Shown here: piece by piece, positions 1 through 64,000 of the stretch
Numbering within the stretch: position 1 is the first letter of the stretch
Layout: each line of letters starts with the position of its first letter
Source of the DNA: Prochlorococcus marinus str. MIT 9302
Lineage (GTDB): Bacteria; Cyanobacteriota; Cyanobacteriia; PCC-6307; Cyanobiaceae
Direction: 5' to 3'
Assembly: GCF_000759975.1 (NCBI RefSeq)
Contig: NZ_JNAM01000011.1
Span: forward strand, 124,001 to 188,000
Length of the DNA: 64,000 bases
Made by a program: the position numbers and the translations under genes
Notes under the pieces: generated by a model
What the model saw: only the letters and a program-made list of their open reading frames with translations
The model's database searches: none
Told to the model about the DNA's origin: nothing

Positions 1-449
1 TTGAATACCCTTCAAAAGAATGGGAGAAAGGGATGAGAGATTTAATAGAAAGAAGAGGTTTATTGCTTAAGACTGAATCTAGAGTAGGACTTAGTAGTGA
101 TTTTATCGCAGCGCATTTATTAGAAAAAAATATAAAAGTATACGAACAGATTCTAAATTTAGCAGAGGAATTAGACATCACGGATTCAAGATTTAATGAA
201 CAAAAACTAATTGAATTATTGGTGGAATCATCCAAAATCTCAAAAGCGACTAAGGTGAGAACTAGGCTAGTTGAAGAATTAGAGACTTCACTAAATAACG
301 CAGGTGCAATTTATACAAAACAATTAGGAGCAGGTGGCGGTGGATTTATTTTTTGTCTATTTGAAAAAGAGCCTAATGAAATTCCACCTAATCTCAAAAA
401 ATTAATGCTGAAGCCTAAGATATGTAGAGATGGATTGAGGATCCTATAA
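1..449 (+). CDS. hddA: GHMP-family sugar kinase, C-terminal part (likely D-glycero-alpha-D-manno-heptose-7-phosphate kinase, HddA)
   Basis: The reading frame is already open at base 3 and stops at 447-449, so the gene begins left of the window and only about 148 C-terminal residues are seen. The visible part carries the glycine-rich GHMP-kinase C-terminal signature (LGAGGGGF, around nt 325-350), which fits a heptose 1-kinase of the HddA type. Kinases of this family phosphorylate C1 of heptose 7-phosphate on the way to GDP-heptose. The next gene abuts without a gap and carries the two later steps of that pathway, which supports the assignment. Other GHMP sugar kinases cannot be excluded without the N-terminus. 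Confidence 0.72.
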   Translation, partial: EYPSKEWEKGMRDLIERRGLLLKTESRVGLSSDFIAAHLLEKNIKVYEQILNLAEELDITDSRFNEQKLIELLVESSKISKATKVRTRLVEELETSLNNAGAIYTKQLGAGGGGFIFCLFEKEPNEIPPNLKKLMLKPKICRDGLRIL

Positions 450-1706
450 GTGCTTAATACAGCATTATTGCCTGTTGGAGGTAAAGGGACAAGAATGAGG
501 GGATTTTCAAAAATCCCAAAATTACTTATTAAATTAAATGGCAAACCACTAATTGACTATACATTTGAAAAACTTGCGAAATATGGAATCAAACAGATAT
601 TTATAATTTCTAATGAAGGTAATAAAGAGATAGAAAATCACTGTTTGAAGGTATGCAGTAAATTGAATATAAAATTAAATGTATTGACTGAAGTTAAGTT
701 AAAGGGAAATTTTGGTGGAATTCTCGAAAATACAATAAATTTACCTGAAGAGTTTATTGTTGTTTATCCTGACTTGATATGGGATTGTAATCTGGAAAAA
801 ATTTATCATCAACATCTCAAATCTCAATCATTGGTAACTTTGGTAGTAAGAAGAACTGAGCATCCTGAAGATTCAGATACAGTGAAGCTGTGCCCTTTAT
901 TTAATGTAAAAACTTTATTTTCGAAAGTTACAAGATCTAAAAATATTACTTATGAAAAGAATGATCTTTTTGGAGCTACAGGAATCTACATTATGAATAA
1001 AAAATATCTTTTAAATTCGATGAATTTGAAATTTGATTCAGATGAAATTGACCTTTTTGAATCAATAGAGAAAAATCAAGAAAAATCAATAGTTAATATA
1101 TCTGGATACGTAACAAGTGAATATATTAGAGATTGTGGAACACCAGAAAGATTCAAAAAGGTTTCAAATGAGATAATTTCAAAAAAAATTTATTCCAGAA
1201 ATTATGAAAGAGCTCAAAAAATTCTTTTTTTAGATCGAGATGGGACTCTAATCAGAAATGATAAAAAGATCTATATAACATCCCCCGAAGAAGTTTTTTT
1301 AAATGAAGCGATTTTAGACATTTATAAAAAATATACCTCTGAAGGTTTTCTCCCAGTAGTGGTGACTAATCAACCTCAAATTGCTCATGGAAAATTAAGT
1401 TTGAACACCTTAGATAGAATTCACTGCAAAATTCAGGACTTATTAACAGCAAGAAACCTTGAAAAAATTTTTCAATTTCTCATTTGCCCACATCACCCCC
1501 ATGCTGGCTATAAAGAAGAGATTCCTTTCCTGAAATTTACTTGTGAATGCAGAAAACCTGAAATTGGGATGTTCAACTTCTTAGAGAAAAAATTCACAAT
1601 TGATCGTGATCAAAGTCTAATGATTGGCGATTCAAAAGCTGATGAAGGATTTGCAAATAATTGTGGGTTAAGATACTTAGACGTAAAAATTTTCAATAAT
1701 AAATGA
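450..1706 (+). CDS. hddC-gmhB: Fusion of heptose-1-phosphate guanylyltransferase (HddC-like) and heptose-1,7-bisphosphate phosphatase (GmhB-like)
   Basis: The protein has 418 aa in two domains. Residues 1 to about 240 are a nucleotidyltransferase with the early GGKGTRMR loop and a later PDLIWD segment. Residues about 258-418 are a HAD phosphatase with motif I FLDRDGTL, a GmhB-type zinc loop (CPHHPH followed by CEC, about residues 347-371) and the late MIGDSKAD acid motif. Established roles are removal of the 7-phosphate from heptose 1,7-bisphosphate and transfer of GMP to heptose 1-phosphate, so one protein would cover two steps to GDP-heptose. The GTG start follows the upstream stop directly, with a GAGG Shine-Dalgarno element about 8 nt before it. 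Exact sugar specificity is inferred. Confidence 0.82.
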   Translation: MLNTALLPVGGKGTRMRGFSKIPKLLIKLNGKPLIDYTFEKLAKYGIKQIFIISNEGNKEIENHCLKVCSKLNIKLNVLTEVKLKGNFGGILENTINLPEEFIVVYPDLIWDCNLEKIYHQHLKSQSLVTLVVRRTEHPEDSDTVKLCPLFNVKTLFSKVTRSKNITYEKNDLFGATGIYIMNKKYLLNSMNLKFDSDEIDLFESIEKNQEKSIVNISGYVTSEYIRDCGTPERFKKVSNEIISKKIYSRNYERAQKILFLDRDGTLIRNDKKIYITSPEEVFLNEAILDIYKKYTSEGFLPVVVTNQPQIAHGKLSLNTLDRIHCKIQDLLTARNLEKIFQFLICPHHPHAGYKEEIPFLKFTCECRKPEIGMFNFLEKKFTIDRDQSLMIGDSKADEGFANNCGLRYLDVKIFNNK

Positions 1707-3391
1707 AGAAACCTCTTTTAATTATTTATGGTAAAAATGAATTAGATATCTCAAAATATGGTGAAGCTTATATATATAAATTATCTTCATTAAAAATAAA
1801 AAGTAGTTATAGATTTAAGGTATTAAATAATCCTTCAAAATTAGATGAGATTGCAGAAAATGAAAAAAAATCATACATCAATTGGATTTATTCAATCGGA
1901 AATATGCCAATTTATAGAAAAGTAAGTGATTTAATTAATTTTGATCTTTTTTTATTAGGCGATTTAGCTTCTATGCGTAATGAAATATATCAAACCTTTA
2001 ATGCATTATGTAATATAAAATATTTAAAAATATTGAAAAAAGAATACAAACCTTCTTCAATTGAATTAATAAACCTTCCAATAGAATATGAAAAATTAAT
2101 TTATCATAATCTCATTAAGAAATATTATTTATTAAATAATATTCATTTGACATTTAAATCTACATTAAAGAAATTATTTTTATTAAATAAAGTTATTATA
2201 AAAATTATAATTTTCTCAATTAAAAATATAATTTATAATCTTATAATAAATTTTATTCCTTATAAAAATTTTAGATATAATAATAAACTTAACTTATATC
2301 TTACTAGATTTCCTTTGCATTTTAATAATTCAAATAAAGAAGAAAAGTATAGTTTTATGTTTGACCAAGATTGTAATAATAATGTTTATTTAATTGATAT
2401 CATTTCAGATGGTGTGCACCAAAATTTAAGTTTGTTTGAGTGTTTAAGATCAATAAAAAGACTTTTAAAATTAAATTCAAAGTTTATTTTGCTTGATAAA
2501 TTTATAAATTTTTACGACTATATTTTAATATTCATGAAAATGCCTTTAATCTTTATAACTTATATATTTTTAATAAATAAAAATTACTCTTATAAGAATA
2601 TAAATTTATCATTTTCAATTCATATCGAACAAATTTACTCTTTGTCTAAAAATATAAGATTATTATTTTTATCTCCAAAAATAGAAAGAATTTCTAAAAA
2701 CAAATTTTCAAAAAATATAATATATACTATATTCGAATACCCATATGGAAGACTTGTTTCTTACTTTTTTAATAATTCAGGATTTATAAAAACTATAGGA
2801 ATGCAACATGGTCCATCATCAACCAGAAAGCTTTACCATTATTCGAAATTAAGTAATAAAAATAGTGACTATTTTCCAAGTCAAATATTAAGTGAAGACT
2901 ATTATTCTATGCAAATATATAAAGAATCTAAATATAAAAATATTAGTATTATGAAGAAAATTCCAAGATTAGATTATTTATCTAATTTCAAAGGTTCCAT
3001 TGAAAATAAATATAATTTGATTTTTGGAGGACTTCATGATTCAAACAGTATTCTTATTGAACTTGAAGAATATATAAAGTCTACAAATATCAAGTTTATT
3101 TTTAAACCTCACCCTCGTAGTAACTTGAGCAATGAAACCAAAAGTCTCATAGAAGGACTAGATAACTTAGAAACTACAAATGAACACTTTATAAATCTTC
3201 TTAGACAATGTAATAGTGTTTTTTGTACCTACACGTCAATTGGTTATGAAGCAATTTTACTAAACTTTGATGTAAAGATAATTGATCTTCCCGGTTCAGT
3301 AAATCTCTCGCAGTTGGCAGACATTAAATTTATAAAAAGTGAAAAAATATCTAATAAAATAGAGTTTATTTCAAGAAAAAGTCTTAATTAG
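1703..3391 (+). CDS. Putative GT-B-like surface polysaccharide glycosyltransferase
   Basis: This 562-aa protein is very rich in Ile, Asn, Lys and Tyr, and its DNA is visibly more A/T-rich than the neighbours. I do not recognise the family with certainty. The C-terminal half has a GMQHGPS motif (about residue 366), FKPHPR (about 467) and a TSIGYEA segment (about 511). This layout is common in capsule and O-antigen GT-B transferases, where the QHG and KPHP loops line the nucleotide-sugar site. Hydrophobic stretches lie near residues 155-185 and 270-295. The start overlaps the preceding stop by 4 nt, so it is probably translated with the heptose genes and may transfer the heptose. The specific function is inferred. 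Confidence 0.5.
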   Translation: MKKPLLIIYGKNELDISKYGEAYIYKLSSLKIKSSYRFKVLNNPSKLDEIAENEKKSYINWIYSIGNMPIYRKVSDLINFDLFLLGDLASMRNEIYQTFNALCNIKYLKILKKEYKPSSIELINLPIEYEKLIYHNLIKKYYLLNNIHLTFKSTLKKLFLLNKVIIKIIIFSIKNIIYNLIINFIPYKNFRYNNKLNLYLTRFPLHFNNSNKEEKYSFMFDQDCNNNVYLIDIISDGVHQNLSLFECLRSIKRLLKLNSKFILLDKFINFYDYILIFMKMPLIFITYIFLINKNYSYKNINLSFSIHIEQIYSLSKNIRLLFLSPKIERISKNKFSKNIIYTIFEYPYGRLVSYFFNNSGFIKTIGMQHGPSSTRKLYHYSKLSNKNSDYFPSQILSEDYYSMQIYKESKYKNISIMKKIPRLDYLSNFKGSIENKYNLIFGGLHDSNSILIELEEYIKSTNIKFIFKPHPRSNLSNETKSLIEGLDNLETTNEHFINLLRQCNSVFCTYTSIGYEAILLNFDVKIIDLPGSVNLSQLADIKFIKSEKISNKIEFISRKSLN

Positions 3392-3411
3392 TTTCTAAGC
3401 TATTAAATCTT

Positions 3412-4452
3412 TTAGTTTTTAAAAAATTTCAAATATAAGGCTAAGTTATTTTTCCTACTAAATTTATTTGGCAAAAGGTTCTTTCTAAATTCTCTTGATC
3501 TTGATTGTGATGCTTTTTGCAACATCAATTCGGGCAGTTTAGAGTCATCATTAAAAAGGCTTATGTTTTCTCCACATTTAAGTTCTCTGTTACCATCAAC
3601 ATCTCTTAAAATTGAAGGGATCCCAAGATATAAGGCTTCTAAGCAAGATCTTGGAGTACCTTCTGAATACGAAGGAAGGACAAATACATCGGCACTGCTT
3701 AGAATCTCGTATGGCGAATCTATGAATCCATGCATTGAAATATTTGATTCAATGCCCATTTTAGATATAAAATTTTTTATTTTAGCGCTCAAAGGACCAT
3801 CTCCCAATATATGTAAATAAGCATTTTTAACGGATAAAACTTTGCTAAAGGCTTCTAATAATTCCATTATTCCTTTCCTTTCTATAAGTCTTCCTATAAA
3901 TATAAAAGTTGCTCTTTGGGATTTAATGATTTTTGGTTTAAAAAATTTATCCAAATGACCTTCATCTATAAAGTTATAAATAAGGATGGGTTTTTTTCTT
4001 GAAAACCTCTCCACTTGACCATACATTTTTCTGTTCATAACGATTGAATAATCGAATAATTTCTGAATTAAATAATGAAAAAGAGCTATTAAATTACCAG
4101 CGATAGGATATTCCCTATAATTCATAAAGAAATTTCCTCTAATGCTTGAAAATTTCTTCAATTTAGAATTCAATAAAATGTTAGTTATGTCAGCAGATAA
4201 ACAAATTGACAATACCTTAACATTTTTCTTTCGAGCACAATACTTGTTGATAAAGAGAATTTTATTTATAAAGTTTTTATCCCAAAGACTAATAATATTT
4301 ATTTGATCAACAAATAGACTCGAGACATTTTTTTTACCTTTTAAAGAGATTAATGTTACATTCATATGGCTTTTCAATAAGTTACAAATTGCAAAAGCTC
4401 CTTTTACAGGACCAGTTAAATCTAATGAGGGAACTATTATTACTAACTCCAT
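3412..4452 (-). CDS. Glycosyltransferase family 4 (GT-B)
   Basis: The 346-aa protein has a GT4 C-terminal domain: FIGRLIERKG (about residue 190), LGDGPL (about 216), then PSYSEGTPRSCLEAL (about 257-271), the acid-rich loop that binds the nucleotide-sugar diphosphate. The N-terminus begins with the VPSLDLTGP loop typical of acceptor binding. Family members move a hexose or similar sugar from an NDP donor to a growing glycan at the inner membrane face. It converges on the gene ending at 3391 with 20 nt between them and diverges from the SIS gene. Donor and acceptor are unknown. Confidence 0.8.
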   Translation of the reverse strand: MELVIIVPSLDLTGPVKGAFAICNLLKSHMNVTLISLKGKKNVSSLFVDQINIISLWDKNFINKILFINKYCARKKNVKVLSICLSADITNILLNSKLKKFSSIRGNFFMNYREYPIAGNLIALFHYLIQKLFDYSIVMNRKMYGQVERFSRKKPILIYNFIDEGHLDKFFKPKIIKSQRATFIFIGRLIERKGIMELLEAFSKVLSVKNAYLHILGDGPLSAKIKNFISKMGIESNISMHGFIDSPYEILSSADVFVLPSYSEGTPRSCLEALYLGIPSILRDVDGNRELKCGENISLFNDDSKLPELMLQKASQSRSREFRKNLLPNKFSRKNNLALYLKFFKN

Positions 4453-4586
4453 AAATTAAAATCTTCGTAGAAAAATCTCACTGTTTTATTTTATGTTATT
4501 TTTTTAAGGTTTAAATATTAATTAAAAGATAAATTACCAAAAATTTGAAAAAAAATTTTATTTAGATTATTATAAAATAAAAAAAT

Positions 4587-5198
4587 TTGGAAAAAATCAA
4601 AACTAAAATAAAACCTATTCCTGGTTTCGCTAACTTTCAAGAAAAATTTAATACTGTTATAAACACAGAAACTTGGGAGAAATGCCAACTTGATTTTAAT
4701 TCTTCTAACAGAATACTTGCAGTTGGAAATGGAGGTAATTTAGCGGTTTGTGATCATGGTGCAATTGACATTGCAAGGTTAACAAATAAATCTGCTACTG
4801 CTCCTGGTAGTGGAATATTGGCAAGTAGTCTAATAAATGATGTTTCTCATAATGCATGGGTAAAAAATTGGCTATCAATTATGACTAGAGGTTTCGATCA
4901 ATCTCATCTTAATCAAACCATGCTTATAGGTGTTTCAAGCTCTGGTTACTCTAAGAATATTTGTCTTGCTCTAGATCATGCTCTGAGTTTAGGTTGTAAA
5001 GCGACACTTATTTCTGCCCAAAAACCTCATATTGAAGGGGAGTATAATACTGTCATTTTGGATGTAGACGAATACCATACAAGCGAAGTACTTACATTGA
5101 CATTGTTTTATCAATTAATTCACGGTGCAAATTTTACTTGTCCTACAATAACCGAGTCCGTTAAGAGAAATGTAATAGATGATTACACACGAGAATAA
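4587..5198 (+). CDS. gmhA: SIS-domain sugar isomerase, GmhA-like (sedoheptulose-7-phosphate isomerase)
   Basis: The protein has 203 aa. AVGNGGNLAVCDHGAIDIAR (about residues 45-64) matches the GmhA phosphate-binding GNGGSA-type motif, and a second SIS segment (GVSSSGYSKN, about 112) follows. GmhA turns sedoheptulose 7-phosphate into heptose 7-phosphate, the substrate of the kinase at the left edge, so the four-enzyme GDP-heptose route is nearly complete though split by a reverse-strand glycosyltransferase. The first in-frame ATG lies far inside the domain, so the TTG at 4587 is taken as start; no strong ribosome binding site precedes it. Another SIS sugar isomerase remains possible. Confidence 0.7.
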   Translation: MEKIKTKIKPIPGFANFQEKFNTVINTETWEKCQLDFNSSNRILAVGNGGNLAVCDHGAIDIARLTNKSATAPGSGILASSLINDVSHNAWVKNWLSIMTRGFDQSHLNQTMLIGVSSSGYSKNICLALDHALSLGCKATLISAQKPHIEGEYNTVILDVDEYHTSEVLTLTLFYQLIHGANFTCPTITESVKRNVIDDYTRE

Positions 5199-5871
5199 TA
5201 TTCAAAATTATTTAATTAAGTACAAAACAATTTTTTGGGATTTTGATGGAGTTATAAAAGATTCAGTTTTGATAAAGGGCGAAGCTTATAAAAAAACTTT
5301 TAAAAAATTTGGCTTTAATACAACAAATAAGATAATGATGCACCACTTAGATAATGGAGGAGTATCAAGGTTTAAAAAAATTCCATTATATTTAAGTTGG
5401 ACAGACGAGATAATTACTAAAGAGAAGATAAGTCTTTATTTAGAAGAATTTTCTAATAATTCGATAAATCTAGTAATAGATTGCAAACCCATTCCTGGAG
5501 CATTCGAAATGGTAAAATTTTTATCATTAAATTCACTTAATATTCTAGTAACTGCTACGCCTGAAAAAGATATTGATAAAATTTTAAACAAAATTTCTTT
5601 AAAAAATTATTTTCATAAAATATATGGAGCTGAAATGGATAAATATGCTGTGGTCAAAGAAGTATTGTCAAATTCATCAAATAAAATTAATGACTTTATT
5701 TTTATAGGAGATTCCGAAATTGATGTAAAAGCAGCAATTTCAAATAAGGTTCCCTTTTTATTGAAAGTTGGTAAGGATAATTTAGAATTAGCAAAAGATT
5801 ATAAATTACCTTTTATTAGAAATTTCAAATCAAATACTAAAGTTGACTTCTCCTTCACAGAAGTTGATTAA
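5179..5871 (+). CDS. HAD-superfamily phosphatase
   Basis: This 230-aa protein has all core HAD motifs: nucleophile DFDGV (Asp21, Asp23), a Thr motif II in the LVTATPEKD segment, and a late GDSEIDVKAA acid motif (about residues 177-186). The helical cap between them resembles phosphoglycolate-phosphatase and beta-phosphoglucomutase relatives. It overlaps the SIS gene by 20 nt and the PseG gene by 1 nt, so the three are probably co-translated. In this context it likely dephosphorylates a sugar phosphate, for instance of a heptose or nonulosonic acid. The substrate cannot be read from sequence. Confidence 0.7.
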   Translation: MITHENNIQNYLIKYKTIFWDFDGVIKDSVLIKGEAYKKTFKKFGFNTTNKIMMHHLDNGGVSRFKKIPLYLSWTDEIITKEKISLYLEEFSNNSINLVIDCKPIPGAFEMVKFLSLNSLNILVTATPEKDIDKILNKISLKNYFHKIYGAEMDKYAVVKEVLSNSSNKINDFIFIGDSEIDVKAAISNKVPFLLKVGKDNLELAKDYKLPFIRNFKSNTKVDFSFTEVD

Positions 5872-7409
5872 TGAATAGTTTGGTTTTCAGAGTTGATTCT
5901 TCAATAGAAATTGGTACTGGACATTTATATAGATGCCTTAATCTTGCAAGATCCTTCAGCTCATCAAATTTAAAGATTTTTTTTGTTTGCAGAAATCATA
6001 ATGGAAATCTTATTGATTTAATTAAAAATGAGTTCCAAGTTTTAACATTAGCAGAAAAGAAAATTAAAAAAAGTGAGGATTATCCATACTTGCACTGGTT
6101 AGGATGTAGTCAAATTGAAGATGCAAATGATACATTAAGAATATTGGAAGAAAACAATATCAATCCATCATTTTTGATTATTGATCACTACGGGATTGAC
6201 GAAGAATGGGAAAACTTTTTAATTAAAAAATACTCGAAACACAATGACTTTAAATTAGTAGTCATAGATGATTTATATAATCGTAATCATATTTGCGATT
6301 TATTATTAGATCAAAATATTATTGAAGAAAGTAACCCATATATATCAAAAACATCCCCCAGAACAAATTTTATATTTGGACCTTACTTTGCAATCCTTTC
6401 TAAAGAATATATTCACAAAAAAAATTTTATAAAAAACAAAAATTCTTTAAAAAGAGTTTTAATCTTTTTTAGCGGAGTAGATAAAAATAACCTTACTTTA
6501 AAATTAGCGAATTTATTATGTGACAAAAAATTTAAAAATCTTACTGTAGATATTGTTGTAGGTATTAAAAATAAAAAATTGAACGATATTAAAAAAATTT
6601 CAAAAGGAAGAAAGAATTTCAAACTTCATATACAAATTAAAACTTTAACTAATTTGATGCTTAAAGCAGATCTTGCCGTAGGAGGTGGAGGTATAAATTC
6701 TTGGGAAAGAGAATGTATGAAGTTGCCTACTTTATTAATTAGCTTGAGTCAACATCAAATTAATTTGTCTAATTCTTTAAAAAAATTTGGCAAAGTTAAT
6801 TACTTGGGACATTTTGATAAAGTAGATGAAAAAAAAATATCTTGCGAAATCCTGAATGAAGTAAAAAACTTTAGTTTAAATAAAAAAAAAGGAATATTCA
6901 TAGATGGATATGGAGCAAAAAGGATTGTTATTTTATTAAATGGATTGAACTTACCATTAAAATTTAGAAGAATAAGAGAATTTGATCATTCTCTTCTTAG
7001 ATTTTGGGTAGATAAGTTTACGAACATTAATTCTCTAGAACAAATTCTTCGCAAAAATGATGAAGAAAGATTTCTAGTAAATAATATTGATAATTGTCCT
7101 ATTTACTTCATAAGTTTTGACTCTGAATCAATTGTTAATTTAGAAATTAAAATATTATTTGACTCTTACTTAGTTAATGAAAATAATATTCAGCTCATTC
7201 TCAAAACTTCTCTACAAAAAGTAATTAGTAAAAAGATAAAATTTAAATTAATAAAAATTTCCATAATAAACAATTTATGCAAAAAGAAATTCAGAGAGCT
7301 AGATTTATTTTTTTCGAGACTTGATTTTATGACTTATGGTGAAAACACATTTTTAAATAAAAATTGCAACTATCTCCAATTAAAAAATCTTTTAAAGAGA
7401 ATTATTTAA
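5871..7409 (+). CDS. pseG: PseG-like UDP-sugar hydrolase with a C-terminal extension resembling a degenerate GNAT domain
   Basis: Residues 1 to about 350 match PseG, which removes UDP from UDP-2,4-diacetamido-2,4,6-trideoxy-beta-L-altrose in pseudaminic acid synthesis. The start has FRVDSSIEIGTGHLYRCL with the conserved His18, and the VGGGGINSWE loop lies near residue 270. Residues about 362-512 begin LKFRRIREFDHSLLRFW, like the start of the N-acetyltransferase PseH that is fused to PseG in some bacteria. The later part lacks a clear acetyl-CoA loop and looks diverged. Length is 512 aa, against roughly 270-350 for PseG alone. It follows the HAD gene with a 1-nt overlap. Confidence 0.72.
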   Translation: MNSLVFRVDSSIEIGTGHLYRCLNLARSFSSSNLKIFFVCRNHNGNLIDLIKNEFQVLTLAEKKIKKSEDYPYLHWLGCSQIEDANDTLRILEENNINPSFLIIDHYGIDEEWENFLIKKYSKHNDFKLVVIDDLYNRNHICDLLLDQNIIEESNPYISKTSPRTNFIFGPYFAILSKEYIHKKNFIKNKNSLKRVLIFFSGVDKNNLTLKLANLLCDKKFKNLTVDIVVGIKNKKLNDIKKISKGRKNFKLHIQIKTLTNLMLKADLAVGGGGINSWERECMKLPTLLISLSQHQINLSNSLKKFGKVNYLGHFDKVDEKKISCEILNEVKNFSLNKKKGIFIDGYGAKRIVILLNGLNLPLKFRRIREFDHSLLRFWVDKFTNINSLEQILRKNDEERFLVNNIDNCPIYFISFDSESIVNLEIKILFDSYLVNENNIQLILKTSLQKVISKKIKFKLIKISIINNLCKKKFRELDLFFSRLDFMTYGENTFLNKNCNYLQLKNLLKRII

Positions 7410-7435
7410 AAAAGGATAATTTTTGTAAATTATAT

Positions 7436-8134
7436 TTAGATATCTCCAGCTAAACGCATATTTAATAGTAATTCAGCTATTTTTAAATCTTCTTTTGTAT
7501 GAATATCAACGGCTGTTAAAAAATCATTATTTTCCAACACCTTAACATTATTTCCTATTCTTCTTCCCTCTCTCCATATGTGAGATCTAGAAACACAGCA
7601 TAAACCCGTATCTTCGCGGACAATGTATCTTCTTATTTGTCTTGATGAATAATTTGCCATCCAATCTTTCAGTCTTTCCCATTTACCATTTTCGTTTTTT
7701 TGCCAGAAATTTTTATGAGTTTTATGACCCGAAAAAACACTTTCTATTTTATTATCGTTAACCATTATTTCTATTGCTTCATCAATCCATTCAGGCTTTC
7801 TAAAAATGTCAGTACAAGTTAAAAACACGCATAAGTCTACTTTACTATGAAGTTTTTCATACTCTTCCAAAGCATGTTTCAATGTATCTTCAGTAGTTGC
7901 TAAATCACCAGAGATACTTTCTGGTCTCAAGAATGGGATATTAGCTCCATATTCTTTTGCTACTTCTGCTATTTCTTTATCATCTGTAGTAACTACAACA
8001 TCATTTACATATTTACTTCTTAATGCATGTTGTACAGGCCATGCTATTAATGGTTTTCCAGCTAATAGCTTCAAATTTTTTCTCTTTAGACCTTTGGATC
8101 CTCCTCTTGCAGGAATAAATGTGACAATTTTCAT
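7436..8134 (-). CDS. neuA: CMP-sugar (acylneuraminate-type) cytidylyltransferase
   Basis: The 232-aa protein starts with the CTP-binding loop FIPARGGSKG (residues 6-15). It continues with VVVTTDDKEI and PFLRPESISGD, all standard for CMP-nonulosonate synthetases, which join a 2-keto-3-deoxy sugar acid to CMP in the cytoplasm. The C-terminal metal segment reads AVDIHTKEDL, where relatives usually have DIDT-x-ED, so one of the two usual Asp residues is His. It is the last gene of a six-gene minus-strand operon, 14 nt after the AroE-like gene. Because that operon makes its own DAHP-like ulosonate, the substrate may not be sialic acid; legionaminate or another ulosonate is open. Confidence 0.82.
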   Translation of the reverse strand: MKIVTFIPARGGSKGLKRKNLKLLAGKPLIAWPVQHALRSKYVNDVVVTTDDKEIAEVAKEYGANIPFLRPESISGDLATTEDTLKHALEEYEKLHSKVDLCVFLTCTDIFRKPEWIDEAIEIMVNDNKIESVFSGHKTHKNFWQKNENGKWERLKDWMANYSSRQIRRYIVREDTGLCCVSRSHIWREGRRIGNNVKVLENNDFLTAVDIHTKEDLKIAELLLNMRLAGDI

Positions 8135-8148
8135 GATTTAAAAAATAT

Positions 8149-8997
8149 CTAAGATGACATCATTTCAACAATTTTATTTTCGCTATAACTTACATTACTA
8201 GCCAATTTGAATGCTCTAGCAGCCTGAAGCAAATTCATTTCTAATCCATTTGTAAATGAGATATTATTTTTTTCAGCTAGATTAAGAAGCTCAGTTTGTG
8301 AGGGGTCATAAACAATATCATAAATATACTTTAAATTTGAATTGGATAAATTTCTGATAGGAGATTTTTTTATTAATTCTCCTGTTCCAAAAGTTGTACA
8401 ATTGACAAAAGTATCAAAGTTAAGTAATTCTTTTTCTATATCTTGCCATGGGATCCAATTCGCATTAATACTTTTACAAAAAAGACTATTATTTTTCCTT
8501 GAACTACAGATTACTTGAGTATCTTTTGGGAGGAAGTGAGACGAGAAATAGGAAGCTACTGCCTTGCCAGCACCACCTAAACCACCAATCAAAATTGATT
8601 TTGGGAATACATCTTTTTCTTTTACTAAATTTAAGAAAGATTTTAAAGCCGCAAATCCATCAGTATTTGTTGCCCTCAAACGATTATCGTTTGATCTATA
8701 TAAACAATTCACTGCGCCAATAGGTTGAGAAACTTTATCAATCATTTCAAAATCTAGAATCTTAAATATTGTTTCTTTGTATGGAAAAGCAATACATCCA
8801 CCTATAAATGAGCTATCTTCTTCGAGATTTTTTATTGTTCTTTCAACTTCTTCTTCACTCCCTATGTCTATGCAAATCATTTTTGTTTTTTGATTGAGAA
8901 ATGAAAATGCTTTATTCCATAATTTAGGAGACCTTGCACCTTTGCTTGGGTTAAGTCCTATGATTGCTGCGTATTTTTTAGACAATTTTTTCTCCAA
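8149..8997 (-). CDS. Shikimate-dehydrogenase-like NAD(P)-dependent oxidoreductase (AroE paralogue)
   Basis: The protein has 282 aa with the AroE fold. Catalytic Lys74 lies in FPYKE, Asn97 in GAVN, Asp113 in NTDG, the dinucleotide loop GGLGGAGKA at about 138-146, and Gln258 in the C-terminal GLEMNLLQA helix. The substrate-binding start, normally an HSLSP-x-x-HN pattern, reads GARSPKLWN, so one Ser and the His are changed while catalytic residues remain. Housekeeping AroE reduces 3-dehydroshikimate. This copy overlaps a DAHP-synthase-like gene by 20 nt inside a polysaccharide operon, so it more likely reduces a related keto-acid for a surface sugar. No other shikimate-pathway gene is present. 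Confidence 0.72.
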   Translation of the reverse strand: MEKKLSKKYAAIIGLNPSKGARSPKLWNKAFSFLNQKTKMICIDIGSEEEVERTIKNLEEDSSFIGGCIAFPYKETIFKILDFEMIDKVSQPIGAVNCLYRSNDNRLRATNTDGFAALKSFLNLVKEKDVFPKSILIGGLGGAGKAVASYFSSHFLPKDTQVICSSRKNNSLFCKSINANWIPWQDIEKELLNFDTFVNCTTFGTGELIKKSPIRNLSNSNLKYIYDIVYDPSQTELLNLAEKNNISFTNGLEMNLLQAARAFKLASNVSYSENKIVEMMSS

Positions 8998-9880
8998 CTG
9001 TTTTTCTATTTACAATTTTACCAATCCGAGACAAATCATGAATTAGTTTTGAAAACTCTTCAAAATCAATGGATTGAAGAGGATCAACTGCTGCATTAGG
9101 TGGGTCTGGATGTACCTCTAACATGACTCCATCAGCACCTGCTGCAATAGAAGCCATAGCCATGGACCTTACCCATGGCCTCCAAAAAGTGGCATGAGAA
9201 GGATCTGTAACAACTGGGAGGTGTGTTATTTCTTTTGCAGCAGGAATTACTTGAAGATCAAGTAAGAACCTTGATGTTTCTCTATGAGTATGGGGAGCTA
9301 CAACTCCTCTTTCACATAAAATAACTTTAGTATTACCTTCTAACAGTATATATTCAGCAGCCCCCAACCAGTCTCTTAATGAGCATCCAAACCCTCTTTT
9401 AATCATTATTGGTTTACCACTTCTTGCACAGGCAGTTAATAATGGGTAATTTTGCATATTTCTTGTCCCTATTTGCAAAATATCAGCTGCTTCAGAAATG
9501 ATTGGGAGGAATTTTTCCTCCATTATCTCAGTTATTACTGGAATATCGTATTTATTTTTTGCCTTATAAAGCCATTCAATCCCTAATTCCCTTGTCTCAT
9601 TATATTTGTCGCTTCTGTATGGGAAAGTTAATGGTTTAAAAGCTCCACCTCTTAAAAAAGATGCTCCTTTGGACTTAAGATTTTTCGCACAATCATCTAT
9701 TAATTCTTCACTTTCTACCATATTTGGTCCCGCAAATATAGGAGCAGAATCAGGTCCAAATTTTATTCCAGCAATATCAAATTCAGAGAAGTGAAGCGGA
9801 TCCTTTTTAGCAGCTAAAGGGAATTTGGTTTTTATATCCTCTAGAGATACATCTTTACCTGGTGCTTTGTTTTCAATCAT
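8978..9880 (-). CDS. DAHP-synthase-family 3-deoxy-2-ulosonate synthase with Asn in place of the metal-binding Cys
   Basis: The 300-aa TIM-barrel protein resembles type I-beta DAHP synthases (AroF/AroG of Thermotoga or Bacillus type) along its length. RGGAFKP is at residues 77-83, IQIGTRNMQN near 136-145, KRGFG at 161-165, ILCERG at 187-192, the DPSH metal His at 229, EVHP Glu at 255 and a late Asp at 266. The first motif reads AGPNMVES, so residue 53 is Asn where metal-dependent enzymes carry Cys; Asn here is the hallmark of metal-independent KDO8P synthases. The reaction is condensation of phosphoenolpyruvate with an aldose phosphate. Product identity (DAHP or another 3-deoxy-2-ulosonate) is unresolved. 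It overlaps the dehydrogenase upstream by 4 nt. Confidence 0.75.
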   Translation of the reverse strand: MIENKAPGKDVSLEDIKTKFPLAAKKDPLHFSEFDIAGIKFGPDSAPIFAGPNMVESEELIDDCAKNLKSKGASFLRGGAFKPLTFPYRSDKYNETRELGIEWLYKAKNKYDIPVITEIMEEKFLPIISEAADILQIGTRNMQNYPLLTACARSGKPIMIKRGFGCSLRDWLGAAEYILLEGNTKVILCERGVVAPHTHRETSRFLLDLQVIPAAKEITHLPVVTDPSHATFWRPWVRSMAMASIAAGADGVMLEVHPDPPNAAVDPLQSIDFEEFSKLIHDLSRIGKIVNRKTVGEKIV

Positions 9881-10920
9881 TTTCCAAGCCTGATTGACTC
9901 ATTATTATTTACATCAACAAGCATACTTTTTTCAGTACTCCTGTATAGTGCATGTACAAGTTTTGTAGTGTTTAAGGTATCCAAAATATCTATTGAAAAT
10001 TTTTGATCAAGTATTAATGAGTCGATAAAGCTTTCTACCACTTTTTTATGACTATTCCCATAGCCTGTTGAGAAATCTTCAGAAGAATCTTTTATTAAGC
10101 TAATTACATCTTTGTCGACATCTTCTATGGAGTAATCAATTATCTCATTAATAGCAACTCCTCCAACCTTAACAAAACCTCTATCACCTGAAATAGTTAT
10201 TGACGCTTCATAATCTTTAGGTCTAAAAGCTGTAGTAGCTTCTATAGTACCTAAACTATCATTTTGATATTTAATACAAGCCATCATAGTGTCCTCTGCC
10301 TCTAGAATATTTATTAAATTGCTCTCCATGGAGAAAACCTGTTTTATTGGTCCATTTATCCATTGAAGAGCATCAATATGATGTATTGCCTGCTGATTAA
10401 TAACCCCTCCATCCATAACCCATTTACCATGCCAATCATCCGAGTAATAATTTTGATCACGACACCAATGTAATTTCATAGAGCAGATATTAATTTTACC
10501 TAAATGATTTTCATTTACTATTTGTTTAAGCGCTTTCATCGCTGAATTAAATCTATTTTGAAAGATAACTCCACACTTTAAATTCATTTCTTGTGATAAC
10601 TCAATTAAATGAAGATGTTCTTTTATGCTCATGCACGCTGGTTTTTCTGATAGAACATTAATATTGTTTTCGAGGCAAGTTTTTGAATGTTGAAAATGTA
10701 GTCCTGAAGGTGAGGCAACTATTACAAAATTAGGCTTTTGGCTAATTAGTTCTTCAATCTTTTCACAAGGTTTGCAATTTAATTTTTCAGAATATTTATG
10801 AAGTAATTTAATATTGCTATCACAAATAAATAGTTCATTTTGGTTTAAGAATTTTGTATCAAGAAAATTTTTCACATAATGATCAAAAACTCTTCCAAGA
10901 CCAATAATACCGATTTTCAT
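9877..10920 (-). CDS. Gfo/Idh/MocA-family NAD(P)-dependent sugar oxidoreductase
   Basis: The 347-aa protein opens with a Rossmann GIIGLGRV loop (residues 4-11). The family signature SEKPAC lies at about 91-96, and a predicted catalytic stretch GVINQQAIHHID (about 172-183) follows, with the QQ-x-HH-D arrangement typical of the family. Such enzymes oxidise or reduce a hydroxyl/keto group of a nucleotide sugar, sugar acid or cyclitol. It is third in the six-gene minus-strand operon. The start is 9 nt after the GT2 fusion gene and the stop overlaps the DAHP-synthase-like gene by 4 nt. A role in tailoring the operon's ulosonate or cyclitol is inferred. Confidence 0.78.
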   Translation of the reverse strand: MKIGIIGLGRVFDHYVKNFLDTKFLNQNELFICDSNIKLLHKYSEKLNCKPCEKIEELISQKPNFVIVASPSGLHFQHSKTCLENNINVLSEKPACMSIKEHLHLIELSQEMNLKCGVIFQNRFNSAMKALKQIVNENHLGKINICSMKLHWCRDQNYYSDDWHGKWVMDGGVINQQAIHHIDALQWINGPIKQVFSMESNLINILEAEDTMMACIKYQNDSLGTIEATTAFRPKDYEASITISGDRGFVKVGGVAINEIIDYSIEDVDKDVISLIKDSSEDFSTGYGNSHKKVVESFIDSLILDQKFSIDILDTLNTTKLVHALYRSTEKSMLVDVNNNESIRLGK

Positions 10921-10929
10921 AATAAAATT

Positions 10930-12312
10930 TTAAAGATTAATTGTTTTTCTAAAATGATTAATTACTCTTTCAAGCTCAGATTGGCTATGTATTGCAAGAA
11001 CTGCAATGGGATCTTTTATTACGTAGGCTTCTGTAACAGATGAAAAAAGTGACTTTTTCCTTATTTGAGAGGGTTTAACAAGTAATAAATAACCTGTTAA
11101 AGAAGTCAATACATTATCCTCATTTTTATTTTTTTTAATTACCCAAGAATTTCCTCCTAATACTTCCAATTCATCATTAGTACCATACCAAGTAATACGC
11201 TTTTCTTCCCAAGCCGCATAAATTGTGTCTGATTTACCTGACAACATGAGTTCAATCATGTTTTTGACGATTTCTTTATTCCTAAAAGGGTAAATCTCCT
11301 CAGCAACAGCGACAATATCATAAAATTCACCCTTATTTTCTAATTCTTCTAGGGTAAATTTAAGAACATCTGCCAATGAAGTATTAGATGTTGACAAACT
11401 ATCTGGCCTCATAAGAAATCTTACTCCAAGATCTTCTGCTTTTTTTGCAGTTTTTTCATTGTCTGTAGTAACAATAATTTCGTTTACCAAATTAGTAGAT
11501 TTAAGGGAATTAATTGTTTTTTCCAGCAAAGATATTTCCTGAAAACTTACTGTCTCTCCTTTTATAGGAATAATTGCTAAACAGGTTGTGAATTTTAAAT
11601 TTTTTGAATTATCTTCCTTTGGTTTTAGATTCGAAATTTTATCTAAAATTCTTGCGATATTTTTAGCTCTTGATCGATCCAATCCATGATTAACTCCATG
11701 CCAATGATAAACACATGCTTCAGAAACATATGCTATTTTATATCCACTTTTTATTATTTGTTCCCCCCAAATCCTATCCTCAATATTGGTAGATTCATCA
11801 CAGAAAGGAAATTCAAGCCAAGTTGACTTCAAAAAAGCACTATTAGCATTATGGAAGAAGGAATCAACACTTTGAATAAAACTTTCATTTCTAAAAAGCA
11901 TAACCAAATCCCTAACATCTAGAGGATCGCTATTCTCAGTAGGGACTTGTCGTCCATACGTACCAGCGATTTCTTTGTTAGATAAAGGTTTTATTAAATT
12001 GGTTAACCAATATTCATCAGTAGGTACACAATGTCCTGAAAGACAACAAATAATTTCTCCATTGGAATTTGAAATCCCATAATTTAACGCCAAACCAGGT
12101 AGGTATTTATCTATCTCTATAATTTTTACATCAAACTCTTTTGCTCTAGATAATGTTGTATCACTTGACTTATTATCAACAATAATCACTTCAATTCTTA
12201 CATCTTTTTGGGCAAAAACAGCTTGCAAACATTTTGTAATCCATTCCTCCTCATTTTTTGTTCTTATTATTATTGATATAAGTTTGTTCAATTTTTTAAT
12301 AAATTCTTTCAA
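10930..12312 (-). CDS. Fusion of a GT2 glycosyltransferase and a degenerate CMP-sugar synthetase-like domain
   Basis: The protein has 460 aa. Residues about 10-235 are a GT-A family 2 glycosyltransferase: IIRTKNEEEWI near residue 15, IIVDNKSSD near 44, and an IEDRIWGE segment where GT2 enzymes have their ED base motif. Residues about 243-460 follow the CMP-ulosonate synthetase fold (CLAIIPIKG, EIIVTTDNEKTA, FLMRP), but the CTP loop lacks the usual ARGGSK and the metal motif reads AVLAIHS instead of a D-x-D pattern. The second domain may therefore bind but not activate a sugar. It sits 30 nt after the methyltransferase gene in the operon. The acceptor is unknown. Confidence 0.7.
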   Translation of the reverse strand: MKEFIKKLNKLISIIIRTKNEEEWITKCLQAVFAQKDVRIEVIIVDNKSSDTTLSRAKEFDVKIIEIDKYLPGLALNYGISNSNGEIICCLSGHCVPTDEYWLTNLIKPLSNKEIAGTYGRQVPTENSDPLDVRDLVMLFRNESFIQSVDSFFHNANSAFLKSTWLEFPFCDESTNIEDRIWGEQIIKSGYKIAYVSEACVYHWHGVNHGLDRSRAKNIARILDKISNLKPKEDNSKNLKFTTCLAIIPIKGETVSFQEISLLEKTINSLKSTNLVNEIIVTTDNEKTAKKAEDLGVRFLMRPDSLSTSNTSLADVLKFTLEELENKGEFYDIVAVAEEIYPFRNKEIVKNMIELMLSGKSDTIYAAWEEKRITWYGTNDELEVLGGNSWVIKKNKNEDNVLTSLTGYLLLVKPSQIRKKSLFSSVTEAYVIKDPIAVLAIHSQSELERVINHFRKTINL

Positions 12313-12342
12313 ATTATAATTCTTTGATAAGGAATAGGAAAG

Positions 12343-12921
12343 TTACATTTTTTTTTCTAACTTAGAAATAACATAAAGAGACTGTTGAGGTAAAATTTTT
12401 CCAAAAAATTTTAAAGGTAAGGGTGTATAAAAAGTAACCAAAATAGAAAAGTTATACTTACTTAAAACTTTTTTAATTTTTTCTAAGTTATAAAACATTT
12501 TATGATCGGGATCCCTTTTATATCCGCTCTCACAAGGTACTCCGATGATCAATCTGCCTCCTATATTAAGGCACCTATTTATTTCTTTTAAAAGGATATC
12601 TGGTTCAATAATATGTTCTAGAACTTGATCAAGATTTATTGTTGAGAAAGAATCATCATCAACAGGAAATTTTCCATCTTTTATCAATTCAGCGTGCAAC
12701 CCCCTTGATCTACAATGATCAACATTAAATTTATTGATATCTAAACCTAAACTTCCTTTTGATCCAAAAAAGAGAAAATCTCCCAAACCACAGCCAACAT
12801 CAATAAAGTTGCCTTTTACAAACCTTGATAAAAGAGGGTAAAGAAAAAATTTTCTATATATTTTCCCTAATATTGAAGTTGTTTTAAGATATCTATAATA
12901 ATTTAAATAATTATCTTTCAT
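12343..12921 (-). CDS. Class I SAM-dependent methyltransferase
   Basis: The 192-aa protein has SAM motif I FIDVGCGLGDF (about residues 39-49), an acidic motif II in LGLDIN (about 57-62), and a post-motif NLDQVLEHI typical of the Methyltransf_11/23 group. The substrate is probably a sugar, lipid-linked glycan or sugar acid. It is the first gene of the six-gene minus-strand operon ending at 7436. The region upstream (12922-13064) is A/T-rich and separates it from a divergent glycosyltransferase, so the operon promoter probably lies there, though I see no clear -35/-10 pair. Confidence 0.75.
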   Translation of the reverse strand: MKDNYLNYYRYLKTTSILGKIYRKFFLYPLLSRFVKGNFIDVGCGLGDFLFFGSKGSLGLDINKFNVDHCRSRGLHAELIKDGKFPVDDDSFSTINLDQVLEHIIEPDILLKEINRCLNIGGRLIIGVPCESGYKRDPDHKMFYNLEKIKKVLSKYNFSILVTFYTPLPLKFFGKILPQQSLYVISKLEKKM

Positions 12922-13064
12922 AATTAATAATACATTAATTAAAACATCATCCTATATTATTATTTCCCAAAGGAGAACTGAATTAAAAATATTAATTCTA
13001 TTGAAGTAAAAAATTTATATATATATTTAATCTTGTTAAAGTAAATTAAAATTTAAAGTGCTTA

Positions 13065-14189
13065 ATGAGAGTAATAAATCATCTTGCCGATTTCTCCTCG
13101 CTGGGGGGGGTTCAGAGTTACATATACGGATTATGCAATAAATTCCCAGAAAATTATTGTATTTATAATTCAGGTAGTGAAGTGCTAGATATATACAGAA
13201 ATAAATCTATTGAATACAAAAAATTATTTTCTTTCAAGTTTTTTTTTAATAGAACTAGAGAGATTTTTATAGTTCACAATCTTATTTTGTCCAAAAAATG
13301 GATATTAATTTATTTTCTATTAAGAATTAAAGGTTGTGAGGTTATTTACCATGAACATGGATCAGCTTGGTCTAATCCTCAGAAAAATAAAGATAGATAT
13401 AATAAAAGAATAATCAAATATAAAAAGATAATTGTAAACAGCGACGCTACTAAGTATCTTTTAAATAATTTTTATAAGGTAGATACTAATTTAAAGGTAT
13501 TAAGAAGTCCAATATTTATTTATGAGGAGATTTTAAATAACAAAAAAAATTCAGTTGATAGGAAAGTCGACAAGACCAAAAAAGATAAATTAATAATTGG
13601 CTATATTGGTAGGCTTGCTTTTCACAAGAATCCCTCTTTTTTGATTGCACTTGCATTACAGCTAAAAGAAAAATATGAAGAAAAAGTTGAGCTACACTTT
13701 GTAGGTTCCGGTCCGGAAAGAAATAATTTGCAAAATCTTTGCAAAGAAAAAAATATTGATTCTATTTTTTGGGGACGAGTAAAAGACAGAAGAGAAGGAT
13801 TATCCAAATGGAAATATTGTATTGTCCCATCAATCAGAGAACCATTAGGTTTAATTCCTGGAGAGATGGCAATACAAAATATATTGACTTTTTCATCAAA
13901 AGTTGATGGCCTGCGAGAACTTTACCCAATAGATTGCAACTATTTATTAATAGATATGAAAAAAAATAAAAAAAGCGATAACTCAAATATTCAATTTCTT
14001 CCTAAATATAACGATTTTGGTTACAATTATTATCCTAACGTATCACAATGCGTTGAAAAAATTATCAACTTAAACAAAAATCACGATAAATATATAGAAT
14101 TACTAATTAAACATAGGAACTTTATAAAGAAAAATTTTGATATTTCAAAACATTCAGAAGAATTAAGAGAATTTGTTTTTAAGTCTTAA
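13065..14189 (+). CDS. Glycosyltransferase family 4 (GT-B)
   Basis: The protein has 374 aa. The N-terminal LADFSSLGGVQSYIYGL loop is typical for GT4 acceptor/donor clefts. The C-terminal domain has GYIGRLAFHKN (about residue 178), FVGSGPER (about 211) and SIREPLGLIPGEMA (about 256-269), where the family's E-x7-E loop reads EPLGLIPGE. The gene contains an eight-G run near 13103-13110 that is in frame and intact. It stands alone between A/T-rich gaps, divergent from the DAHP-synthase-like operon. The donor sugar is unknown. Confidence 0.78.
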   Translation: MRVINHLADFSSLGGVQSYIYGLCNKFPENYCIYNSGSEVLDIYRNKSIEYKKLFSFKFFFNRTREIFIVHNLILSKKWILIYFLLRIKGCEVIYHEHGSAWSNPQKNKDRYNKRIIKYKKIIVNSDATKYLLNNFYKVDTNLKVLRSPIFIYEEILNNKKNSVDRKVDKTKKDKLIIGYIGRLAFHKNPSFLIALALQLKEKYEEKVELHFVGSGPERNNLQNLCKEKNIDSIFWGRVKDRREGLSKWKYCIVPSIREPLGLIPGEMAIQNILTFSSKVDGLRELYPIDCNYLLIDMKKNKKSDNSNIQFLPKYNDFGYNYYPNVSQCVEKIINLNKNHDKYIELLIKHRNFIKKNFDISKHSEELREFVFKS

Positions 14190-14324
14190 AAATTTTTTAT
14201 TTGATAACAAATTTTGATTATCTAAATCTTTAGAGTTATAAGTATTTAGATTTTTTTTATGAGATTTATTAGTTATTAAAATATAATAAAGTTAAATAAT
14301 CCTTAGAAATTAGGAAAAAAATAT

Positions 14325-15359
14325 ATGAAAGGATTTTTATATTTAGTTTCTAATCATAGAATTCAGTTTGAATCAAGATTATTTTTAAAAAAGAAATCTT
14401 TTGGATACATTTATTTACCTTTAAAAGGATTTAAAAAATATTTTTTTTTCTTTTTTAATATTTTATATCCATTATTAAATTTGAATCATAATCAAATTTA
14501 TCTTCTACTAAATCTAATTTTACGCAAAAAAAATACAATAATTTCTTATTCATATTTATCTAAAAGGGTACAAGATTTAAGTAAAAAATTCGAATTTCTT
14601 AAAATAGTTCAAATCCAAAACGGTGCCTTACATCAAAAATTACAAGAGGATTTAAACCTTAAATATATTGACATTTTTTTATCTATTTCAGAATTTCAAT
14701 CTAAAAATGCTTTAAAACATTTTGCAAAAAGAGCTTTTGTCGTGGGATCTTTATCTACAGAGAATTGGATTAAAAACGTTAAAATAGCATGTGATATTAA
14801 TAAATTTCAATATGATATTTGTTTTATATGCAATACAAAATTTGAAAAGGATATAAGGTATGCTCTAAATCTTTCACTTTCTTATATCTTGACAAATAAA
14901 AATTTAAGTCTATTTCTAGCTACGAAAAGCAAAACAAACATAAGACAAATAGCTAATTATTGTAAAGATAACTTTAAAGTAGATATTTATAATCATAGCC
15001 AAATATCTTTCACAAAAAGTTTTACAAAATATTCAACTATTGAAAATGCCTTAAAAGCAAAAGTAATTGTTGGGGTAAGGTCTACAGTACTTTATCAACT
15101 TGGGTCTTTGGGACACGTAATCTATCCAATAGACATTTCAGAAAAATACGGGAATATGTCAGGAAATCTGTTGAACATAAATATAAATCTTAATCCTCCA
15201 AAGGAATTATTCTTCGAAAAAATCAAGGAAATCAGTACCAAAAATGGAAGGAAGAAATACATCGATGATAATTTTGATGTTTTAGAAAAACTTGATGAAA
15301 CCCTAAGGCTTAAGAATTTGCCTTCGGACAATATCATTAAATCCTTAGAAGAAATTTAA
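14325..15359 (+). CDS. Hypothetical protein, possibly a GT-B-like polysaccharide transferase
   Basis: The protein has 344 aa and very A/T-rich DNA. I do not recognise the family firmly. A QNGALH motif near residue 97 resembles the QHG/QNG loop of capsule GT-B transferases. A later segment VIVGVRSTVLYQLGSLGH (about 245-262) resembles the donor-binding helix in that group, where a Ser/Thr and a Gly contact the sugar nucleotide. A hydrophobic, Phe-rich stretch lies near residues 42-62. An AGGA element sits just before the ATG. Placement among glycosyltransferases supports a role in glycan assembly; this is an inference. Confidence 0.4.
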   Translation: MKGFLYLVSNHRIQFESRLFLKKKSFGYIYLPLKGFKKYFFFFFNILYPLLNLNHNQIYLLLNLILRKKNTIISYSYLSKRVQDLSKKFEFLKIVQIQNGALHQKLQEDLNLKYIDIFLSISEFQSKNALKHFAKRAFVVGSLSTENWIKNVKIACDINKFQYDICFICNTKFEKDIRYALNLSLSYILTNKNLSLFLATKSKTNIRQIANYCKDNFKVDIYNHSQISFTKSFTKYSTIENALKAKVIVGVRSTVLYQLGSLGHVIYPIDISEKYGNMSGNLLNININLNPPKELFFEKIKEISTKNGRKKYIDDNFDVLEKLDETLRLKNLPSDNIIKSLEEI

Positions 15360-15469
15360 TAACTAATGATAATTTTTTTATTTTAAGATTCATAGTTTAG
15401 TATTCCTTTTTAATTATTTTGTTTCACTATAAAATATTATTTATATAATAAATAATAATTGAATTTTAA

Positions 15470-16549
15470 ATGATTGAAAGATGTCCAATATGCAATTCTA
15501 AAAATACAGAAATAAGCATTAAAGGTTATTCCTCTAGAAGAAAAGCTGGTATTAATTATTGGGGAAGTGTAAAATCATTAAATAGGTCAAATATAGATAA
15601 AATACAAAACATAATACCACTTTATTTTTGCCTAGATTGTAATACTGGATGGAGAGGACATTCAGAATTGTCTTTAGAAATAGATAAAATATTTCATACA
15701 AAACACTCACTTCACTGGAAGTCTTATCAATTGTTTTGTCAATTTCTAAAAGGAGAAATTAAAAATAAACATTTGATAAGTTTTTCAAAATTAATGATCC
15801 ATTTTTCAAATTTCCTAGGAAGAAAAATTAATGTAATAGAAATTGGTTCTCCTCTTATGGGAGTAGGTTTTTTAAACGCAAATCCAAAACTTCTTAAGAA
15901 TATTTCTTCCATAACAAGAAAAGTAAATTTGAATGAGTCAATTTTACTTTTCCAGGAGTCATTTACTATATTTATAATTAGAATTTATCAATTTATAGGT
16001 CACGTAAAAAATATATTAAAAAAATTATTAAAAAAAGGTGAAGTACATAATTCTGAAAAAAAGATTTTTGAAGATTTAAATAAAAAAATTAACAATATAG
16101 AATTTTGTGATATTCCAACCTCTGTAGGTTGGGGAACTAGTTCTATTATTTGCGGACAGAGTACATTAAAATGGCTGTTAACATTAAACCCTAATGTAAA
16201 TTTAATTAATAAATATATTAGAAAAAAAAATAAGTCCCAACTTACTATTTGCGTAAATTATATTGATCATTTTGATTCGCCAATAAAGATTATTAAGGAA
16301 ATGCTACTCTTCTCAGACTTTATTTTATTTAATATACATAAAAGCAATGATGCTGGGATACAACATAAATATACTTTCTCTGATAATTTTGATAATCTAA
16401 TCAATAAAAGTTTGGATAAAAATTATTTATGTTTTAATATTTCAAATAAAATTCTAAATTTAGATGATCAATCTAAATATAACTATTATTTAGTTGGCAA
16501 AAAGGAAATTTCTTTAGGATTTAAAAATTATTTGAAAGATATTAAATAA
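15470..16549 (+). CDS. Zinc-ribbon protein, possibly a degenerate SAM methyltransferase
   Basis: The 359-aa protein has an N-terminal zinc ribbon with Cys5/Cys8 (CPIC) and Cys54/Cys57 (CLDC). The same layout occurs in sugar C-methyltransferase-type proteins and in the neighbour at 16577. A motif-I-like segment reads VIEIGSPLMGVG (about residues 123-134) but lacks the usual Gly-x-Gly spacing. No clear acidic motif II follows. The C-terminal part has alternating hydrophobic strands that could be the remaining Rossmann half. Whether it still methylates anything is open. The gene is separated by A/T-rich gaps on both sides. Confidence 0.42.
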   Translation: MIERCPICNSKNTEISIKGYSSRRKAGINYWGSVKSLNRSNIDKIQNIIPLYFCLDCNTGWRGHSELSLEIDKIFHTKHSLHWKSYQLFCQFLKGEIKNKHLISFSKLMIHFSNFLGRKINVIEIGSPLMGVGFLNANPKLLKNISSITRKVNLNESILLFQESFTIFIIRIYQFIGHVKNILKKLLKKGEVHNSEKKIFEDLNKKINNIEFCDIPTSVGWGTSSIICGQSTLKWLLTLNPNVNLINKYIRKKNKSQLTICVNYIDHFDSPIKIIKEMLLFSDFILFNIHKSNDAGIQHKYTFSDNFDNLINKSLDKNYLCFNISNKILNLDDQSKYNYYLVGKKEISLGFKNYLKDIK

Positions 16550-16576
16550 GAAATCAGGTTTATGTATTTTTGAAGT

Positions 16577-17395
16577 TCAATCTTTTTGAAATAAGATCAT
16601 CAAATTATTTCTATTCCTTACTGTTTTAAGCACTGAATAATCAATCAAAAGTAAAACATTTTTAAAAAGGTTATTGCATAAAAAGTCAGCATTAAAATAC
16701 CACAAATGAGATGGCTCTGAAAATCTAGAATGGGTTTTTTCCAAAGTTTTAAAATCACTTATATCTGGTACTTCGATATATAAATATCCACCTCTATTGA
16801 GTCGCTTTGAAACATTTGCAACAAAATTATTTAAGTTATCTATATGTTCGAGAACTTGGCAACAAGTAATTAAATCGAATTGGTAGTCACTAAATGTTTT
16901 ATTATCAAAGAATCCATTAATTATATTAGCTCTTGTTCTTTTCCTAGATAGTTCTGCAAAGTTTGAAGTAGGTTCTACTCCAAATAAATCAGCTTTTAAA
17001 AAAATATTACCTAAAGTGTGTAATAGAACTCCACCTCCTGATCCAATATCAAGTATTTTATTAGGATTAAATTTTGAATTTATTTTATCTTTAATCCAAA
17101 CCATTTTCTGATAATTTTCACTCTCTTCAGGTGGATAATTTGTTATTCTATCAAAATATTCATCTGGACTCTCCCCTCTGAATGATTCAGACCTGTAGTT
17201 ATCATACATAAACTCAAGCTGCCTTTTTGTTAATCTTGGAGTACTAAAAGACAAATTACAGTCTAAACAATCTATCCATTCCCTTTTATTTTGTTTTAAA
17301 TCAGGGACAAGGAAATCATAACCTTCAAGTTTTTGTTCTTGCCTAAATTTTAAATTATTTTTATTACAATGCGGGCAATAAACTTTCCAAGTCAT
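16577..17395 (-). CDS. Zinc-ribbon class I SAM-dependent methyltransferase
   Basis: The protein has 272 aa. The N-terminal zinc ribbon has CPHC (Cys7, Cys10) and CLDC (Cys43, Cys46). The methyltransferase domain follows with motif I ILDIGSGGGVL (about residues 114-124), the acidic position in FGVEPTS (about 138) and CCQVLEHID (about 178-186). Proteins of this layout methylate sugars or other small molecules in polysaccharide clusters. It converges with the degenerate homologue ending at 16549, so a functional copy lies beside a possibly inactive one. The substrate is unknown. Confidence 0.75.
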   Translation of the reverse strand: MTWKVYCPHCNKNNLKFRQEQKLEGYDFLVPDLKQNKREWIDCLDCNLSFSTPRLTKRQLEFMYDNYRSESFRGESPDEYFDRITNYPPEESENYQKMVWIKDKINSKFNPNKILDIGSGGGVLLHTLGNIFLKADLFGVEPTSNFAELSRKRTRANIINGFFDNKTFSDYQFDLITCCQVLEHIDNLNNFVANVSKRLNRGGYLYIEVPDISDFKTLEKTHSRFSEPSHLWYFNADFLCNNLFKNVLLLIDYSVLKTVRNRNNLMILFQKD

Positions 17396-17477
17396 TTAAA
17401 TTAACATCAATTAATAGAAATAACATATCACAGAAAAGAAAGTAAAATATTATTAAAGAAGTAGAAGTCTAAATAAT

Positions 17478-19247
17478 ATGATTTTAAAAAATTCAAATAC
17501 TTTAAGAGCTTTAGTTATTCCTTTTAGGATATTAAAGAGTATTTCGAGAAAAAATAAATTAAGAGTTTATTTTAATCTTTTTCTGATGATTATTTCTTCA
17601 ATATCAGAAGCTTTAAGCGTACTATCTATAACAAACGTAATTTCTCAACTCCAATCAAATTCAACAAACGAATTTGAATTACTAGATAGAAAAATTTCAT
17701 TAAGTAATCTATTTGGATATGAATTAAATCCAATTTTTATATTCATATTTATAGTATCTTTTTCTTCTTGTTTAAGAATTTTCACACTTTGGTATAGTGG
17801 TAAAACTGCTGCAAAAGTAGGAAACGAAGTAAGTAGAAATATATTTTTTAAAATAATTTATTGGCCATATGAAAGACATTTAAATACAAATTCTGGAACT
17901 TTAATTGCTACATTGACTCAATTTTCCAAATCAGCAGTCGGTTCAATAAACAATTTTTTATTTATCATAAATTCATTATTTATCTCAATAGCCTTATCTA
18001 TATCATTGATAAAGGTAAATGGGAGAATATCTATTTTTTTAATCTTACTTTTAATTCTTTCTTACTCAACAAATAGTTCTTTAGTTAGAAATCATATTAG
18101 GAGAAATTCAGAGACTATGAAAAGGGAAACTTTAAACACTTTCAAGATAGTTAAAGAATCTCTTGAAGGTATTAAGGATGTTATTATTAATGATAGAAGA
18201 AGTGAAGAAATAAGATATTTCCAATCAAAAGATAAAATTCTAAAAAATACAGTTGTTAATGCAAAATTTACAAGCACTTATCCTAAGTATCTTTTTGAAT
18301 CTCTTCTAATAGTAGGGCTATTATTAATAATTTATTTTCTTAATAATGATGAAAATTCTATAAATAATTTATCTCAACTTTCTATTTTCGCTTTTGGTGG
18401 TCAGAAACTTTTACCATCGATTCAACAAATTTATGCTTCAGTTACTGCGATAAAGCATTCAGAAAGCAAAACAGAAACTTTACTTGAGATACTTGAAGAA
18501 AACCTTAAATCAAATACTTCAAAGTACAAAAAACCTGATAATAGATATCCTAATAAACCTTACAAAAGACTTTTTAAGGATAAATTAGAGTTGAATTCAA
18601 TATATTTCAAATATCAAAATTCCCAATCCTATTCAATCAAAGATTTCAATTTAACTATAAAAAGAGGTGACTTTATCGCAATCATGGGGCCAAGCGGAGC
18701 AGGCAAGACTACAGTAATTGATATTATTATGGGATTGATAAAGCCTGAGAGTGGTTTCATAAAAGTAGATGGCAAGTTTATTTACAAAGACAGTACGTTT
18801 TTTAATTTAAAAGAATGGCAGCAATCAATTACTCATGTTCCTCAAAATGTTTATTTGCTTGATAAAACTATTAAGCAGAACATAATTTTGAATGATAAGT
18901 ACAATAAATTTTCCGAAAAAAGGTTGAAGGAAGTCTGTAATGTTGCATGTTTAGACGAATTTATTAATAAACTTCCAAATGGGATAGAAACAAAAGTGGG
19001 TGAAAGAGGCAGTTTGTTAAGTGGGGGACAAATTCAAAGAATAGGTATTGCCAGGGCAATAATAAATAAATCACCTTTGATTGTTCTAGATGAGGCCACT
19101 AGTGCACTAGATCAAAATATTGAAGAAAAATTACTTAAAAACGTTAAAAATTATTGTACTGACAGTGCAATTATTATGATAACTCATAGAAAAGAATCAG
19201 CTTCTATTTGTAATCGTTTAATAGAAATCAAGAAAGATCTGAATTAA
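17478..19247 (+). CDS. ABC transporter, fused permease and ATPase (PglK/MsbA-type glycolipid flippase)
   Basis: The 589-aa protein is an ABC half-transporter. The N-terminal six-helix exporter domain (residues about 25-330) precedes a nucleotide-binding domain. Walker A MGPSGAGKTT (about 403-412), Q-loop VPQNVYL, signature LLSGGQIQRIGIARA (about 512-526) and Walker B LIVLDEATSA (about 534-543) are all intact. Exporters of this build move lipid-linked oligosaccharides (PglK/WlaB) or lipid A (MsbA) across the inner membrane using ATP. Placement in the glycan island favours a lipid-linked glycan flippase. It converges on the broken flavoprotein gene with only 3 nt between stops. Confidence 0.8.
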   Translation: MILKNSNTLRALVIPFRILKSISRKNKLRVYFNLFLMIISSISEALSVLSITNVISQLQSNSTNEFELLDRKISLSNLFGYELNPIFIFIFIVSFSSCLRIFTLWYSGKTAAKVGNEVSRNIFFKIIYWPYERHLNTNSGTLIATLTQFSKSAVGSINNFLFIINSLFISIALSISLIKVNGRISIFLILLLILSYSTNSSLVRNHIRRNSETMKRETLNTFKIVKESLEGIKDVIINDRRSEEIRYFQSKDKILKNTVVNAKFTSTYPKYLFESLLIVGLLLIIYFLNNDENSINNLSQLSIFAFGGQKLLPSIQQIYASVTAIKHSESKTETLLEILEENLKSNTSKYKKPDNRYPNKPYKRLFKDKLELNSIYFKYQNSQSYSIKDFNLTIKRGDFIAIMGPSGAGKTTVIDIIMGLIKPESGFIKVDGKFIYKDSTFFNLKEWQQSITHVPQNVYLLDKTIKQNIILNDKYNKFSEKRLKEVCNVACLDEFINKLPNGIETKVGERGSLLSGGQIQRIGIARAIINKSPLIVLDEATSALDQNIEEKLLKNVKNYCTDSAIIMITHRKESASICNRLIEIKKDLN

Positions 19248-19250
19248 ATA

Positions 19251-20993
19251 TTACTCAATTAATTTGCCTTCAAAATTTGAAATTTCTTTTGTTTCGTCAA
19301 TACAAGTAGATAATTCATTACTTGGATCAATGACTTTTGTTTTTTTTACTTGTAATTCATTGTTTTTTAAAAATATTCTAAAATTATATTTAAAATTTTT
19401 ATCGAGATTAGGATAATCTTTTCTTACGTGTGCTCCACGAGTTTCTAATCTAGAAATAGAACTTCTTATAGTGGCTTCAGCAGTAACTAAGGAAGACTCT
19501 AAGTCAAAAATATTAATAAGATCAGTAAAATTATTTCCATTTATGCTGACATCTGCATTTAAAGATTGATTTTTTAAATTCTGAACTTTTCTTAAACCAT
19601 TTTTTAAATTTGATTGATCTTTAATAACTCCACAATGAGTCCACATTATATCTCTCAATTCATTTTGAAGATAAATTACAAGATTATCCCCATTTTTGAT
19701 TTTTTCTTCAATATTGGAAAGTGCATTATCAACAACCTCCTTTGATCTAGGTTGGTAATTTATAGTTTTTGAATACTGTGATGCGCAATCTCCTGCTATT
19801 CGACCAAATATTAGAATTTCTGCCAGTGAATTACCTCCCAGCCTATTTGCTCCATGTAATCCACCTACTACCTCACCAGCAGCAAATAAACCTTCAACAT
19901 TAGTTTGATGAGTAGAAGCATTGACAACCAGTCCCCCATAGAATAATAAGCTGTGGGAGCAACCTCCATTGGTTCTTTTGAAATATCTAATAACTGTAGA
20001 TCAACAAATTGTCGATAAATTTTAGGAATTTTTGAAAGGATAAAGTCTTTACTTTGATGGCTAATATCTAAATAAACTGCCCCATTTCTTGTCCCTCTTC
20101 CCTCAACAATTTCTGTATAGTTAGCAATAGCAACTCTATCTCTTGTTGATAATTCCATCCTTTTTTGATCGTATTTTTTCATAAATCGATCCCCAATATT
20201 ATTAACTAATATGCCTCCTTCCCCTCTAACAGCTTCTGTAACCAAAGTACCAGAATATTCTTTTGGCAAAACCATACCTGTAGGATGAAATTGCACCATC
20301 TCCATATCCAAGAGTTCACATCCTGATTTCAAACCTAAAAAATAACCATCCCCAAAGTTCTCGAATTTTCTTGAAGAGCTATTTCTCCATAATCTAGTAT
20401 GCCCGCCAGTACACAAAACTACTGCATCGGCATAATGAATAGTTTTTTCACCATTATTAATGTTAAAAGATATTGCCCCAAAACATTTTTTATTATCCAC
20501 TAACAAATCGGTAACATATTCTTCATCATTGATTTTTATTCCAATTAAATTAGCCTTGCGTAATAAGGCCTTAATTATTGATTGACCAGTATAATCACCT
20601 GAATAACATGTTCTTCTGTAAGTATGAGCCCCAAAAAACCTCTGATCAAATTTACCATTACTTAATTTCTGTAAATCTGCGCCCATGAATCAATTTCAAA
20701 AACAGCATTTTTTGCATTTTTTGCCATAATTTCAATCGCTTTATGATCTCCTATTTCATATCCTTCAATGAAGGTATCAGCATAATGTTGTTTCCAAGAA
20801 TCCTCTTTATCTAAATTGCCAAATGAAGCATTAATTCCACCAGCCGCTAATACAGTATGTGAATCATTTTTAGGACGTTTACCAATTACTTTCACATTTA
20901 AATTATTTTTTTTAACTTCTATAGCAGCTCTTAATCCTGCCACCCGCAGCCAATGACAAGTACATTAGTAATATCTGTTGAATAATCAATCAT
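19251..20993 (-). pseudogene. sdhA: Broken SdhA/FrdA-type flavoprotein (succinate dehydrogenase/fumarate reductase subunit) with three -1 frameshifts
   Basis: Joining three reading frames gives one flavoprotein of roughly 580 residues. It starts at ATG 20993 with the FAD loop VLVIGCG, passes HPTGM and TEAVRGEGG catalytic segments, and contains [27 protein letters not shown] and the C-terminal [10 protein letters not shown] segment. Frame is lost three times, each time by one missing base at a G run on the coding strand: near 20941-20945, near 20682-20684, and at 19933-19937. The MGG and [10 protein letters not shown] motifs favour SdhA/FrdA over L-aspartate oxidase. No iron-sulfur subunit gene lies next to it. 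Either the gene is decaying or the three sites are sequencing errors. Confidence 0.75.
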
Positions 20994-21074
20994 GTAATTT
21001 TAAAGTATTTAAACTTATCAAGATAAAGGGCAATAATTTCATTGTTGAAAAGATTAATTAATTAGTTAATTTAT

Positions 21075-21908
21075 TTATTTCTTTATTTTTCTGTGGTGAC
21101 CTGTGCTTATAAATCTACCAAAAAGATTTCCAGAAATTGACTTTATTGAAGTTCTTAACTTCGCATTCAATCTTAAATATAAATCCTTATATTTCTCCCC
21201 ACGAAAACCCCTAAATGAAGTTGAGTGGTAGTAATCATGGGATAATGGGGAAGATAAAGAAAAATAATAGTTGCTAATACACTTTCTAATAGCAATAGAG
21301 GATTGTATAGGATTCACTGCATGGATAGATTTATTATCTGTCCTCATAATTACGAGTCTATTGAATTTAGCTGGGATTTTAATTTCATCAAATTTTAGTC
21401 CATCTGGAAAAAGTAATAAATCTCCTCCGTCAGAAATCTTACTCAAGGATGTACTTACATAATATAAAAGATTTAACCTCCTGTACTTTTCTCTCAAACG
21501 ATCATGAGAATTATCTATGTGAGGGTTTAGAAAACATCCTTTATTCATATAAGATAAACCACCAGCATAAAGCTCAGGGTCTCCATATAGATCATCTATT
21601 TGACAAACTTTTGAAATGATGGTGATAATTCTTTCATCTTGAAAGGCATACAAACATTCTTCAACTAACTTACTTTTAGATTCCCAATCTACAGCAACAT
21701 ATTTTCTTTCCTGAGGACCTGAAAGTAATGAAAGGTTTTGTTTTTCAGGGAAATGATCATCTAGTTTTAAAGCAATCTCTGAAGGTAGTAAATCATCAAT
21801 AACTATATGATTAATCTTAGATGAATCTCTATATTGATTTTGCAATTGTTTAATTGATATTTCCTCAATTCTTTTAACTATAAGACTTGCAATTTCTTTT
21901 CTATTCAT
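21075..21908 (-). CDS. 2-oxoglutarate/Fe(II)-dependent oxygenase (prolyl-4-hydroxylase-like)
   Basis: The 277-aa protein carries the complete jelly-roll facial triad. His130 and Asp132 lie in NPHIDNSHD, His196 in SIHAVNP, and Arg208 (IRKCISNYYF) is the expected 2-oxoglutarate salt-bridge residue. The family hydroxylates proteins, lipids or small molecules, consuming O2 and 2-oxoglutarate. An N-terminal FPE-like segment (DDHFPE) is common in bacterial members found in surface polysaccharide regions. The C-terminal end is basic (GHHRKIKK). It stands alone between the broken flavoprotein and a 254-bp A/T-rich gap. The substrate is unknown. Confidence 0.75.
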   Translation of the reverse strand: MNRKEIASLIVKRIEEISIKQLQNQYRDSSKINHIVIDDLLPSEIALKLDDHFPEKQNLSLLSGPQERKYVAVDWESKSKLVEECLYAFQDERIITIISKVCQIDDLYGDPELYAGGLSYMNKGCFLNPHIDNSHDRLREKYRRLNLLYYVSTSLSKISDGGDLLLFPDGLKFDEIKIPAKFNRLVIMRTDNKSIHAVNPIQSSIAIRKCISNYYFSLSSPLSHDYYHSTSFRGFRGEKYKDLYLRLNAKLRTSIKSISGNLFGRFISTGHHRKIKK

Positions 21909-22162
21909 ATAAAAAAGTGATTTTAAAATTATTTTTATTAATAAAGATTTTAGTCATATATTTTTTAAAAAAGTTTTTTATACAAATAAACTTTAGCTAG
22001 TTAAATAAAAAATTGTCTTATTAGCCAGAAAAATTTACCTTATTTAAGTTTTTATATGGAATATTCCTTTCACAAAAATAAATTTTGTTAATTTTGCAAT
22101 TAGCAAGTATTTTATAGTTTAAGAATAGTTTAAGATTAAATAATTTTAAATATTAATTTTAA

Positions 22163-22348
22163 ATGGAAGATTTTATTGTAAAGGATTTAATTACAAATTC
22201 TGTGCAATTAACCATTTTAGATGGGCTTTAAATACTATTTTCATCTTTACTCTCGGGTATAGTTTTAAGATATGTTTTTAAGCGTTTCTCAACGACTTTT
22301 TCATCTAAAACAGAATTTGGTAATACTTTACTAATAATCACAATAAGT
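22163..22348 (+). pseudogene. Interrupted N-terminal part of the DUF4956 gene (in-frame TAA at 22229-22231)
   Basis: An ATG at 22163 opens the same frame as the DUF4956 protein that follows. It encodes 22 residues (MEDFIVKDLITNS, ending LDGL) and stops at TAA 22229-22231. The frame then stays open into the GTG at 22349, coding a typical DUF4956 first membrane segment (ILFSSLLSGIVL and onward). There is no frame change, so one base substitution in a Lys or Gln codon would explain the stop. No ATG, GTG or TTG occurs between the stop and 22349. This looks like a recent nonsense change or a sequence error. Confidence 0.6.
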
Positions 22349-22855
22349 GTGGCGTCTTTAATTGCAGTCGTTAAATCCTCTTTAGCTTTATCTTTAGGAC
22401 TAGTCGGGGCATTATCAGTAATTAGATATAGAACTGCCATTAAGGAACCTTTTAATTTGGCTTTTATACTTCTATCAATATGTGTAGGCATTTCTTTAGG
22501 GGCTTCACAATTTATTTTCGCACTTTTAGTATTAATAATTGGTTCTTTTGCAGTAGTTTATTGTTATAACAATTCAGGTAAAAAAGAAAGATTTTTTAAA
22601 AAAGGTAGTGCAGACTTTGATTCAATGATTATAAATTTACCAACTAATAATTCCCTCAAGTTTCTATATGAATTATTAAAAGAGAATACAGAGTATTTTG
22701 CCGTTCAGTCTTTGCAAGAAAATCAAAAAGATAATATAAGCATTACATTAAAACTAAGGCTTTACAGCTTAGAAAGCCTTGAAGATTTAAGAGAAAAAAT
22801 CAAAAAAAGTTTTCCAAATTCTGAATTTACTTTTTTCAGTTCTCCAAATATTTAA
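22349..22855 (+). CDS. DUF4956 family membrane protein (possibly lacking its first segment)
   Basis: The 168 aa readable from GTG 22349 match DUF4956. Membrane segments are rich in Ala, Leu and Ile (residues about 1-22, 34-50 and 52-70), with the conserved VGALSVIRYRTAIKEP loop between the first and second. A soluble alpha/beta tail follows the membrane part. The family has no proven biochemical role but is repeatedly found beside CotH and VTC-domain genes, as here. The stop is 3 nt before the CotH gene, implying co-translation. The natural start was probably ATG 22163, now cut off by an in-frame TAA, so the protein may be shortened or not made. Confidence 0.65.
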   Translation: MASLIAVVKSSLALSLGLVGALSVIRYRTAIKEPFNLAFILLSICVGISLGASQFIFALLVLIIGSFAVVYCYNNSGKKERFFKKGSADFDSMIINLPTNNSLKFLYELLKENTEYFAVQSLQENQKDNISITLKLRLYSLESLEDLREKIKKSFPNSEFTFFSSPNI

Positions 22856-22858
22856 TAA

Positions 22859-25444
22859 ATGAAAAGATTTATTAATAATAGATTTAATTTAAAAGTGATA
22901 GTAATGTCTTTCATTACATTTTTAATAAAATCCCAGAAAAAATTATATAAACCAGCATTATTTATCTTTTATGTGCAAATTCTATTAGTATCTCTATTTT
23001 ATTTCCATAATAAAGGACATATTAATAAGAAACTAAAACCAGTTATCTACAACACTTTTGACAGCCTTTATATTCAAGATTACATTGGATATTTTAAAGA
23101 TCTTATTCTTTCATTTAATTTTAATAATAAAATTGAAAGAATTGATATACAGCTAGATTTTGAAAATATTGTTGGATTAGATTGTACAAGGAAGCAAGAA
23201 TTAGGCTGCAAAAACGATCCATGGCTAAAGGGTAATTTATTGGAAGGTGATATTAATTATCCAATAAAAATTAGATCAAAAGGCGATAGAAGACTTCATA
23301 GAGAAAGCTTTAAAAGTATGAGTTATAAAATTGATATCAGAGGGGAGCAAAGATATAAAGGTATGGAAGAGTTTTCAATACAGATGCCTATTATTAGAAA
23401 TTATACTTATGAATTATATGCATCAAATTTATTAAGAAAGGCAGGTATTATTTCTCCTAGGAATCATTATGTAAAGCTATTTTTAAATGGAGAATATCTT
23501 GGAATAAGACATGTTGAGGAAGGATTTGCGAGAGAATTAATTGAGTCAAATAAAAAACGTTTTGGACCAATTTTTAGTATCGACGAGGAATACGGAGATG
23601 TATATGAGAATACTATTTTTAAACCCTTAAATAAAAATTACTGGATAAATAATAATAGCAACCTTTTATCAGAGTCATTATCTGTTTTAGAGGCTTCTAG
23701 ATCTAATCCTGAGATTATAAAAACTCATTTTGACTTAGATAAATGGGCCAAATATTTTGCATATGTGGATTCTTTAAAACTCTTTCATGCGACAAGACCA
23801 GGAAATCTAAAATTTTATCTGAATCCCTCTTCTGGTAAATTTGAACCAATATTTTTTGATGGCCATTTAGGTATGGGTTATTTTGATAATTTCCACTTAT
23901 CAGATTATCTATTGATGGATGGTTCAAAACCAGATTGCAGATGGACATGTACTAATGAATATTTCTATAGATTATTCACAGGTACCCCTGAAAATCCTAA
24001 TTTAAAATTTTATGAATCTTATAAAGAATATCTAAAAGAAATTGTTTCTAAAGATAATAGAGGGAATCTAAAAAATGAATGGAATGAGCTTAGCAATGAG
24101 AGAAGAAGTATATACAGAGAATTTTCAGGAAAAGATTCAATGTGGAATAAAGGATTACTACCTCACATATCCGCATGGAAACCCTTAGAAAAACGATTAA
24201 TAGAAATAGAGAATTTGATATACGAATCCGAAACAAAAGAACCAAATTTTTCTTATGATTCCCAAAAAAATATTATATATATAAAAAATAATTATTCTCG
24301 TTTTCCTCAATTGATAGGCTTTAAATGTGGCAATTACAAAAGCGAGAAAAATATTTTAATAAAAGGCGGGATAACAAAATTTAAATTAGATAATTTTGGT
24401 AATTGTAATTTAAATCAACTCTTATATACTTTGGATAATTTCAAAAATACAAAAGAATTTAAGTCGTCAAATTTAACTAATTTCTCATTTGATAAAGAAT
24501 TGATAAATCCCATTAGAAATCTTCCAATAAAAAAGACATTTGAATTTATCTCTGGAGATCATAAGTTATCAAACTCAATAAATATTTTTAATAGCAATGT
24601 GATTTTCCATTCTGGAAGTTCTATTTGTTTAGAAAATGATTCTTATATCAATATAGAGAATTCAAATATTGATATAAGAGGCACAGAGAAAAATCCTGTC
24701 GAAATAAGTGCTTGCAATATAAAGAAAGAGTATGCAAATGGGGGCAGTTTAATTTTTCAAGATTCTAATATTAAAATATCGAACTTAAACCTAAATAATT
24801 TAAACGCTCCTAATAAAAGACTTCGGATATTATATGGAGGGGCAAATTTTATTAATTCAGAAATTAATATTGATAAATTAAGAATAGTCTCTTCAAATTC
24901 TGAAGATGCTATTAATTTTATAGATTCTAATTTAGAGGCTAATTATTTAGAGTTTATAAATTCTCAATCCGATGCTTTAGATTCTGACTTCTCAAATTTA
25001 AATATTAATAGAGTTAAATGCTCGAATGTTGGTAATGATTGTGTTGACTTTTCATTTTCTTTGGCAAAAATAAATCAAATCGAAAGTTATTTAACTGGTG
25101 ATAAGTCAATTAGTCTTGGTGAGGCATCAATATTAAAAGCGAAAAATGTAAACTTAAAAGATGGCGAAATAGGCATTGTAAGTAAAGACTATTCAAAATT
25201 AAATATTAAAAATTATGCGTTTTCAAATATAAGACTTCCAATAGCCTCTTTTGTTAAAAAACCAGAATTTCAATCACCTGAACTTTTTATAGAAAATATC
25301 AAGCCAAATTTGGGAAATAACTATTTAATTGGCAAAGATGTTAAGGCAATTATTTCTGGAAAGAAGCTTACTTCAGATTTACTTTCATCTGAAGTTGAAG
25401 ATAAACTTTACGGAAACTTTTACGGCACAAAAACTCAAAGATAA
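22859..25444 (+). CDS. CotH kinase family protein with C-terminal beta-helix-like repeats
   Basis: The protein has 861 aa. One membrane segment lies at about residues 33-50, so most of the chain is likely outside the cytoplasm. Residues about 95-440 form a CotH domain (IKIRSKGDRR, KSMSYKIDIRG, LFLNGEYLGIRHVEEGF, and FFDGHLGMG near 334). CotH proteins are atypical protein kinases known from Bacillus spore coats and are widespread in bacteria. Residues about 560-850 consist of short repeating strands rich in Asn, Ile and Ser (NIENSNIDI, FINSEINIDKL and similar), the pattern of a right-handed beta-helix. It overlaps the VTC gene by 1 nt. The target is unknown. Confidence 0.75.
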   Translation: MKRFINNRFNLKVIVMSFITFLIKSQKKLYKPALFIFYVQILLVSLFYFHNKGHINKKLKPVIYNTFDSLYIQDYIGYFKDLILSFNFNNKIERIDIQLDFENIVGLDCTRKQELGCKNDPWLKGNLLEGDINYPIKIRSKGDRRLHRESFKSMSYKIDIRGEQRYKGMEEFSIQMPIIRNYTYELYASNLLRKAGIISPRNHYVKLFLNGEYLGIRHVEEGFARELIESNKKRFGPIFSIDEEYGDVYENTIFKPLNKNYWINNNSNLLSESLSVLEASRSNPEIIKTHFDLDKWAKYFAYVDSLKLFHATRPGNLKFYLNPSSGKFEPIFFDGHLGMGYFDNFHLSDYLLMDGSKPDCRWTCTNEYFYRLFTGTPENPNLKFYESYKEYLKEIVSKDNRGNLKNEWNELSNERRSIYREFSGKDSMWNKGLLPHISAWKPLEKRLIEIENLIYESETKEPNFSYDSQKNIIYIKNNYSRFPQLIGFKCGNYKSEKNILIKGGITKFKLDNFGNCNLNQLLYTLDNFKNTKEFKSSNLTNFSFDKELINPIRNLPIKKTFEFISGDHKLSNSINIFNSNVIFHSGSSICLENDSYINIENSNIDIRGTEKNPVEISACNIKKEYANGGSLIFQDSNIKISNLNLNNLNAPNKRLRILYGGANFINSEINIDKLRIVSSNSEDAINFIDSNLEANYLEFINSQSDALDSDFSNLNINRVKCSNVGNDCVDFSFSLAKINQIESYLTGDKSISLGEASILKAKNVNLKDGEIGIVSKDYSKLNIKNYAFSNIRLPIASFVKKPEFQSPELFIENIKPNLGNNYLIGKDVKAIISGKKLTSDLLSSEVEDKLYGNFYGTKTQR

Positions 25445-26103
25445 TGAGAAATGAAAAAAAATTCATAATTAGTCAATCACAATTCTCAACTCTCAAAATT
25501 TTATTATCAAGTAATAGTTTTGTAGAGTGTTTCCCAAAAAGAAAAATTTCGAGTTTATATTATGATACCAATGATTTAAAATTATTTTATGCTTCTGAAG
25601 ATGGAATATCTTCTCGCCAAAAAATAAGAATAAGATGGTATAACGATGAATTGATTTCATCTAGAGTCGAATATAAAATTAAAAATGCAGAACTAGGAGA
25701 TAAAATTTTTTATGCAATTTCTGATTTTGATAAAAAAGAACTTAGTAAAATTTCTTTTGCAAATTCAAATATGAATAGTCCTAATCCTTATTTTGTCCCA
25801 ACAAAAATAGATAAATTTTATTTTCCTAAAACTCTTATCTCTTACAAAAGAAATTACTATTTAAAAGATAATTTGAGAATAACATATGATAGCTCAATTA
25901 ATTTTTATAGTGTTTTAAACAATTACAAAGAAATAAAAGTTTTATATCCTATACCCTCAGAATATTCTGTTCTAGAAGTTAAATATGAGGAAGGTGAAGA
26001 CAATTTAGTTTATAAAACAATCCAAAACTTAACAGATAGACTTGGCCTGACACTTACAAGATTTTCAAAATATTCAAACTCAATTAAATCTATATATTTA
26101 TAA
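25444..26103 (+). CDS. VTC-domain protein (polyphosphate polymerase-like)
   Basis: The 219-aa protein matches the VTC tunnel domain. The basic strand QKIRIRWY (about residue 59), VEYKIKNA (about 75) and a late VLEVKYEEGED (about 178) supply the Arg/Lys and Glu residues that in yeast Vtc4 bind nucleotide and polyphosphate. SSLYYDTND near residue 36 is also typical. Start ATG overlaps the CotH stop (TAATG). Bacterial members occur with CotH and DUF4956, and their product is not settled. Polyphosphate or another acidic polymer at the membrane is possible. I see no missing key residue by eye. Confidence 0.75.
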   Translation: MRNEKKFIISQSQFSTLKILLSSNSFVECFPKRKISSLYYDTNDLKLFYASEDGISSRQKIRIRWYNDELISSRVEYKIKNAELGDKIFYAISDFDKKELSKISFANSNMNSPNPYFVPTKIDKFYFPKTLISYKRNYYLKDNLRITYDSSINFYSVLNNYKEIKVLYPIPSEYSVLEVKYEEGEDNLVYKTIQNLTDRLGLTLTRFSKYSNSIKSIYL

Positions 26104-26200
26104 AATATTAAAAATATACTTATATATTCAGAAGTTCAAACAGATCAAAAGATAGATAATATGTGATAATAAAAAAAATTTATATTTTAGAAATTTATTT

Positions 26201-27889
26201 ATGGGACAAATTTTTATTTTTAATAAAGATAAATATATCAACATAACAAAAGAATTCTATAATAAAACTTCATTTTTTGGATATTGGAATTCTTTAAAAC
26301 CAGAATATGGGGGTTCTGATCTCATAAATAATGTATTAAAAATAAATTCGAGTAATATTGATGCTTTAATAGAAAAGTTAAATTTCAATGAATTTGATTC
26401 ATTACTAGGATATTTTAAAAATAAAAGAAAAAATCTTCTTCTAGTTTATGGAACTACATTATTTTCTTATGGATTTGTAGCTATAAGACTTAGTTTACAA
26501 TTCAATTATTTATGTAATTTAATAGATAAAAATAAAATTAATGAATTATTTTTTTCATATGAAGAAATTCTAGAAGCTCATAGTTTCCTAAATGGAAGAA
26601 TCAATTCGTTAAATAATGATGCATTTTTAATTTCTAATAAACCATCTATTACTAATCTCGTACTCTTTATTCTATCCTGTACTTTTTTCCAAGATAAAGT
26701 ATCTGTAATTGATCAAAATCATAATAAATTTGATGTAAAAGTTTTAATTGAAAAAATTAAGAAAATCAAAACTTTTAAGTTTTTAGATATTAATGAAAAT
26801 GAATTTCATTCTAAGGTATTTAATAATAAATTAAATTTAAACTTAGTTAATAGTAAATCTTTTTTTGAAAGAATCTTAAAGAAATTAAATTTTATAGAAA
26901 TAAAATATATAAATTATTTTAGAAGAGATACTAATATTTTTTTTAGGGAAGATTTATCTATAGAAATAAATGATATTGAGTTTTCATTACTTAAAATCAT
27001 TATGCCTCAAATTAAAAAAGATTTATTAATTAAGTTATATAAACAAATTGCAGGCATATCTTTTATCTGGAAAAATATTACAATTTCATCTTTACATTTT
27101 TCAAGTTTAAAAGTAAGACTTTTATTAAACCATTTAAGAAATAGGTCTCAAAAAGAATGTAAGATCAAACTTTTTAAAGAACACGGATCCTCTCTATTTA
27201 AAACTTCACATAATATTTATTCTTTTGATGAAGATATCTTTAATGCAGTAACAGTTTATAGAAGAAATTATCCTCTTAAAAAAAATAATCCATATGAAAT
27301 TGGAATCACCACTCAAAAAATACCATTAACCATATCAATCTTAAGAAAGATATCATTTACTAAAAAATTTCCAGTTATAGTTGGACCTCAAATTCTTAAT
27401 GATTTAAGAAATATTAATTATAGATATTTGCTAAATACAGATTATCTAAACAATTCGTATTTTTCTCTTTTTAAACTTTTATCAAATAACCATTTCAAAG
27501 TAGGTTTTTTACCTTCAAAAAATGCTAGGTCTGGCGTCAGCAAAGATCAAATCTTCGAGTTAGCTTTTTACAACAAATTCAAAATAATAAATAACTATAA
27601 TATGGCACTAATAAACTCTTCTTGTTTAATAATCACATATCCTGAAACTACTTTAGCTGATGCAGTCTCAATGAAAATTCCATTTTTATTATTCTGCGAT
27701 ATTGATAATTTTCCCTTACACAAAAATTCAAAATGTTGGTATCAAAAATTATATGAATTCGGAGTAGCTTATAAATTAGATGAATTTCAAAAGCTTCATA
27801 ATATGATTACTTCAGGAAAAATCTATGATTTATGGAGAGATAGGAAATTTAAAGCTTTTATTAGTTCATTTGAAGAATTTATTTTTTAA
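26201..27889 (+). CDS. Putative transferase of surface carbohydrate synthesis (LIC12162-family-like)
   Basis: The protein has 562 aa and is highly A/T-rich. The layout recalls the LIC12162 family of putative O-antigen transferases, but I recognise it only weakly. FKEHGSSLF near residue 325 occupies the place of a GT-B QHG/EHG loop. TYPETTLADAVSMKIPFLLFCD near 479-500 resembles a donor-binding helix followed by a strand. The C-terminus ends with a Trp/Phe-rich helix (DLWRDRKFKAFISSFEEF), as in that family. It is separated from the VTC gene by 97 nt, so it is probably not part of that cassette. Confidence 0.4.
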   Translation: MGQIFIFNKDKYINITKEFYNKTSFFGYWNSLKPEYGGSDLINNVLKINSSNIDALIEKLNFNEFDSLLGYFKNKRKNLLLVYGTTLFSYGFVAIRLSLQFNYLCNLIDKNKINELFFSYEEILEAHSFLNGRINSLNNDAFLISNKPSITNLVLFILSCTFFQDKVSVIDQNHNKFDVKVLIEKIKKIKTFKFLDINENEFHSKVFNNKLNLNLVNSKSFFERILKKLNFIEIKYINYFRRDTNIFFREDLSIEINDIEFSLLKIIMPQIKKDLLIKLYKQIAGISFIWKNITISSLHFSSLKVRLLLNHLRNRSQKECKIKLFKEHGSSLFKTSHNIYSFDEDIFNAVTVYRRNYPLKKNNPYEIGITTQKIPLTISILRKISFTKKFPVIVGPQILNDLRNINYRYLLNTDYLNNSYFSLFKLLSNNHFKVGFLPSKNARSGVSKDQIFELAFYNKFKIINNYNMALINSSCLIITYPETTLADAVSMKIPFLLFCDIDNFPLHKNSKCWYQKLYEFGVAYKLDEFQKLHNMITSGKIYDLWRDRKFKAFISSFEEFIF

Positions 27890-28050
27890 GTGTCAATTGT
27901 TATTGATTATAGGATCTATTTTTAAAGAAATATATTCTAAGAGCATTTTAGAGAGCAGAATTACATAATCAAGCTTGGACAAGCACTGATAAAAGTAACG
28001 TTATCACGAAACTATCTCTAAAAAAGCTTGATATAACAAGAAAAATTCAA

Positions 28051-28119
28051 TGGAGCCAAGCGGACTCGAACCGCTGACCCCCTGCATGCCATGCAGATCA
28101 CCAACTAAGCTATAACTAG
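28051..28119 (-). pseudogene. Truncated tRNA-Ala(GGC) copy lacking the 5' acceptor strand
   Basis: Read on the minus strand, the segment has a tRNA-Ala anticodon arm (loop ATGGCAT, anticodon GGC), an intact T-arm (AGCGG TTCGAGT CCGCT), the 3' acceptor strand TGGCTCC and discriminator A at 28051. The opposite acceptor strand is replaced by unrelated sequence (CCTAGTTA) and the D-arm is altered, so it cannot fold as a tRNA. A 23-base block (28074-28096) is identical to the intact tRNA-Ala at 29183-29205. The T-arm differs in compensating positions, which points to a second lineage and not a fresh duplication. Such 3' tRNA remnants mark integration sites. Confidence 0.75.
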
Positions 28120-28196
28120 GTTTTGCAGGTGTTTTCGGCATTTCGCTCGCAGGGCTGCTCGCAGAGTTACCATAATTAACAAAACAAATATTTTTA

Positions 28197-29051
28197 TCAT
28201 TGAAGCCTTTTGAAAATATGATTAAAAAGAGATGAGAATTTTCCTTCATTATATTTTTCTGCATGTGCTTTTTCTACTAAAGTAAATCCTTTCGTAAAAA
28301 TAAAATCCAAAGTACTTTCATAATCTAAATTTTTTTCATTTAACTCCACTAAAAGTGATTTAACATTTAAATTACTTAAGGTGTCTTTAGCACCTTCTAG
28401 AATTAATCTCTCATTTCCATCTACATCAATTTTTATATGATTAGGAAAAACATTAATCATTTGTAGAAATTTATCAAGGGAAATGCCCAAAACACCTTGA
28501 AAATGAATAGGTATAAACTTCTTGTTTTCAAAATCAATATTATTATCAAATGAATTTAATGCGCCTCCCCATACATAAGATGAAATGTTAAATTTGGAAA
28601 ATTTTGTTTTATCATGGATTGCGACTGAATAAGGTGTTATGAAATTGCTAAAATTATTTGCTCTTATGTTCAAATTTAAAAGTGCATAATTTAAGGCATC
28701 AGGCTCTATAGAAATTACACTGTGCTTTCTATATGCAGCATATAAACTATAAAGACCAACATTTGCCCCTATATCAAGTAAACAATCATCTTTATCAAAA
28801 TTATTAATCCAATTAATTGTTTCAGGTTCCTTAGTTTCAAATGAAAATGCTCTCATTCTTGTTTCATGGCCCATATCTAAAATTGAAAATATTCTTTCTT
28901 TTTTAAGATAAACGTACGAATATTTTTCAATTCTAAGTTTGTCTTTTAACCTTATATAATTAAATTTAATTTTTAAATATTTATTCTGTAAGATTTTTAA
29001 AAATTTGTTTTTTAACAGATTCTTCTTAATAATCTTTATAGTTTCCTTCAT
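28197..29051 (-). CDS. FkbM-family SAM-dependent methyltransferase
   Basis: The 284-aa protein has SAM motif I LLDIGANVGLY (about residues 91-101), the acidic ribose-binding position in VISIEPD (about 113-119), and the FkbM hallmark IKIDVDGNE (about 198-206) followed by LVELNE. FkbM methyltransferases O-methylate sugars or polyketides. The N-terminus is basic. This is the only gene between the truncated and the intact tRNA-Ala, both in the same orientation, so it may have arrived as a small insertion. The substrate is probably a surface glycan. Confidence 0.8.
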   Translation of the reverse strand: MKETIKIIKKNLLKNKFLKILQNKYLKIKFNYIRLKDKLRIEKYSYVYLKKERIFSILDMGHETRMRAFSFETKEPETINWINNFDKDDCLLDIGANVGLYSLYAAYRKHSVISIEPDALNYALLNLNIRANNFSNFITPYSVAIHDKTKFSKFNISSYVWGGALNSFDNNIDFENKKFIPIHFQGVLGISLDKFLQMINVFPNHIKIDVDGNERLILEGAKDTLSNLNVKSLLVELNEKNLDYESTLDFIFTKGFTLVEKAHAEKYNEGKFSSLFNHIFKRLQ

Positions 29052-29159
29052 TTGTAAATTATAAAAGTTAATACATAATTTAAATTATTAATAATTTAAA
29101 TTATTAATAATTGATATATATCAGCTCAGCTTTAATAAAGATTTTTAGAAAAATTTAAA

Positions 29160-29232
29160 TGGAGCCAAGGGGATTTGAACCCCTGACCCCCTGCATGCCA
29201 TGCAGGTGCTCTACCAGCTGAGCTATGGCCCC
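29160..29232 (-). tRNA. tRNA-Ala (anticodon GGC)
   Basis: The minus-strand sequence folds as a complete cloverleaf. The acceptor stem GGGGCCA pairs with TGGCTCC and includes a G3:U70 wobble, the identity element for alanine. The D-arm reads TAGCTCAGCTGGTAGAGC. The anticodon stem CCTGC/GCAGG closes loop ATGGCAT with anticodon GGC, and the T-arm is AGGGG TTCAAAT CCCCT. The discriminator is A; CCA is not encoded. It would read GCC and GCU. Its 3' end faces the FkbM gene and the tRNA remnant, the expected side for elements integrating at tRNA 3' ends. Confidence 0.96.
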
Positions 29233-29900
29233 AAGCTTCAAAACGTCAGTCATATCAATGAATCCAAAGATTTCTTTCGTAACTTACGTAATTCCTATAG
29301 TACTTTATAGCGTTTGATTATTGAAATCTGCACCTTAAAATGCACCTAGAGATTTACAAGTTGTAGCATGCTTTCTGGATCTGTTCTAAAGCAATTCGGC
29401 ACCTACTTAAAAAGTCAAACTAGTAATGGGTTAGGTATTGAAGGAATAAAGAAGAAATACCCCTACTTTCTATCCTAGGTAATGGGGAGAATATGCTTTC
29501 CATAAAGGTGCGCAGAGAAAATAAATTTCTATTCAAGGGAGGGTACTAAATAACACTTTTTATCCTTTTAAAACTTTTCTCAGTAAAGGATAAATAACTT
29601 AGCAAGGCACTTTGAGGAGAGGTGCACCTGCCTAGTATGCATATTATTGAAATCAATAAACCCCCTAGTTATAGATTAGGGAATTCTAATTATTTAAAAA
29701 CAAAGGGAACAGAATAAGGGGTAATTGGCACCTTCTGAACCTCTTTGAGTTCCTCTCAATAATTCTCTTAATTTTAACCTAACTCTAAAAATGAAATCAG
29801 GTTCAGAAAACCAGCTATCTTTATTTTTTGTTTCTACACTTTAATTTAAAAAATAGCTTAAGAACTAAAAGAATATGCAATATTCACAATATCTAAATCA
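29233..29900. other. 668-bp non-coding stretch with a recurring GCACCT/AGGTGC hexamer
   Basis: I see no convincing gene. Composition is less A/T-rich than the glycan genes beside it. The hexamer GCACCT or its complement appears at 29330, 29342, 29399, 29506, 29620, 29624 and 29728; the pair at 29620-29629 forms the perfect palindrome AGGTGCACCT. One small frame (29368-29478, plus, 36 codons starting MLSGSVLKQFGTYLK) might be the remnant of a recombinase-like gene, but support is weak. The stretch lies on the 5' side of tRNA-Ala and downstream of no strong promoter I can identify. Confidence 0.5.
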
Positions 29901-31061
29901 TTAAAATGTTATTTTTAATCTATTTAAGAAGCTATAAAAAATAGACAATGAGCAAATTACTAAACTAAATGTAGAAAAAAATAATATTGACCTTTTTTTT
30001 GCATAACCTAATAAAGGTATAGTTATAAATAAAGAAGGATAAATAGCACTTTTAATTCTCCCTACAGAGTAAATTGATGGTGCAAATATCTCCAAAGATA
30101 TTATTATTAAAACAAAAGTTATGAGAATTAAACTATAAGTATAAACTGGCCTCAATGAAAAATTTTTTATAGGTATGTAAGCATTCCTTAAGGCATATTT
30201 ATAATAAAAAGTTACTGAAATAAAGTGGTTTATTAGTAATAAGAAAATGGGTATAATAAACGTATTATTACTCTGTATTTCTATATCTCTAAAATATGAA
30301 TAAGCTTTTAAAATAGGCAATAAACTGAATATATTTAGATATAACTGATTACCTAAAAAAAATAGTCCGAATAGAAAGGGCCATAAAATAACAAAACGGT
30401 ATCTATACAAAATACTAAAAATGAATCTGAAAAAACTATTTATTTGTTTTATTGAGAATACGTAATTTAAATAAAATGGTATGAAACTTACAATTAAAAT
30501 TAAATAAATAGGGTGAGCTAAAGAAACCAAAATTCCACATATTGGAATTATAAAAATATTATATTTAGAAGGTTTTATAAGAAATGAAATCAGAAAAATT
30601 ACTATAGAAAATGAGAAAAATTGTCGGAGATGAATCTGAAACAATACAGAGCTAATACTTGGAAGATAAATTAGGATAAGAAAAGTATATAAATTCCATT
30701 TATTTTTATGCTCTGAAGAATTTCTAAAGAAACTTATCAATCTAGAAGTGCCAATCGCAATCAAAATTAAAGATAAAAAAATAAGCACAAAGAATTTAAT
30801 CTTATAATCTTCAAAGGGACGAACAAGATAATAAACTAATTGGTAAGTATAATTTTCAGTTCCTCCCCAAAAAGATTTACTTGTTAAATATTTTGCGAGA
30901 TTTTCATTATCTATTGCCTCAAGTGAATATGGTCTCAGAAAAGCAGCAAGACTATAAAGAATAGCGTAAATTTTTAAATTAAATTTTGCAAATCTTTTAT
31001 ATAAAAAGAAAAAAGATGAAATAATTGTAAGTATCGAAAAAATAAAAGAATTTATATACAT
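29901..31061 (-). CDS. EpsG/Wzy-like polysaccharide polymerase (multi-pass membrane protein)
   Basis: The protein has 386 aa and about ten hydrophobic segments spread over its whole length. The SVLFQIHLRQFFSFSIVIF segment near residues 140-158 resembles the Arg-containing helix of EpsG-family polymerases (where LRQ is followed by a hydrophobic helix). An earlier periplasmic loop contains SFWGGTENYTY. EpsG/Wzy proteins join repeat units on the outer face of the inner membrane. It lies 40 nt after the PIG-L gene in the same direction. Assignment rests on topology and the LRQ motif, so a flippase or an O-acetylase is a less likely alternative. Confidence 0.62.
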   Translation of the reverse strand: MYINSFIFSILTIISSFFFLYKRFAKFNLKIYAILYSLAAFLRPYSLEAIDNENLAKYLTSKSFWGGTENYTYQLVYYLVRPFEDYKIKFFVLIFLSLILIAIGTSRLISFFRNSSEHKNKWNLYTFLILIYLPSISSVLFQIHLRQFFSFSIVIFLISFLIKPSKYNIFIIPICGILVSLAHPIYLILIVSFIPFYLNYVFSIKQINSFFRFIFSILYRYRFVILWPFLFGLFFLGNQLYLNIFSLLPILKAYSYFRDIEIQSNNTFIIPIFLLLINHFISVTFYYKYALRNAYIPIKNFSLRPVYTYSLILITFVLIIISLEIFAPSIYSVGRIKSAIYPSLFITIPLLGYAKKRSILFFSTFSLVICSLSIFYSFLNRLKITF

Positions 31062-31101
31062 TTATTCAAATTAAAAGTTTAAGAAAATCATATTTTTTCA
31101 A

Positions 31102-31797
31102 TTATCTTTTAACAATCAAATTAAAAGCTTCTGCATATTTATATCCAGCTTGATGACCTCGATAAGCGGCTAAAGTTTTTATTGTATTAATAGACCTTGA
31201 ATGATTAGCCTTAAGAATCTCACCACGATATTCAAGGCATGCTTTAATCTTATCTTCAATTACATCAGTAATATCAATAAAGTAATTAGCGGAGAAGGGA
31301 TTATGATAATTCCATTCAGTACTTGATATAATTTCAAAACTCATAGCTAAGGATATTGAATTTTTTTTAACTGGTCTTAAAGCAGGTAGGATTGCCTCAT
31401 AACATTTTCTATGATCAATATTTGCATCATATTGATTATGAGTAATTAAGCATGTTGGTTGAAATTCGGCGATATGGTTTTCAATTTCTTTTGTTAATTC
31501 TAAAATTGGGTAAGTATCAAGCTTGCAGCACTTTCTCATACTAAAGTGAATGTTTTCTTTGTTTACTCCTAATTTTTTTAAGGCACTTAATGCACAATAT
31601 TCTCTTTTTTTTATTGCATCAATAATTTCACTTTCAAATCCATCTTCATCAAATCTAACTGAACTTCCCTCAGCTAAAAAAACAATCTTAACTTGATAAT
31701 CTTTCTTATTAAGTAAGCTAATTAATCCTCCACATCCTAAAACTTCATCGTCTGGATGAGCCGCTACTATAAGTAATTTTTCAAAATCATTTCTCAT
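31102..31797 (-). CDS. PIG-L family N-acetylglucosaminyl deacetylase-like protein
   Basis: The 231-aa protein has the zinc motif AAHPDDE (residues 12-18; His14 and Asp17 as ligand/base) and the second ligand segment THNQYDANIDH (about 112-122). These are the catalytic residues of LmbE/PIG-L enzymes, which remove acetyl groups from N-acetyl sugars. It overlaps the RmlD-like gene by 4 nt, so it belongs to the minus-strand group 33685-29901 with PseB. It may deacetylate a UDP-sugar or glycan intermediate derived from the PseB product; this is an inference. Confidence 0.82.
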   Translation of the reverse strand: MRNDFEKLLIVAAHPDDEVLGCGGLISLLNKKDYQVKIVFLAEGSSVRFDEDGFESEIIDAIKKREYCALSALKKLGVNKENIHFSMRKCCKLDTYPILELTKEIENHIAEFQPTCLITHNQYDANIDHRKCYEAILPALRPVKKNSISLAMSFEIISSTEWNYHNPFSANYFIDITDVIEDKIKACLEYRGEILKANHSRSINTIKTLAAYRGHQAGYKYAEAFNLIVKR

Positions 31798-32666
31798 TTA
31801 TAATCAATTAAAAGAGAATCTAAAGTTTCATCCATATTAGGAAGCCTTAAGTTGAAAGCTAACTCTGTTCTATTAATATTCATTGACATTATTTTAGGTC
31901 TTGGAGCTACCATATTAACTTCATCAATATAAACTTCTTCTGCATTTGATAAATCTAAATGTAGTTTATTTGCTATTTTCTTAAATATTTCTGCTTTACT
32001 TAAAGCATCTGAACTACCTAAATTAAAGATTCCATTTATATCTTTAAAAGAATTATTTATTATAAAATTTGCCAAATAATCCATATGAAGTGGATTACAA
32101 ATTACATCTTTAAATAAATAGAATCTATTTTCTGAGGAACAATTGTCTATAAGCCAACTAACTTGATTATATTTACCAAACCCCCACAAAAAATTAGTTC
32201 TAAAAATTAAACTCTTAGATATTTTAGAAATTAATTTATCACCACCTAATTTAGTTTTTCCATAAATATTAATAGGTTCTTCTTCACCTAAATCTGTAAA
32301 ACTTTTTGATTTATATACCTGATCAGTTGATATTTGTACAACTTTGCATTTTAAATGATGTTTAATAATAATCTCGTAAATATTCTCTGGTATTTTTTGA
32401 TTTATCTCATAAGCTTTTTCAATTTCAGTTTCGCATTTATCAACATTTGTCATGGCAGCACAATTTATTATTAGGTCAGGATCTTGAAGTATAAGAAATT
32501 CTCTTAATTCACTATAAATTGTCGATTCACAATGATAAAAATCATTTAGTAATCTACTTGAAACTCCAATAACATCAATGTTATGGATATTTTCATATTT
32601 ATTTTTAATTAACCCTCCAAGTCTTCCTGTAGATCCTAAAATTAAAACTTTTTTTTTGGTAGACAT
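31794..32666 (-). CDS. RmlD-like SDR reductase of nucleotide sugars
   Basis: The protein has 290 aa. The Rossmann loop is LGSTGRLGG (about residues 10-18). The Y-x3-K pair lies in NIYGKTKLGGDKL, and ISTDQVY precedes it, as in dTDP-4-dehydrorhamnose reductases (RmlD) and related SDR enzymes. Family members reduce a 4-keto nucleotide sugar. Start overlaps the PseB stop by 1 nt and the stop overlaps PIG-L by 4 nt, so it probably acts on the 4-keto sugar produced by PseB. No rmlA, rmlB or rmlC gene is present in the window, which argues against dTDP-rhamnose. Confidence 0.75.
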   Translation of the reverse strand: MSTKKKVLILGSTGRLGGLIKNKYENIHNIDVIGVSSRLLNDFYHCESTIYSELREFLILQDPDLIINCAAMTNVDKCETEIEKAYEINQKIPENIYEIIIKHHLKCKVVQISTDQVYKSKSFTDLGEEEPINIYGKTKLGGDKLISKISKSLIFRTNFLWGFGKYNQVSWLIDNCSSENRFYLFKDVICNPLHMDYLANFIINNSFKDINGIFNLGSSDALSKAEIFKKIANKLHLDLSNAEEVYIDEVNMVAPRPKIMSMNINRTELAFNLRLPNMDETLDSLLIDYK

Positions 32667-33685
32667 TAAAAAGTAAAATCTTTATTAACATGTGTTCTAA
32701 TTAAATCTCTTATTTCCTGAACAGAAAGAAAATCTTTATTTAGATCTGATCTATAAAAAAAGTTATTTGGAGATTTTTTGTAGGCAATATTTTCTTCTAA
32801 ACATCTTTTAATATATAAATCTCTATTGGGGGTTATTGCATAGTAAGGTCCACGATCTACAGTACTATAACCATCTGAAATGGTTATCATTTCTTCATGA
32901 ATTTTTTCTCCAGGTCTAATTCCCTTAACTTGAGGATTTATATTCGGAGCAATAGCCTTTATTACGTCAGTAATCCTATAACTTGGTATTTTAGGAACAA
33001 AAATTTCTTCGCCCAATGAATTTTCTATCGCCCAAATTACCATTTTCACTCCCTCCTCCAAAACAATATTAAATCTAGTCATATTTGGATCAGTTAAAGT
33101 AATAAATCCTTTTTTTGCTTGTTCCAAAAAAAGAGGGATAACTGATCCTCTTGATCCCATAACATTTCCATATCTAACAACTGAGAAACGCAGATCTCTT
33201 TTTCCTACAATGTTATTTGCCGCAATAAAAAGTTTATCTGAACATAATTTCGTAGCTCCATATAAATTTATTGGAGCCGCTGCCTTATCTGTACTGAGAG
33301 CAACTACTCTTTTTACATTATTATCAAGACAAGCTTCTATGATATTATTAGCTCCATCAATATTGGTTTTAATAAATTCCATTGGATTATATTCTGCTGC
33401 AGGAACTTGTTTCAATGCAGCAGCATGAACCACGCAATCAATTCCCTCTAGAGCTCGAGAAATCCTATTTTTATCCCTAACGTCCCCCAAGAAATATCTC
33501 ATAACTGGATATTCTGATTGACTAAATTTTTGCTGCATTTCCCATTGTTTTAATTCATCTCTGCTGAAAACAACCAATCTTTTAATATTTTTATTGCTCT
33601 TTAAAAGATGAGATATAAAAGCTTTACCAAAACTACCAGTACCTCCAGTTACTAAGAAAGATTCAGGATTTTTTTTATTATCCAT
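32666..33685 (-). CDS. pseB: UDP-N-acetylglucosamine 4,6-dehydratase (inverting), PseB
   Basis: The 339-aa protein matches the FlaA1/PseB group. The cofactor loop TGGTGSFG lies at residues 13-20, the catalytic STDKAAAPINLYGATK at 131-146 (Asp133, Lys134, Tyr142, Lys146), and VRYGNVMGSRGSV and PGEKIHE follow. PseB converts UDP-GlcNAc to a 4-keto-6-deoxy sugar with C5 inversion, the first step to pseudaminic acid. It starts a tightly packed minus-strand operon with the RmlD-like and PIG-L genes and is divergent from pseF across 198 nt. No PseC aminotransferase is seen in the window, so its product may instead feed the linked reductase. Confidence 0.88.
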   Translation of the reverse strand: MDNKKNPESFLVTGGTGSFGKAFISHLLKSNKNIKRLVVFSRDELKQWEMQQKFSQSEYPVMRYFLGDVRDKNRISRALEGIDCVVHAAALKQVPAAEYNPMEFIKTNIDGANNIIEACLDNNVKRVVALSTDKAAAPINLYGATKLCSDKLFIAANNIVGKRDLRFSVVRYGNVMGSRGSVIPLFLEQAKKGFITLTDPNMTRFNIVLEEGVKMVIWAIENSLGEEIFVPKIPSYRITDVIKAIAPNINPQVKGIRPGEKIHEEMITISDGYSTVDRGPYYAITPNRDLYIKRCLEENIAYKKSPNNFFYRSDLNKDFLSVQEIRDLIRTHVNKDFTF

Positions 33686-33883
33686 TTCTAAATTTAGAAT
33701 AAGTAATTAATTTATTTTCTAACTATGAAATTCATAATTGCCATAAATTAAAATAGTCATATTTTTTAGTTATCTTAAAATATAACATATTATTTATTCT
33801 TAAAAATAAGAACGGTTTTTCAGACAGAACTTAAAGAAGAATCCTAAGATGATTAAGGTAAATGTAATTTCAAGGAAAAAAAT

Positions 33884-34561
33884 ATGAAGCCTATATGTCT
33901 TATTCCTGCAAGAGGTGGTTCAAAAAGAATCCCAAAAAAAAATATAAAGATATTTAATGGCAAACCTCTTATTCAGTGGTCAATTGATTGTGCTAAAAAT
34001 TCTAATTTATTTTCAAAAATTGTTGTAAGTACTGATAATTTAGAAATTGCAGAAATCGCAAAAAATTGCGGTGCAGAGATACCTTTTATTAGACCTTCAA
34101 AATTGTCAGATGACTTCACTAAAGACATTGAAGTAATCCAACACTACATTAATCATGAGATATCTATCAATAATGTTCCAGATACACTTTGTTATCTATA
34201 TCCAACTGCGCCATTCATAACAAAAGAAACTTTAAAAAAATGTTACTCTCTTCTTTTAGAAAAAAAAGCTGCTTGTTCTTTAACAATAACTTCATTCCCT
34301 TACCCTCCACAAAGAGCATTAAGGAAAAATGATGACTCAACATTAGATTTCTTTTGGAATGAATTCAAAGGTAAAAGATCTCAAGATTTATTAGAAACAT
34401 TCCATGATGCAGGTCAATGCTATTTCTACAATTTGCAAAAATTTCCTGATATATCAAATAGGGTTGGGCTTATTTTACCAAGAATTTTATGTCAAGACAT
34501 TGATACTCCTGAAGATTTTGAATTCGCAGAGACCTTATTTAAAGTTTTAGAGGAGAAATGA
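33884..34561 (+). CDS. pseF: Pseudaminic acid-type CMP transferase, PseF
   Basis: The protein has 225 aa. The CTP loop IPARGGSKRIPKKNI begins at residue 7, and VVSTDNLEIAE, PFIRPSKLSDDF and QDIDTPEDF (with both metal-binding Asp residues) follow. FPYPPQRAL near residue 135 and FHDAGQCYF near 167 are typical of PseF over other CMP-sugar synthetases. It joins CMP to pseudaminic acid. A clear AAGGA ribosome binding site precedes the ATG. It is divergent from pseB, so both could share the regulatory gap 33686-33883. Confidence 0.85.
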   Translation: MKPICLIPARGGSKRIPKKNIKIFNGKPLIQWSIDCAKNSNLFSKIVVSTDNLEIAEIAKNCGAEIPFIRPSKLSDDFTKDIEVIQHYINHEISINNVPDTLCYLYPTAPFITKETLKKCYSLLLEKKAACSLTITSFPYPPQRALRKNDDSTLDFFWNEFKGKRSQDLLETFHDAGQCYFYNLQKFPDISNRVGLILPRILCQDIDTPEDFEFAETLFKVLEEK

Positions 34562-34730
34562 ATCTTCGGTTTTTGATAATTTTGAATAAAACATGAAATA
34601 TTTACCATTTCTTTTTATTGAAGAGCTACTTTAAAATTTAAAAAAATAATATATATATTTTGGAAAGATAAAAGATATATTGCAGCGAGATGTATTATGT
34701 AAGATAACAAAAAAGAAATAAGCTTTTAAT

Positions 34731-35772
34731 ATGGAATACAAATTTAGTAAAAATCTTGGTGATATAACTGATATAAAAAAAAGTTTTTTGCTGAAAATGA
34801 TCAATTATTGAAGAGGTCTCGCAGTTCAAATAATTTTTATAATAAGCAAGAAATTAGAAAGTTTTGCAAAGTTTGTCAAAAAAGCTTAGAACCTTATGAT
34901 TTCGATTTTAGGAATCATGGAGTTGAATATAAAATTTGCCGCAATTGTAATCACCTTAATGGATTGCATGAAGACTCTAAAGAGTTTACAGACTATATGT
35001 ACAAAGGAACTAGTTACTCAAAAAATTATTTGAGGATTATGAACAAAGAATTGAAAAGGTTTATCTAGCAAAAGCAAAGTACTTAAAAGATTCTCTAAAA
35101 TTAATAGAAAATATTGATGTTTTTGTTGTTTCAGATTTTGGCTGTGGTGGTGGACATTTTGTTAACTCTCTTCAGAAGTTAAAGGTTGATTCAACTGGAT
35201 ATGATATTTCAAATGTAATGATAGATTTAGCAAAAGATTATTGGAAATACAAAAATAATTCTGATGCTTGTAATTGTTTTAATGTAGTATTCTCAGAAGA
35301 GGAACTTTATAAAAAGATTGAAGAAAAAAAAAAAGACGTTAGTTCCTTTATTGGAGTTTTAGAACATTTATCTAATCCTAATAATGCAATTGAGGCTTTT
35401 TTAGAATCCAAAGCCAAATATATGTTTTTCAGTGTTCCATTATTCTCATTATCTGTTTTCTTTGAAAATGCTTTTCAAAATATTTTTCCTAGACAATTAG
35501 GTGCTGGGCATACTCATTTATATACATTTGAATCTATAAATTATTTTTGCAAAAAATATAAATTAAAAAAATTATCTCAATGGCATTTTGGTACTGATTC
35601 TATGGATTTAAAAAGAAGCCTATTAATTGAATTAGATAAAAATAAATCTTCCGACTTTACAATAAAAACATTTCAGAATAAATTTATGACTAATGACCTT
35701 ATTAATCAAATCCAAGAAATAATTGATAAGAATTTATGTGGTTCTGAAGTTCATATGCTTGTTTCTAAGTAA
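34731..35772 (+). pseudogene. Zinc-ribbon SAM methyltransferase broken by two -1 frameshifts
   Basis: Joining three frames gives one methyltransferase. ATG 34731 begins MEYKFSKNLGDITDIKK; a base is missing at the A8/T6 run 34775-34789. The next frame carries a zinc ribbon (CKVC and CRNC) and runs to 35068. A second base is missing at the TTT run 35029-35031, after which the SAM motif DFGCGGGHF and the acidic GYDIS follow in a third frame to the stop at 35772. Only 86- and 184-aa pieces are intact. The protein class matches the gene at 16577. It converges with the 2-hydroxyacid dehydrogenase and overlaps it by 22 nt. Confidence 0.72.
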
Positions 35773-36731
35773 TTTTTTTTCTCTAAAAATAATTTTATTT
35801 GTTGAGCAAGATCAAGAGAAATTCTTTTTTGGGCATCTTCAGTTGATGCCGCCATATGAGGAAAGATTGTAATTTTAGAATGATTTAAAAATGGATGTTT
35901 ATAAGCACAAGATTCTGGCAATTCACTATAAGAAGGCTCTGGATAAAGAGTATCTATAAAAGCCTCTTTTATGATTCCCTTCTCAATAGCTTCAAGGATA
36001 TCTTCATTATTAAGAAGCCTTCCCCGAGCAGTATTTATCAAAATTAAACCTTTTTTTGCCTTAGATAATAAATCTTTATTGACCATTCCTATAGACTGGT
36101 TATTTGCTGTTACATGAAGAGTTACTATATCAGAATCTCTAAAAAGCTTTTCCAAACTTTCTACATGAAAAGTATTTTTAAATTTATTGAAGTTATTTTG
36201 ATTCCCATTTTTTTTGTTATCAAAGGCTAAGATTTTGCAACCGAATGGATGTAATCTTTCAACTACCAATTTCCCAACATTTCCTAACCCAACTACGCCG
36301 ACTGTCATTTGTGAAAGTTCTCTTCCTTGCAGTAGATCTCTTCTGAAATCTCTTTTTTGGACTCTATTTATTGCTTTAGTAGTATTTTTAATACTATTTA
36401 ATATACACATTATTGTGAATTCAGCAGCTGAGATTGAATTACCAGTTGGGACTGTTAACAAAGGAATTTTTTTAAATTTCAGAAAGTCTACATCAAAATT
36501 ATCTATCCCAGTACCTGCTCTCCCTACAAGGAGAAGTTTTGGTGCATTTAATATAAATTCCTTATCTACATTAATTACACTTTTACAAATTACTATGTGT
36601 GTTGTTTTGAGGAAATTATAAATCTCTTCTTTAGAAAGATTAAATTTAACATTTACCTTACCAACTTTTTCTAATAATTTAATTCCTGAAGGATGAATAC
36701 TTTCAAGAACTAGAATATTTAAATTATTCAC
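35751..36731 (-). CDS. D-2-hydroxyacid dehydrogenase (phosphoglycerate dehydrogenase-like)
   Basis: The protein matches the D-isomer 2-hydroxyacid dehydrogenase family: GRAGTGIDN near the catalytic cleft, the NAD loop VGLGNVGK, catalytic Arg in NTARGRLLN, and the His of FPHMAAST. Enzymes of this group interconvert 2-keto and 2-hydroxy acids. I prefer GTG 36731 as start (about 326 aa), because an upstream start at 36776 would overlap the ATP-grasp gene by more than 50 nt and add residues unlike the family. With GTG the overlap is 8 nt. It ends the operon NeuB / ATP-grasp / dehydrogenase, so it may act on a sugar-acid branch, not serine synthesis. Confidence 0.76.
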   Translation of the reverse strand: MNNLNILVLESIHPSGIKLLEKVGKVNVKFNLSKEEIYNFLKTTHIVICKSVINVDKEFILNAPKLLLVGRAGTGIDNFDVDFLKFKKIPLLTVPTGNSISAAEFTIMCILNSIKNTTKAINRVQKRDFRRDLLQGRELSQMTVGVVGLGNVGKLVVERLHPFGCKILAFDNKKNGNQNNFNKFKNTFHVESLEKLFRDSDIVTLHVTANNQSIGMVNKDLLSKAKKGLILINTARGRLLNNEDILEAIEKGIIKEAFIDTLYPEPSYSELPESCAYKHPFLNHSKITIFPHMAASTEDAQKRISLDLAQQIKLFLEKKNYLETSI

Positions 36732-37791
36732 TTGAGGATACCACCATCTGAGATAATTCAAAAAAAGGCTTAGCACCTCTGCCCCATGGAATATCTACTT
36801 TCTCGAAAGGAAGATCTAGGAGCATCATACAGGCCATTTCAATGAAGTTAATACCACTAATTTCAGAAACAGCCAAACTTCCACTCATTCTGGGATTCAC
36901 TTCTAATATCCAAGGTTTATTTTTTTCGTCGAGAATAATGTCATAATCAAATAAATTAGGCATCATTAACTTACTTTGAAGTTTAGAAGCCAACTCAATT
37001 ACTGATTCGTTTTTATCCAAATAACATCCTCTAAAGGGGGTAGTTCTAGGATGAAATCTTCTTCTTGGAACAATATAAAAGGGAGTTCCTTCTTTATTAG
37101 CTAATATATCTACATCATACATAGCCCCAGGTAACATCTTCATTACTATAAGTTCTTGAAAATCTTCATCTTTCGATGTGTTTAAAAAAGAATCTAAGTT
37201 AAATGAATCAAGCGAGATCTCTTTATTTAATTCATCCATCTTAAGATCCTTTTCTTTTATAATCCATACACCTCTACCACCTCTACTTACGGTAGGCTTT
37301 ACAACTAATTCATTTTCTGGATAACCAAGCTCAAATGCTGCATTTTTAAGGGCATCTTTAGAAGTAACCCTTTTATATTCTGGCAAGGGTATCTCAAGAT
37401 TAGCAAGATAATCATACATATCTCCCTTATTAACTAAAAAAGGCACCATTTCCGCTGGTGGACAAGAAACTTTAATTCCTTCATTTTCAAAAACATTTCT
37501 ATTAAGAGCGAAATTTAGCGATTCTTCATCAGACCAAGGAAAAATTACATCTATTTTTTCTTTTTTACATAAATTAAGCATATGATTAATATATTTTTCA
37601 TCATAACCTGAGGGGACTGTAAAAAATTTATCCGAAAATGAACGTCCTATTGCATCAGAATTTAAATCAGTTGAAATTGTATTAATTTTAATATTTTTGC
37701 TTTTTGAAATTGACCTTAACAAACTTGGAGCTAATTGGCCTCCAGAACAAGTTATTAAAATATTAATTGAATTGATTGTGTTTACTTTCAT
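36724..37791 (-). CDS. ATP-grasp carboxylate-amine ligase-like protein
   Basis: The 355-aa protein has an N-terminal Rossmann-like domain (ILITCSGGQLAPSL) and a carbamoyl-phosphate-synthase-like ATP-grasp domain. VVKPTVSRGGRGVW carries the ATP lysine, and the C-terminal WILEVNPRMSGS carries the metal-binding Glu and Asn. ATP-grasp enzymes join a carboxylate to an amine, thiol or similar through an acyl phosphate. It overlaps NeuB by 4 nt (ATGA) and the dehydrogenase by 8 nt. A plausible job is to couple the carboxylate of a nonulosonic or related acid to an amine, but no substrate can be read from sequence. Confidence 0.75.
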   Translation of the reverse strand: MKVNTINSINILITCSGGQLAPSLLRSISKSKNIKINTISTDLNSDAIGRSFSDKFFTVPSGYDEKYINHMLNLCKKEKIDVIFPWSDEESLNFALNRNVFENEGIKVSCPPAEMVPFLVNKGDMYDYLANLEIPLPEYKRVTSKDALKNAAFELGYPENELVVKPTVSRGGRGVWIIKEKDLKMDELNKEISLDSFNLDSFLNTSKDEDFQELIVMKMLPGAMYDVDILANKEGTPFYIVPRRRFHPRTTPFRGCYLDKNESVIELASKLQSKLMMPNLFDYDIILDEKNKPWILEVNPRMSGSLAVSEISGINFIEMACMMLLDLPFEKVDIPWGRGAKPFFELSQMVVSSSE

Positions 37792-38813
37792 TTTTTTAAA
37801 TCAGATTCTGTAATGATTTCATATTTAGAAAAATTTCTTTTGGTTGCATAACCTTTGATTTTTCTCCAGTATGCGGGGCTTAATCCTTCTACTGATGGTA
37901 ATGTCCTCATAAATCCTACATTATCTAAATTCAAAAATTCACCTTTTTTAATTTCTTTTCGAGCTACTATTTTTCTAAGATTGCACTTAGACATGTAGCT
38001 TTGTGCCTCTGATATTTCCATTGTATTGTTCCCAAGTATTATTTCTGCTTTTCTTATATTTTGAACCAATTCAGAGAGTCCCTTCTCATTAACAGAAATT
38101 TGATGATCAAATCCTTTCCTAGAAGTATCATAACTATAATGTTTTTCGATTATATTTGCTCCCATAGCAACTGACAAATAAGAAGCATCAATACCAATGG
38201 AATGATCAGAAAATCCAATTGGAGCTTTCAATATTTTTTTTAATTCTAATATCCCCTTTAAATTTAAATCTTTTAAAGGTGCTGGATAAAGAGATGTGCA
38301 TTTTAAAAAACATGCATCATAGTTTTTGTTTTCTAATATAATTTTTGCAGCTTTTTTAGCACTATTTATTTTTGTCATGCCAGTTGAAACTATTAAAGGC
38401 TTGCCCAACTTCGATGCCTCATCAATTAGAGGCTCATGAGTAATTAATCCTGATGAAATTTTATGAGCTACTGGTTTAAGTTTATCAACTTTAAAAAGTG
38501 TAATCAAATCTCCACATGTGGTCATTGGCTCCACACCTAATTCTCTTGCAAGTTCAAATGCTTTAGCAGTTGTCTCAATATCTATCCACCCTTTTGAAAA
38601 AATATCATTAGATTCTGTCCCAGGTAAATAATTCTCATTTGCAGGTAGAGTTTGCAATTTAATTGAATCAGCTCCAGCTCTCGCAGCAGATTCGATCATT
38701 TCCATACATTTTGTAGGATTGCCCTCATGATTAATCCCTATTTCCGCAATTATAAAAGTAGGGTTTTCATCTCCGATAATTCTATTTCCTAATTTAAAAG
38801 TTTTATTAAACAT
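37788..38813 (-). CDS. neuB: NeuB-family nonulosonic acid synthase (sialate/pseudaminate/legionaminate type)
   Basis: The protein has 341 aa. The NeuB TIM barrel holds FIIAEIGINHEG (about residues 20-31), DSIKLQT, the KISSGLITHEPLI segment and GFSDHSIG. A C-terminal SAF (antifreeze-like) domain (about 280-341) begins around KCNLRKIVARKEIKKGE. NeuB enzymes condense phosphoenolpyruvate with a six-carbon N-acyl sugar to give a nine-carbon ulosonic acid. It is first in the three-gene minus-strand operon. PseF and PseG elsewhere in the window could make this PseI, but sialic or legionaminic acid synthase is equally possible by eye. Confidence 0.85.
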   Translation of the reverse strand: MFNKTFKLGNRIIGDENPTFIIAEIGINHEGNPTKCMEMIESAARAGADSIKLQTLPANENYLPGTESNDIFSKGWIDIETTAKAFELARELGVEPMTTCGDLITLFKVDKLKPVAHKISSGLITHEPLIDEASKLGKPLIVSTGMTKINSAKKAAKIILENKNYDACFLKCTSLYPAPLKDLNLKGILELKKILKAPIGFSDHSIGIDASYLSVAMGANIIEKHYSYDTSRKGFDHQISVNEKGLSELVQNIRKAEIILGNNTMEISEAQSYMSKCNLRKIVARKEIKKGEFLNLDNVGFMRTLPSVEGLSPAYWRKIKGYATKRNFSKYEIITESDLKK

Positions 38814-38933
38814 GACCCAATAAACTCATTTAACTAAATATACATTTTTGAAATCTTAACATCCTCTGTCTTAAAATTACTTTAAAAGCCTTATTAGCTT
38901 TTCAAATAATAAAAAAAATTATCTTTTTAAATA

Positions 38934-39674
38934 ATGAACAATATATGTATTATCCCTGCAAGAATGGGGAGTTCTAGATTTCCAGGAAAACCGTTATTTA
39001 AAATAAATGGTAAAGAATTAGTCAAACATGTCTACGATAATTGTATAAAATCAACTATTTTTCAAAAAGTTGTAATAGCTACTCCAGATAAAGAAATTAT
39101 TGATTTCTGTAATCATATAAATGCAGACTCAATTCTTACATCAAACGAACATAAAAGAGCATCAGATAGATGTCATGAAGCAATTCTAAATCTAGAAAAA
39201 CAAAGATCTTTTTATAATATTTGTACTATGGTTCAAGGTGACGAGCCAATGGTTAAACATAATGTAATTGATAAAATTACATATTCTTTAATTAAAGATA
39301 AGAATATACTTTGCGCTAATGGTTATGGACAAATTAGGGAGGAGGAACTAACCAACAAAAATTGTATAAAGGTATTAAAAGATAAAAATAGTAATGCAAT
39401 ATACATGTCCAGGAGTCCAATCCCCTGGGAACCAATAGTTAATAAAAATGTAGGTAAACAAATTTGTGTCATACCATTCCAAACTCATTTCCTAAAAACT
39501 TATAGTAATTTAGAGCCAACTCCCCTTGAAATTAATGAATCTATAGATATGTTAAGGGTGATTGAGAATGGTAAAGATGTCAAAATGGTTTCAGTAGATG
39601 GATATTTTCATCCGGTAGACATTCTTGGGGATGTAAAAGTAGTTGAAAATCTAATACAAAATAACTCTAATTAA
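38934..39674 (+). CDS. kdsB: KdsB-like CMP-3-deoxy-ulosonate cytidylyltransferase
   Basis: The 246-aa protein matches CMP-Kdo synthetase: IPARMGSSRFPGKPL (residues 7-21), VVIATPDKEI, ASDRCHEA and VQGDEPMV near residue 100, with YMSRSPIPW before the C-terminal part. KdsB activates Kdo for transfer. No Kdo-8-phosphate synthase, phosphatase or WaaA transferase gene is seen in the window, so the activated sugar may be Kdo made elsewhere or another 3-deoxy acid. It is divergent from neuB and overlaps the converging aldolase by 8 nt. Confidence 0.82.
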   Translation: MNNICIIPARMGSSRFPGKPLFKINGKELVKHVYDNCIKSTIFQKVVIATPDKEIIDFCNHINADSILTSNEHKRASDRCHEAILNLEKQRSFYNICTMVQGDEPMVKHNVIDKITYSLIKDKNILCANGYGQIREEELTNKNCIKVLKDKNSNAIYMSRSPIPWEPIVNKNVGKQICVIPFQTHFLKTYSNLEPTPLEINESIDMLRVIENGKDVKMVSVDGYFHPVDILGDVKVVENLIQNNSN

Positions 39675-40419
39675 TTGTCGGTTTTACTGAATGTAATATA
39701 ACTGAATCAATTGAATAAGCAATGAATTTACAGCCCTCTTTTATTGATTTTTCTAATTTTGCATTGGAAGGTTCAACTATATGAATACCAAAATTAATAT
39801 TTTTCTTGAAACATTTATTCTTTATAAATTCATAAGCCTCTTTAAAAATTATTGATTCAAAATCCCCGCAAACACCTAATGAGGCAGAAAGATCATAAGG
39901 GCCAATTATGATAGCATCAAGAAAATCAGTATTTAAAATCTCATTAATATTATCTAGCCCACCCTTAGTTTCAATCATGCCCACTAAAAAAGGTCTTTCT
40001 TTATTTTTTATAGCCTTTTCAAAATTAATGCCATATTGATTAGACCTCGAGAATCCAACTCCCCTTTTACCCAAGGGTGGGTAAAGTAGTTCATTTTTAA
40101 TTTCTATCAATTGATTTTTAGATTCAATCATTGGCAATATAAAGCCCTTAAATCCAAAATCAATTATGTTTTTAACAGAAGTCCTATTACTTTTCTGCAA
40201 TCTTACAAATGGCAGACTATCATTAACCTCAATAGCTCTAATTATAGATGCGATATCACTCCTTGAGAAGGTCCCATGTTCCATATCAATAACTATCCAA
40301 TCATAATATTTTGTCGCAGACAAAATCTCAGCTATTTCTGGGGATGGAATTTGCATCCATGTTCCAATTGAAGGTTTTCCATTATTTATATTTTTCCTCA
40401 AGTCTGTTAGCGTTTTCAT
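39667..40419 (-). CDS. HpcH/HpaI-family 2-keto-3-deoxy acid aldolase
   Basis: The protein has 250 aa. The metal-dependent class II aldolase barrel contains VIDMEHGT (about residues 43-50), VRLQKSN, GMIETKGGLDNI (about 147-158, including the metal-binding Glu) and IGPYDLSASLG (about 172-182, including the Asp). Members split or form 2-keto-3-deoxy sugar acids from pyruvate and an aldehyde. Beside KdsB and NeuB it may make or break a 3-deoxy-2-ulosonate for the surface polymer. It converges with kdsB (8-nt overlap) and lies upstream of the WecA-like gene. Confidence 0.8.
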   Translation of the reverse strand: MKTLTDLRKNINNGKPSIGTWMQIPSPEIAEILSATKYYDWIVIDMEHGTFSRSDIASIIRAIEVNDSLPFVRLQKSNRTSVKNIIDFGFKGFILPMIESKNQLIEIKNELLYPPLGKRGVGFSRSNQYGINFEKAIKNKERPFLVGMIETKGGLDNINEILNTDFLDAIIIGPYDLSASLGVCGDFESIIFKEAYEFIKNKCFKKNINFGIHIVEPSNAKLEKSIKEGCKFIAYSIDSVILHSVKPTIN

Positions 40420-40468
40420 TTGAATCTAAGAAATTTTAAGTTTTAAATTAAAGCATAAATAATATATT

Positions 40469-41389
40469 TTATATTTGGATTGCAAACTTTTTCTCTAAGT
40501 AGAGTAAAGTTATTAATTCTAAAATTATGACTCCTATCATCCAATATAAATTTCCAAATAATAGGCACATACAAATTAAAAAAGTTGCCAACATATATAT
40601 CATAGAAACTTGATCATGAGAAAATTTTCCCTCATTTAATCTTTTGAAATAAAATGACTTGTGAGGAATTATTATTGATTCACCTGAAAGAAATCTTTTT
40701 GAAACTGATATAAGTGAATCACCCAATAAAGGGCTTGCTAATAAAAGAATTTTCAAAGCCTCAGTAAAACTACCACTCTGAAGTATCACACCAACAAAAA
40801 GTGATCCCAAAAAAGTACTTCCCACATCTCCCATAAAGATTTTTGAAGGATGCCAATTAAGAACAATAAATCCTAGTAGACATGAAACATATGGCCAATA
40901 ATTTAGATCAAGATATACAGAAATAGATCCAAAAATTATAATCATGCAGCCAGCCAAAAGACCATCTAAACCATCAGAAAAATTTATGAAGTTTATGCAT
41001 CCAGATGATAGAAATATGATTAATAATAAAATCAAAAAGAAAGGCAATCCGCTATAAGAATTTAGGAGAATATCTTTTAAAGGAGAAATATTAAATAGTA
41101 AAATTATGGTAAAAATTTGTGCCGATAGCCTTATAAAAGGTTGCAAGTCATACTTATCATCAATAAGTCCAACGATAGATAAAGGAAGACAAATTAAAGG
41201 GATAAAATCATTATTAAAGTAAGCAATTAAAGATATTAAAAATACAAAAATTATTCCTCCTGCTGTAGGTTTAGCTATGTTATGGGAACTTCTTTTATTA
41301 GGCTCAACTAAAAGATATTTTTTTAAAATTGGAATTATTGAATAAGTAATATAAAAAGTTAATATTCCAAATATTATGATATTTAACAT
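40469..41389 (-). CDS. WecA/MraY-family undecaprenyl-phosphate sugar-1-phosphate transferase
   Basis: The 306-aa multi-pass membrane protein has all family motifs: VGLIDDKYDL (about residues 74-83), NFSDGLDGL (about 135-143), IFMGDVGS (about 186-193) and the cytoplasmic PHKSFYFKRL loop. It transfers a HexNAc- or 6-deoxy-HexNAc-1-phosphate from UDP to undecaprenyl phosphate, the first membrane step in building a glycan repeat. It is followed on the plus side by Wza/Wzz genes, so it is the likely initiator for this island's polymer. WecA, WbpL and TagO types cannot be separated by eye. Confidence 0.85.
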   Translation of the reverse strand: MLNIIIFGILTFYITYSIIPILKKYLLVEPNKRSSHNIAKPTAGGIIFVFLISLIAYFNNDFIPLICLPLSIVGLIDDKYDLQPFIRLSAQIFTIILLFNISPLKDILLNSYSGLPFFLILLLIIFLSSGCINFINFSDGLDGLLAGCMIIIFGSISVYLDLNYWPYVSCLLGFIVLNWHPSKIFMGDVGSTFLGSLFVGVILQSGSFTEALKILLLASPLLGDSLISVSKRFLSGESIIIPHKSFYFKRLNEGKFSHDQVSMIYMLATFLICMCLLFGNLYWMIGVIILELITLLYLEKKFAIQI

Positions 41390-41450
41390 TATTAGTTTTT
41401 TTGCCTACATTTTAAAATAATACCTCAAAAATCAATTATATAAAACATTC

Positions 41451-42275
41451 TTAAAATAATCTGAAACCCCATGTCCTAGAATATCTCATATAAGAAATAA
41501 TCAAATGATATTGCTGAAATAATGATTTATGGGATCCTCTTCCGCGAATATGAGTTATTTGTCCTAATGGACAATGCATTGTTTTACCCTCAAAACTACT
41601 TCTTCTTACGATATCTGCATCCTCAAAGTGCAAAAAATAATTTTCTGAAAATCCTTTAATTTTTTTATAAGTTTCAGATGGAAAAGCAAGAAAACAACCC
41701 GACAAAAAAGTAGAATTTATAAATTCTTTTTCATAATTTTGATATCTATTTTGATTTTGATTTAAGTATTTTTTGAGGATTGGTAATTTCTGAAAAAATG
41801 AGAATCTGCTTATAAGCAGTGAAAACATTGTAGGATTTTTTTTAGCTGAATATTGGATATTACCATTTGGAAGATAGATTAATGGAGCAGCACAAGAAAT
41901 TAGATTAGAAGAGGTTACAAATTCAAAGAAACTTACTAGTTTTTTTCCTTGAAAGTATACGTCTGGATTAATAGCTATAAACCAAATATCTTTATTTGAA
42001 TTTTGTTCTAGTAAATTATGATTGTGACCTAAACCGTAACCAAGGTTTCTATGAGATCTGATAAGATCAACTTTATATGAATATTTCCCTAAATTTAAAT
42101 TATCTTTAGAATATATTGGATTTTTTGAATTATCCCTTATCAATAATTTAGTAACTTTAATATTTATTTTTTTTTCTTTAAATGCCAGTATCAATGATTC
42201 AATTGAATCCATAAGGTTCTTAATATCTTTTATAGGTGTGTTATAAAGGACTGTTGAGAATATCAATTTTTTCAT
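41451..42275 (-). CDS. Glycosyltransferase family 2 (rhamnosyltransferase WbbL-like)
   Basis: The 274-aa GT-A protein has an N-terminal STVLYNT motif, LLIRDNSKNP, the SHRNLGYGLGHN segment that binds the nucleotide, and an AINPDVYF segment in the DxD position. The late NYFLHFEDADIVRR carries the ED catalytic motif. The set is typical of WbbL-like sugar transferases that add the second sugar to the lipid-linked primer. It lies 61 nt before the WecA-like gene on the same strand, which fits that order of action. Donor identity is unknown. Confidence 0.82.
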   Translation of the reverse strand: MKKLIFSTVLYNTPIKDIKNLMDSIESLILAFKEKKINIKVTKLLIRDNSKNPIYSKDNLNLGKYSYKVDLIRSHRNLGYGLGHNHNLLEQNSNKDIWFIAINPDVYFQGKKLVSFFEFVTSSNLISCAAPLIYLPNGNIQYSAKKNPTMFSLLISRFSFFQKLPILKKYLNQNQNRYQNYEKEFINSTFLSGCFLAFPSETYKKIKGFSENYFLHFEDADIVRRSSFEGKTMHCPLGQITHIRGRGSHKSLFQQYHLIISYMRYSRTWGFRLF

Positions 42276-42424
42276 ATATTTATAAATTAAAATTTTGAAT
42301 TTTTTATAATAAAAACCTTTTTAGATTCAGACTTTGTTTTGGTTAAATACATTCTTTATTATAATTTTTTTTCTTAATAATTGATAAATGACGTGTTATT
42401 ATTGTCTAAATATTTTATTATATA

Positions 42425-43531
42425 TTGTCATACCAAATTAAAGCAATAAATAAAATAATAGTTTGTTTTTTAACATTTACCTCATTTTCTCCTTTAATAA
42501 TTCAAGAGTTTGTTAAAAGCGAAAATAATATTGAAAATAAAAAGATTTCTAATACATCAAATCAAATAATTCAAAAAAGCGAATATATCTTAGATAGTGG
42601 TGATTCAGTAAATGTTTTCTTTAAAGGCCTAGAAATTTTTAATAATTTTTATACTATTGATGATGAAGGTTATTTACTGTTGCCAGAAATTCGTAAATTT
42701 AAAGTTAGAGGTTTTACCGTTAATGAATTAAAAAAGAAACTAGAAGCCGAATATACAAAATTTATAAAAGATCCTGATTTAGAGATTAGCCTTTATCAAA
42801 AAAGAGTTATCAAATACTTCATTAGTGGAGAAGTTAAGACGCCAGGTCTTTACGATTTCAACCCTACATCAAATTATGAAGTTCAAATGACTAATATAAA
42901 TAGTGGTACTGTTTATTCTCATCAAAAATATTATTTATATAATGCAATAAGAAAGGCAGGGGGTTTTACTAACTTTGCAGATCTTTCAAATATTAAGATT
43001 ATTAGAAAAAATTCATTATCACAAGGAGGAGGTAAGATATCTACTGAACTAAATTTTCTTAAGTTATTTTCTGAAGGAGCTCAATCAACCAATATTGAAA
43101 TTATGGATGATGATTATATTATTATAAGCAAAAGTGAAAATATAATTCAAGAACAACTTCAAGCTATCAATCGAACAAATATAAGCGAAGGAGAAATTAA
43201 CGTTTATATTACTGGTAACATCCCTAAGAGCGGAGCTACTAAACTTAAAAAAGGTGTTACTTTAATCCAAGCAATTGCTTCTGCAGGTGGTACCAAGTAT
43301 TGGACAGGTAATATTGAATATTTAAGCTTTAACTATGATGGCTCATCTGATATGAGAATTTTTAGATACGATAAAAATGCAGTGATAAATAGTTATAAAA
43401 ATCCCACTTTAAAAGATGGTGATGTTATTAATGTAAAAAATACTGCCTTAAAAACAACTTCGGAAGTATTTTCCGAAATATCTAACCCAATCTTAAGTGG
43501 AATTGGTCTAATTAAACTTTTAGGACTCTAG
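42425..43531 (+). CDS. wza: Polysaccharide export outer-membrane protein (Wza/SLBB family)
   Basis: The 368-aa protein has an N-terminal hydrophobic stretch (about residues 10-25, IIVCFLTFTSFS), then a polysaccharide-export domain from YILDSGDSVNVFF (about 52) and two SLBB-type regions (FISGEVKTPGLYDF and YITGNIPKSGATKLKKG). Such proteins form the periplasmic/outer-membrane channel for exported glycans. No lipobox Cys follows the signal region, unlike classical Wza. The TTG at 42425 gives the complete signal segment, and no better start precedes it. It lies 7 nt before the Wzz-like gene. Confidence 0.82.
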   Translation: MSYQIKAINKIIVCFLTFTSFSPLIIQEFVKSENNIENKKISNTSNQIIQKSEYILDSGDSVNVFFKGLEIFNNFYTIDDEGYLLLPEIRKFKVRGFTVNELKKKLEAEYTKFIKDPDLEISLYQKRVIKYFISGEVKTPGLYDFNPTSNYEVQMTNINSGTVYSHQKYYLYNAIRKAGGFTNFADLSNIKIIRKNSLSQGGGKISTELNFLKLFSEGAQSTNIEIMDDDYIIISKSENIIQEQLQAINRTNISEGEINVYITGNIPKSGATKLKKGVTLIQAIASAGGTKYWTGNIEYLSFNYDGSSDMRIFRYDKNAVINSYKNPTLKDGDVINVKNTALKTTSEVFSEISNPILSGIGLIKLLGL

Positions 43532-43538
43532 TTTAATA

Positions 43539-45125
43539 ATGAAAGAAAATAATATGAAAGATTCGAAAGATATAAATCAATTTGATGATGAAATTGATTT
43601 GAATTTTCTATTAAGAATTTTCCTAAGAAATAAAAAACTAATTATCTTCCCTGCCATATTGATATCTTTTGGCACAGCTATTTTTACCTTAATAGCAAAG
43701 CCAATTTGGTCTGGAAATTTCACAGTTCTTGTCAAGAATCAAGAGAGTAAATCCACTTTGTCTAGTAATCCTATAGTTAATATTCTACAAAATCAGAATA
43801 ATATTAGCGATGAGGCATATCTACTAAAAACTCCATTTGTTCTTCAACCAGTATTTGAATACATAAAAAAAACAAAAAAGCTGAATAATGACTACACGTT
43901 TAATGAATGGATAACTGGTCCTATTTCAGTTGAGGCATCAAAAGATTCCAACATTATAAAAGTTTCATATGAAGATGAGAATAAAGAATTTATATTAAAT
44001 GTATTAGGAAAAATTACCGAAAAATATAAAAAGTATTCAATAAGTAAACTTAATCAAGATTTAGATCGCCAAATAAAATTCTTATCTAAACAAGAGAAGA
44101 TTTATGAAAGAAAATATCTCGATTCTTTAAAAACATTCAATAAATTTTCAATTAAAAATGGATTAGGGGATATTGACGGATTTGTAAAATTAGGCAAAAG
44201 ATCTGGAACTAATAATGGGAGTTTAACTTTAATAGGAGGAGATCAAAGCAGAAATAATACATTTGGTGGGCAAAGTATAAATAATTCATTTAATCCTCAA
44301 AATCAATTAAATCCAAATAATGCCACAAATTTACAGAATCAGGTTAATAATAATGAAACTGCAGGTCAAAGATATACTAAACAATTTGATTTATTAGAAA
44401 CATTAGAGACTAAATACGCAAGATACTCATCTTTAATGACAGAAGAATCAGAGTACTTGCGAAATTTAAAGCTTCAAATTGATACCCTTGAGTCTTCTCT
44501 TAAAAGACCGAATCAAATCCTTGTAAAATATAAAGAACTTCAAAAGACACTAAGCAGAAATGAAAATATTTATACTTCAATTGAATCTAATCTTATCAAC
44601 CTTAAAATAGAAAGAGCAAAAGATAAAAAAACTTGGGATATTATTTCAAATCCTACAATTGAAAAATATAGAGTTTCTCCAAAGAGAAAGAAGAATGTAG
44701 CAATTTCATTTCTTATTTCTATTTTATTTTTTTATTTTGTTTCAATTATTAAAGAACGCAAATCAAATATTGTATTCGAATTAAATGAACTAAAAAAACT
44801 CATCAATATTGAATTTAAAGAAATATTGGATAGAGAGGAATTCAATTTCAACAATAGTTTTTTAACTAAATTAACTTCAAATAATGAATCTGTTTTTTTA
44901 AAAGGCTCGAAATTAATGAAAAATGATGTTTTTAAAATATTCTTTAAAGATATTATCAAAATTGAAGATATCAAGTTATGTCATGAAATAGACTACAAAA
45001 AAAATAAAAATATTTTTTTATTTATAGAAGAAGGAAAAATAACTAAAAAAGATATTATTAATATCAACAGATATGTGAATCTAAACAAAGAGTTATTTGC
45101 AGGATGGATTTATTTAGAGAAATAA
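43539..45125 (+). CDS. Wzz/Wzc-type chain-length determinant without kinase domain
   Basis: The protein has 528 aa. A membrane segment at about residues 34-55 precedes a periplasmic Wzz domain with long coiled coils (about 165-205 and 280-365). A second membrane segment near 386-405 follows the RVSPKRKKN loop typical of chain-length regulators. Between the coils lies an Asn/Gln-rich stretch (about 220-280). The C-terminal cytoplasmic part (about 110 residues) has no Walker motif or Tyr cluster, so the BY-kinase of Wzc is absent. It sets glycan length and links polymerase to the Wza channel. Confidence 0.8.
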   Translation: MKENNMKDSKDINQFDDEIDLNFLLRIFLRNKKLIIFPAILISFGTAIFTLIAKPIWSGNFTVLVKNQESKSTLSSNPIVNILQNQNNISDEAYLLKTPFVLQPVFEYIKKTKKLNNDYTFNEWITGPISVEASKDSNIIKVSYEDENKEFILNVLGKITEKYKKYSISKLNQDLDRQIKFLSKQEKIYERKYLDSLKTFNKFSIKNGLGDIDGFVKLGKRSGTNNGSLTLIGGDQSRNNTFGGQSINNSFNPQNQLNPNNATNLQNQVNNNETAGQRYTKQFDLLETLETKYARYSSLMTEESEYLRNLKLQIDTLESSLKRPNQILVKYKELQKTLSRNENIYTSIESNLINLKIERAKDKKTWDIISNPTIEKYRVSPKRKKNVAISFLISILFFYFVSIIKERKSNIVFELNELKKLINIEFKEILDREEFNFNNSFLTKLTSNNESVFLKGSKLMKNDVFKIFFKDIIKIEDIKLCHEIDYKKNKNIFLFIEEGKITKKDIININRYVNLNKELFAGWIYLEK

Positions 45126-45134
45126 TAATAAATA

Positions 45135-45755
45135 TTAATTAATTTTTCTCCATACAGCTAATAATTTTCCTTGAAAAACGACTTCATCTAAATTTAATTC
45201 AATTGGTTCATAAGCTGGATTAGCTGCTTCAAGAAATATTTTCCCTCCTTTCTTAACAAAATACTTTAAAGTTGTTCCTAAACCTGGAACCATTGCACTA
45301 ACAATAGTTCCATTTCTAAGAAAGTATGAATCTTTTATCGGTTCCATCAAAACCATATCTCCATCAGCAATACACGCATCTATCATAGAATCTCCATTAA
45401 CTGTAAGAGCAAAAACATTTTTCTTTTTTAAAACATCAGAAATATCTAAATTCTCTTGAACATCTGAATAAGTTTCAATTAAACCTCCAGCTGCCACTGA
45501 ACCCATAATTGGTACACCTTCTATAATTTCATCAACTATTTGCAATGTTCTTGCTTTACCTTCTTGCCATGAGATGTAACCCTTTTCTTGCAAATGTTTC
45601 AAGCGACTTTGAATTGGAGCGGGAGATTTTAATCCCATAGCTTGCATCATTTGCCTAATGGATGGACTATGTTGAAAGTCTTTCATATAGTTCTTTATCC
45701 ATCCATAAAGCTCATTTTGAGCTTGGGTAAGATCATCCCCTGAAGAAGTTTCCAT
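45135..45755 (-). CDS. lexA: LexA repressor
   Basis: The protein has 206 aa from ATG 45755. The N-terminal winged-helix (SPSIRQMMQAMGLKSPAPIQSRLKHL) precedes an S24 peptidase domain with cleavage site Ala89-Gly90 (VAAGG), catalytic Ser123 (NGDSMID) and Lys164 (GTTLKYF). A frame extends 5 codons upstream to a GTG at 45770, but that GTG lies inside the operator-like repeat, so ATG 45755 is the preferred start. It is the first core gene right of the glycan island and lies downstream of ftsH and argF in the same direction. It probably represses itself through the site at 45761-45803. Confidence 0.92.
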   Translation of the reverse strand: METSSGDDLTQAQNELYGWIKNYMKDFQHSPSIRQMMQAMGLKSPAPIQSRLKHLQEKGYISWQEGKARTLQIVDEIIEGVPIMGSVAAGGLIETYSDVQENLDISDVLKKKNVFALTVNGDSMIDACIADGDMVLMEPIKDSYFLRNGTIVSAMVPGLGTTLKYFVKKGGKIFLEAANPAYEPIELNLDEVVFQGKLLAVWRKIN

Positions 45756-45760
45756 AAAAC

Positions 45761-45803
45761 CAATGTACACTAATACATTTGTACCTCTTTATAGTGTACA
45801 TTG
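45761..45803 (-). promoter_or_regulatory. LexA-type operator upstream of lexA
   Basis: Two perfect inverted arms, CAATGTACACT (45761-45771) and AGTGTACATTG (45793-45803), flank the internal site AATACATTTGTACC (45772-45785). The internal site differs by one position from the reported cyanobacterial LexA box pattern (R-GTAC-NNN-D-GTWC-B). The block ends 5 nt before the lexA ATG and starts just after the argF stop, so it can control lexA without argF. Self-repression is inferred. Confidence 0.7.
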
Positions 45804-45811
45804 CAAACTTT

Positions 45812-46738
45812 TCAACAAAGAAGGCATGATAAAAGAGCTTGTTGAGCATGCATTCTATTTTCAGCCTGTTGGAAAATTCTACTTTTTTCACTTTCCATTA
45901 CAGCATTAGTTATTTCTTTATTTCTATACGCAGGGAGGCAATGAAGAATGATTGCATCTTTTTCTGCCTTTTCTACTAGATCACTATCAATAGTGAATCC
46001 ATTAAAGTCCCTATCCTTTTCTTTCTTTTGATTTTCTTCACCCATAGATGACCATACATCCGTATACAAAACGTTTGCCCCTTTTACAGCATTATAAGGA
46101 TCATTAGTGATTTTCAACAAATTATCATTCTTATAAATTTCACGAGCTTTTTTGATAACGAGGGGATTTGGACGATAACTATTGGGACATGCAATCCTTA
46201 CTTCAACCCCTAATAATGCTCCGCATAAAATTAGAGAATGAGCCACATTATTTCCATCACCTATAAATGTCAAAACTACATCTTTAAAATCAAGAAATTC
46301 CTCGTGAATTGTTAAAAAATCAGCTAGGGCCTGACACGGATGTTCTAAATCTGTAAGAGCATTAATAACTGGCTTCGTAGACCACTTAGAATATTCCTCC
46401 AAATCTGAATGCTCAAACGTTCTAATTGCAATAACATCGCAATATCTACTTAGAACTCTTGCAGTATCTTTAATTGGCTCTCCTCTCCCTATTTGTGATG
46501 TTGTCGGATTGAGGTCAATAGTTGTTCCACCAAGCCTTGACATCGCAACTTGAAAACTAACTCTTGTGCGAGTTGATGACTTATCAAAAATCAATCCTAA
46601 AACTTTATTATTAAGGTCAATATTTATTTTTTTATTTTTAAAATTACTTGCAAGCTCTAGTATATGAAAAACCTCATCTGTTGATAAATCCAAGCTTGAT
46701 AGGAAATTATTTTTAGCAAGCTTATTTGGTTTTAGCAT
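45812..46738 (-). CDS. argF: Ornithine carbamoyltransferase
   Basis: The 308-aa protein has the carbamoyl-phosphate motif SSTRTR (about residues 53-58), the ornithine-side HPCQALAD (about 133-140), and catalytic LHCLPAYR near 264. These are the full signatures of ArgF, which makes citrulline from ornithine and carbamoyl phosphate in arginine synthesis. It follows ftsH by 28 nt and precedes lexA, all on the minus strand. Confidence 0.95.
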   Translation of the reverse strand: MLKPNKLAKNNFLSSLDLSTDEVFHILELASNFKNKKINIDLNNKVLGLIFDKSSTRTRVSFQVAMSRLGGTTIDLNPTTSQIGRGEPIKDTARVLSRYCDVIAIRTFEHSDLEEYSKWSTKPVINALTDLEHPCQALADFLTIHEEFLDFKDVVLTFIGDGNNVAHSLILCGALLGVEVRIACPNSYRPNPLVIKKAREIYKNDNLLKITNDPYNAVKGANVLYTDVWSSMGEENQKKEKDRDFNGFTIDSDLVEKAEKDAIILHCLPAYRNKEITNAVMESEKSRIFQQAENRMHAQQALLSCLLC

Positions 46739-46766
46739 AAATATTTCTAGTTAGATCTAGATTCTA

Positions 46767-48641
46767 CTATGCAGGCATTTTAGTTTCTGCCAAGAGAGTC
46801 TTGAGATCCTCCCCTTCTATGACTTCCTCTTGAAGAATTTTTTGAGAAATCGATTCAAGAAGAGGTAAATTATTCCTCAAAATATTAAGTGCAGTTTCAT
46901 GCGCATCATCAACTAAATCTCTAACCTCTTTATCAATAGCTTGAGCAGTAGCGTCACTAACAGATCTTCTAGGATTATTTCCATTTCCTAAGAACTGTCC
47001 TCCTCCTTGTTTATCGTAAGCAAGAGGACCAAGAATATCACTCATTCCAAATGTCCCTACCATTTGTTCGGCGATATCAGTTGCTCTTTGTAAATCATTT
47101 GATGCTCCGGTAGTAATCTTTCCAAAAACAACCTCTTCTGCAGATCTTCCTCCAAGAAGTGTAGCTATTTGTCCTTTTAATTCTTCTTTGGAATTCAGAA
47201 ATCTTTCTTCAGTTGGCAATTGGAGAGTATAACCAAGTGCACTCATACCTCTAGGTACAATTGAAATCTTAGCCACTTTGGAACCTCCAGGCATTAGATG
47301 TCCGACTATTGCATGACCAACTTCATGGTATGCAACTACTTTTTTCTCATCATCTTGAAGAACTCGACTTTTCTTCTCTAACCCAGCCACAACTCTTTCT
47401 ATGGCCTCACTTAAATCTTGTTGTTCAACACTTTTTCTTTTAGCTCTAGCAGCTAGCAAGGCAGCTTCATTAACCATATTAGCCAAATCAGCACCAGCAA
47501 ATCCACTTGTAGCTTGCGCGATAGAATCTAAATCTATTGAATCTGCAAGTTTAACTTTTTTTGTGTAGATCTCTAATATGGTTTTTCTACCTGATAAATC
47601 TGGTCTATCTACTAAGACCTGTCTGTCAAATCTTCCTGGTCTTAAAAGTGCCGCGTCAAGCACTTCAGGTTGGTTTGTGGCTGCTAATACTATAACTGGT
47701 TTATCTGCGGAGGCAAAACCATCCATCTCAGTAAGAAGCTGGTTTAGAGTTTGTTCTCTCTCATCGTTACCTCCAACAACTCCCATTGAACCAGAACGAC
47801 TTTTACCAATAGCATCTAGTTCATCAATAAAGATAATGCATGGAGCTTTTTTCTTGGCTTGTTCAAATAAATCCCTAACTCTTGCTGCACCTGCACCTAC
47901 AAAAAGTTCAACAAATTCAGAGCCTGAAATGATAAAGAAAGGAACTTCTGCTTCACCAGCAACAGCCTTTGAAAGAAGTGTTTTTCCAGTTCCTGGAGGT
48001 CCTACAAGAAGTACTCCTTTAGGTATTCGTGCTCCTATATCTGTATATCTTTCTGGTTTTTTTAAAAAATCGACTATCTCTGTTAATTCGTCTTTGGCTT
48101 CGTCAACTCCAGCAACATCGGCAAATGTTACTTTAGATTCATCATCGGGTACATAAACTTTTGCTTTACTTTTTGTGAAGCTTAGTGCTCCTTGAGCACC
48201 TCCGCCCCCCATACTTCTTCTAGCAAAAAATTGTAACACAAGTATAAAAATTAATGGTGGCACAACCCAACTTAAGATTGTTGAAAAGATATTAGGCTTC
48301 TTTGGAGGAGCAGCAGCGAATTCAACCCCTTTACTTTCTAACCTTTGTGGGAGGTCCATATCAAATATTGGGGTTGTTGCCAATACTGAAGGTGCGCCTT
48401 CTTCAGCTCCATTTAATTCATATCTTATTTGCTCTTGTGTTATGTATGCTCTCTTAACTTCCCCATCATTCACCTGATCTATGAATAAAGAGTAAGGAAC
48501 CCTAGGGATTTGCATATTTTGATTCGGGAAGAGACTACTAAATAGAAGTAAGGCTCCTACTCCTATTAAAATGATATTTACTATTCCAAATCTTTTATTA
48601 GGTTGATTATCGTCTTGTCTTATTGGCATGGTTGTTATCAA
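46767..48641 (-). CDS. ftsH: FtsH ATP-dependent zinc metalloprotease
   Basis: The 624-aa protein has two N-terminal membrane segments (about residues 23-40 and 120-138), an AAA domain with Walker A GPPGTGKTLL (about 213-222) and Walker B IIFIDELDAIG, the second region of homology in NQPEVLDAALLRPGR, and the zinc protease motif HEVGHAI near 440. FtsH degrades damaged membrane proteins; cyanobacterial copies repair photosystem II by removing D1. The ATG at 48641 is used, but ATG 48629 (four codons in) is also possible. Confidence 0.95.
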   Translation of the reverse strand: MITTMPIRQDDNQPNKRFGIVNIILIGVGALLLFSSLFPNQNMQIPRVPYSLFIDQVNDGEVKRAYITQEQIRYELNGAEEGAPSVLATTPIFDMDLPQRLESKGVEFAAAPPKKPNIFSTILSWVVPPLIFILVLQFFARRSMGGGGAQGALSFTKSKAKVYVPDDESKVTFADVAGVDEAKDELTEIVDFLKKPERYTDIGARIPKGVLLVGPPGTGKTLLSKAVAGEAEVPFFIISGSEFVELFVGAGAARVRDLFEQAKKKAPCIIFIDELDAIGKSRSGSMGVVGGNDEREQTLNQLLTEMDGFASADKPVIVLAATNQPEVLDAALLRPGRFDRQVLVDRPDLSGRKTILEIYTKKVKLADSIDLDSIAQATSGFAGADLANMVNEAALLAARAKRKSVEQQDLSEAIERVVAGLEKKSRVLQDDEKKVVAYHEVGHAIVGHLMPGGSKVAKISIVPRGMSALGYTLQLPTEERFLNSKEELKGQIATLLGGRSAEEVVFGKITTGASNDLQRATDIAEQMVGTFGMSDILGPLAYDKQGGGQFLGNGNNPRRSVSDATAQAIDKEVRDLVDDAHETALNILRNNLPLLESISQKILQEEVIEGEDLKTLLAETKMPA

Positions 48642-48696
48642 TTTTGTATTAATTATAAACTAAACTAAAAGTTTCCGTATCTGTTTTGTTTTTTTT

Positions 48697-48724
48697 GGGT
48701 GAGAACCGTACGGTACTTTGACCC
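48697..48724. promoter_or_regulatory. Palindromic element upstream of ftsH
   Basis: A perfect 10-bp palindrome ACCGTACGGT (48705-48714) is enclosed by GGGT (48697-48700) and ACCC (48721-48724). It lies in the gap between ribD and ftsH, about 55 nt before the ftsH ATG. Its GTAC core resembles the LexA arm near lexA, but the arrangement is different. A regulatory function is a guess. Confidence 0.3.
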
Positions 48725-48745
48725 ATATAAATTAAGTATAAAAAT

Positions 48746-49840
48746 TTATTTTTCAAATGAACTCTTAACGCATATATCGTTGCCAATCAAACTAAACTGA
48801 AAATCAGTTAATTTAATAATTTCATGCATTTCTTTAAATTCAAAATCACCAAAGGGATTCATATTATTTTCTCCACCTAAAATTTTCGGAGCAATAAAAG
48901 TAATAATTTCCTGAATACAATTAGATTGGATAGCGGCGGTAGCCAATCTAGGACCACATTCCCAAAGAACTTTATTACAACCTCTTTTAGCAAGTATTTT
49001 TGAAATCAACTCTGGATTATCTGATGATACCTTTACAACCTCCACACATTTTGGAATCCTTGTGAGGTAATTTTCATTTGCTGTAGAAGAATCATAAATA
49101 ATTAAAGTTTTTGCCTTATTACAATCCCAAAGATTAGATTTTGAAGGCAGATCTAAACTTTTTGTGAAAACAACTCGCAAAGGCTCAGGATTTTTTGAAC
49201 CTCTAGTAGTCAAAAGTGGATTATCTTTCCTTAATGTATTCCCACCAATTATTATTGCATCAAATTCTGCTCTAAAAGAGTGAACTAATGACCTTGATTC
49301 TTCATTAGTAATCCATTTACTTTTTCCATTTTTCAAAGATATTCTTCCATCAATACTCATTGCCCATTTAAGAACACCAAATGCCTTTTTAGTAATATTC
49401 CTATGAATGAAAGTCTTATTTAAATCTAAGGATTCTTTTTTACACAACCCTAAATGAACTTGTATTCCAGCTTCTTTTAGCAGCTTAATACCTTTACCAG
49501 AGACTCTTTTATCAGGATCTTCAATAGATATATATACCTTTTTTATCCCCGAGGATATCACCTTATCTACACATGGAGGTGTTTTGCCATGGTGGCAGCA
49601 AGGTTCAAGATTTACATACATTGATCCGTCTTTAGCATCTTTTTTTAAATTATTAAAAGCCATTGCCTCAGCATGGGGCATACCAGCCTTGTAATGAAAT
49701 CCTTCTGAAATAAGGTTCCCATTCTTATCAATTATCACTGCTCCTACCCTAGGGTTAGGACTCGTTGTATTTTTACCTAAAGAAGCTAAAAAAATTGCTC
49801 TTTTCATCCATTTTGTATGGCTTACATTTTTTTCAGACAT
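48746..49840 (-). CDS. ribD: Bifunctional riboflavin deaminase/reductase RibD
   Basis: The protein has about 364 aa from ATG 49840. The deaminase domain has HAEAMAF and EPCCHHGKTPPC (zinc ligands), with NPRVGAVI before it. The reductase domain follows (LKWAMSIDGRI, IIGGNTLRKDNP, PLRVVF, ECGPRLATA). It carries out the second and third steps of riboflavin synthesis. An upstream in-frame ATG at 49873 would overlap the DUF3122 gene, so 49840 is preferred; with it the genes are separated by 14 nt. Confidence 0.93.
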   Translation of the reverse strand: MSEKNVSHTKWMKRAIFLASLGKNTTSPNPRVGAVIIDKNGNLISEGFHYKAGMPHAEAMAFNNLKKDAKDGSMYVNLEPCCHHGKTPPCVDKVISSGIKKVYISIEDPDKRVSGKGIKLLKEAGIQVHLGLCKKESLDLNKTFIHRNITKKAFGVLKWAMSIDGRISLKNGKSKWITNEESRSLVHSFRAEFDAIIIGGNTLRKDNPLLTTRGSKNPEPLRVVFTKSLDLPSKSNLWDCNKAKTLIIYDSSTANENYLTRIPKCVEVVKVSSDNPELISKILAKRGCNKVLWECGPRLATAAIQSNCIQEIITFIAPKILGGENNMNPFGDFEFKEMHEIIKLTDFQFSLIGNDICVKSSFEK

Positions 49841-49854
49841 CTCAAAAATCAAAT

Positions 49855-50355
49855 TCAGTTTATTGATCTCCACTCTTTAACCACAAAGGGTGGAACAGGT
49901 AACTCAGAAAAAACTCCTGACAAAGATAATCTTAATGGTCTATTTTTATCTAAATTTTTAATTAATTCATCAAGATCAAATTCTGCAGCAGCTTGTCTTC
50001 CATCATTTGCTAATTCCACGTTAAGTAATGTTTTATCATCTAAAAACCACTGTTTTCTCCCTGATTCAACCCTCAAGTCAGTGGGATGATCAATCCTAAG
50101 ATTCCCCGGATATCCTATTACTCTCAAGATCAATTTATCTGCAAAAAGAGGTGATTTATAAGCTACCAATTGCCAAGTTTCAAAGTCCAAATCTCTTAAA
50201 AACTCGCTACTAGCATTTATTAATGCCCCATTTATTTCTGTTTCTGCAACTTCTGCAGATACTTTTAATGGTTTAAAAATAAATGCTACTAGTAAAAGTA
50301 AAGGTAATATTCCTTTTAAAAAAATATTTTTATTTGATTTTGTAATTTTCCTCAT
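49855..50355 (-). CDS. DUF3122-family secreted or anchored protein
   Basis: The protein has about 166 aa from ATG 50355. An N-terminal signal-like segment (KGILPLLLLVAFIFKP, about residues 13-28) is followed by VSAEVAET, a possible cleavage region. The mature part contains TWQLVAYKSP, LRVIGYPG and LRLSLSG strands, matching the cyanobacterial DUF3122 layout as I recall it. Function is unknown. It overlaps the small gene upstream by 26 nt and is followed closely by ribD. A start 21 nt further upstream is possible. Confidence 0.65.
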   Translation of the reverse strand: MRKITKSNKNIFLKGILPLLLLVAFIFKPLKVSAEVAETEINGALINASSEFLRDLDFETWQLVAYKSPLFADKLILRVIGYPGNLRIDHPTDLRVESGRKQWFLDDKTLLNVELANDGRQAAAEFDLDELIKNLDKNRPLRLSLSGVFSELPVPPFVVKEWRSIN

Positions 50356-50581
50356 TTTCAGAATCCATAAGGGCATCTAAAGTTACAGCTGTTCTTACAA
50401 TAGCTTGGTACCTTTTAATTATTTTACGATTTTTTTCTATAACTCGAGATAAATTCAAAGTGTCTTTTTCAGAATAGCTAGATGTTAAATCGCTAGAATC
50501 TTCTTCAATAAACTCAAATTCAATATCTTTATTAATTAGAGTTAACAATAAATCATGTAATCTCTTTCTCCTTTCAGACAA
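50330..50581 (-). CDS. Small conserved cyanobacterial-type hypothetical protein
   Basis: The 83-aa protein is acidic and helical with no membrane segment. It begins MSERRKRLHDLLLTLINKD and contains an E/D-rich loop (EFIEEDSSD) before a long helix (VIEKNRKIIKRYQAIVRTA). I do not recognise a family. Overlap with the DUF3122 gene and short distance to ribD suggest a shared transcript. It is divergent from cobL. Confidence 0.6.
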   Translation of the reverse strand: MSERRKRLHDLLLTLINKDIEFEFIEEDSSDLTSSYSEKDTLNLSRVIEKNRKIIKRYQAIVRTAVTLDALMDSENEENYKIK

Positions 50582-50664
50582 TTAATTTACTATGATAACT
50601 CGAACAATAATAAGATAATTTAATAAAACATTCAAATAAATTAGGTTCTTTTCCTTAAACATTC

Positions 50665-51939
50665 ATGACTGAAATAAATAGAAAAATAAATGTAGTAGGG
50701 ATAAATTCTTTTAAATTTGAAGATTTACCTTCCAAATTAAAAGATCTATTTATAAATACAGGGAATATTGCAGTTCCCAATTCATATTTTGAAGAGATTA
50801 AATTATGGAGTGAAAATAATTTAGGACAAAAGAAATTATTCTTTGCAAGCCAAAGTAATCAAGAGCTCATAAAATGGCTTAGATCTCAAAAAACTGATGT
50901 TATTTTAATTTCGAGAGGAGATCCACTTTGGTTTGGAATTGGAAGAATACTACTAGAAAATTTTTCAAAAGATGAATTAAGTTTCTACCCTTCAAATACT
51001 TGTATTCAATTAGCATTTAGTAAGTTAAAGATCCCATGGAAAGATACTGTTAATGTAAGTATTCACGGCAGAGATTCGACAAAGTTGGTTGAGGCTCTTA
51101 AAGCAAGGCCTTCAACTTTGTCTATTATTACAGATTCAAATAAAAAAAGTTTAGAAATAATCAAGAAAAACTTATCAGAATTAAATCTGATTGACTTTTA
51201 TGATTTTTGGCTCTGTGAAGAGATAGGCTTCGACAATGAGAATATAAGAAAATTAAATCTTAAAGAGTCATTGCCCTCTGATATATCAAGTTTGAACATT
51301 GTTGTTCTTACAAAAACAAAGAAAAATTACTCAAATAATAATCTCCCTCTTTTCGGAATCAGTGACCATATTTTTAAAACTTTTGATGATAGACCAAATT
51401 TATTAACTAAAAGGGAGGTTCGCGTTCAAATCTTAGCTGATCTAGAGCTCCCTAAAAATGGTGTCATCTGGGATATAGGAGCAGGTTGTGGGTCAATTGG
51501 TTTAGAGGCAATTAGACTAAGACCTAATTTAGATTTGTTCTGTATCGATAAAAGGATTGGTTCAAAAGCATTAATACTAGAAAACTCAAAAAGGCTTGGA
51601 GTTAAACCAAAATCCATTTTTGAGGAAGACATAAATAATACCTTGAATACGGGATATTTAAGTTCTCTTGAAAAACCTAATAGATTAGTAATTGGAGGAT
51701 GTAATAAAAAGACTAAACTTGAAATTATTAATACTCTGGCTCAGAGTATGAGTATTGGAGATATTATCGTAATCCCAATAATTGACTTTCAAACTATTAA
51801 AGAATTGAAAGAGGAATTAGAAAATAAAAACTTTAAAACAAATTTAAATTTAATTCAGACATACAAAAGCCTAACCATCGCAGAGGGAATGAGATTAGAC
51901 CCTAACAATCCTGTTTTTTTATTAAAAGGTAAAAAATAA
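50665..51939 (+). CDS. cobL: Precorrin-6Y C5,15-methyltransferase (CbiE/CbiT fusion, CobL)
   Basis: The protein has 424 aa. Residues 1 to about 215 are the CbiE C5-methyltransferase (tetrapyrrole methylase; SRGDPLWFGIGR). Residues about 245-424 are CbiT, the C15-methyltransferase/decarboxylase (IWDIGAGCGSIGLEA near 268-282). It acts late in corrin ring synthesis for cobalamin or pseudocobalamin. It stands alone, divergent from the DUF3122 gene set and convergent on nadK. Confidence 0.9.
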   Translation: MTEINRKINVVGINSFKFEDLPSKLKDLFINTGNIAVPNSYFEEIKLWSENNLGQKKLFFASQSNQELIKWLRSQKTDVILISRGDPLWFGIGRILLENFSKDELSFYPSNTCIQLAFSKLKIPWKDTVNVSIHGRDSTKLVEALKARPSTLSIITDSNKKSLEIIKKNLSELNLIDFYDFWLCEEIGFDNENIRKLNLKESLPSDISSLNIVVLTKTKKNYSNNNLPLFGISDHIFKTFDDRPNLLTKREVRVQILADLELPKNGVIWDIGAGCGSIGLEAIRLRPNLDLFCIDKRIGSKALILENSKRLGVKPKSIFEEDINNTLNTGYLSSLEKPNRLVIGGCNKKTKLEIINTLAQSMSIGDIIVIPIIDFQTIKELKEELENKNFKTNLNLIQTYKSLTIAEGMRLDPNNPVFLLKGKK

Positions 51940-51952
51940 ATTTAAATAATAG

Positions 51953-52861
51953 TTATTTGTTTGGTTTAGCCACATGAGGTAATCCCCAACCTAGTTTATT
52001 TCTTAAAACTTGGAAAAATTCATGATCTTCAAGTCTAATAAACTTGACTGCGTGTTTACTTTTTCTTATTAAAACCCTATCTTCAGGCCAAACATAACAG
52101 CCAGCATTTCCATCAACAACCATTACTAATCTTTCAGGAGTTGCGGGGAAAACTGTTACTGGCTCTGAATCATTAAAAACTAGTGCCCTTGATGCCAATG
52201 AATGTGGAGCAATTGGTGTTAATTGTACTACAGGGCAATCAGGAGTAATGACTGGTCCTCCAGCACTCAAAGAATATGCAGTAGATCCAGTTGGAGTAGA
52301 TAAAATTACTCCATCAGCTGAAATATCCACGGGAGCATGACGCCCTATAGAAATCTCAAAATGACACATACTTGTCAGAGGTTCTCTATGAAGAGCCATC
52401 TCATTAAGGCAGAGAGACTCCCATCTTCTCTGATCATTCCTCATTACACTAATGATCAAGCAAGTTCTTTCTTCAATATCCCAACTTCCAGCAATGATTT
52501 TATCTATAGCATCATCTAGGTTAGATAAATAGGCTTCTGCAAGAAATCCTAAATGACCAGTATTTATTGTAAGAATCGGAATTTTTGCAGGTGCAGTTTG
52601 CCTTGCTGCAGAAAGCACAGTTCCATCTCCACCAAGAACAATTGCAAATTCCATTGATGAATCAAACCCCTCGGGAACACAATTCATATATCCCAAAGGA
52701 CGAACATGTTGATCAGGATTGGCGAACCCAACCATTCCACCAGAGCTACTAACTCTTACAACCTCAAAATTGGATTTTTCCAATTTATCCTGAACAGAAT
52801 TTGCAGTTTGAACAGCAAGTTCTTTCCCATCATTAACGATTAGTCCTGCTTTACGTACCAA
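51953..52861 (-). CDS. nadK: NAD kinase
   Basis: The 302-aa protein has the GGDGT phosphate loop ([12 protein letters not shown], about residues 76-87), [12 protein letters not shown] and the [22 protein letters not shown] segment that completes the active site. NadK makes NADP from NAD and ATP. It ends 14 nt from cobL's stop and lies 70 nt downstream of pheS. The sequence is typical in length and motif content. Confidence 0.93.
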
Positions 52862-52931
52862 TCAAAAAATTAAAACTATAATTATCTTAAACTAGTTTGA
52901 TGGACAATCCTAATTTAGAAATTCAATTTTA

Positions 52932-53939
52932 TTAGAATTGTTCTAAGAATCTAAGATCATTTGTATAAAATTTCCTGATATCGTCAATCTGATGTCTTAC
53001 CATACAAAATCTTTCAACTCCTAACCCAGCTGCAAATCCAGTCCATTTCTCAGAATCTATTCCTAACTTTTCTAAGACTTTCGGATCAACCATACCGCAG
53101 CCCATTACTTCTAGCCATTTACCTTTCCATTTAACGTCTACTTCTGCTGAAGGTTCAGTAAATGGGAAATAACTAGCTCTAAATCTTACAGGAATATCTC
53201 CAAAAAAGGTCTTTAAAAAAGTAAGAACTGTTCCTCTTAAATGACTAAAATTAATATCTTGATCGATACATAAAACCTCAACCTGATTAAATACAGGTGA
53301 ATGAGTAGCATCTACAGCATCTCTCCTATATACTCTCCCGGGGGCAATAATTCTTACTGGAGGAGGATTTTTCTCTAAGTATCTTATCTGAACAGGAGAA
53401 GTATGGGTCCTTAAAAGTCGATTTTCATCTAAGTAGAAAGTATCCTGCATATCTCTTGCGGGATGATTTTTGGGTATATTGAGAGATTCAAAATTATAAA
53501 AATCAGTTTCTATTTCAGGGCCACTTTCGACTGAGTATCCTAAACCACAAAAAATATCTATTATTTCATCTTGAGTTGAAATCAAAGGATGTTTATTTCC
53601 AGGGGGGGTTCCAATTGAAGGGATAGTTACATCAATTTTTTCTTTTTTAATCTTATTATCTAAGGCTTCACTGTTTAGTAGATTTTTTCTTTCAGTTATT
53701 AATTCTTGCAAATTTATCTTTATTAAATTTGCCTTTTGGCCAACAATTGGTCTATCAGTAGCAGATAATTGACCCATTGTTTTCAAGATAATTGACAAAT
53801 CACCTTTTTTTCCTAGAAGAGATACTCTCAATTGATCCAGTTCTAAATGAGTATTAGCATTATCTATATTATTTTTTGCTATTAAAGAAAGATTATTTAG
53901 TTTTTCCTCAATTTGACTTAATGATTCAATTTGACTCAC
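52932..53939 (-). CDS. pheS: Phenylalanyl-tRNA synthetase alpha subunit
   Basis: The protein has 335 aa. An N-terminal coiled-coil (about residues 1-85) precedes the class II catalytic core with motif 2 [17 protein letters not shown] and motif 3 [25 protein letters not shown] and [10 protein letters not shown] also match. PheS pairs with PheT, which is not in the window. The gene is followed by nadK on the minus strand. Confidence 0.94.
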
Positions 53940-54007
53940 TGATATAGTAAAAATAGGTATTGTTTTATCTTACTTAAATATCGTCCATAAATAAAATGTG
54001 TTGATTA

Positions 54008-54817
54008 ATGGAACCATTAAATATATTAATTAGTAATGATGATGGTGTTTTTGCAGAAGGGATAAGAGCATTAGCAAAATCAGCACAAAAAAGAGGCCAT
54101 AAGGTAACAGTAGTATGTCCTGACCAAGAAAGATCGGCTACTGGACATGGTCTCACTTTACAATCTCCACTAAGAGTGGAAAGAGCTGACGAATTATTTG
54201 GAAAAGGTATCAAAGCATGGGGATGTTCAGGGACACCTGCTGATTGCGTCAAATTAGCACTATCTGAATTATTGGATAATAAACCTGATCTAGTTCTATC
54301 TGGAATAAATCACGGGCCAAATTTAGGGACAGATATTTTTTGTTCAGGAACTGTTGCAGCAGCAATGGAAGGTACTTTAGAAAATGTTCCCTCTATGGCA
54401 ATAAGTGTTGCAAGTTTTAAATGGAAGAATTTTGAATTTGCTGGAGAAATTGCAATGAATATTGCCGAACAAGCAATTAAAGATAGTTGGCCATCCTCAC
54501 TCCTTTTAAATCTAAATATCCCGCCCTGCGAGAAAAATAAAATAAAAGAATTATCCTGGACAAGATTATCAATCAGAAAATATAAAAATCAATTTTCTAA
54601 ACGGGAAGACCCAAGAGGTGATGATTATTATTGGTTGGCAGGGGAGGTAGTTTTAGATCTTAAATCAAAAGGTTATGGTCCAAAGAATTGGCCCAGTGAT
54701 GTATCTCAAATACAAGAGAATAAAATATCACTTACACCAGTTGAACCAGACTTGTTTTGGAGAGGTGGTTTGGAGTTATTGCCTAAAATAGAAAATTCAT
54801 TTGTAAATCCTTCTTAA
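54008..54817 (+). CDS. surE: 5'/3'-nucleotidase SurE
   Basis: The 269-aa protein has the metal site [12 protein letters not shown] (about residues 7-18), [27 protein letters not shown] and [12 protein letters not shown]. SurE removes phosphate from nucleotides in stress and survival metabolism. It converges with the DUF3611 gene, overlapping it by 21 nt, and is divergent from pheS. Confidence 0.94.
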
Positions 54818-55330
54818 AAGCCATAAGGAAAAGCAAAGTCCAAAGAAGTGAGCAGCAATAACTTGTGTGTTACTTAGCACCGATAAAATCTCAAGTCCAG
54901 TAATTGGGATATCAGATGTCGCTGTTATCAATTGTCCAGTTGTTTGAGAGGATGCTTGTATAAAAAGAGCACCCATAAGTGCTTGATATCCAATTAATCC
55001 AAACAAAATCCCCAATAAATCAACGACTAAACCTCTTTTTATTAATTTACTCGTTTGTCCTCTTGAGGGTCTTGCGTTGCTTGCGATTGCTCTTCCTGTT
55101 CTAACTATTAACCAACCTTGCCAAAGACTAAAAAGTAGTAAAATCAAGGATATTGTTGTAAGTGATAGGCCAGGTGCCAAGCTAAGCTGTCCTTCGCTAT
55201 TATTTACAACATTTGAGAAAAGCAAAACAGCTGTCACAACAACACCTAAAATGGATTGAGTCCAAAAGCGTATCCATCCAATGCGCCGCATTCCAAATGA
55301 AAGCGACTGAAAATCAATTTTGTCAGACAT
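54797..55330 (-). CDS. DUF3611-family membrane protein
   Basis: The protein has 177 aa and four hydrophobic segments (about residues 22-42, 52-74, 105-128 and 152-172). The start [15 protein letters not shown] and the loop [15 protein letters not shown] agree with cyanobacterial DUF3611 proteins (related to plant Tic20/Tic21-type sequences as I recall). Function is unknown. It is divergent from ribF. Confidence 0.75.
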
Positions 55331-55398
55331 TCATTTGATTGCATAAACTATTATCTATTCAAATTTGCCATCAAAATCATAAAATTGCACGTAATCTT

Positions 55399-56322
55399 TT
55401 GATCTCTTTAATATCGCCATCTGAAGTTAAGAATCCTACTTCAATAGCTATTGGAAGTTTTGATGGCCTTCATGCTGGCCACAGAAAATTAATAAAAAGT
55501 GTAGTTGAAGAAAATCAATATACCCCAACAATTGCGAGCTTCTGGCCTCATCCCAGAGAAGTTCTATTCAAAGAGACGCGTCTTAGGCTTGATCTCCCTT
55601 ATGAAAAACTACCTATTCTTGAAGATCTAGGGATTGAACAATTAGTTCTGATTCCTTTTGATAAGGAACTATCTAAATTAAGTGCAGAAAGATTTGTAAG
55701 AGATATTTTGATAAATCAATTACAAGCAAAAAACATTTCTGTAGGTGCTAATTTTAAATTTGGTTTCAAAAGAAGTGGAGACATAAATACTATCAAAAAC
55801 ACGATTAAAGATACGGATATAAAACTAAAAATTACTCCAATTCTAAAAGATAAAGAAGGTAGAATTAGCAGCAGCAGAATAAGAGATTTATTAGAGAAAA
55901 GTGAACTGAAAAATGCTTTCAAAATTCTTAAAAGGCCTTATAGTTTTAATGGAAAGGTTGGTAAAGGTAAAGGGATTGGAAAAAGTATAGGATGGCCAAC
56001 TGCAAATCTTGAAATAGATGGCAGGAAATTTTTACCTGGAGAAGGAGTCTACGCAGCTTGGACAACTATAGAAAATTCCAACCAAAAAATTGAATCTATT
56101 ATGAATCTTGGCCCTCAACCAACAATAAGTCCTTTATTGCCATCTGCAGTTGAAGTTCATTTAATAAACAAAGATATCGATCTATATGGTTTAAATTTAT
56201 CTGTAGAACCAGTTGAAAAGCTTAGATCTCAAATCCAGTTCAAGAATATAGATCAACTTTCTAATCAAATTAAAAAAGATAGAAATAATGCACTAAGAAT
56301 TTTTAAAAACATCAAAAAATAA
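55399..56322 (+). CDS. ribF: Bifunctional riboflavin kinase/FMN adenylyltransferase
   Basis: The frame matches RibF. The FAD synthetase domain (residues about 1-165) has AIGSFDGLHAGHRKLI and ISSSRIRDLL. The flavokinase domain (about 170-290) contains GKGIGKSIGWPTANL. The open frame begins earlier, at TTG 55339, but that would leave only 8 nt to the divergent gene and adds 20 unlike residues, so TTG 55399 (ISLISPSEV start) is preferred. RibF makes FMN and FAD. It precedes thiE by 7 nt. Confidence 0.88.
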   Translation: MISLISPSEVKNPTSIAIGSFDGLHAGHRKLIKSVVEENQYTPTIASFWPHPREVLFKETRLRLDLPYEKLPILEDLGIEQLVLIPFDKELSKLSAERFVRDILINQLQAKNISVGANFKFGFKRSGDINTIKNTIKDTDIKLKITPILKDKEGRISSSRIRDLLEKSELKNAFKILKRPYSFNGKVGKGKGIGKSIGWPTANLEIDGRKFLPGEGVYAAWTTIENSNQKIESIMNLGPQPTISPLLPSAVEVHLINKDIDLYGLNLSVEPVEKLRSQIQFKNIDQLSNQIKKDRNNALRIFKNIKK

Positions 56323-56329
56323 TTTACAA

Positions 56330-57385
56330 ATGCATAATTTCAATACTAAAAACGCTGAAGATTTAAGAATTTATCAAATTATTGACGCTAATCTAGACAG
56401 AGCTAGAGAAGGCTTAAGAGTTCTTGAAGATTGGGCTAGATTTGGGTTAGGGGAAAATGATTCTGTTAAAAGGATAAAAAATTTTAGACAAATTTTAGGA
56501 AAAAATCATTTAGAAGTTTATAAACAATCTAGAAATCATATTGAGGACAAATGCAAAGGATTGACTCATCAAGAGCAAATCAAAAGAAAAACCTCTGAGC
56601 AAATTATTAGTTCTAATGCAGGCAGAGTTCAAGAAGCATTAAGAGTCATAGAAGAATTCTCAAGGCTACATAATCATGAGCTTTCAAAAATCGCTTCGGC
56701 AATTAGATATGAAATTTATACTATAGAAATCGCCCTATTAAGTTTAAGCAAGTTTAAGAAGTCGGAGGAAATACTAAAAGAAAATGACTTATATGTAATC
56801 ACAGATCAAAAGGATAATTTAATAGAAATAATAGAAGAGATTTTAATTGCGGGAGTAAGAATCATTCAACATAGATTTAAAACGGGAACTGATAAAGATC
56901 ATCTGCAAGAAGCAATTCAGATTAAAAATCTATGTAAAAGATATAATTCATTGTTCATCATTAACGATAGGGTTGATATAGCTCTAGCATCAAATGCAGA
57001 TGGTATTCATCTCGGACAAGATGATTTAGACTTAAGAACAGCGAGAAAATTATTGGGGTATTCAAAAATAATTGGTATAAGCGCAAATAATGAAATTGAT
57101 ATTTCTAAGGCTATCAAAGAGGGTTGTGATTACATAGGAATAGGACCAGTATTTGAAACTGCAACAAAAAAGGAGAAAAAACCTTTAGGTATTGAAAAAA
57201 TCAAAACATTAACAAAAGATTTAAATATTCCTTGGTTTGCTATCGGAGGTGTTACTACTAATAATATTTCATATTTAAAAAGCAATGGGTTTAAAAAATT
57301 TGCCTTGGTTTCGCAATTAATGAATTCTAAAGATCCAAAAGAAGACGCTATTATGATCTTGAAAGAGTTGTCTCATGAAAATTAA
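56330..57385 (+). CDS. thiE: Thiamine phosphate synthase with N-terminal extension
   Basis: The protein has 351 aa. An N-terminal helical domain (about residues 1-135, DANLDRAREGLRVLEDWARF) is typical of cyanobacterial ThiE. The C-terminal barrel has IQHRFKT, INDRVDIALASNADGIHLGQDD, GIGPVF and FAIGGV, the pyrophosphate- and HMP-binding segments. The enzyme joins the thiazole and pyrimidine parts of thiamine. It overlaps thiS by 11 nt, which supports a thiamine operon. Confidence 0.93.
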   Translation: MHNFNTKNAEDLRIYQIIDANLDRAREGLRVLEDWARFGLGENDSVKRIKNFRQILGKNHLEVYKQSRNHIEDKCKGLTHQEQIKRKTSEQIISSNAGRVQEALRVIEEFSRLHNHELSKIASAIRYEIYTIEIALLSLSKFKKSEEILKENDLYVITDQKDNLIEIIEEILIAGVRIIQHRFKTGTDKDHLQEAIQIKNLCKRYNSLFIINDRVDIALASNADGIHLGQDDLDLRTARKLLGYSKIIGISANNEIDISKAIKEGCDYIGIGPVFETATKKEKKPLGIEKIKTLTKDLNIPWFAIGGVTTNNISYLKSNGFKKFALVSQLMNSKDPKEDAIMILKELSHEN

Positions 57386-57584
57386 AGTAAATGGAGAGGA
57401 AAAAACAATAGAACTTGATCAAGAAAATGCTCTACTATCTAAAGCTCTCGATTCCATGGGATATAGACCAAACACAATTGTTGTCGAACTAAATAGTTTA
57501 ATTATTAATTCAATAAAATGGGAAAAAGTGAAACTTAAAGAAGGAGATAATTTAGAAATCGTTTCAATAGTTGGTGGTGGTTAA
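57375..57584 (+). CDS. thiS: Sulfur carrier protein ThiS
   Basis: The 69-aa ubiquitin-like protein ends in Gly-Gly-Gly (SIVGGG), the required C-terminal glycine carrier end for thiocarboxylation in thiazole synthesis. The start MKIKVNGEEKTIELD is typical. It overlaps thiE by 11 nt. The length is normal for the family. Confidence 0.92.
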   Translation: MKIKVNGEEKTIELDQENALLSKALDSMGYRPNTIVVELNSLIINSIKWEKVKLKEGDNLEIVSIVGGG

Positions 57585-57696
57585 AAGAAAAGATCTTTGA
57601 ATATTAAAAATCTTCATAATTTTTTAAGTTTAAGCTTGAAACAATAACCCATTTTTTTCTTTTTTCGTTTTATATTCTTATTACTAAAATAAATTG

Positions 57697-57864
57697 ATGA
57701 AAGAAAAAGCTGATAACAATTCAAGGTCCTTAAAATGGGAACAGAATGGGGAGTTAGCCCATAAAGATTTATTTGAGCTAATTGAAAGATTAAAGAATGT
57801 AGAAAGCGAACATACCTCTTCTGAGTTGTCTAGATTAGGTACAAAATCAAACATAAAAGATTAA
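57697..57864 (+). CDS. Small hypothetical protein (55 aa)
   Basis: A 55-codon frame starting ATG 57697 encodes an acidic, helical protein (MKEKADNNSRSLKWEQNGE, then LAHKDLFELIERLKNVESEH). It has a clean stop at 57862-57864 and natural start spacing 112 nt after thiS. I do not recognise a family. Tiny genes of this sort are common in Prochlorococcus, and the LFELIERLKN helix looks protein-like rather than random. Confidence 0.55.
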   Translation: MKEKADNNSRSLKWEQNGELAHKDLFELIERLKNVESEHTSSELSRLGTKSNIKD

Positions 57865-57931
57865 ATTTGTTAATTAGATCTTGTTTTTATAAAAATCTGT
57901 ACCAAATTATAGTTACTGAATAAAAAAATAA

Positions 57932-58063
57932 ATGCCGAAAAGATTTCCAGAGTGGGTAAACACTGAGGTCGTGATTAAGGCAATCAAAATGCGAGAAGAA
58001 GGAATGCTTTCAAAACAACTCAATTTATGGATAGAAAACCTATTAGAAATCGAAAAAAAGTAA
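57932..58063 (+). CDS. Small hypothetical protein (43 aa)
   Basis: A 43-codon frame from ATG 57932 to the stop at 58061-58063 encodes a basic, helical protein (MPKRFPEWVNTEVVIKA, then IKMREEGMLSKQLNLWIENL). The Trp- and Lys-rich composition and hydrophobic spacing suggest an amphipathic helix. It converges on larB with 4 nt between the stops. No family is recognised. Confidence 0.5.
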   Translation: MPKRFPEWVNTEVVIKAIKMREEGMLSKQLNLWIENLLEIEKK

Positions 58064-58067
58064 GTAT

Positions 58068-58724
58068 TTAAGAAATACTTTTAATAATTCTTAGTGCTGC
58101 CATTGCTGCTCCATATCCATTATCTATATTCATAACTGCAATACCTGGAGAACAACTTGACAACATACTATTTAAAGCAGTTTCTCCATTCTTGCTAACT
58201 CCGTAGCCGACTGAAACAGGTACAGCGATTATCGGTTGAGCCAACAATCCTCCCACAACAGTTGCCAAAGCACCTTCCATTCCAGCACAAACAATTAATA
58301 CATCATATTTATTAATTTCTTCTAACTGACTGATTAATCGATGAAGTCCTGCCACTCCAACATCTATAAAAGATTGACAATTCACTCCATAAATTTCAAG
58401 TGCTAATTGAGCTTCAAGTGTTACGGCCAAATCACTTGACCCTCCTGAAATTATGGCAACTTTTTTATTTGTATTTAGTTTATTCAAATTATCGCCAATT
58501 ATTAGGCATTTTGCTTCTTCATAGAATCGTCCATAATCATACAAATCTAAAAGATAATTAGCTTTTTCACTATTAATCCTAGTAATAAAAACAACCTCAT
58601 TTTTACCTAATACATTTTCAGATAATCTCTTTAATTGATCAATACTCTTGTCTTGTCCCCAAATTGCTTCAATGAGTCCAAGCCTCTCTCTTCTTTGGAA
58701 ATCAAACCTAATATCAAAATTCAT
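58068..58724 (-). CDS. larB: LarB-like protein (AIR carboxylase-like domain)
   Basis: The 218-aa protein has the PurE/AIR-carboxylase-like fold with AIISGGSSDLAV, FIDVGVAGLHRL, IVCAGMEGALATVVGGL and VPVSVGYG. LarB carboxylates nicotinic acid adenine dinucleotide in synthesis of the nickel-pincer cofactor. The N-terminal RFDFQRRERLGLIEAIWGQDKS region is typical. larC and larE are not seen here. It overlaps the next minus-strand gene by 4 nt. Confidence 0.85.
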   Translation of the reverse strand: MNFDIRFDFQRRERLGLIEAIWGQDKSIDQLKRLSENVLGKNEVVFITRINSEKANYLLDLYDYGRFYEEAKCLIIGDNLNKLNTNKKVAIISGGSSDLAVTLEAQLALEIYGVNCQSFIDVGVAGLHRLISQLEEINKYDVLIVCAGMEGALATVVGGLLAQPIIAVPVSVGYGVSKNGETALNSMLSSCSPGIAVMNIDNGYGAAMAALRIIKSIS

Positions 58725-59167
58725 CTTTGCTTATCTAACTCTCCCTCATAAATTAATTCAAAAGGATTTTTCCTAACATTTAAAGCAGCTTTAACATTAT
58801 CTTCAAACTTTTCTTGTACTATATTTACTTCTGACAATGGTATACTTTTCCATAATTTTTTACTTTTCCAATTTACTAATATTAAAGCCTCTTCTTTTTC
58901 TTTATCCCAAAATAATTGTCTCCCCAAAAAACCCTCTTGAGAAGATAACCATGGCTCCCAAATTTCTTTTTCAGCATTCAACCATGTTCCTTTTGCATCG
59001 GCAGGGACTTTAAGTCTTAATTCCTCTATGACCATTTCACCTTGATAATTATCCATAGTAAGAGCTTTTAAATTGGGAATATCAGATTGAAAAATTAAAA
59101 CTACCAAGCAAATTAATACTAAAAAAAATCTTTGAAAATTTTTTTCCAAATTTAAATTTAATTTCAT
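58721..59167 (-). CDS. Cyanobacterial TIGR03792-like anchored protein
   Basis: The protein has 148 aa. One hydrophobic N-terminal segment (about residues 14-28, [15 protein letters not shown]) anchors or exports it. A compact domain with [23 protein letters not shown] and WKSIPLSEV resembles the small cyanobacterial family TIGR03792 (ferredoxin-like, dimeric alpha/beta barrel type) as I recall it. No enzyme role is known. It overlaps larB by 4 nt and the fused trmD-ispF gene by 4 nt. Confidence 0.65.
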
Positions 59168-60384
59168 TTTTTCTCAAGTAGCACTACTGAATGGCAACTT
59201 ATACCTTCTTCTCTTCCTTCAGGTCCCAATTTTTCATTTGTAGTTGCTTTAATCCCAATTAGATTTTCATCAATATTTAAGATCTCAGAAATGTTTTTTT
59301 TCATTAGTTTTATATGTGGCATAATTTTTGGCCTTTCAGCGACAAGAACACTATCAATATTATTTATTTCCCAACCATCTTGTCTTATCAAGTCAATTAC
59401 TTTTGATAACAAAAACAAGCTATCAGCATTTTTCCATTTTTCATCAGATGGGGGGAAATACTTTCCTATGTCTCCCAGCGAAAGTGCTCCCAATAATGCA
59501 TCCATTATTGAGTGACTTAACACATCAGCATCACTATGACCATCCAATCCTAATTTATCGGGATGATGTAATTTTACACCTCCAATAATTAAATCTCTTT
59601 CCTCTACTAGTCTGTGAATATCGTATCCATTACCTATTCTAAATTTCATGAATTGATTATATTCTTTTATTATTCTCTTACTTTGTGGGGATTTTTTGTA
59701 GTTTTCATTTGAAATTAAGTCACTTCTTCTCTCCAATGTTCTTTCAATACTTTTTCGTTTTCTCCATGATTTAATCTCTTCATGATTACCGCTAACTAAA
59801 ATATCTGGCACTTTCATATCCTTAAAAGTTAACGGTCTCGTGTATTGAGGATATTCTAATAAAGAAGAATTATGACTCTCATCCACCAAGGAGTCTGGAT
59901 CACCAAGAGTTCCTGGTAATAATCTTGTCAAACCGTTAATTATTGATATGGCGGGTATTTCTCCTCCAGAAAGTACATAATCGCCTATCGATATCTCTTC
60001 ATCAGCTAAACATCTAATCCTTTCATCAAAACCTTCATATTGACCACAAATAATTATTATTTGATCCAAAGTGGACCATTTCGCAAGATCCTTTTGCTTT
60101 AAGACTTTACCCTGTGGGGTCATCAACAAAGTTTTACTTTTAGGTGATTTTCTAATTGATTCATATGCTTTATAAATAGGTTCAGGTTTTAAAACCATAC
60201 CTGAACCTCCTCCGTAAGGCTTGTCGTCTACTTGTCTATAAGAACCTTCTCCATATTCTCGCAAATCATGTAAATTCACATCGATCAAATTCTTATCTAG
60301 AGCTCTTGTTATAACCCCTAAATTATTTATTAATTCAAAAGCTTTAGGGAACAATGTAATTACATCAAAATTAAAACTACTCAT
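59164..60384 (-). CDS. trmD-ispF: In-frame fusion of tRNA (guanine-N1)-methyltransferase TrmD and 2-C-methyl-D-erythritol 2,4-cyclodiphosphate synthase IspF
   Basis: The frame encodes 406 aa. Residues 1 to about 245 are TrmD ([43 protein letters not shown], the knotted SAM site). Residues 246-406 are IspF ([38 protein letters not shown]), starting at an internal ATG at 59649. TrmD methylates G37 of tRNA; IspF acts in the MEP isoprenoid pathway. The two have no known metabolic link, and I see no frame break or stop between them. The internal ATG may also serve for separate translation of IspF. Confidence 0.85.
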
Positions 60385-61296
60385 CTAGAAATCTTCCTCA
60401 TAACCAAACTCAATTAACCTTGATTCTTTTTTTCTCCAATTTGGAACAACTTTCACAAACAATTCCAGGTGAACTGGACCATCAATCAATTTTGACATAT
60501 TTGATCTTGCTGACTGACCAATAATTTTTAACATTGAACCTTTCTTTCCAATAAGAATGCCTTTTTGAGTTGATCTTTCAACAATAATGGTAGCCAAAAT
60601 AGCTGTAAAACTTTTGCCATTTTTTCTTTTCATTTCCTCTATCTTTTCTATTTTTACTGCAACACTATGAGGTACTTCTTCTCTTGTATTTATTAATACC
60701 TGCTCTCTTACCAAATCAGATAATAAATTATCTAATGGTTGGTCGCATATCATCTCTTCGCCATAAAGTTTTGGTCCCTCTGGAAGAAAATTAAGTGCCA
60801 TATTGATTAGTTCAGAACATCCTTCTCCTTTAGAAGCACTTACAATTTGAAAATTTCTATTAACTCCAAAAAATCTTTTATATTGATCTAATCGTAAATT
60901 CCTAAATTCTTTATTAACCAAATCCCACTTATTTAATGCCACAATAAACTCAGTTTTATTCGCGATTAAAAAGTTTAATATATATTCATCACCTCTACCA
61001 GGTTCTTCACTTGAATCAATAACAAAAATTACCATATCAACTCCATTAATTGCAGATTTGGCATTTTTTACTAATATCTCTCCAAGGCGATGATGAGGTT
61101 TATGAACACCTGGTGTGTCGACAAAAATTATTTGTCCATTGTTTGTAGTAAGTATTCCTTTTAATTTATTTCTAGTAGTTTGCGCTATTGGAGAAGTAAT
61201 TGTTATTTTTTCTCCAATCAATTTATTTATTAAAGTAGATTTACCAACATTTGGCCTTCCTAGTAAAGTTACAAACCCAGATCTATAATTGTTCAA
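60385..61296 (-). CDS. era: GTPase Era
   Basis: The 303-aa protein has a GTPase domain with GRPNVGKST (about residues 13-21), DTPGVH and NKWD (about 120-123), then a C-terminal KH domain with GILIGKKGSMLKIIG (about 258-272). Era binds 16S rRNA and aids 30S assembly. The stop abuts the trmD start without gap. It is divergent from the small gene at 61335. Confidence 0.94.
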   Translation of the reverse strand: MNNYRSGFVTLLGRPNVGKSTLINKLIGEKITITSPIAQTTRNKLKGILTTNNGQIIFVDTPGVHKPHHRLGEILVKNAKSAINGVDMVIFVIDSSEEPGRGDEYILNFLIANKTEFIVALNKWDLVNKEFRNLRLDQYKRFFGVNRNFQIVSASKGEGCSELINMALNFLPEGPKLYGEEMICDQPLDNLLSDLVREQVLINTREEVPHSVAVKIEKIEEMKRKNGKSFTAILATIIVERSTQKGILIGKKGSMLKIIGQSARSNMSKLIDGPVHLELFVKVVPNWRKKESRLIEFGYEEDF

Positions 61297-61334
61297 AGAC
61301 TTTTAATGCATCAATAATAAAATTCTGATCAAAA

Positions 61335-61862
61335 ATGAAAAAAAAAACCATAAATTTAAAAGAAGCTTCTTTTATGCAAGCAATAAACATATCCGCACAA
61401 TGGTGTAAAGAGTGGGGAGAAGATTTACTTAGCGAAGAGGTTTTAGCAGATAGAATTGCAGAGCTAATTAAAACAAGAAATGGACTCAGAGGATTTTTTG
61501 CGTACGCGTTATCAGATAAAGATTGTTTTTTGTTAGATAAACTTCCTTTTTCACTAATTTTCAAACTTAACGAAGGTGGAAATGCTGTAGTAGAAATAAT
61601 AGTAAAAAATTTAATTATGAGTACCGCTCAAATTATTATTCATCGAAGAGAAAATAATCATGAATATGAGATAACATCAGAAAATATCTCAGATAGATGT
61701 AAAGCTATTTTGAGACTACTGGAAACAAATTTAGTTACAAAGGCTATTAATCAAGTCCTTGAAGACCTAGATAATATGGGTAATAGTTTTGATAATTCAA
61801 TAAAATATGATTCAGAGCAAAAGGAATTTATAAAAAAACAATTTCTTGATATCGCCCAATAA
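61335..61862 (+). CDS. Conserved hypothetical protein
   Basis: The 175-aa soluble protein is mixed alpha/beta with no membrane segment. It begins MKKKTINLKEASFMQA and contains WCKEWGEDLLSEEVLADRIAELI and RGFFAYALSDKDC. I do not recognise a family, though content and position beside era suggest a picocyanobacterial core gene. It ends in front of a hairpin terminator. Confidence 0.6.
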   Translation: MKKKTINLKEASFMQAINISAQWCKEWGEDLLSEEVLADRIAELIKTRNGLRGFFAYALSDKDCFLLDKLPFSLIFKLNEGGNAVVEIIVKNLIMSTAQIIIHRRENNHEYEITSENISDRCKAILRLLETNLVTKAINQVLEDLDNMGNSFDNSIKYDSEQKEFIKKQFLDIAQ

Positions 61863-61863
61863 A

Positions 61864-61889
61864 AAAGCGTAGAAACAATTCTACGCTTT
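61864..61889 (-). terminator. Intrinsic terminator hairpin between converging genes
   Basis: An 11-bp perfect stem AAAGCGTAGAA/TTCTACGCTTT with loop ACAA. On the minus strand the hairpin is followed by a T-run (TTTTTTATT), so it terminates the gene at 61914. On the plus strand it can also fold after the stop at 61862 but lacks a T-tract. Confidence 0.85.
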
Positions 61890-61913
61890 GAGTTAGACAT
61901 TTAAATAATTTGT

Positions 61914-62651
61914 TTAGTCTCTTCTTCCACCGCCTTGCAGTGCAATCATTAATCTCAATATAAAAACAAAAAGATTGATATAAGTCAGATACATACCTAA
62001 AGCCCCTGCTAGATATTGATCATCATTATATCTTCTTGGCATTACATAGAAATCTACAAAAGACATTGCAACAAATAAGACAGTTCCAAATCCTGCAATT
62101 ATCAATTCAAGTCCTGAACCTCCAAAAACTCCTGGAGCAAAGAAACCTCCAATTATTTGGACAAACATTGCTATGAGAAGACCTATTAAACCGAGGCCAA
62201 CAACTCCACTTAATGCTTGACCAACACTATCGCTCATTCTTTGACCAGTGTAAGAGGCAATAACGAAAGTTATACCTGTAGCTAATGCAGCTGTTCCGAC
62301 AGAACCAATACCTATTGTTCCTATTGCTAGAGCAACTATTCCGCTTAATGTAAATCCGGTTAGCAAACTAAATCCCGTTAGTAAAGGCAATGCCTTTGCA
62401 TTATTTGCATTATTAGCAGCGCTTGTGGCTATAAAAAACAAAATCAATTCTGCAATTAAAGCTACTATTGAGAGAGGCTGGAAAAGTCCAGGATTTGTTG
62501 CTATCAGTGAGACACCTGCTAAAACACCTAAGGAAGTTAGCACCATACCCCCACCCACGTAAGGTAGAGCTTTTTGAACAACATTAGGTCCAACAATCGA
62601 GCTGGTTTGAGCTTCACGAATAGCTTGATTAAAATTACTACTTGCTGGCAT
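61914..62651 (-). CDS. Bax inhibitor-1/YccA family membrane protein
   Basis: The protein has 245 aa and about seven membrane helices. The TGFTLSGI, ATGITFVIASYTGQRMSD and GLIGLLIAMF segments and a conserved Asp/Arg-rich end fit the BI-1/YccA family. Family members are ion- or proton-linked membrane proteins that in E. coli modulate FtsH; the FtsH gene is elsewhere in the window but this link is inference. It ends 25 nt before the terminator. Confidence 0.85.
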   Translation of the reverse strand: MPASSNFNQAIREAQTSSIVGPNVVQKALPYVGGGMVLTSLGVLAGVSLIATNPGLFQPLSIVALIAELILFFIATSAANNANNAKALPLLTGFSLLTGFTLSGIVALAIGTIGIGSVGTAALATGITFVIASYTGQRMSDSVGQALSGVVGLGLIGLLIAMFVQIIGGFFAPGVFGGSGLELIIAGFGTVLFVAMSFVDFYVMPRRYNDDQYLAGALGMYLTYINLFVFILRLMIALQGGGRRD

Positions 62652-62724
62652 TTTTATAATTAAATATGATTTTATTCTACTTGATTTTTAAAATTTCAGG
62701 GTACGGATCACCAGAGTTATAAAT

Positions 62725-63681
62725 TTATTGATAACCCTCAATAATTCTTTGAACTAAAGGATGACGAACTACATCTTCAACAGTTAAATAACAAAATTTT
62801 ATCCCTTCAGTTTCATAGAAAATTCTTGATGCTTCTATAAGACCGCTTTCCTGATTTTTTTTTAAATCAATTTGTGTAATATCTCCGTTAACTACCATTT
62901 TTGATCTCTCACCTAATCTAGTTAAAAACATTCTCATTTGAGAGCAAGTTGTATTTTGTGCTTCATCTAAGATAACCAAAGAGTTATCTAAGGTTCTGCC
63001 TCTCATAAATGCTAAAGGTGCAACTTCAATAATTCCTTTATCTACTAACGAATTTGTTCTATCAAACCCAAAGATACTATGTAAAGAATCAAATAGGGGT
63101 CTTAAATATGGATCTACTTTTTGTTGCAAATCGCCAGGCAGAAATCCCAAACTTTCACCAGCTTCTACGGCTGGTCTGGTTAGAACAATTTTTTCAATTT
63201 TTTTCTCGTTCAGTAGTCTTGCTGCGCAAACAGTTGCCAAAAATGTCTTACCAGTTCCAGCAGGACCAATTGCGAAGGTAAGATCAAAATTTTCAATTGA
63301 TTCAACATATTCTTTTTGCCTTATAGTTCTTGGTCTTAAATATCTTCCTTCTTTGGAACGCGCAAGAACTTTTTTCCCAAGTGCAGCATGCGAAGATGAC
63401 TCTCCCATATTTAAAGAACTTAAAGCCGCTTTAAGATCTACCTCTGGCACTTCTAAACCTTGCTCCCAAATTGGTCTTGTCAGCTCTACTAATGCTGATG
63501 CCCTCTCAATCTTAGATATAACTCCGTTCATCTCAAGTTGTAAGCCTCTTATAGTTAGAGAAACTCCCGTTAAAGACTCAAACTTTTTTAAGAAAGAATT
63601 CCCTGGTCCAGATAATGCTGTAGCAGCATCTGAGCTCGGCAAATCTATTGTGAAGTGACCAGTTTTGGAAACTTCCTTCAT
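62725..63681 (-). CDS. phoH: PhoH-family ATPase
   Basis: The 318-aa protein has Walker A IGPAGTGKTFLA (about residues 138-149), the Walker B VILDEAQNTT near 236 and KMVVNGDITQIDL near 260, all typical of PhoH. PhoH proteins are cytoplasmic ATPases linked to RNA handling, with no settled role. It lies 36 nt downstream of rpsP. An N-terminal region of about 100 residues is diverse, as usual. Confidence 0.93.
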   Translation of the reverse strand: MKEVSKTGHFTIDLPSSDAATALSGPGNSFLKKFESLTGVSLTIRGLQLEMNGVISKIERASALVELTRPIWEQGLEVPEVDLKAALSSLNMGESSSHAALGKKVLARSKEGRYLRPRTIRQKEYVESIENFDLTFAIGPAGTGKTFLATVCAARLLNEKKIEKIVLTRPAVEAGESLGFLPGDLQQKVDPYLRPLFDSLHSIFGFDRTNSLVDKGIIEVAPLAFMRGRTLDNSLVILDEAQNTTCSQMRMFLTRLGERSKMVVNGDITQIDLKKNQESGLIEASRIFYETEGIKFCYLTVEDVVRHPLVQRIIEGYQ

Positions 63682-63717
63682 CTAGTTGTTGTATAAGAAT
63701 AAAAATTTATCAAACCA

Positions 63718-64000
63718 CTAGCTTTCAGCTTCATTACTATCATTTTCTTCGTCTTTGGTTTTAGCTTTAGCTAATTTTTCCTTCTCTAACTTTGCCTTAC
63801 CAATAGCGATAGAAGGTCTTTCTATCTTTTCTAATAACCCTCCCTTTTCTAATAATGTCCTTACAACATCAGTTGGCTGAGCACCCTGAGTAAGTCTTGT
63901 TCTTAAAGCTTCTGTGTCAAGCCTAGTTTCCTTAGTTCTAGGGTTATAAAAACCTAGTTCTTGTAGAGGTCTACCATCTCTTCTGGAAGTACTATTGCAT
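63718..64000 (-). CDS. rpsP: 30S ribosomal protein S16, C-terminal part
   Basis: The gene runs off the right edge. The visible 93 residues start with [20 protein letters not shown], the conserved S16 core, and end with an extended Lys/Glu/Asp tail ([15 protein letters not shown]) common in cyanobacterial S16. S16 stabilises the 30S head and body. phoH follows 36 nt downstream. Confidence 0.95.

Follow-up and report, generated by a model that had tools for sequence, protein, structure and literature searches.

A cassette in marine bacteria pairs a DAHP-synthase-like with an AroE-like enzyme and looks like a route to a CMP-activated surface sugar

The 64,000-nucleotide stretch of the Prochlorococcus marinus str. 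MIT 9302 genome analysed here (the window) contains a run of six ORFs on the minus strand, from the gene at 12343 down to that at 7436 (Table 1). As the preliminary description had it, the six genes share one strand and are tightly spaced: in gene order, the ORF coordinates give gaps of 30 and 9 nt, overlaps of 4 and 20 nt, and a gap of 14 nt, the 20-nt overlap depending on the TTG assigned as the start of the AroE-like gene. The G+C content of the operon is 31.2%, compared with 26.1% and 25.6% on its flanks. Scans for promoters (30 promoter-like sites, 34.5 expected) and terminators (none, 2.0 expected) were uninformative. The neighbourhood comprises genes for glycosyltransferases, PseG, HAD, and SIS proteins. 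The HAD hydrolase gene (5179-5871) lies past PseG on the opposite strand, and a NeuB gene is also present in the window, at 37788.

Table 1. Genes and sequence features of the six-gene run (positions in the window).
Feature	Position	Strand	Basis
SAM-dependent methyltransferase, first gene, outside the conserved cassette	12343..12921	-	ORF, family match, singleton cluster
GT2 glycosyltransferase fused to a CMP-sugar-synthetase-fold domain	10930..12312	-	family and structure matches
C-terminal CMP-NeuAc-synthetase-like domain of the fusion, residues 242-455, degenerate nucleotide loop	10948..11589	-	
Gfo/Idh/MocA dehydrogenase	9877..10920	-	closest solved relatives 3q2k, 3q2i
DAHP-synthase-like PEP aldol synthase, neofunctionalised type I-beta lineage	8978..9880	-	profiles, tree, residues, model
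Codon of Asn53, in place of the metal-ligand Cys	9722..9724	-	alignment
KPLTFPYR loop, residues 82-89, in place of KPRTSPY; E4P-binding Arg lost	9614..9637	-	
His197-Thr-His199	9284..9292	-	41/41; loop of low model confidence
AroE-like dehydrogenase; Lys74, Asn97, Asp113 kept, Ala21 at Ser14 equivalent	8149..8997	-	
Putative CMP-ulosonate synthetase, NeuA-like, subfamily with HKNFW and SRQxR	7436..8134	-	

Five of these genes, coding for the CMP-sugar synthetase (NeuA), the GT2 fusion, the WlbA-like Gfo/Idh dehydrogenase, the DAHP-synthase-like enzyme, and the AroE-like enzyme, form a recurrent cassette. Peptide patterns scanned against 84,980 species genomes brought up 39 loci with identities of 67-75%; their hosts include Prochlorococcus, Pelagibacteraceae, Roseibium, Marinomonas, and SAR324 and cover several phyla. 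With the window and the locus of G554 this makes 41 loci; left out were L098 (26% identity, a KDO8P synthase) and L027 and L028 (on contigs shared with L061 and L062), and the later finds G574 (61%) and G596 (73%) are not among the 41 either. The synthase is accompanied by the AroE-like protein in 38 loci, the Gfo/Idh dehydrogenase in 37, NeuA in 35 (or 36, according to threshold), and the GT2 fusion in 32. Because the synthase keeps these partners in as many as 38 of the 41 loci and in several phyla, the association is beyond chance. The full order NeuA-GT2-Gfo-DAHPS-AroE with gaps <400 bp is found in 16 of the 41 loci, a count that omits L088, which has the same order but whose AroE was dropped by an overlap filter. 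The preliminary description had proposed to look in related genomes for conservation of the order DAHP-synthase-like/AroE-like/NeuA; the gene set recurs even in distant ones. The six-gene unit of that description has to be reduced to five, however, because the methyltransferase forms a singleton cluster: at the threshold applied in clustering, no relative of it stands beside another cassette.

A missing partner often goes with a contig end, though not in L070, L074, L079, L081, and L095. NeuA was not found in L074 although the DNA is present; Gfo, GT2, and NeuA were not found within 7.7 kb upstream in L079, nor GT2 in L081 and L070, nor a full GT2 or NeuA within 6.4 kb upstream in L095. In L085, neither Gfo, GT2, nor AroE occurs in the 2.4 and 3.9 kb covered. 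Among 200 genomes of the genus, close matches of the DAHP-synthase-like and AroE-like proteins fall in the identical three. Of the 23 matches in the synthase search of the genus, 20 share only 23-30% identity, and the eight of these that were profile-scanned all pass a KDO8P synthase cut-off. GT2-fusion relatives without the synthase occur in 5 of the 200 genomes (36-40% identity). Two pattern scans of viral contigs did not detect the cassette. Carriage by phages or plasmids was considered and rejected: the 16 phage and 112 plasmid records that match all stay below 60% identity, with the best 15 of each at <=45%.

The DAHP-synthase-like protein (300 aa) matches PF00793 (DAHP synthase I) with 177 bits and passes TIGR01361 by about 8 bits (275.9 vs cut-off 267.75), but misses the subfamily model NF006421 (305.3 vs 335). 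It scores far below the KDO8P synthase cut-off (TIGR01362; 94.8 vs 314 bits) and below that of NeuB (PF03102; 20.1 vs 22.1), and a profile search gave no match to the SAF domain. The structure model is a TIM barrel (pTM 0.84) that matches 1vr6 with a Z-score of 35.8, with the specificity-defining loops at pLDDT <50. In structural alignments the protein is 36-42% identical to the type I-beta DAHP synthases of Thermotoga, Aeropyrum, and Pyrococcus, and only 20-26% to KDO8P synthase (KdsA). In phylogenetic trees all cassette synthases fall into a single clade (100/98), separate from six KDO8P synthases, whose identity was confirmed by profile cut-off, and from 28 type I-beta DAHP synthases that served as controls and are the same-phylum enzymes most similar to the query rather than a random sample.

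Residue roles were assigned from PMC6362186 and PMC3052366. The PEP-binding residues R77, K82, R140, K161, and R191 are invariant in the 41 cassette synthases and 28 controls. According to PMC6362186, the metal ligands of type I-beta enzymes are Cys, His, Glu, and Asp. The cassette synthases keep the last three (His229, Glu255, Asp266), whereas the Cys, conserved in 28/28 controls, is replaced by Asn in 41/41; this is no independent count, since all 41 match the one of the two scan patterns that contains Asn53, 39 were fetched by it, and Cys-bearing relatives could have been missed. Moreover, Leu stands in for the E4P-binding Arg of the KPRT motif in 41/41 (the controls have Arg in 28/28), a nearby Ser is Phe (41/41 vs 0/28), and a His197-Thr-His199 motif appears (41/41 vs 0/28) where the controls lack a residue at 197 and mostly carry Asp at 199. 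All four changes are found in the six copies from a whole-protein search (the window's own, G071, G144, G554, G596, and G574), including that of G574, which does not match the scan pattern. The loop carrying the metal-binding Asp is also altered, from S-D-G-P in the controls to V-D-P-L. An Asn in place of the metal Cys together with a changed metal-Asp loop characterises metal-independent KDO8P synthases, as described in PMC3052366, whereas all DAHP synthases reported up to 2019 are metalloenzymes according to PMC6362186. Since Asn occupies the position of the metal-binding Cys, the cassette synthase is probably metal-free. It would be a natural case in which to study how a DAHP synthase may lose its need for a metal. 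Such a change is not known outside the KDO8P synthases.

The family names and the passed TIGR01361 model might suggest that the synthase and the AroE-like protein are divergent isoenzymes of the shikimate pathway, serving aromatic or quinate metabolism. This is highly improbable. The housekeeping DAHP synthase, AroE, and AroB are located away from the cassette; the window synthase gives no significant alignment with the housekeeping DAHP synthase, and the AroE-like protein is only 24% identical to the housekeeping AroE and scores 115 bits against a TIGR00507 cut-off of 200.2. The outcome that the preliminary description had named as refuting, grouping with the housekeeping copies and no other copies in the genome, is thus not what is seen. 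In eight cassette genomes checked, another PF00793 match, which may be a KDO8P synthase, exists in all, and another AroE match in seven (G625 has one only). The metal Cys and the E4P Arg are absent from every cassette copy examined, and the linkage to NeuA and glycosyltransferase genes is recurrent. On these grounds, ordinary aromatic synthesis was rejected.

The preliminary description had suggested phosphorylated acceptors for an assay of the synthase. Because Leu replaces the E4P Arg in every copy examined, such acceptors are disfavoured, E4P most of all: E4P is probably not the acceptor, which is probably unphosphorylated. Alternatively, a phosphorylated aldose might be bound in a new pose and yield a phospho-ulosonate that is dephosphorylated by an HAD phosphatase and then activated with CMP, as for Kdo. 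Arg89 (41/41) and Arg97 (40/41), which are also new in the active-site loops, could hold a phosphate in another pose together with His197 and His199, and the HAD hydrolase gene is not far from the run. Yet this gene is on the other strand beyond PseG, no HAD family occurs in the part of the neighbour clusters that was scanned, and the loss of the E4P Arg and Ser weighs on the same side, which makes a phosphorylated acceptor unlikely. Heptulosaric acid (Dha) was also considered as the product, an idea without evidence; the literature matches listed for it mainly concern plants.

The AroE-like protein matches the shikimate dehydrogenase N-domain (PF08501) with 36.8 bits. Ser14 and Ser16 of AroE bind the shikimate carboxylate; the Ser16 equivalent is kept in 38/38 AroE-like proteins, whereas that of Ser14 is Ala21 in all 38. 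Asp113, presumably the active-site Asp of AroE, is present in 38/38 as well, as are the catalytic Lys74 and Asn97. The roles of this Lys and Asn in the AroE site are outlined in PMC2789096. A ketose reductase belongs to the same family (7cok, E 5.5e-6). The Gfo/Idh/MocA protein is nearest to 3q2k and 3q2i, with a lead of about 100 bits (172 bits for 3q2k vs 68.6 for the next family), and shares with them the motif W.R.Q.YY, W.G.W, DGG and H. Both structures are assigned to WlbA, and the UDP-GlcNAcA 3-dehydrogenases WlbA/WbpB are the probable nearest counterparts. Unlike in WlbA/WbpB systems, no aminotransferase (WbpE) or acetyltransferase (WbpD) is found among the five conserved genes.

The NeuA of the window matches CTP_transf_3 (89 bits) and has the PARGGSKG nucleotide loop, but stays below the cut-off of every NCBIfam model matched (PseF 137.7 vs 205.7; KdsB models 36-64 vs 155-281 bits). 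It is 52-59% identical to its best 11 matches in cassette loci. Separate PseF and KdsB-like genes of the window pass their own curated cut-offs; judged by sequence, the cassette NeuA is a subfamily of its own, distinct from both. The NeuA of L058, L060, L061, and L062 lack the HKxFW and SRQxR motifs and are 28-31% identical in the three compared. The C-terminal domain of the GT2 fusion aligns with 6ifd (Z 25.3, rmsd 2.9, 200 residues, 20% identity), but contains no PARGGSKG-type loop, the window sequence reading IPIKGE. GT2 enzymes use UDP-, GDP-, or dTDP-sugars and are not known to use CMP-sugars, a point against a CMP-sugar donor here.

The aminoshikimate (AHBA) pathway (RifH, RifI, RifL) likewise brings homologues of DAHP synthase and AroE together with an oxidoreductase, which is of the Gfo/Idh type. 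By analogy, the synthase and the AroE-like enzyme might make a separate compound such as a cyclitol or an aminoshikimate-like moiety, and NeuA would activate a NeuB product, for example that of the NeuB encoded in the window. However, none of the 41 loci gave an AroB-like gene in a search with a single AroB query, and the cassette has a CMP-sugar synthetase and a glycosyltransferase instead. PseF and the KdsB-like synthetase of the window serve other products, and in L080, L087, and L092 (Marinomonas, Roseibium) NeuA stands beside the synthase, and no NeuB of cluster c10 was found there. A separate compound is thus very unlikely. Of the two products that had been envisaged, a CMP-activated ulosonate agrees with the recurrence of the gene set in distant genomes, whereas a shikimate-like decoration is unsupported, the one AroB query having found nothing in these loci.

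Our preferred reading, to which we give a probability of roughly two in three, is that the cassette encodes a dedicated pathway of oxidation, condensation, reduction, and activation, with a single unusual CMP-activated 3-deoxy-2-ulosonate of the cell surface as its product. The WlbA-like dehydrogenase would oxidise a sugar hydroxyl, by analogy at C3, of perhaps a (nucleotide-bound) uronate. The synthase, whose family, fold, and PEP residues are directly evident, would join PEP to an aldose other than E4P, probably unphosphorylated and probably without a metal. The AroE-like enzyme may use NADPH to reduce a ketone of the product or its precursor; between them, the two dehydrogenases would thereby reset a stereocentre. 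NeuA, clear in its family assignment, would couple the ulosonate to CMP, and the GT2 fusion may transfer it, its C-terminal domain, which lacks the nucleotide loop, perhaps holding the donor or docking the synthetase. Such a route would resemble those of NeuB, PseI, and LegI in its PEP aldol step, its proposed unphosphorylated acceptor, and the NeuA-type activation directly afterwards, but differ in the synthase family and in the Gfo/Idh and AroE-like partners. Kdo is CMP-activated as well; the lack of a phosphatase among the five conserved genes, however, is shared with sialic-acid-type routes and not with that of Kdo. An aromatic-pathway enzyme pair looks to have been turned to an apparently new, acidic, CMP-activated surface sugar. 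More tentatively, at slightly less than even odds, the synthase may add another type of PEP-dependent ulosonate synthase to the DAHP, KDO8P, and NeuB types, a member of the DAHP synthase lineage which would be metal-independent, accept an unphosphorylated (possibly keto/uronate) aldose, lead to a hitherto undescribed CMP-ulosonate, and have spread by horizontal transfer among abundant ocean bacteria.

In Prochlorococcus and SAR11, which dominate the surface ocean, the surface glycans are variable, few of their sugars have been identified, and they may help the cells to evade phages and grazers. With its clear signature, the portable cassette indicates a pathway for one of these sugars and can serve as its marker. 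Among the matches listed from the open-licence literature, nothing recognisable as this cassette or as its product was described, and term searches of a SAR11 O-chain paper (PMC11898729) and a phosphonate paper (PMC8931226) found none of the terms looked for. The cassette hosts that bear strain or isolate names, Pelagibacter HTCC9565, Marinomonas ostreistagni USM7, Roseibium MMSF_3544, and Denitromonas IR-12, are places to seek the product of the cassette.

The six open reading frames on the minus strand at 7436-12921 have the spacings proposed in the preliminary description (gaps or overlaps of 30, 9, 4, 20, and 14 nt), as an ORF check confirmed, and domain searches returned the same gene names. 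Five of these genes form the conserved set and encode a CMP-sugar synthetase (NeuA), a GT2 fusion, a Gfo/Idh dehydrogenase, a DAHP-synthase-like enzyme (DAHPS; "synthase"), and an AroE-like protein. The host genome comprises 1.75 Mb on 17 contigs. Close copies of the synthase occur in three of 200 genus genomes, its own included, with 72% identity in the other two (G071 and G144), and the AroE-like protein is present in the same three. Twenty further synthase matches in the genus have 23-30% identity, and the eight of these that were scanned are KDO8P synthases. A search of 386 genomes of the phylum added one close copy from another genus (G554, 72%); the matches listed below it (41-49% identity) are ordinary type I-beta enzymes. 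A pattern scan of 84,980 species genomes yielded 40 loci, of which 39 reach 67-75% identity; they come from Prochlorococcus, many Pelagibacteraceae (including strain HTCC9565), SAR324, Rhodospirillaceae, Roseibium, Denitromonas, Marinomonas, a Thiotrichaceae MAG, and others. These 39 loci, the window, and G554 constitute the 41 loci considered here. Conservation in other genomes, which the preliminary description had left to a database search, was found: the same partners recur around the synthase, namely the AroE-like gene in 38 loci, Gfo/Idh in 37, NeuA in 35, and the GT2 fusion in 32. The gene set is a cassette rather than a local accident. The order NeuA-GT2-Gfo-DAHPS-AroE, with gaps below 400 bp, is found in 16/41 loci; NeuA is last in the window, not first as in this order, and a second arrangement, Gfo-AroE-DAHPS, occurs in SAR11. 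At L080, L087, and L092 (Marinomonas and Roseibium), the five genes lie together, and the scanned part of their neighbours contains few further genes recognised as sugar-related, which fits self-sufficiency of the cassette. One AroB query, run against 745 kb of sequence (the 41 loci, with the window in full), found no AroB-like gene, and the AroB of the host is encoded elsewhere in its genome, outside the cassette.

Profile, sequence, and fold all place the synthase in the DAHP synthase type I-beta lineage. Phylogenetically, all 41 copies group as a single long-branched clade (100/98), apart from 28 ordinary type I-beta enzymes of the same phylum (the controls) and six KDO8P synthases. Residue roles were assigned from parts of PMC6362186, where the metal ligands are C36, H206, E232, and D243, the PEP residues R60, K65, R120, K141, R171, and also S119, and the erythrose 4-phosphate (E4P) residues R67, T68, and D243. 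The cassette synthases retain the equivalents of the first five PEP residues and three of the four metal ligands. The metal-ligand Cys is Asn (Asn53 in the window synthase) in 41/41 cassette synthases whereas it is Cys in 28/28 controls, a count biased by the retrieval of 39 of the 41 through patterns, one of which holds Asn53 and is matched by all 41. The E4P-binding Arg is Leu in 41/41 versus Arg in 28/28 controls, a nearby Ser is replaced by Phe, and a His-Thr-His motif is invariant. The smaller independent count for Asn53 is confined to the copies found by whole-protein search (the window's own, G071, G144, G554, G596, and G574), and Asn, Leu, Phe, and His-Thr-His are present in 6/6 of these. 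Among them, the G574 copy (61% identity) carries all four features yet lies outside the scan pattern. Given this agreement, the selection lowers the weight of the 41/41 count for Asn53 and leaves the likelihood of the overall reading as it was. According to excerpts of PMC3052366, KDO8P synthases need Asn in place of this Cys to be metal-independent, and changes in the metal-Asp loop accompany the replacement. The cassette synthases share both traits, with S-D-G-P changed to V-D-P-L in this loop. Judged from these residues, the synthase probably is a metal-independent PEP aldol synthase, and E4P would not be its substrate. Arg89 (41/41) and Arg97 (40/41) are new in the cassette synthases and would still allow an acceptor that carries a different negative group (a uronate, for example) or a phosphate bound in another pose. 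The AlphaFold model is good overall (pTM 0.84), but the pocket is not readable from it, because pLDDT is below 50 at residues 84-89 and 195-204. The G574 copy (L111), possibly a second synthase subfamily, has Asn, KPLTFPYR, and His-Thr-His, with AGP changed to GGP, and a Gfo/Idh gene adjoins it on the opposite strand.

In the AroE-like protein, the catalytic Lys and the site Asn and Asp are kept in 38/38 copies, and one of two carboxylate-binding serines is Ala in 38/38; the roles of Ser, Lys, and Asn follow parts of PMC2789096. Its score is far below the AroE cut-off; another member of its family is 7cok, a chain that bears the name 5-ketofructose reductase. The nearest solved relatives of the Gfo/Idh enzyme, about 100 bits above other solved families, are 3q2k and 3q2i, which we take to be the B. 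pertussis and C. violaceum forms of WlbA (UDP-GlcNAcA 3-dehydrogenase). PMC10622841 describes the part that WbpB/WlbA plays in its pathway. The window NeuA represents a separate subfamily: its 11 best matches (52-59% identity) all come from loci with the cassette, in SAR11, Marinomonas, Prochlorococcus, and a Rhodospirillaceae MAG, and it scores below the cut-off of every model matched. The other two synthetases of the window, PseF and the KdsB-type enzyme, exceed the cut-offs of their own models, so other sugars of the island have their own activators. A NeuA frame of about 580 residues with a methyltransferase-like C-terminus occurs at five loci of SAR11 type or from alphaproteobacteria; the one scanned (L065) contains NeuA and O-methyltransferase domains. 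The C-terminal domain of the GT2 fusion has a CMP-NeuAc synthetase fold (6ifd, Z 25.3, 200 residues, rmsd 2.9) without the nucleotide loop and appears to have lost activity.

Beyond the observed genes, linkage, families, synthase clade, and residue changes, we infer a pathway with all its substrates and the order of its steps. In it the WlbA-like enzyme would first carry out an oxidation, after which the synthase would perform the PEP condensation and the AroE-like enzyme a reduction; the dedicated NeuA would then activate the product with CMP, and the GT2 fusion would transfer it. Three observations count against this scheme: partners are missing at L070, L074, L079, L081, and L095 despite flanking sequence being present, NeuA differs in four Prochlorococcus-type cassettes, and relatives of the GT2 fusion occur without the synthase in 5/200 genomes. 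We place the cassette among the CMP-ulosonate pathways as a new form, and its synthase may be a new class producing a new sugar. No description of the cassette or its product was found among the open-licence papers listed by searches aimed at either.

The Prochlorococcus synthases fall at more than one place among the SAR11 copies (L059 and L075 lie outside the group of the window), with several deep forks open. This scatter and the patchy presence in the genus fit a spread by horizontal transfer; viral-contig pattern scans and a phage-record search found no viral carrier.

Neighbouring genes are listed in the table. Those at the start of the window look like a GDP-heptose pathway and are presumably of the HddA, HddC, and GmhB types. 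PseG and PseF lie in this island with 26 kb between them and probably serve a pseudaminic-acid route of their own, distinct from the cassette. PF00793 has two matches in the host genome, the housekeeping DAHP synthase and the cassette enzyme; hence no KDO8P synthase was found there despite the KdsB-type gene. The radical SAM/SPASM protein and aminotransferase of other loci possibly modify the sugar further.

Features of the window and of other cassette loci
Feature	Locus	Position	Strand	Observation
GHMP-kinase C-terminus, then nucleotidyltransferase fused to HAD/PNK3P-type phosphatase	Window	1-1706		
PseG	Window	5871-7409		245 bits, cut-off 153.55
NeuA	Window	7436-8134	-	
AroE-like	Window	8149-8997	-	
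Synthase	Window	8978-9880	-	
Gfo/Idh	Window	9877-10920	-	
GT2 fusion	Window	10930-12312	-	
Methyltransferase	Window	12343-12921	-	Non-conserved
CotH-kinase domain protein	Window	22859-25444		861 aa
PseF	Window	33884-34561		261 bits, cut-off 205.7
NeuB	Window	37788-38813		Adjoins KdsB-type gene; below NeuB and PseI cut-offs
KdsB-type synthetase gene	Window	38934-39674		Profile match; subfamily 225.7, cut-off 193
Truncated second DAHPS-like copy	L058	8378-8896		172 aa; second gene downstream of intact synthase; 43% identity to window enzyme over 183 columns
AroE-like domain as N-terminus of open frame	L093	990-6800		>1,900 residues; rest without other Pfam match
641-residue protein	L080	11738-13663		Beside cassette; relatives at L088 and L096; no match in Pfam or NCBIfam
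Radical SAM/SPASM protein	L063	7714-8631		Cluster in 13 loci, directly after synthase in 7
Aminotransferase	L069	11803-12708		Follows radical SAM/SPASM gene
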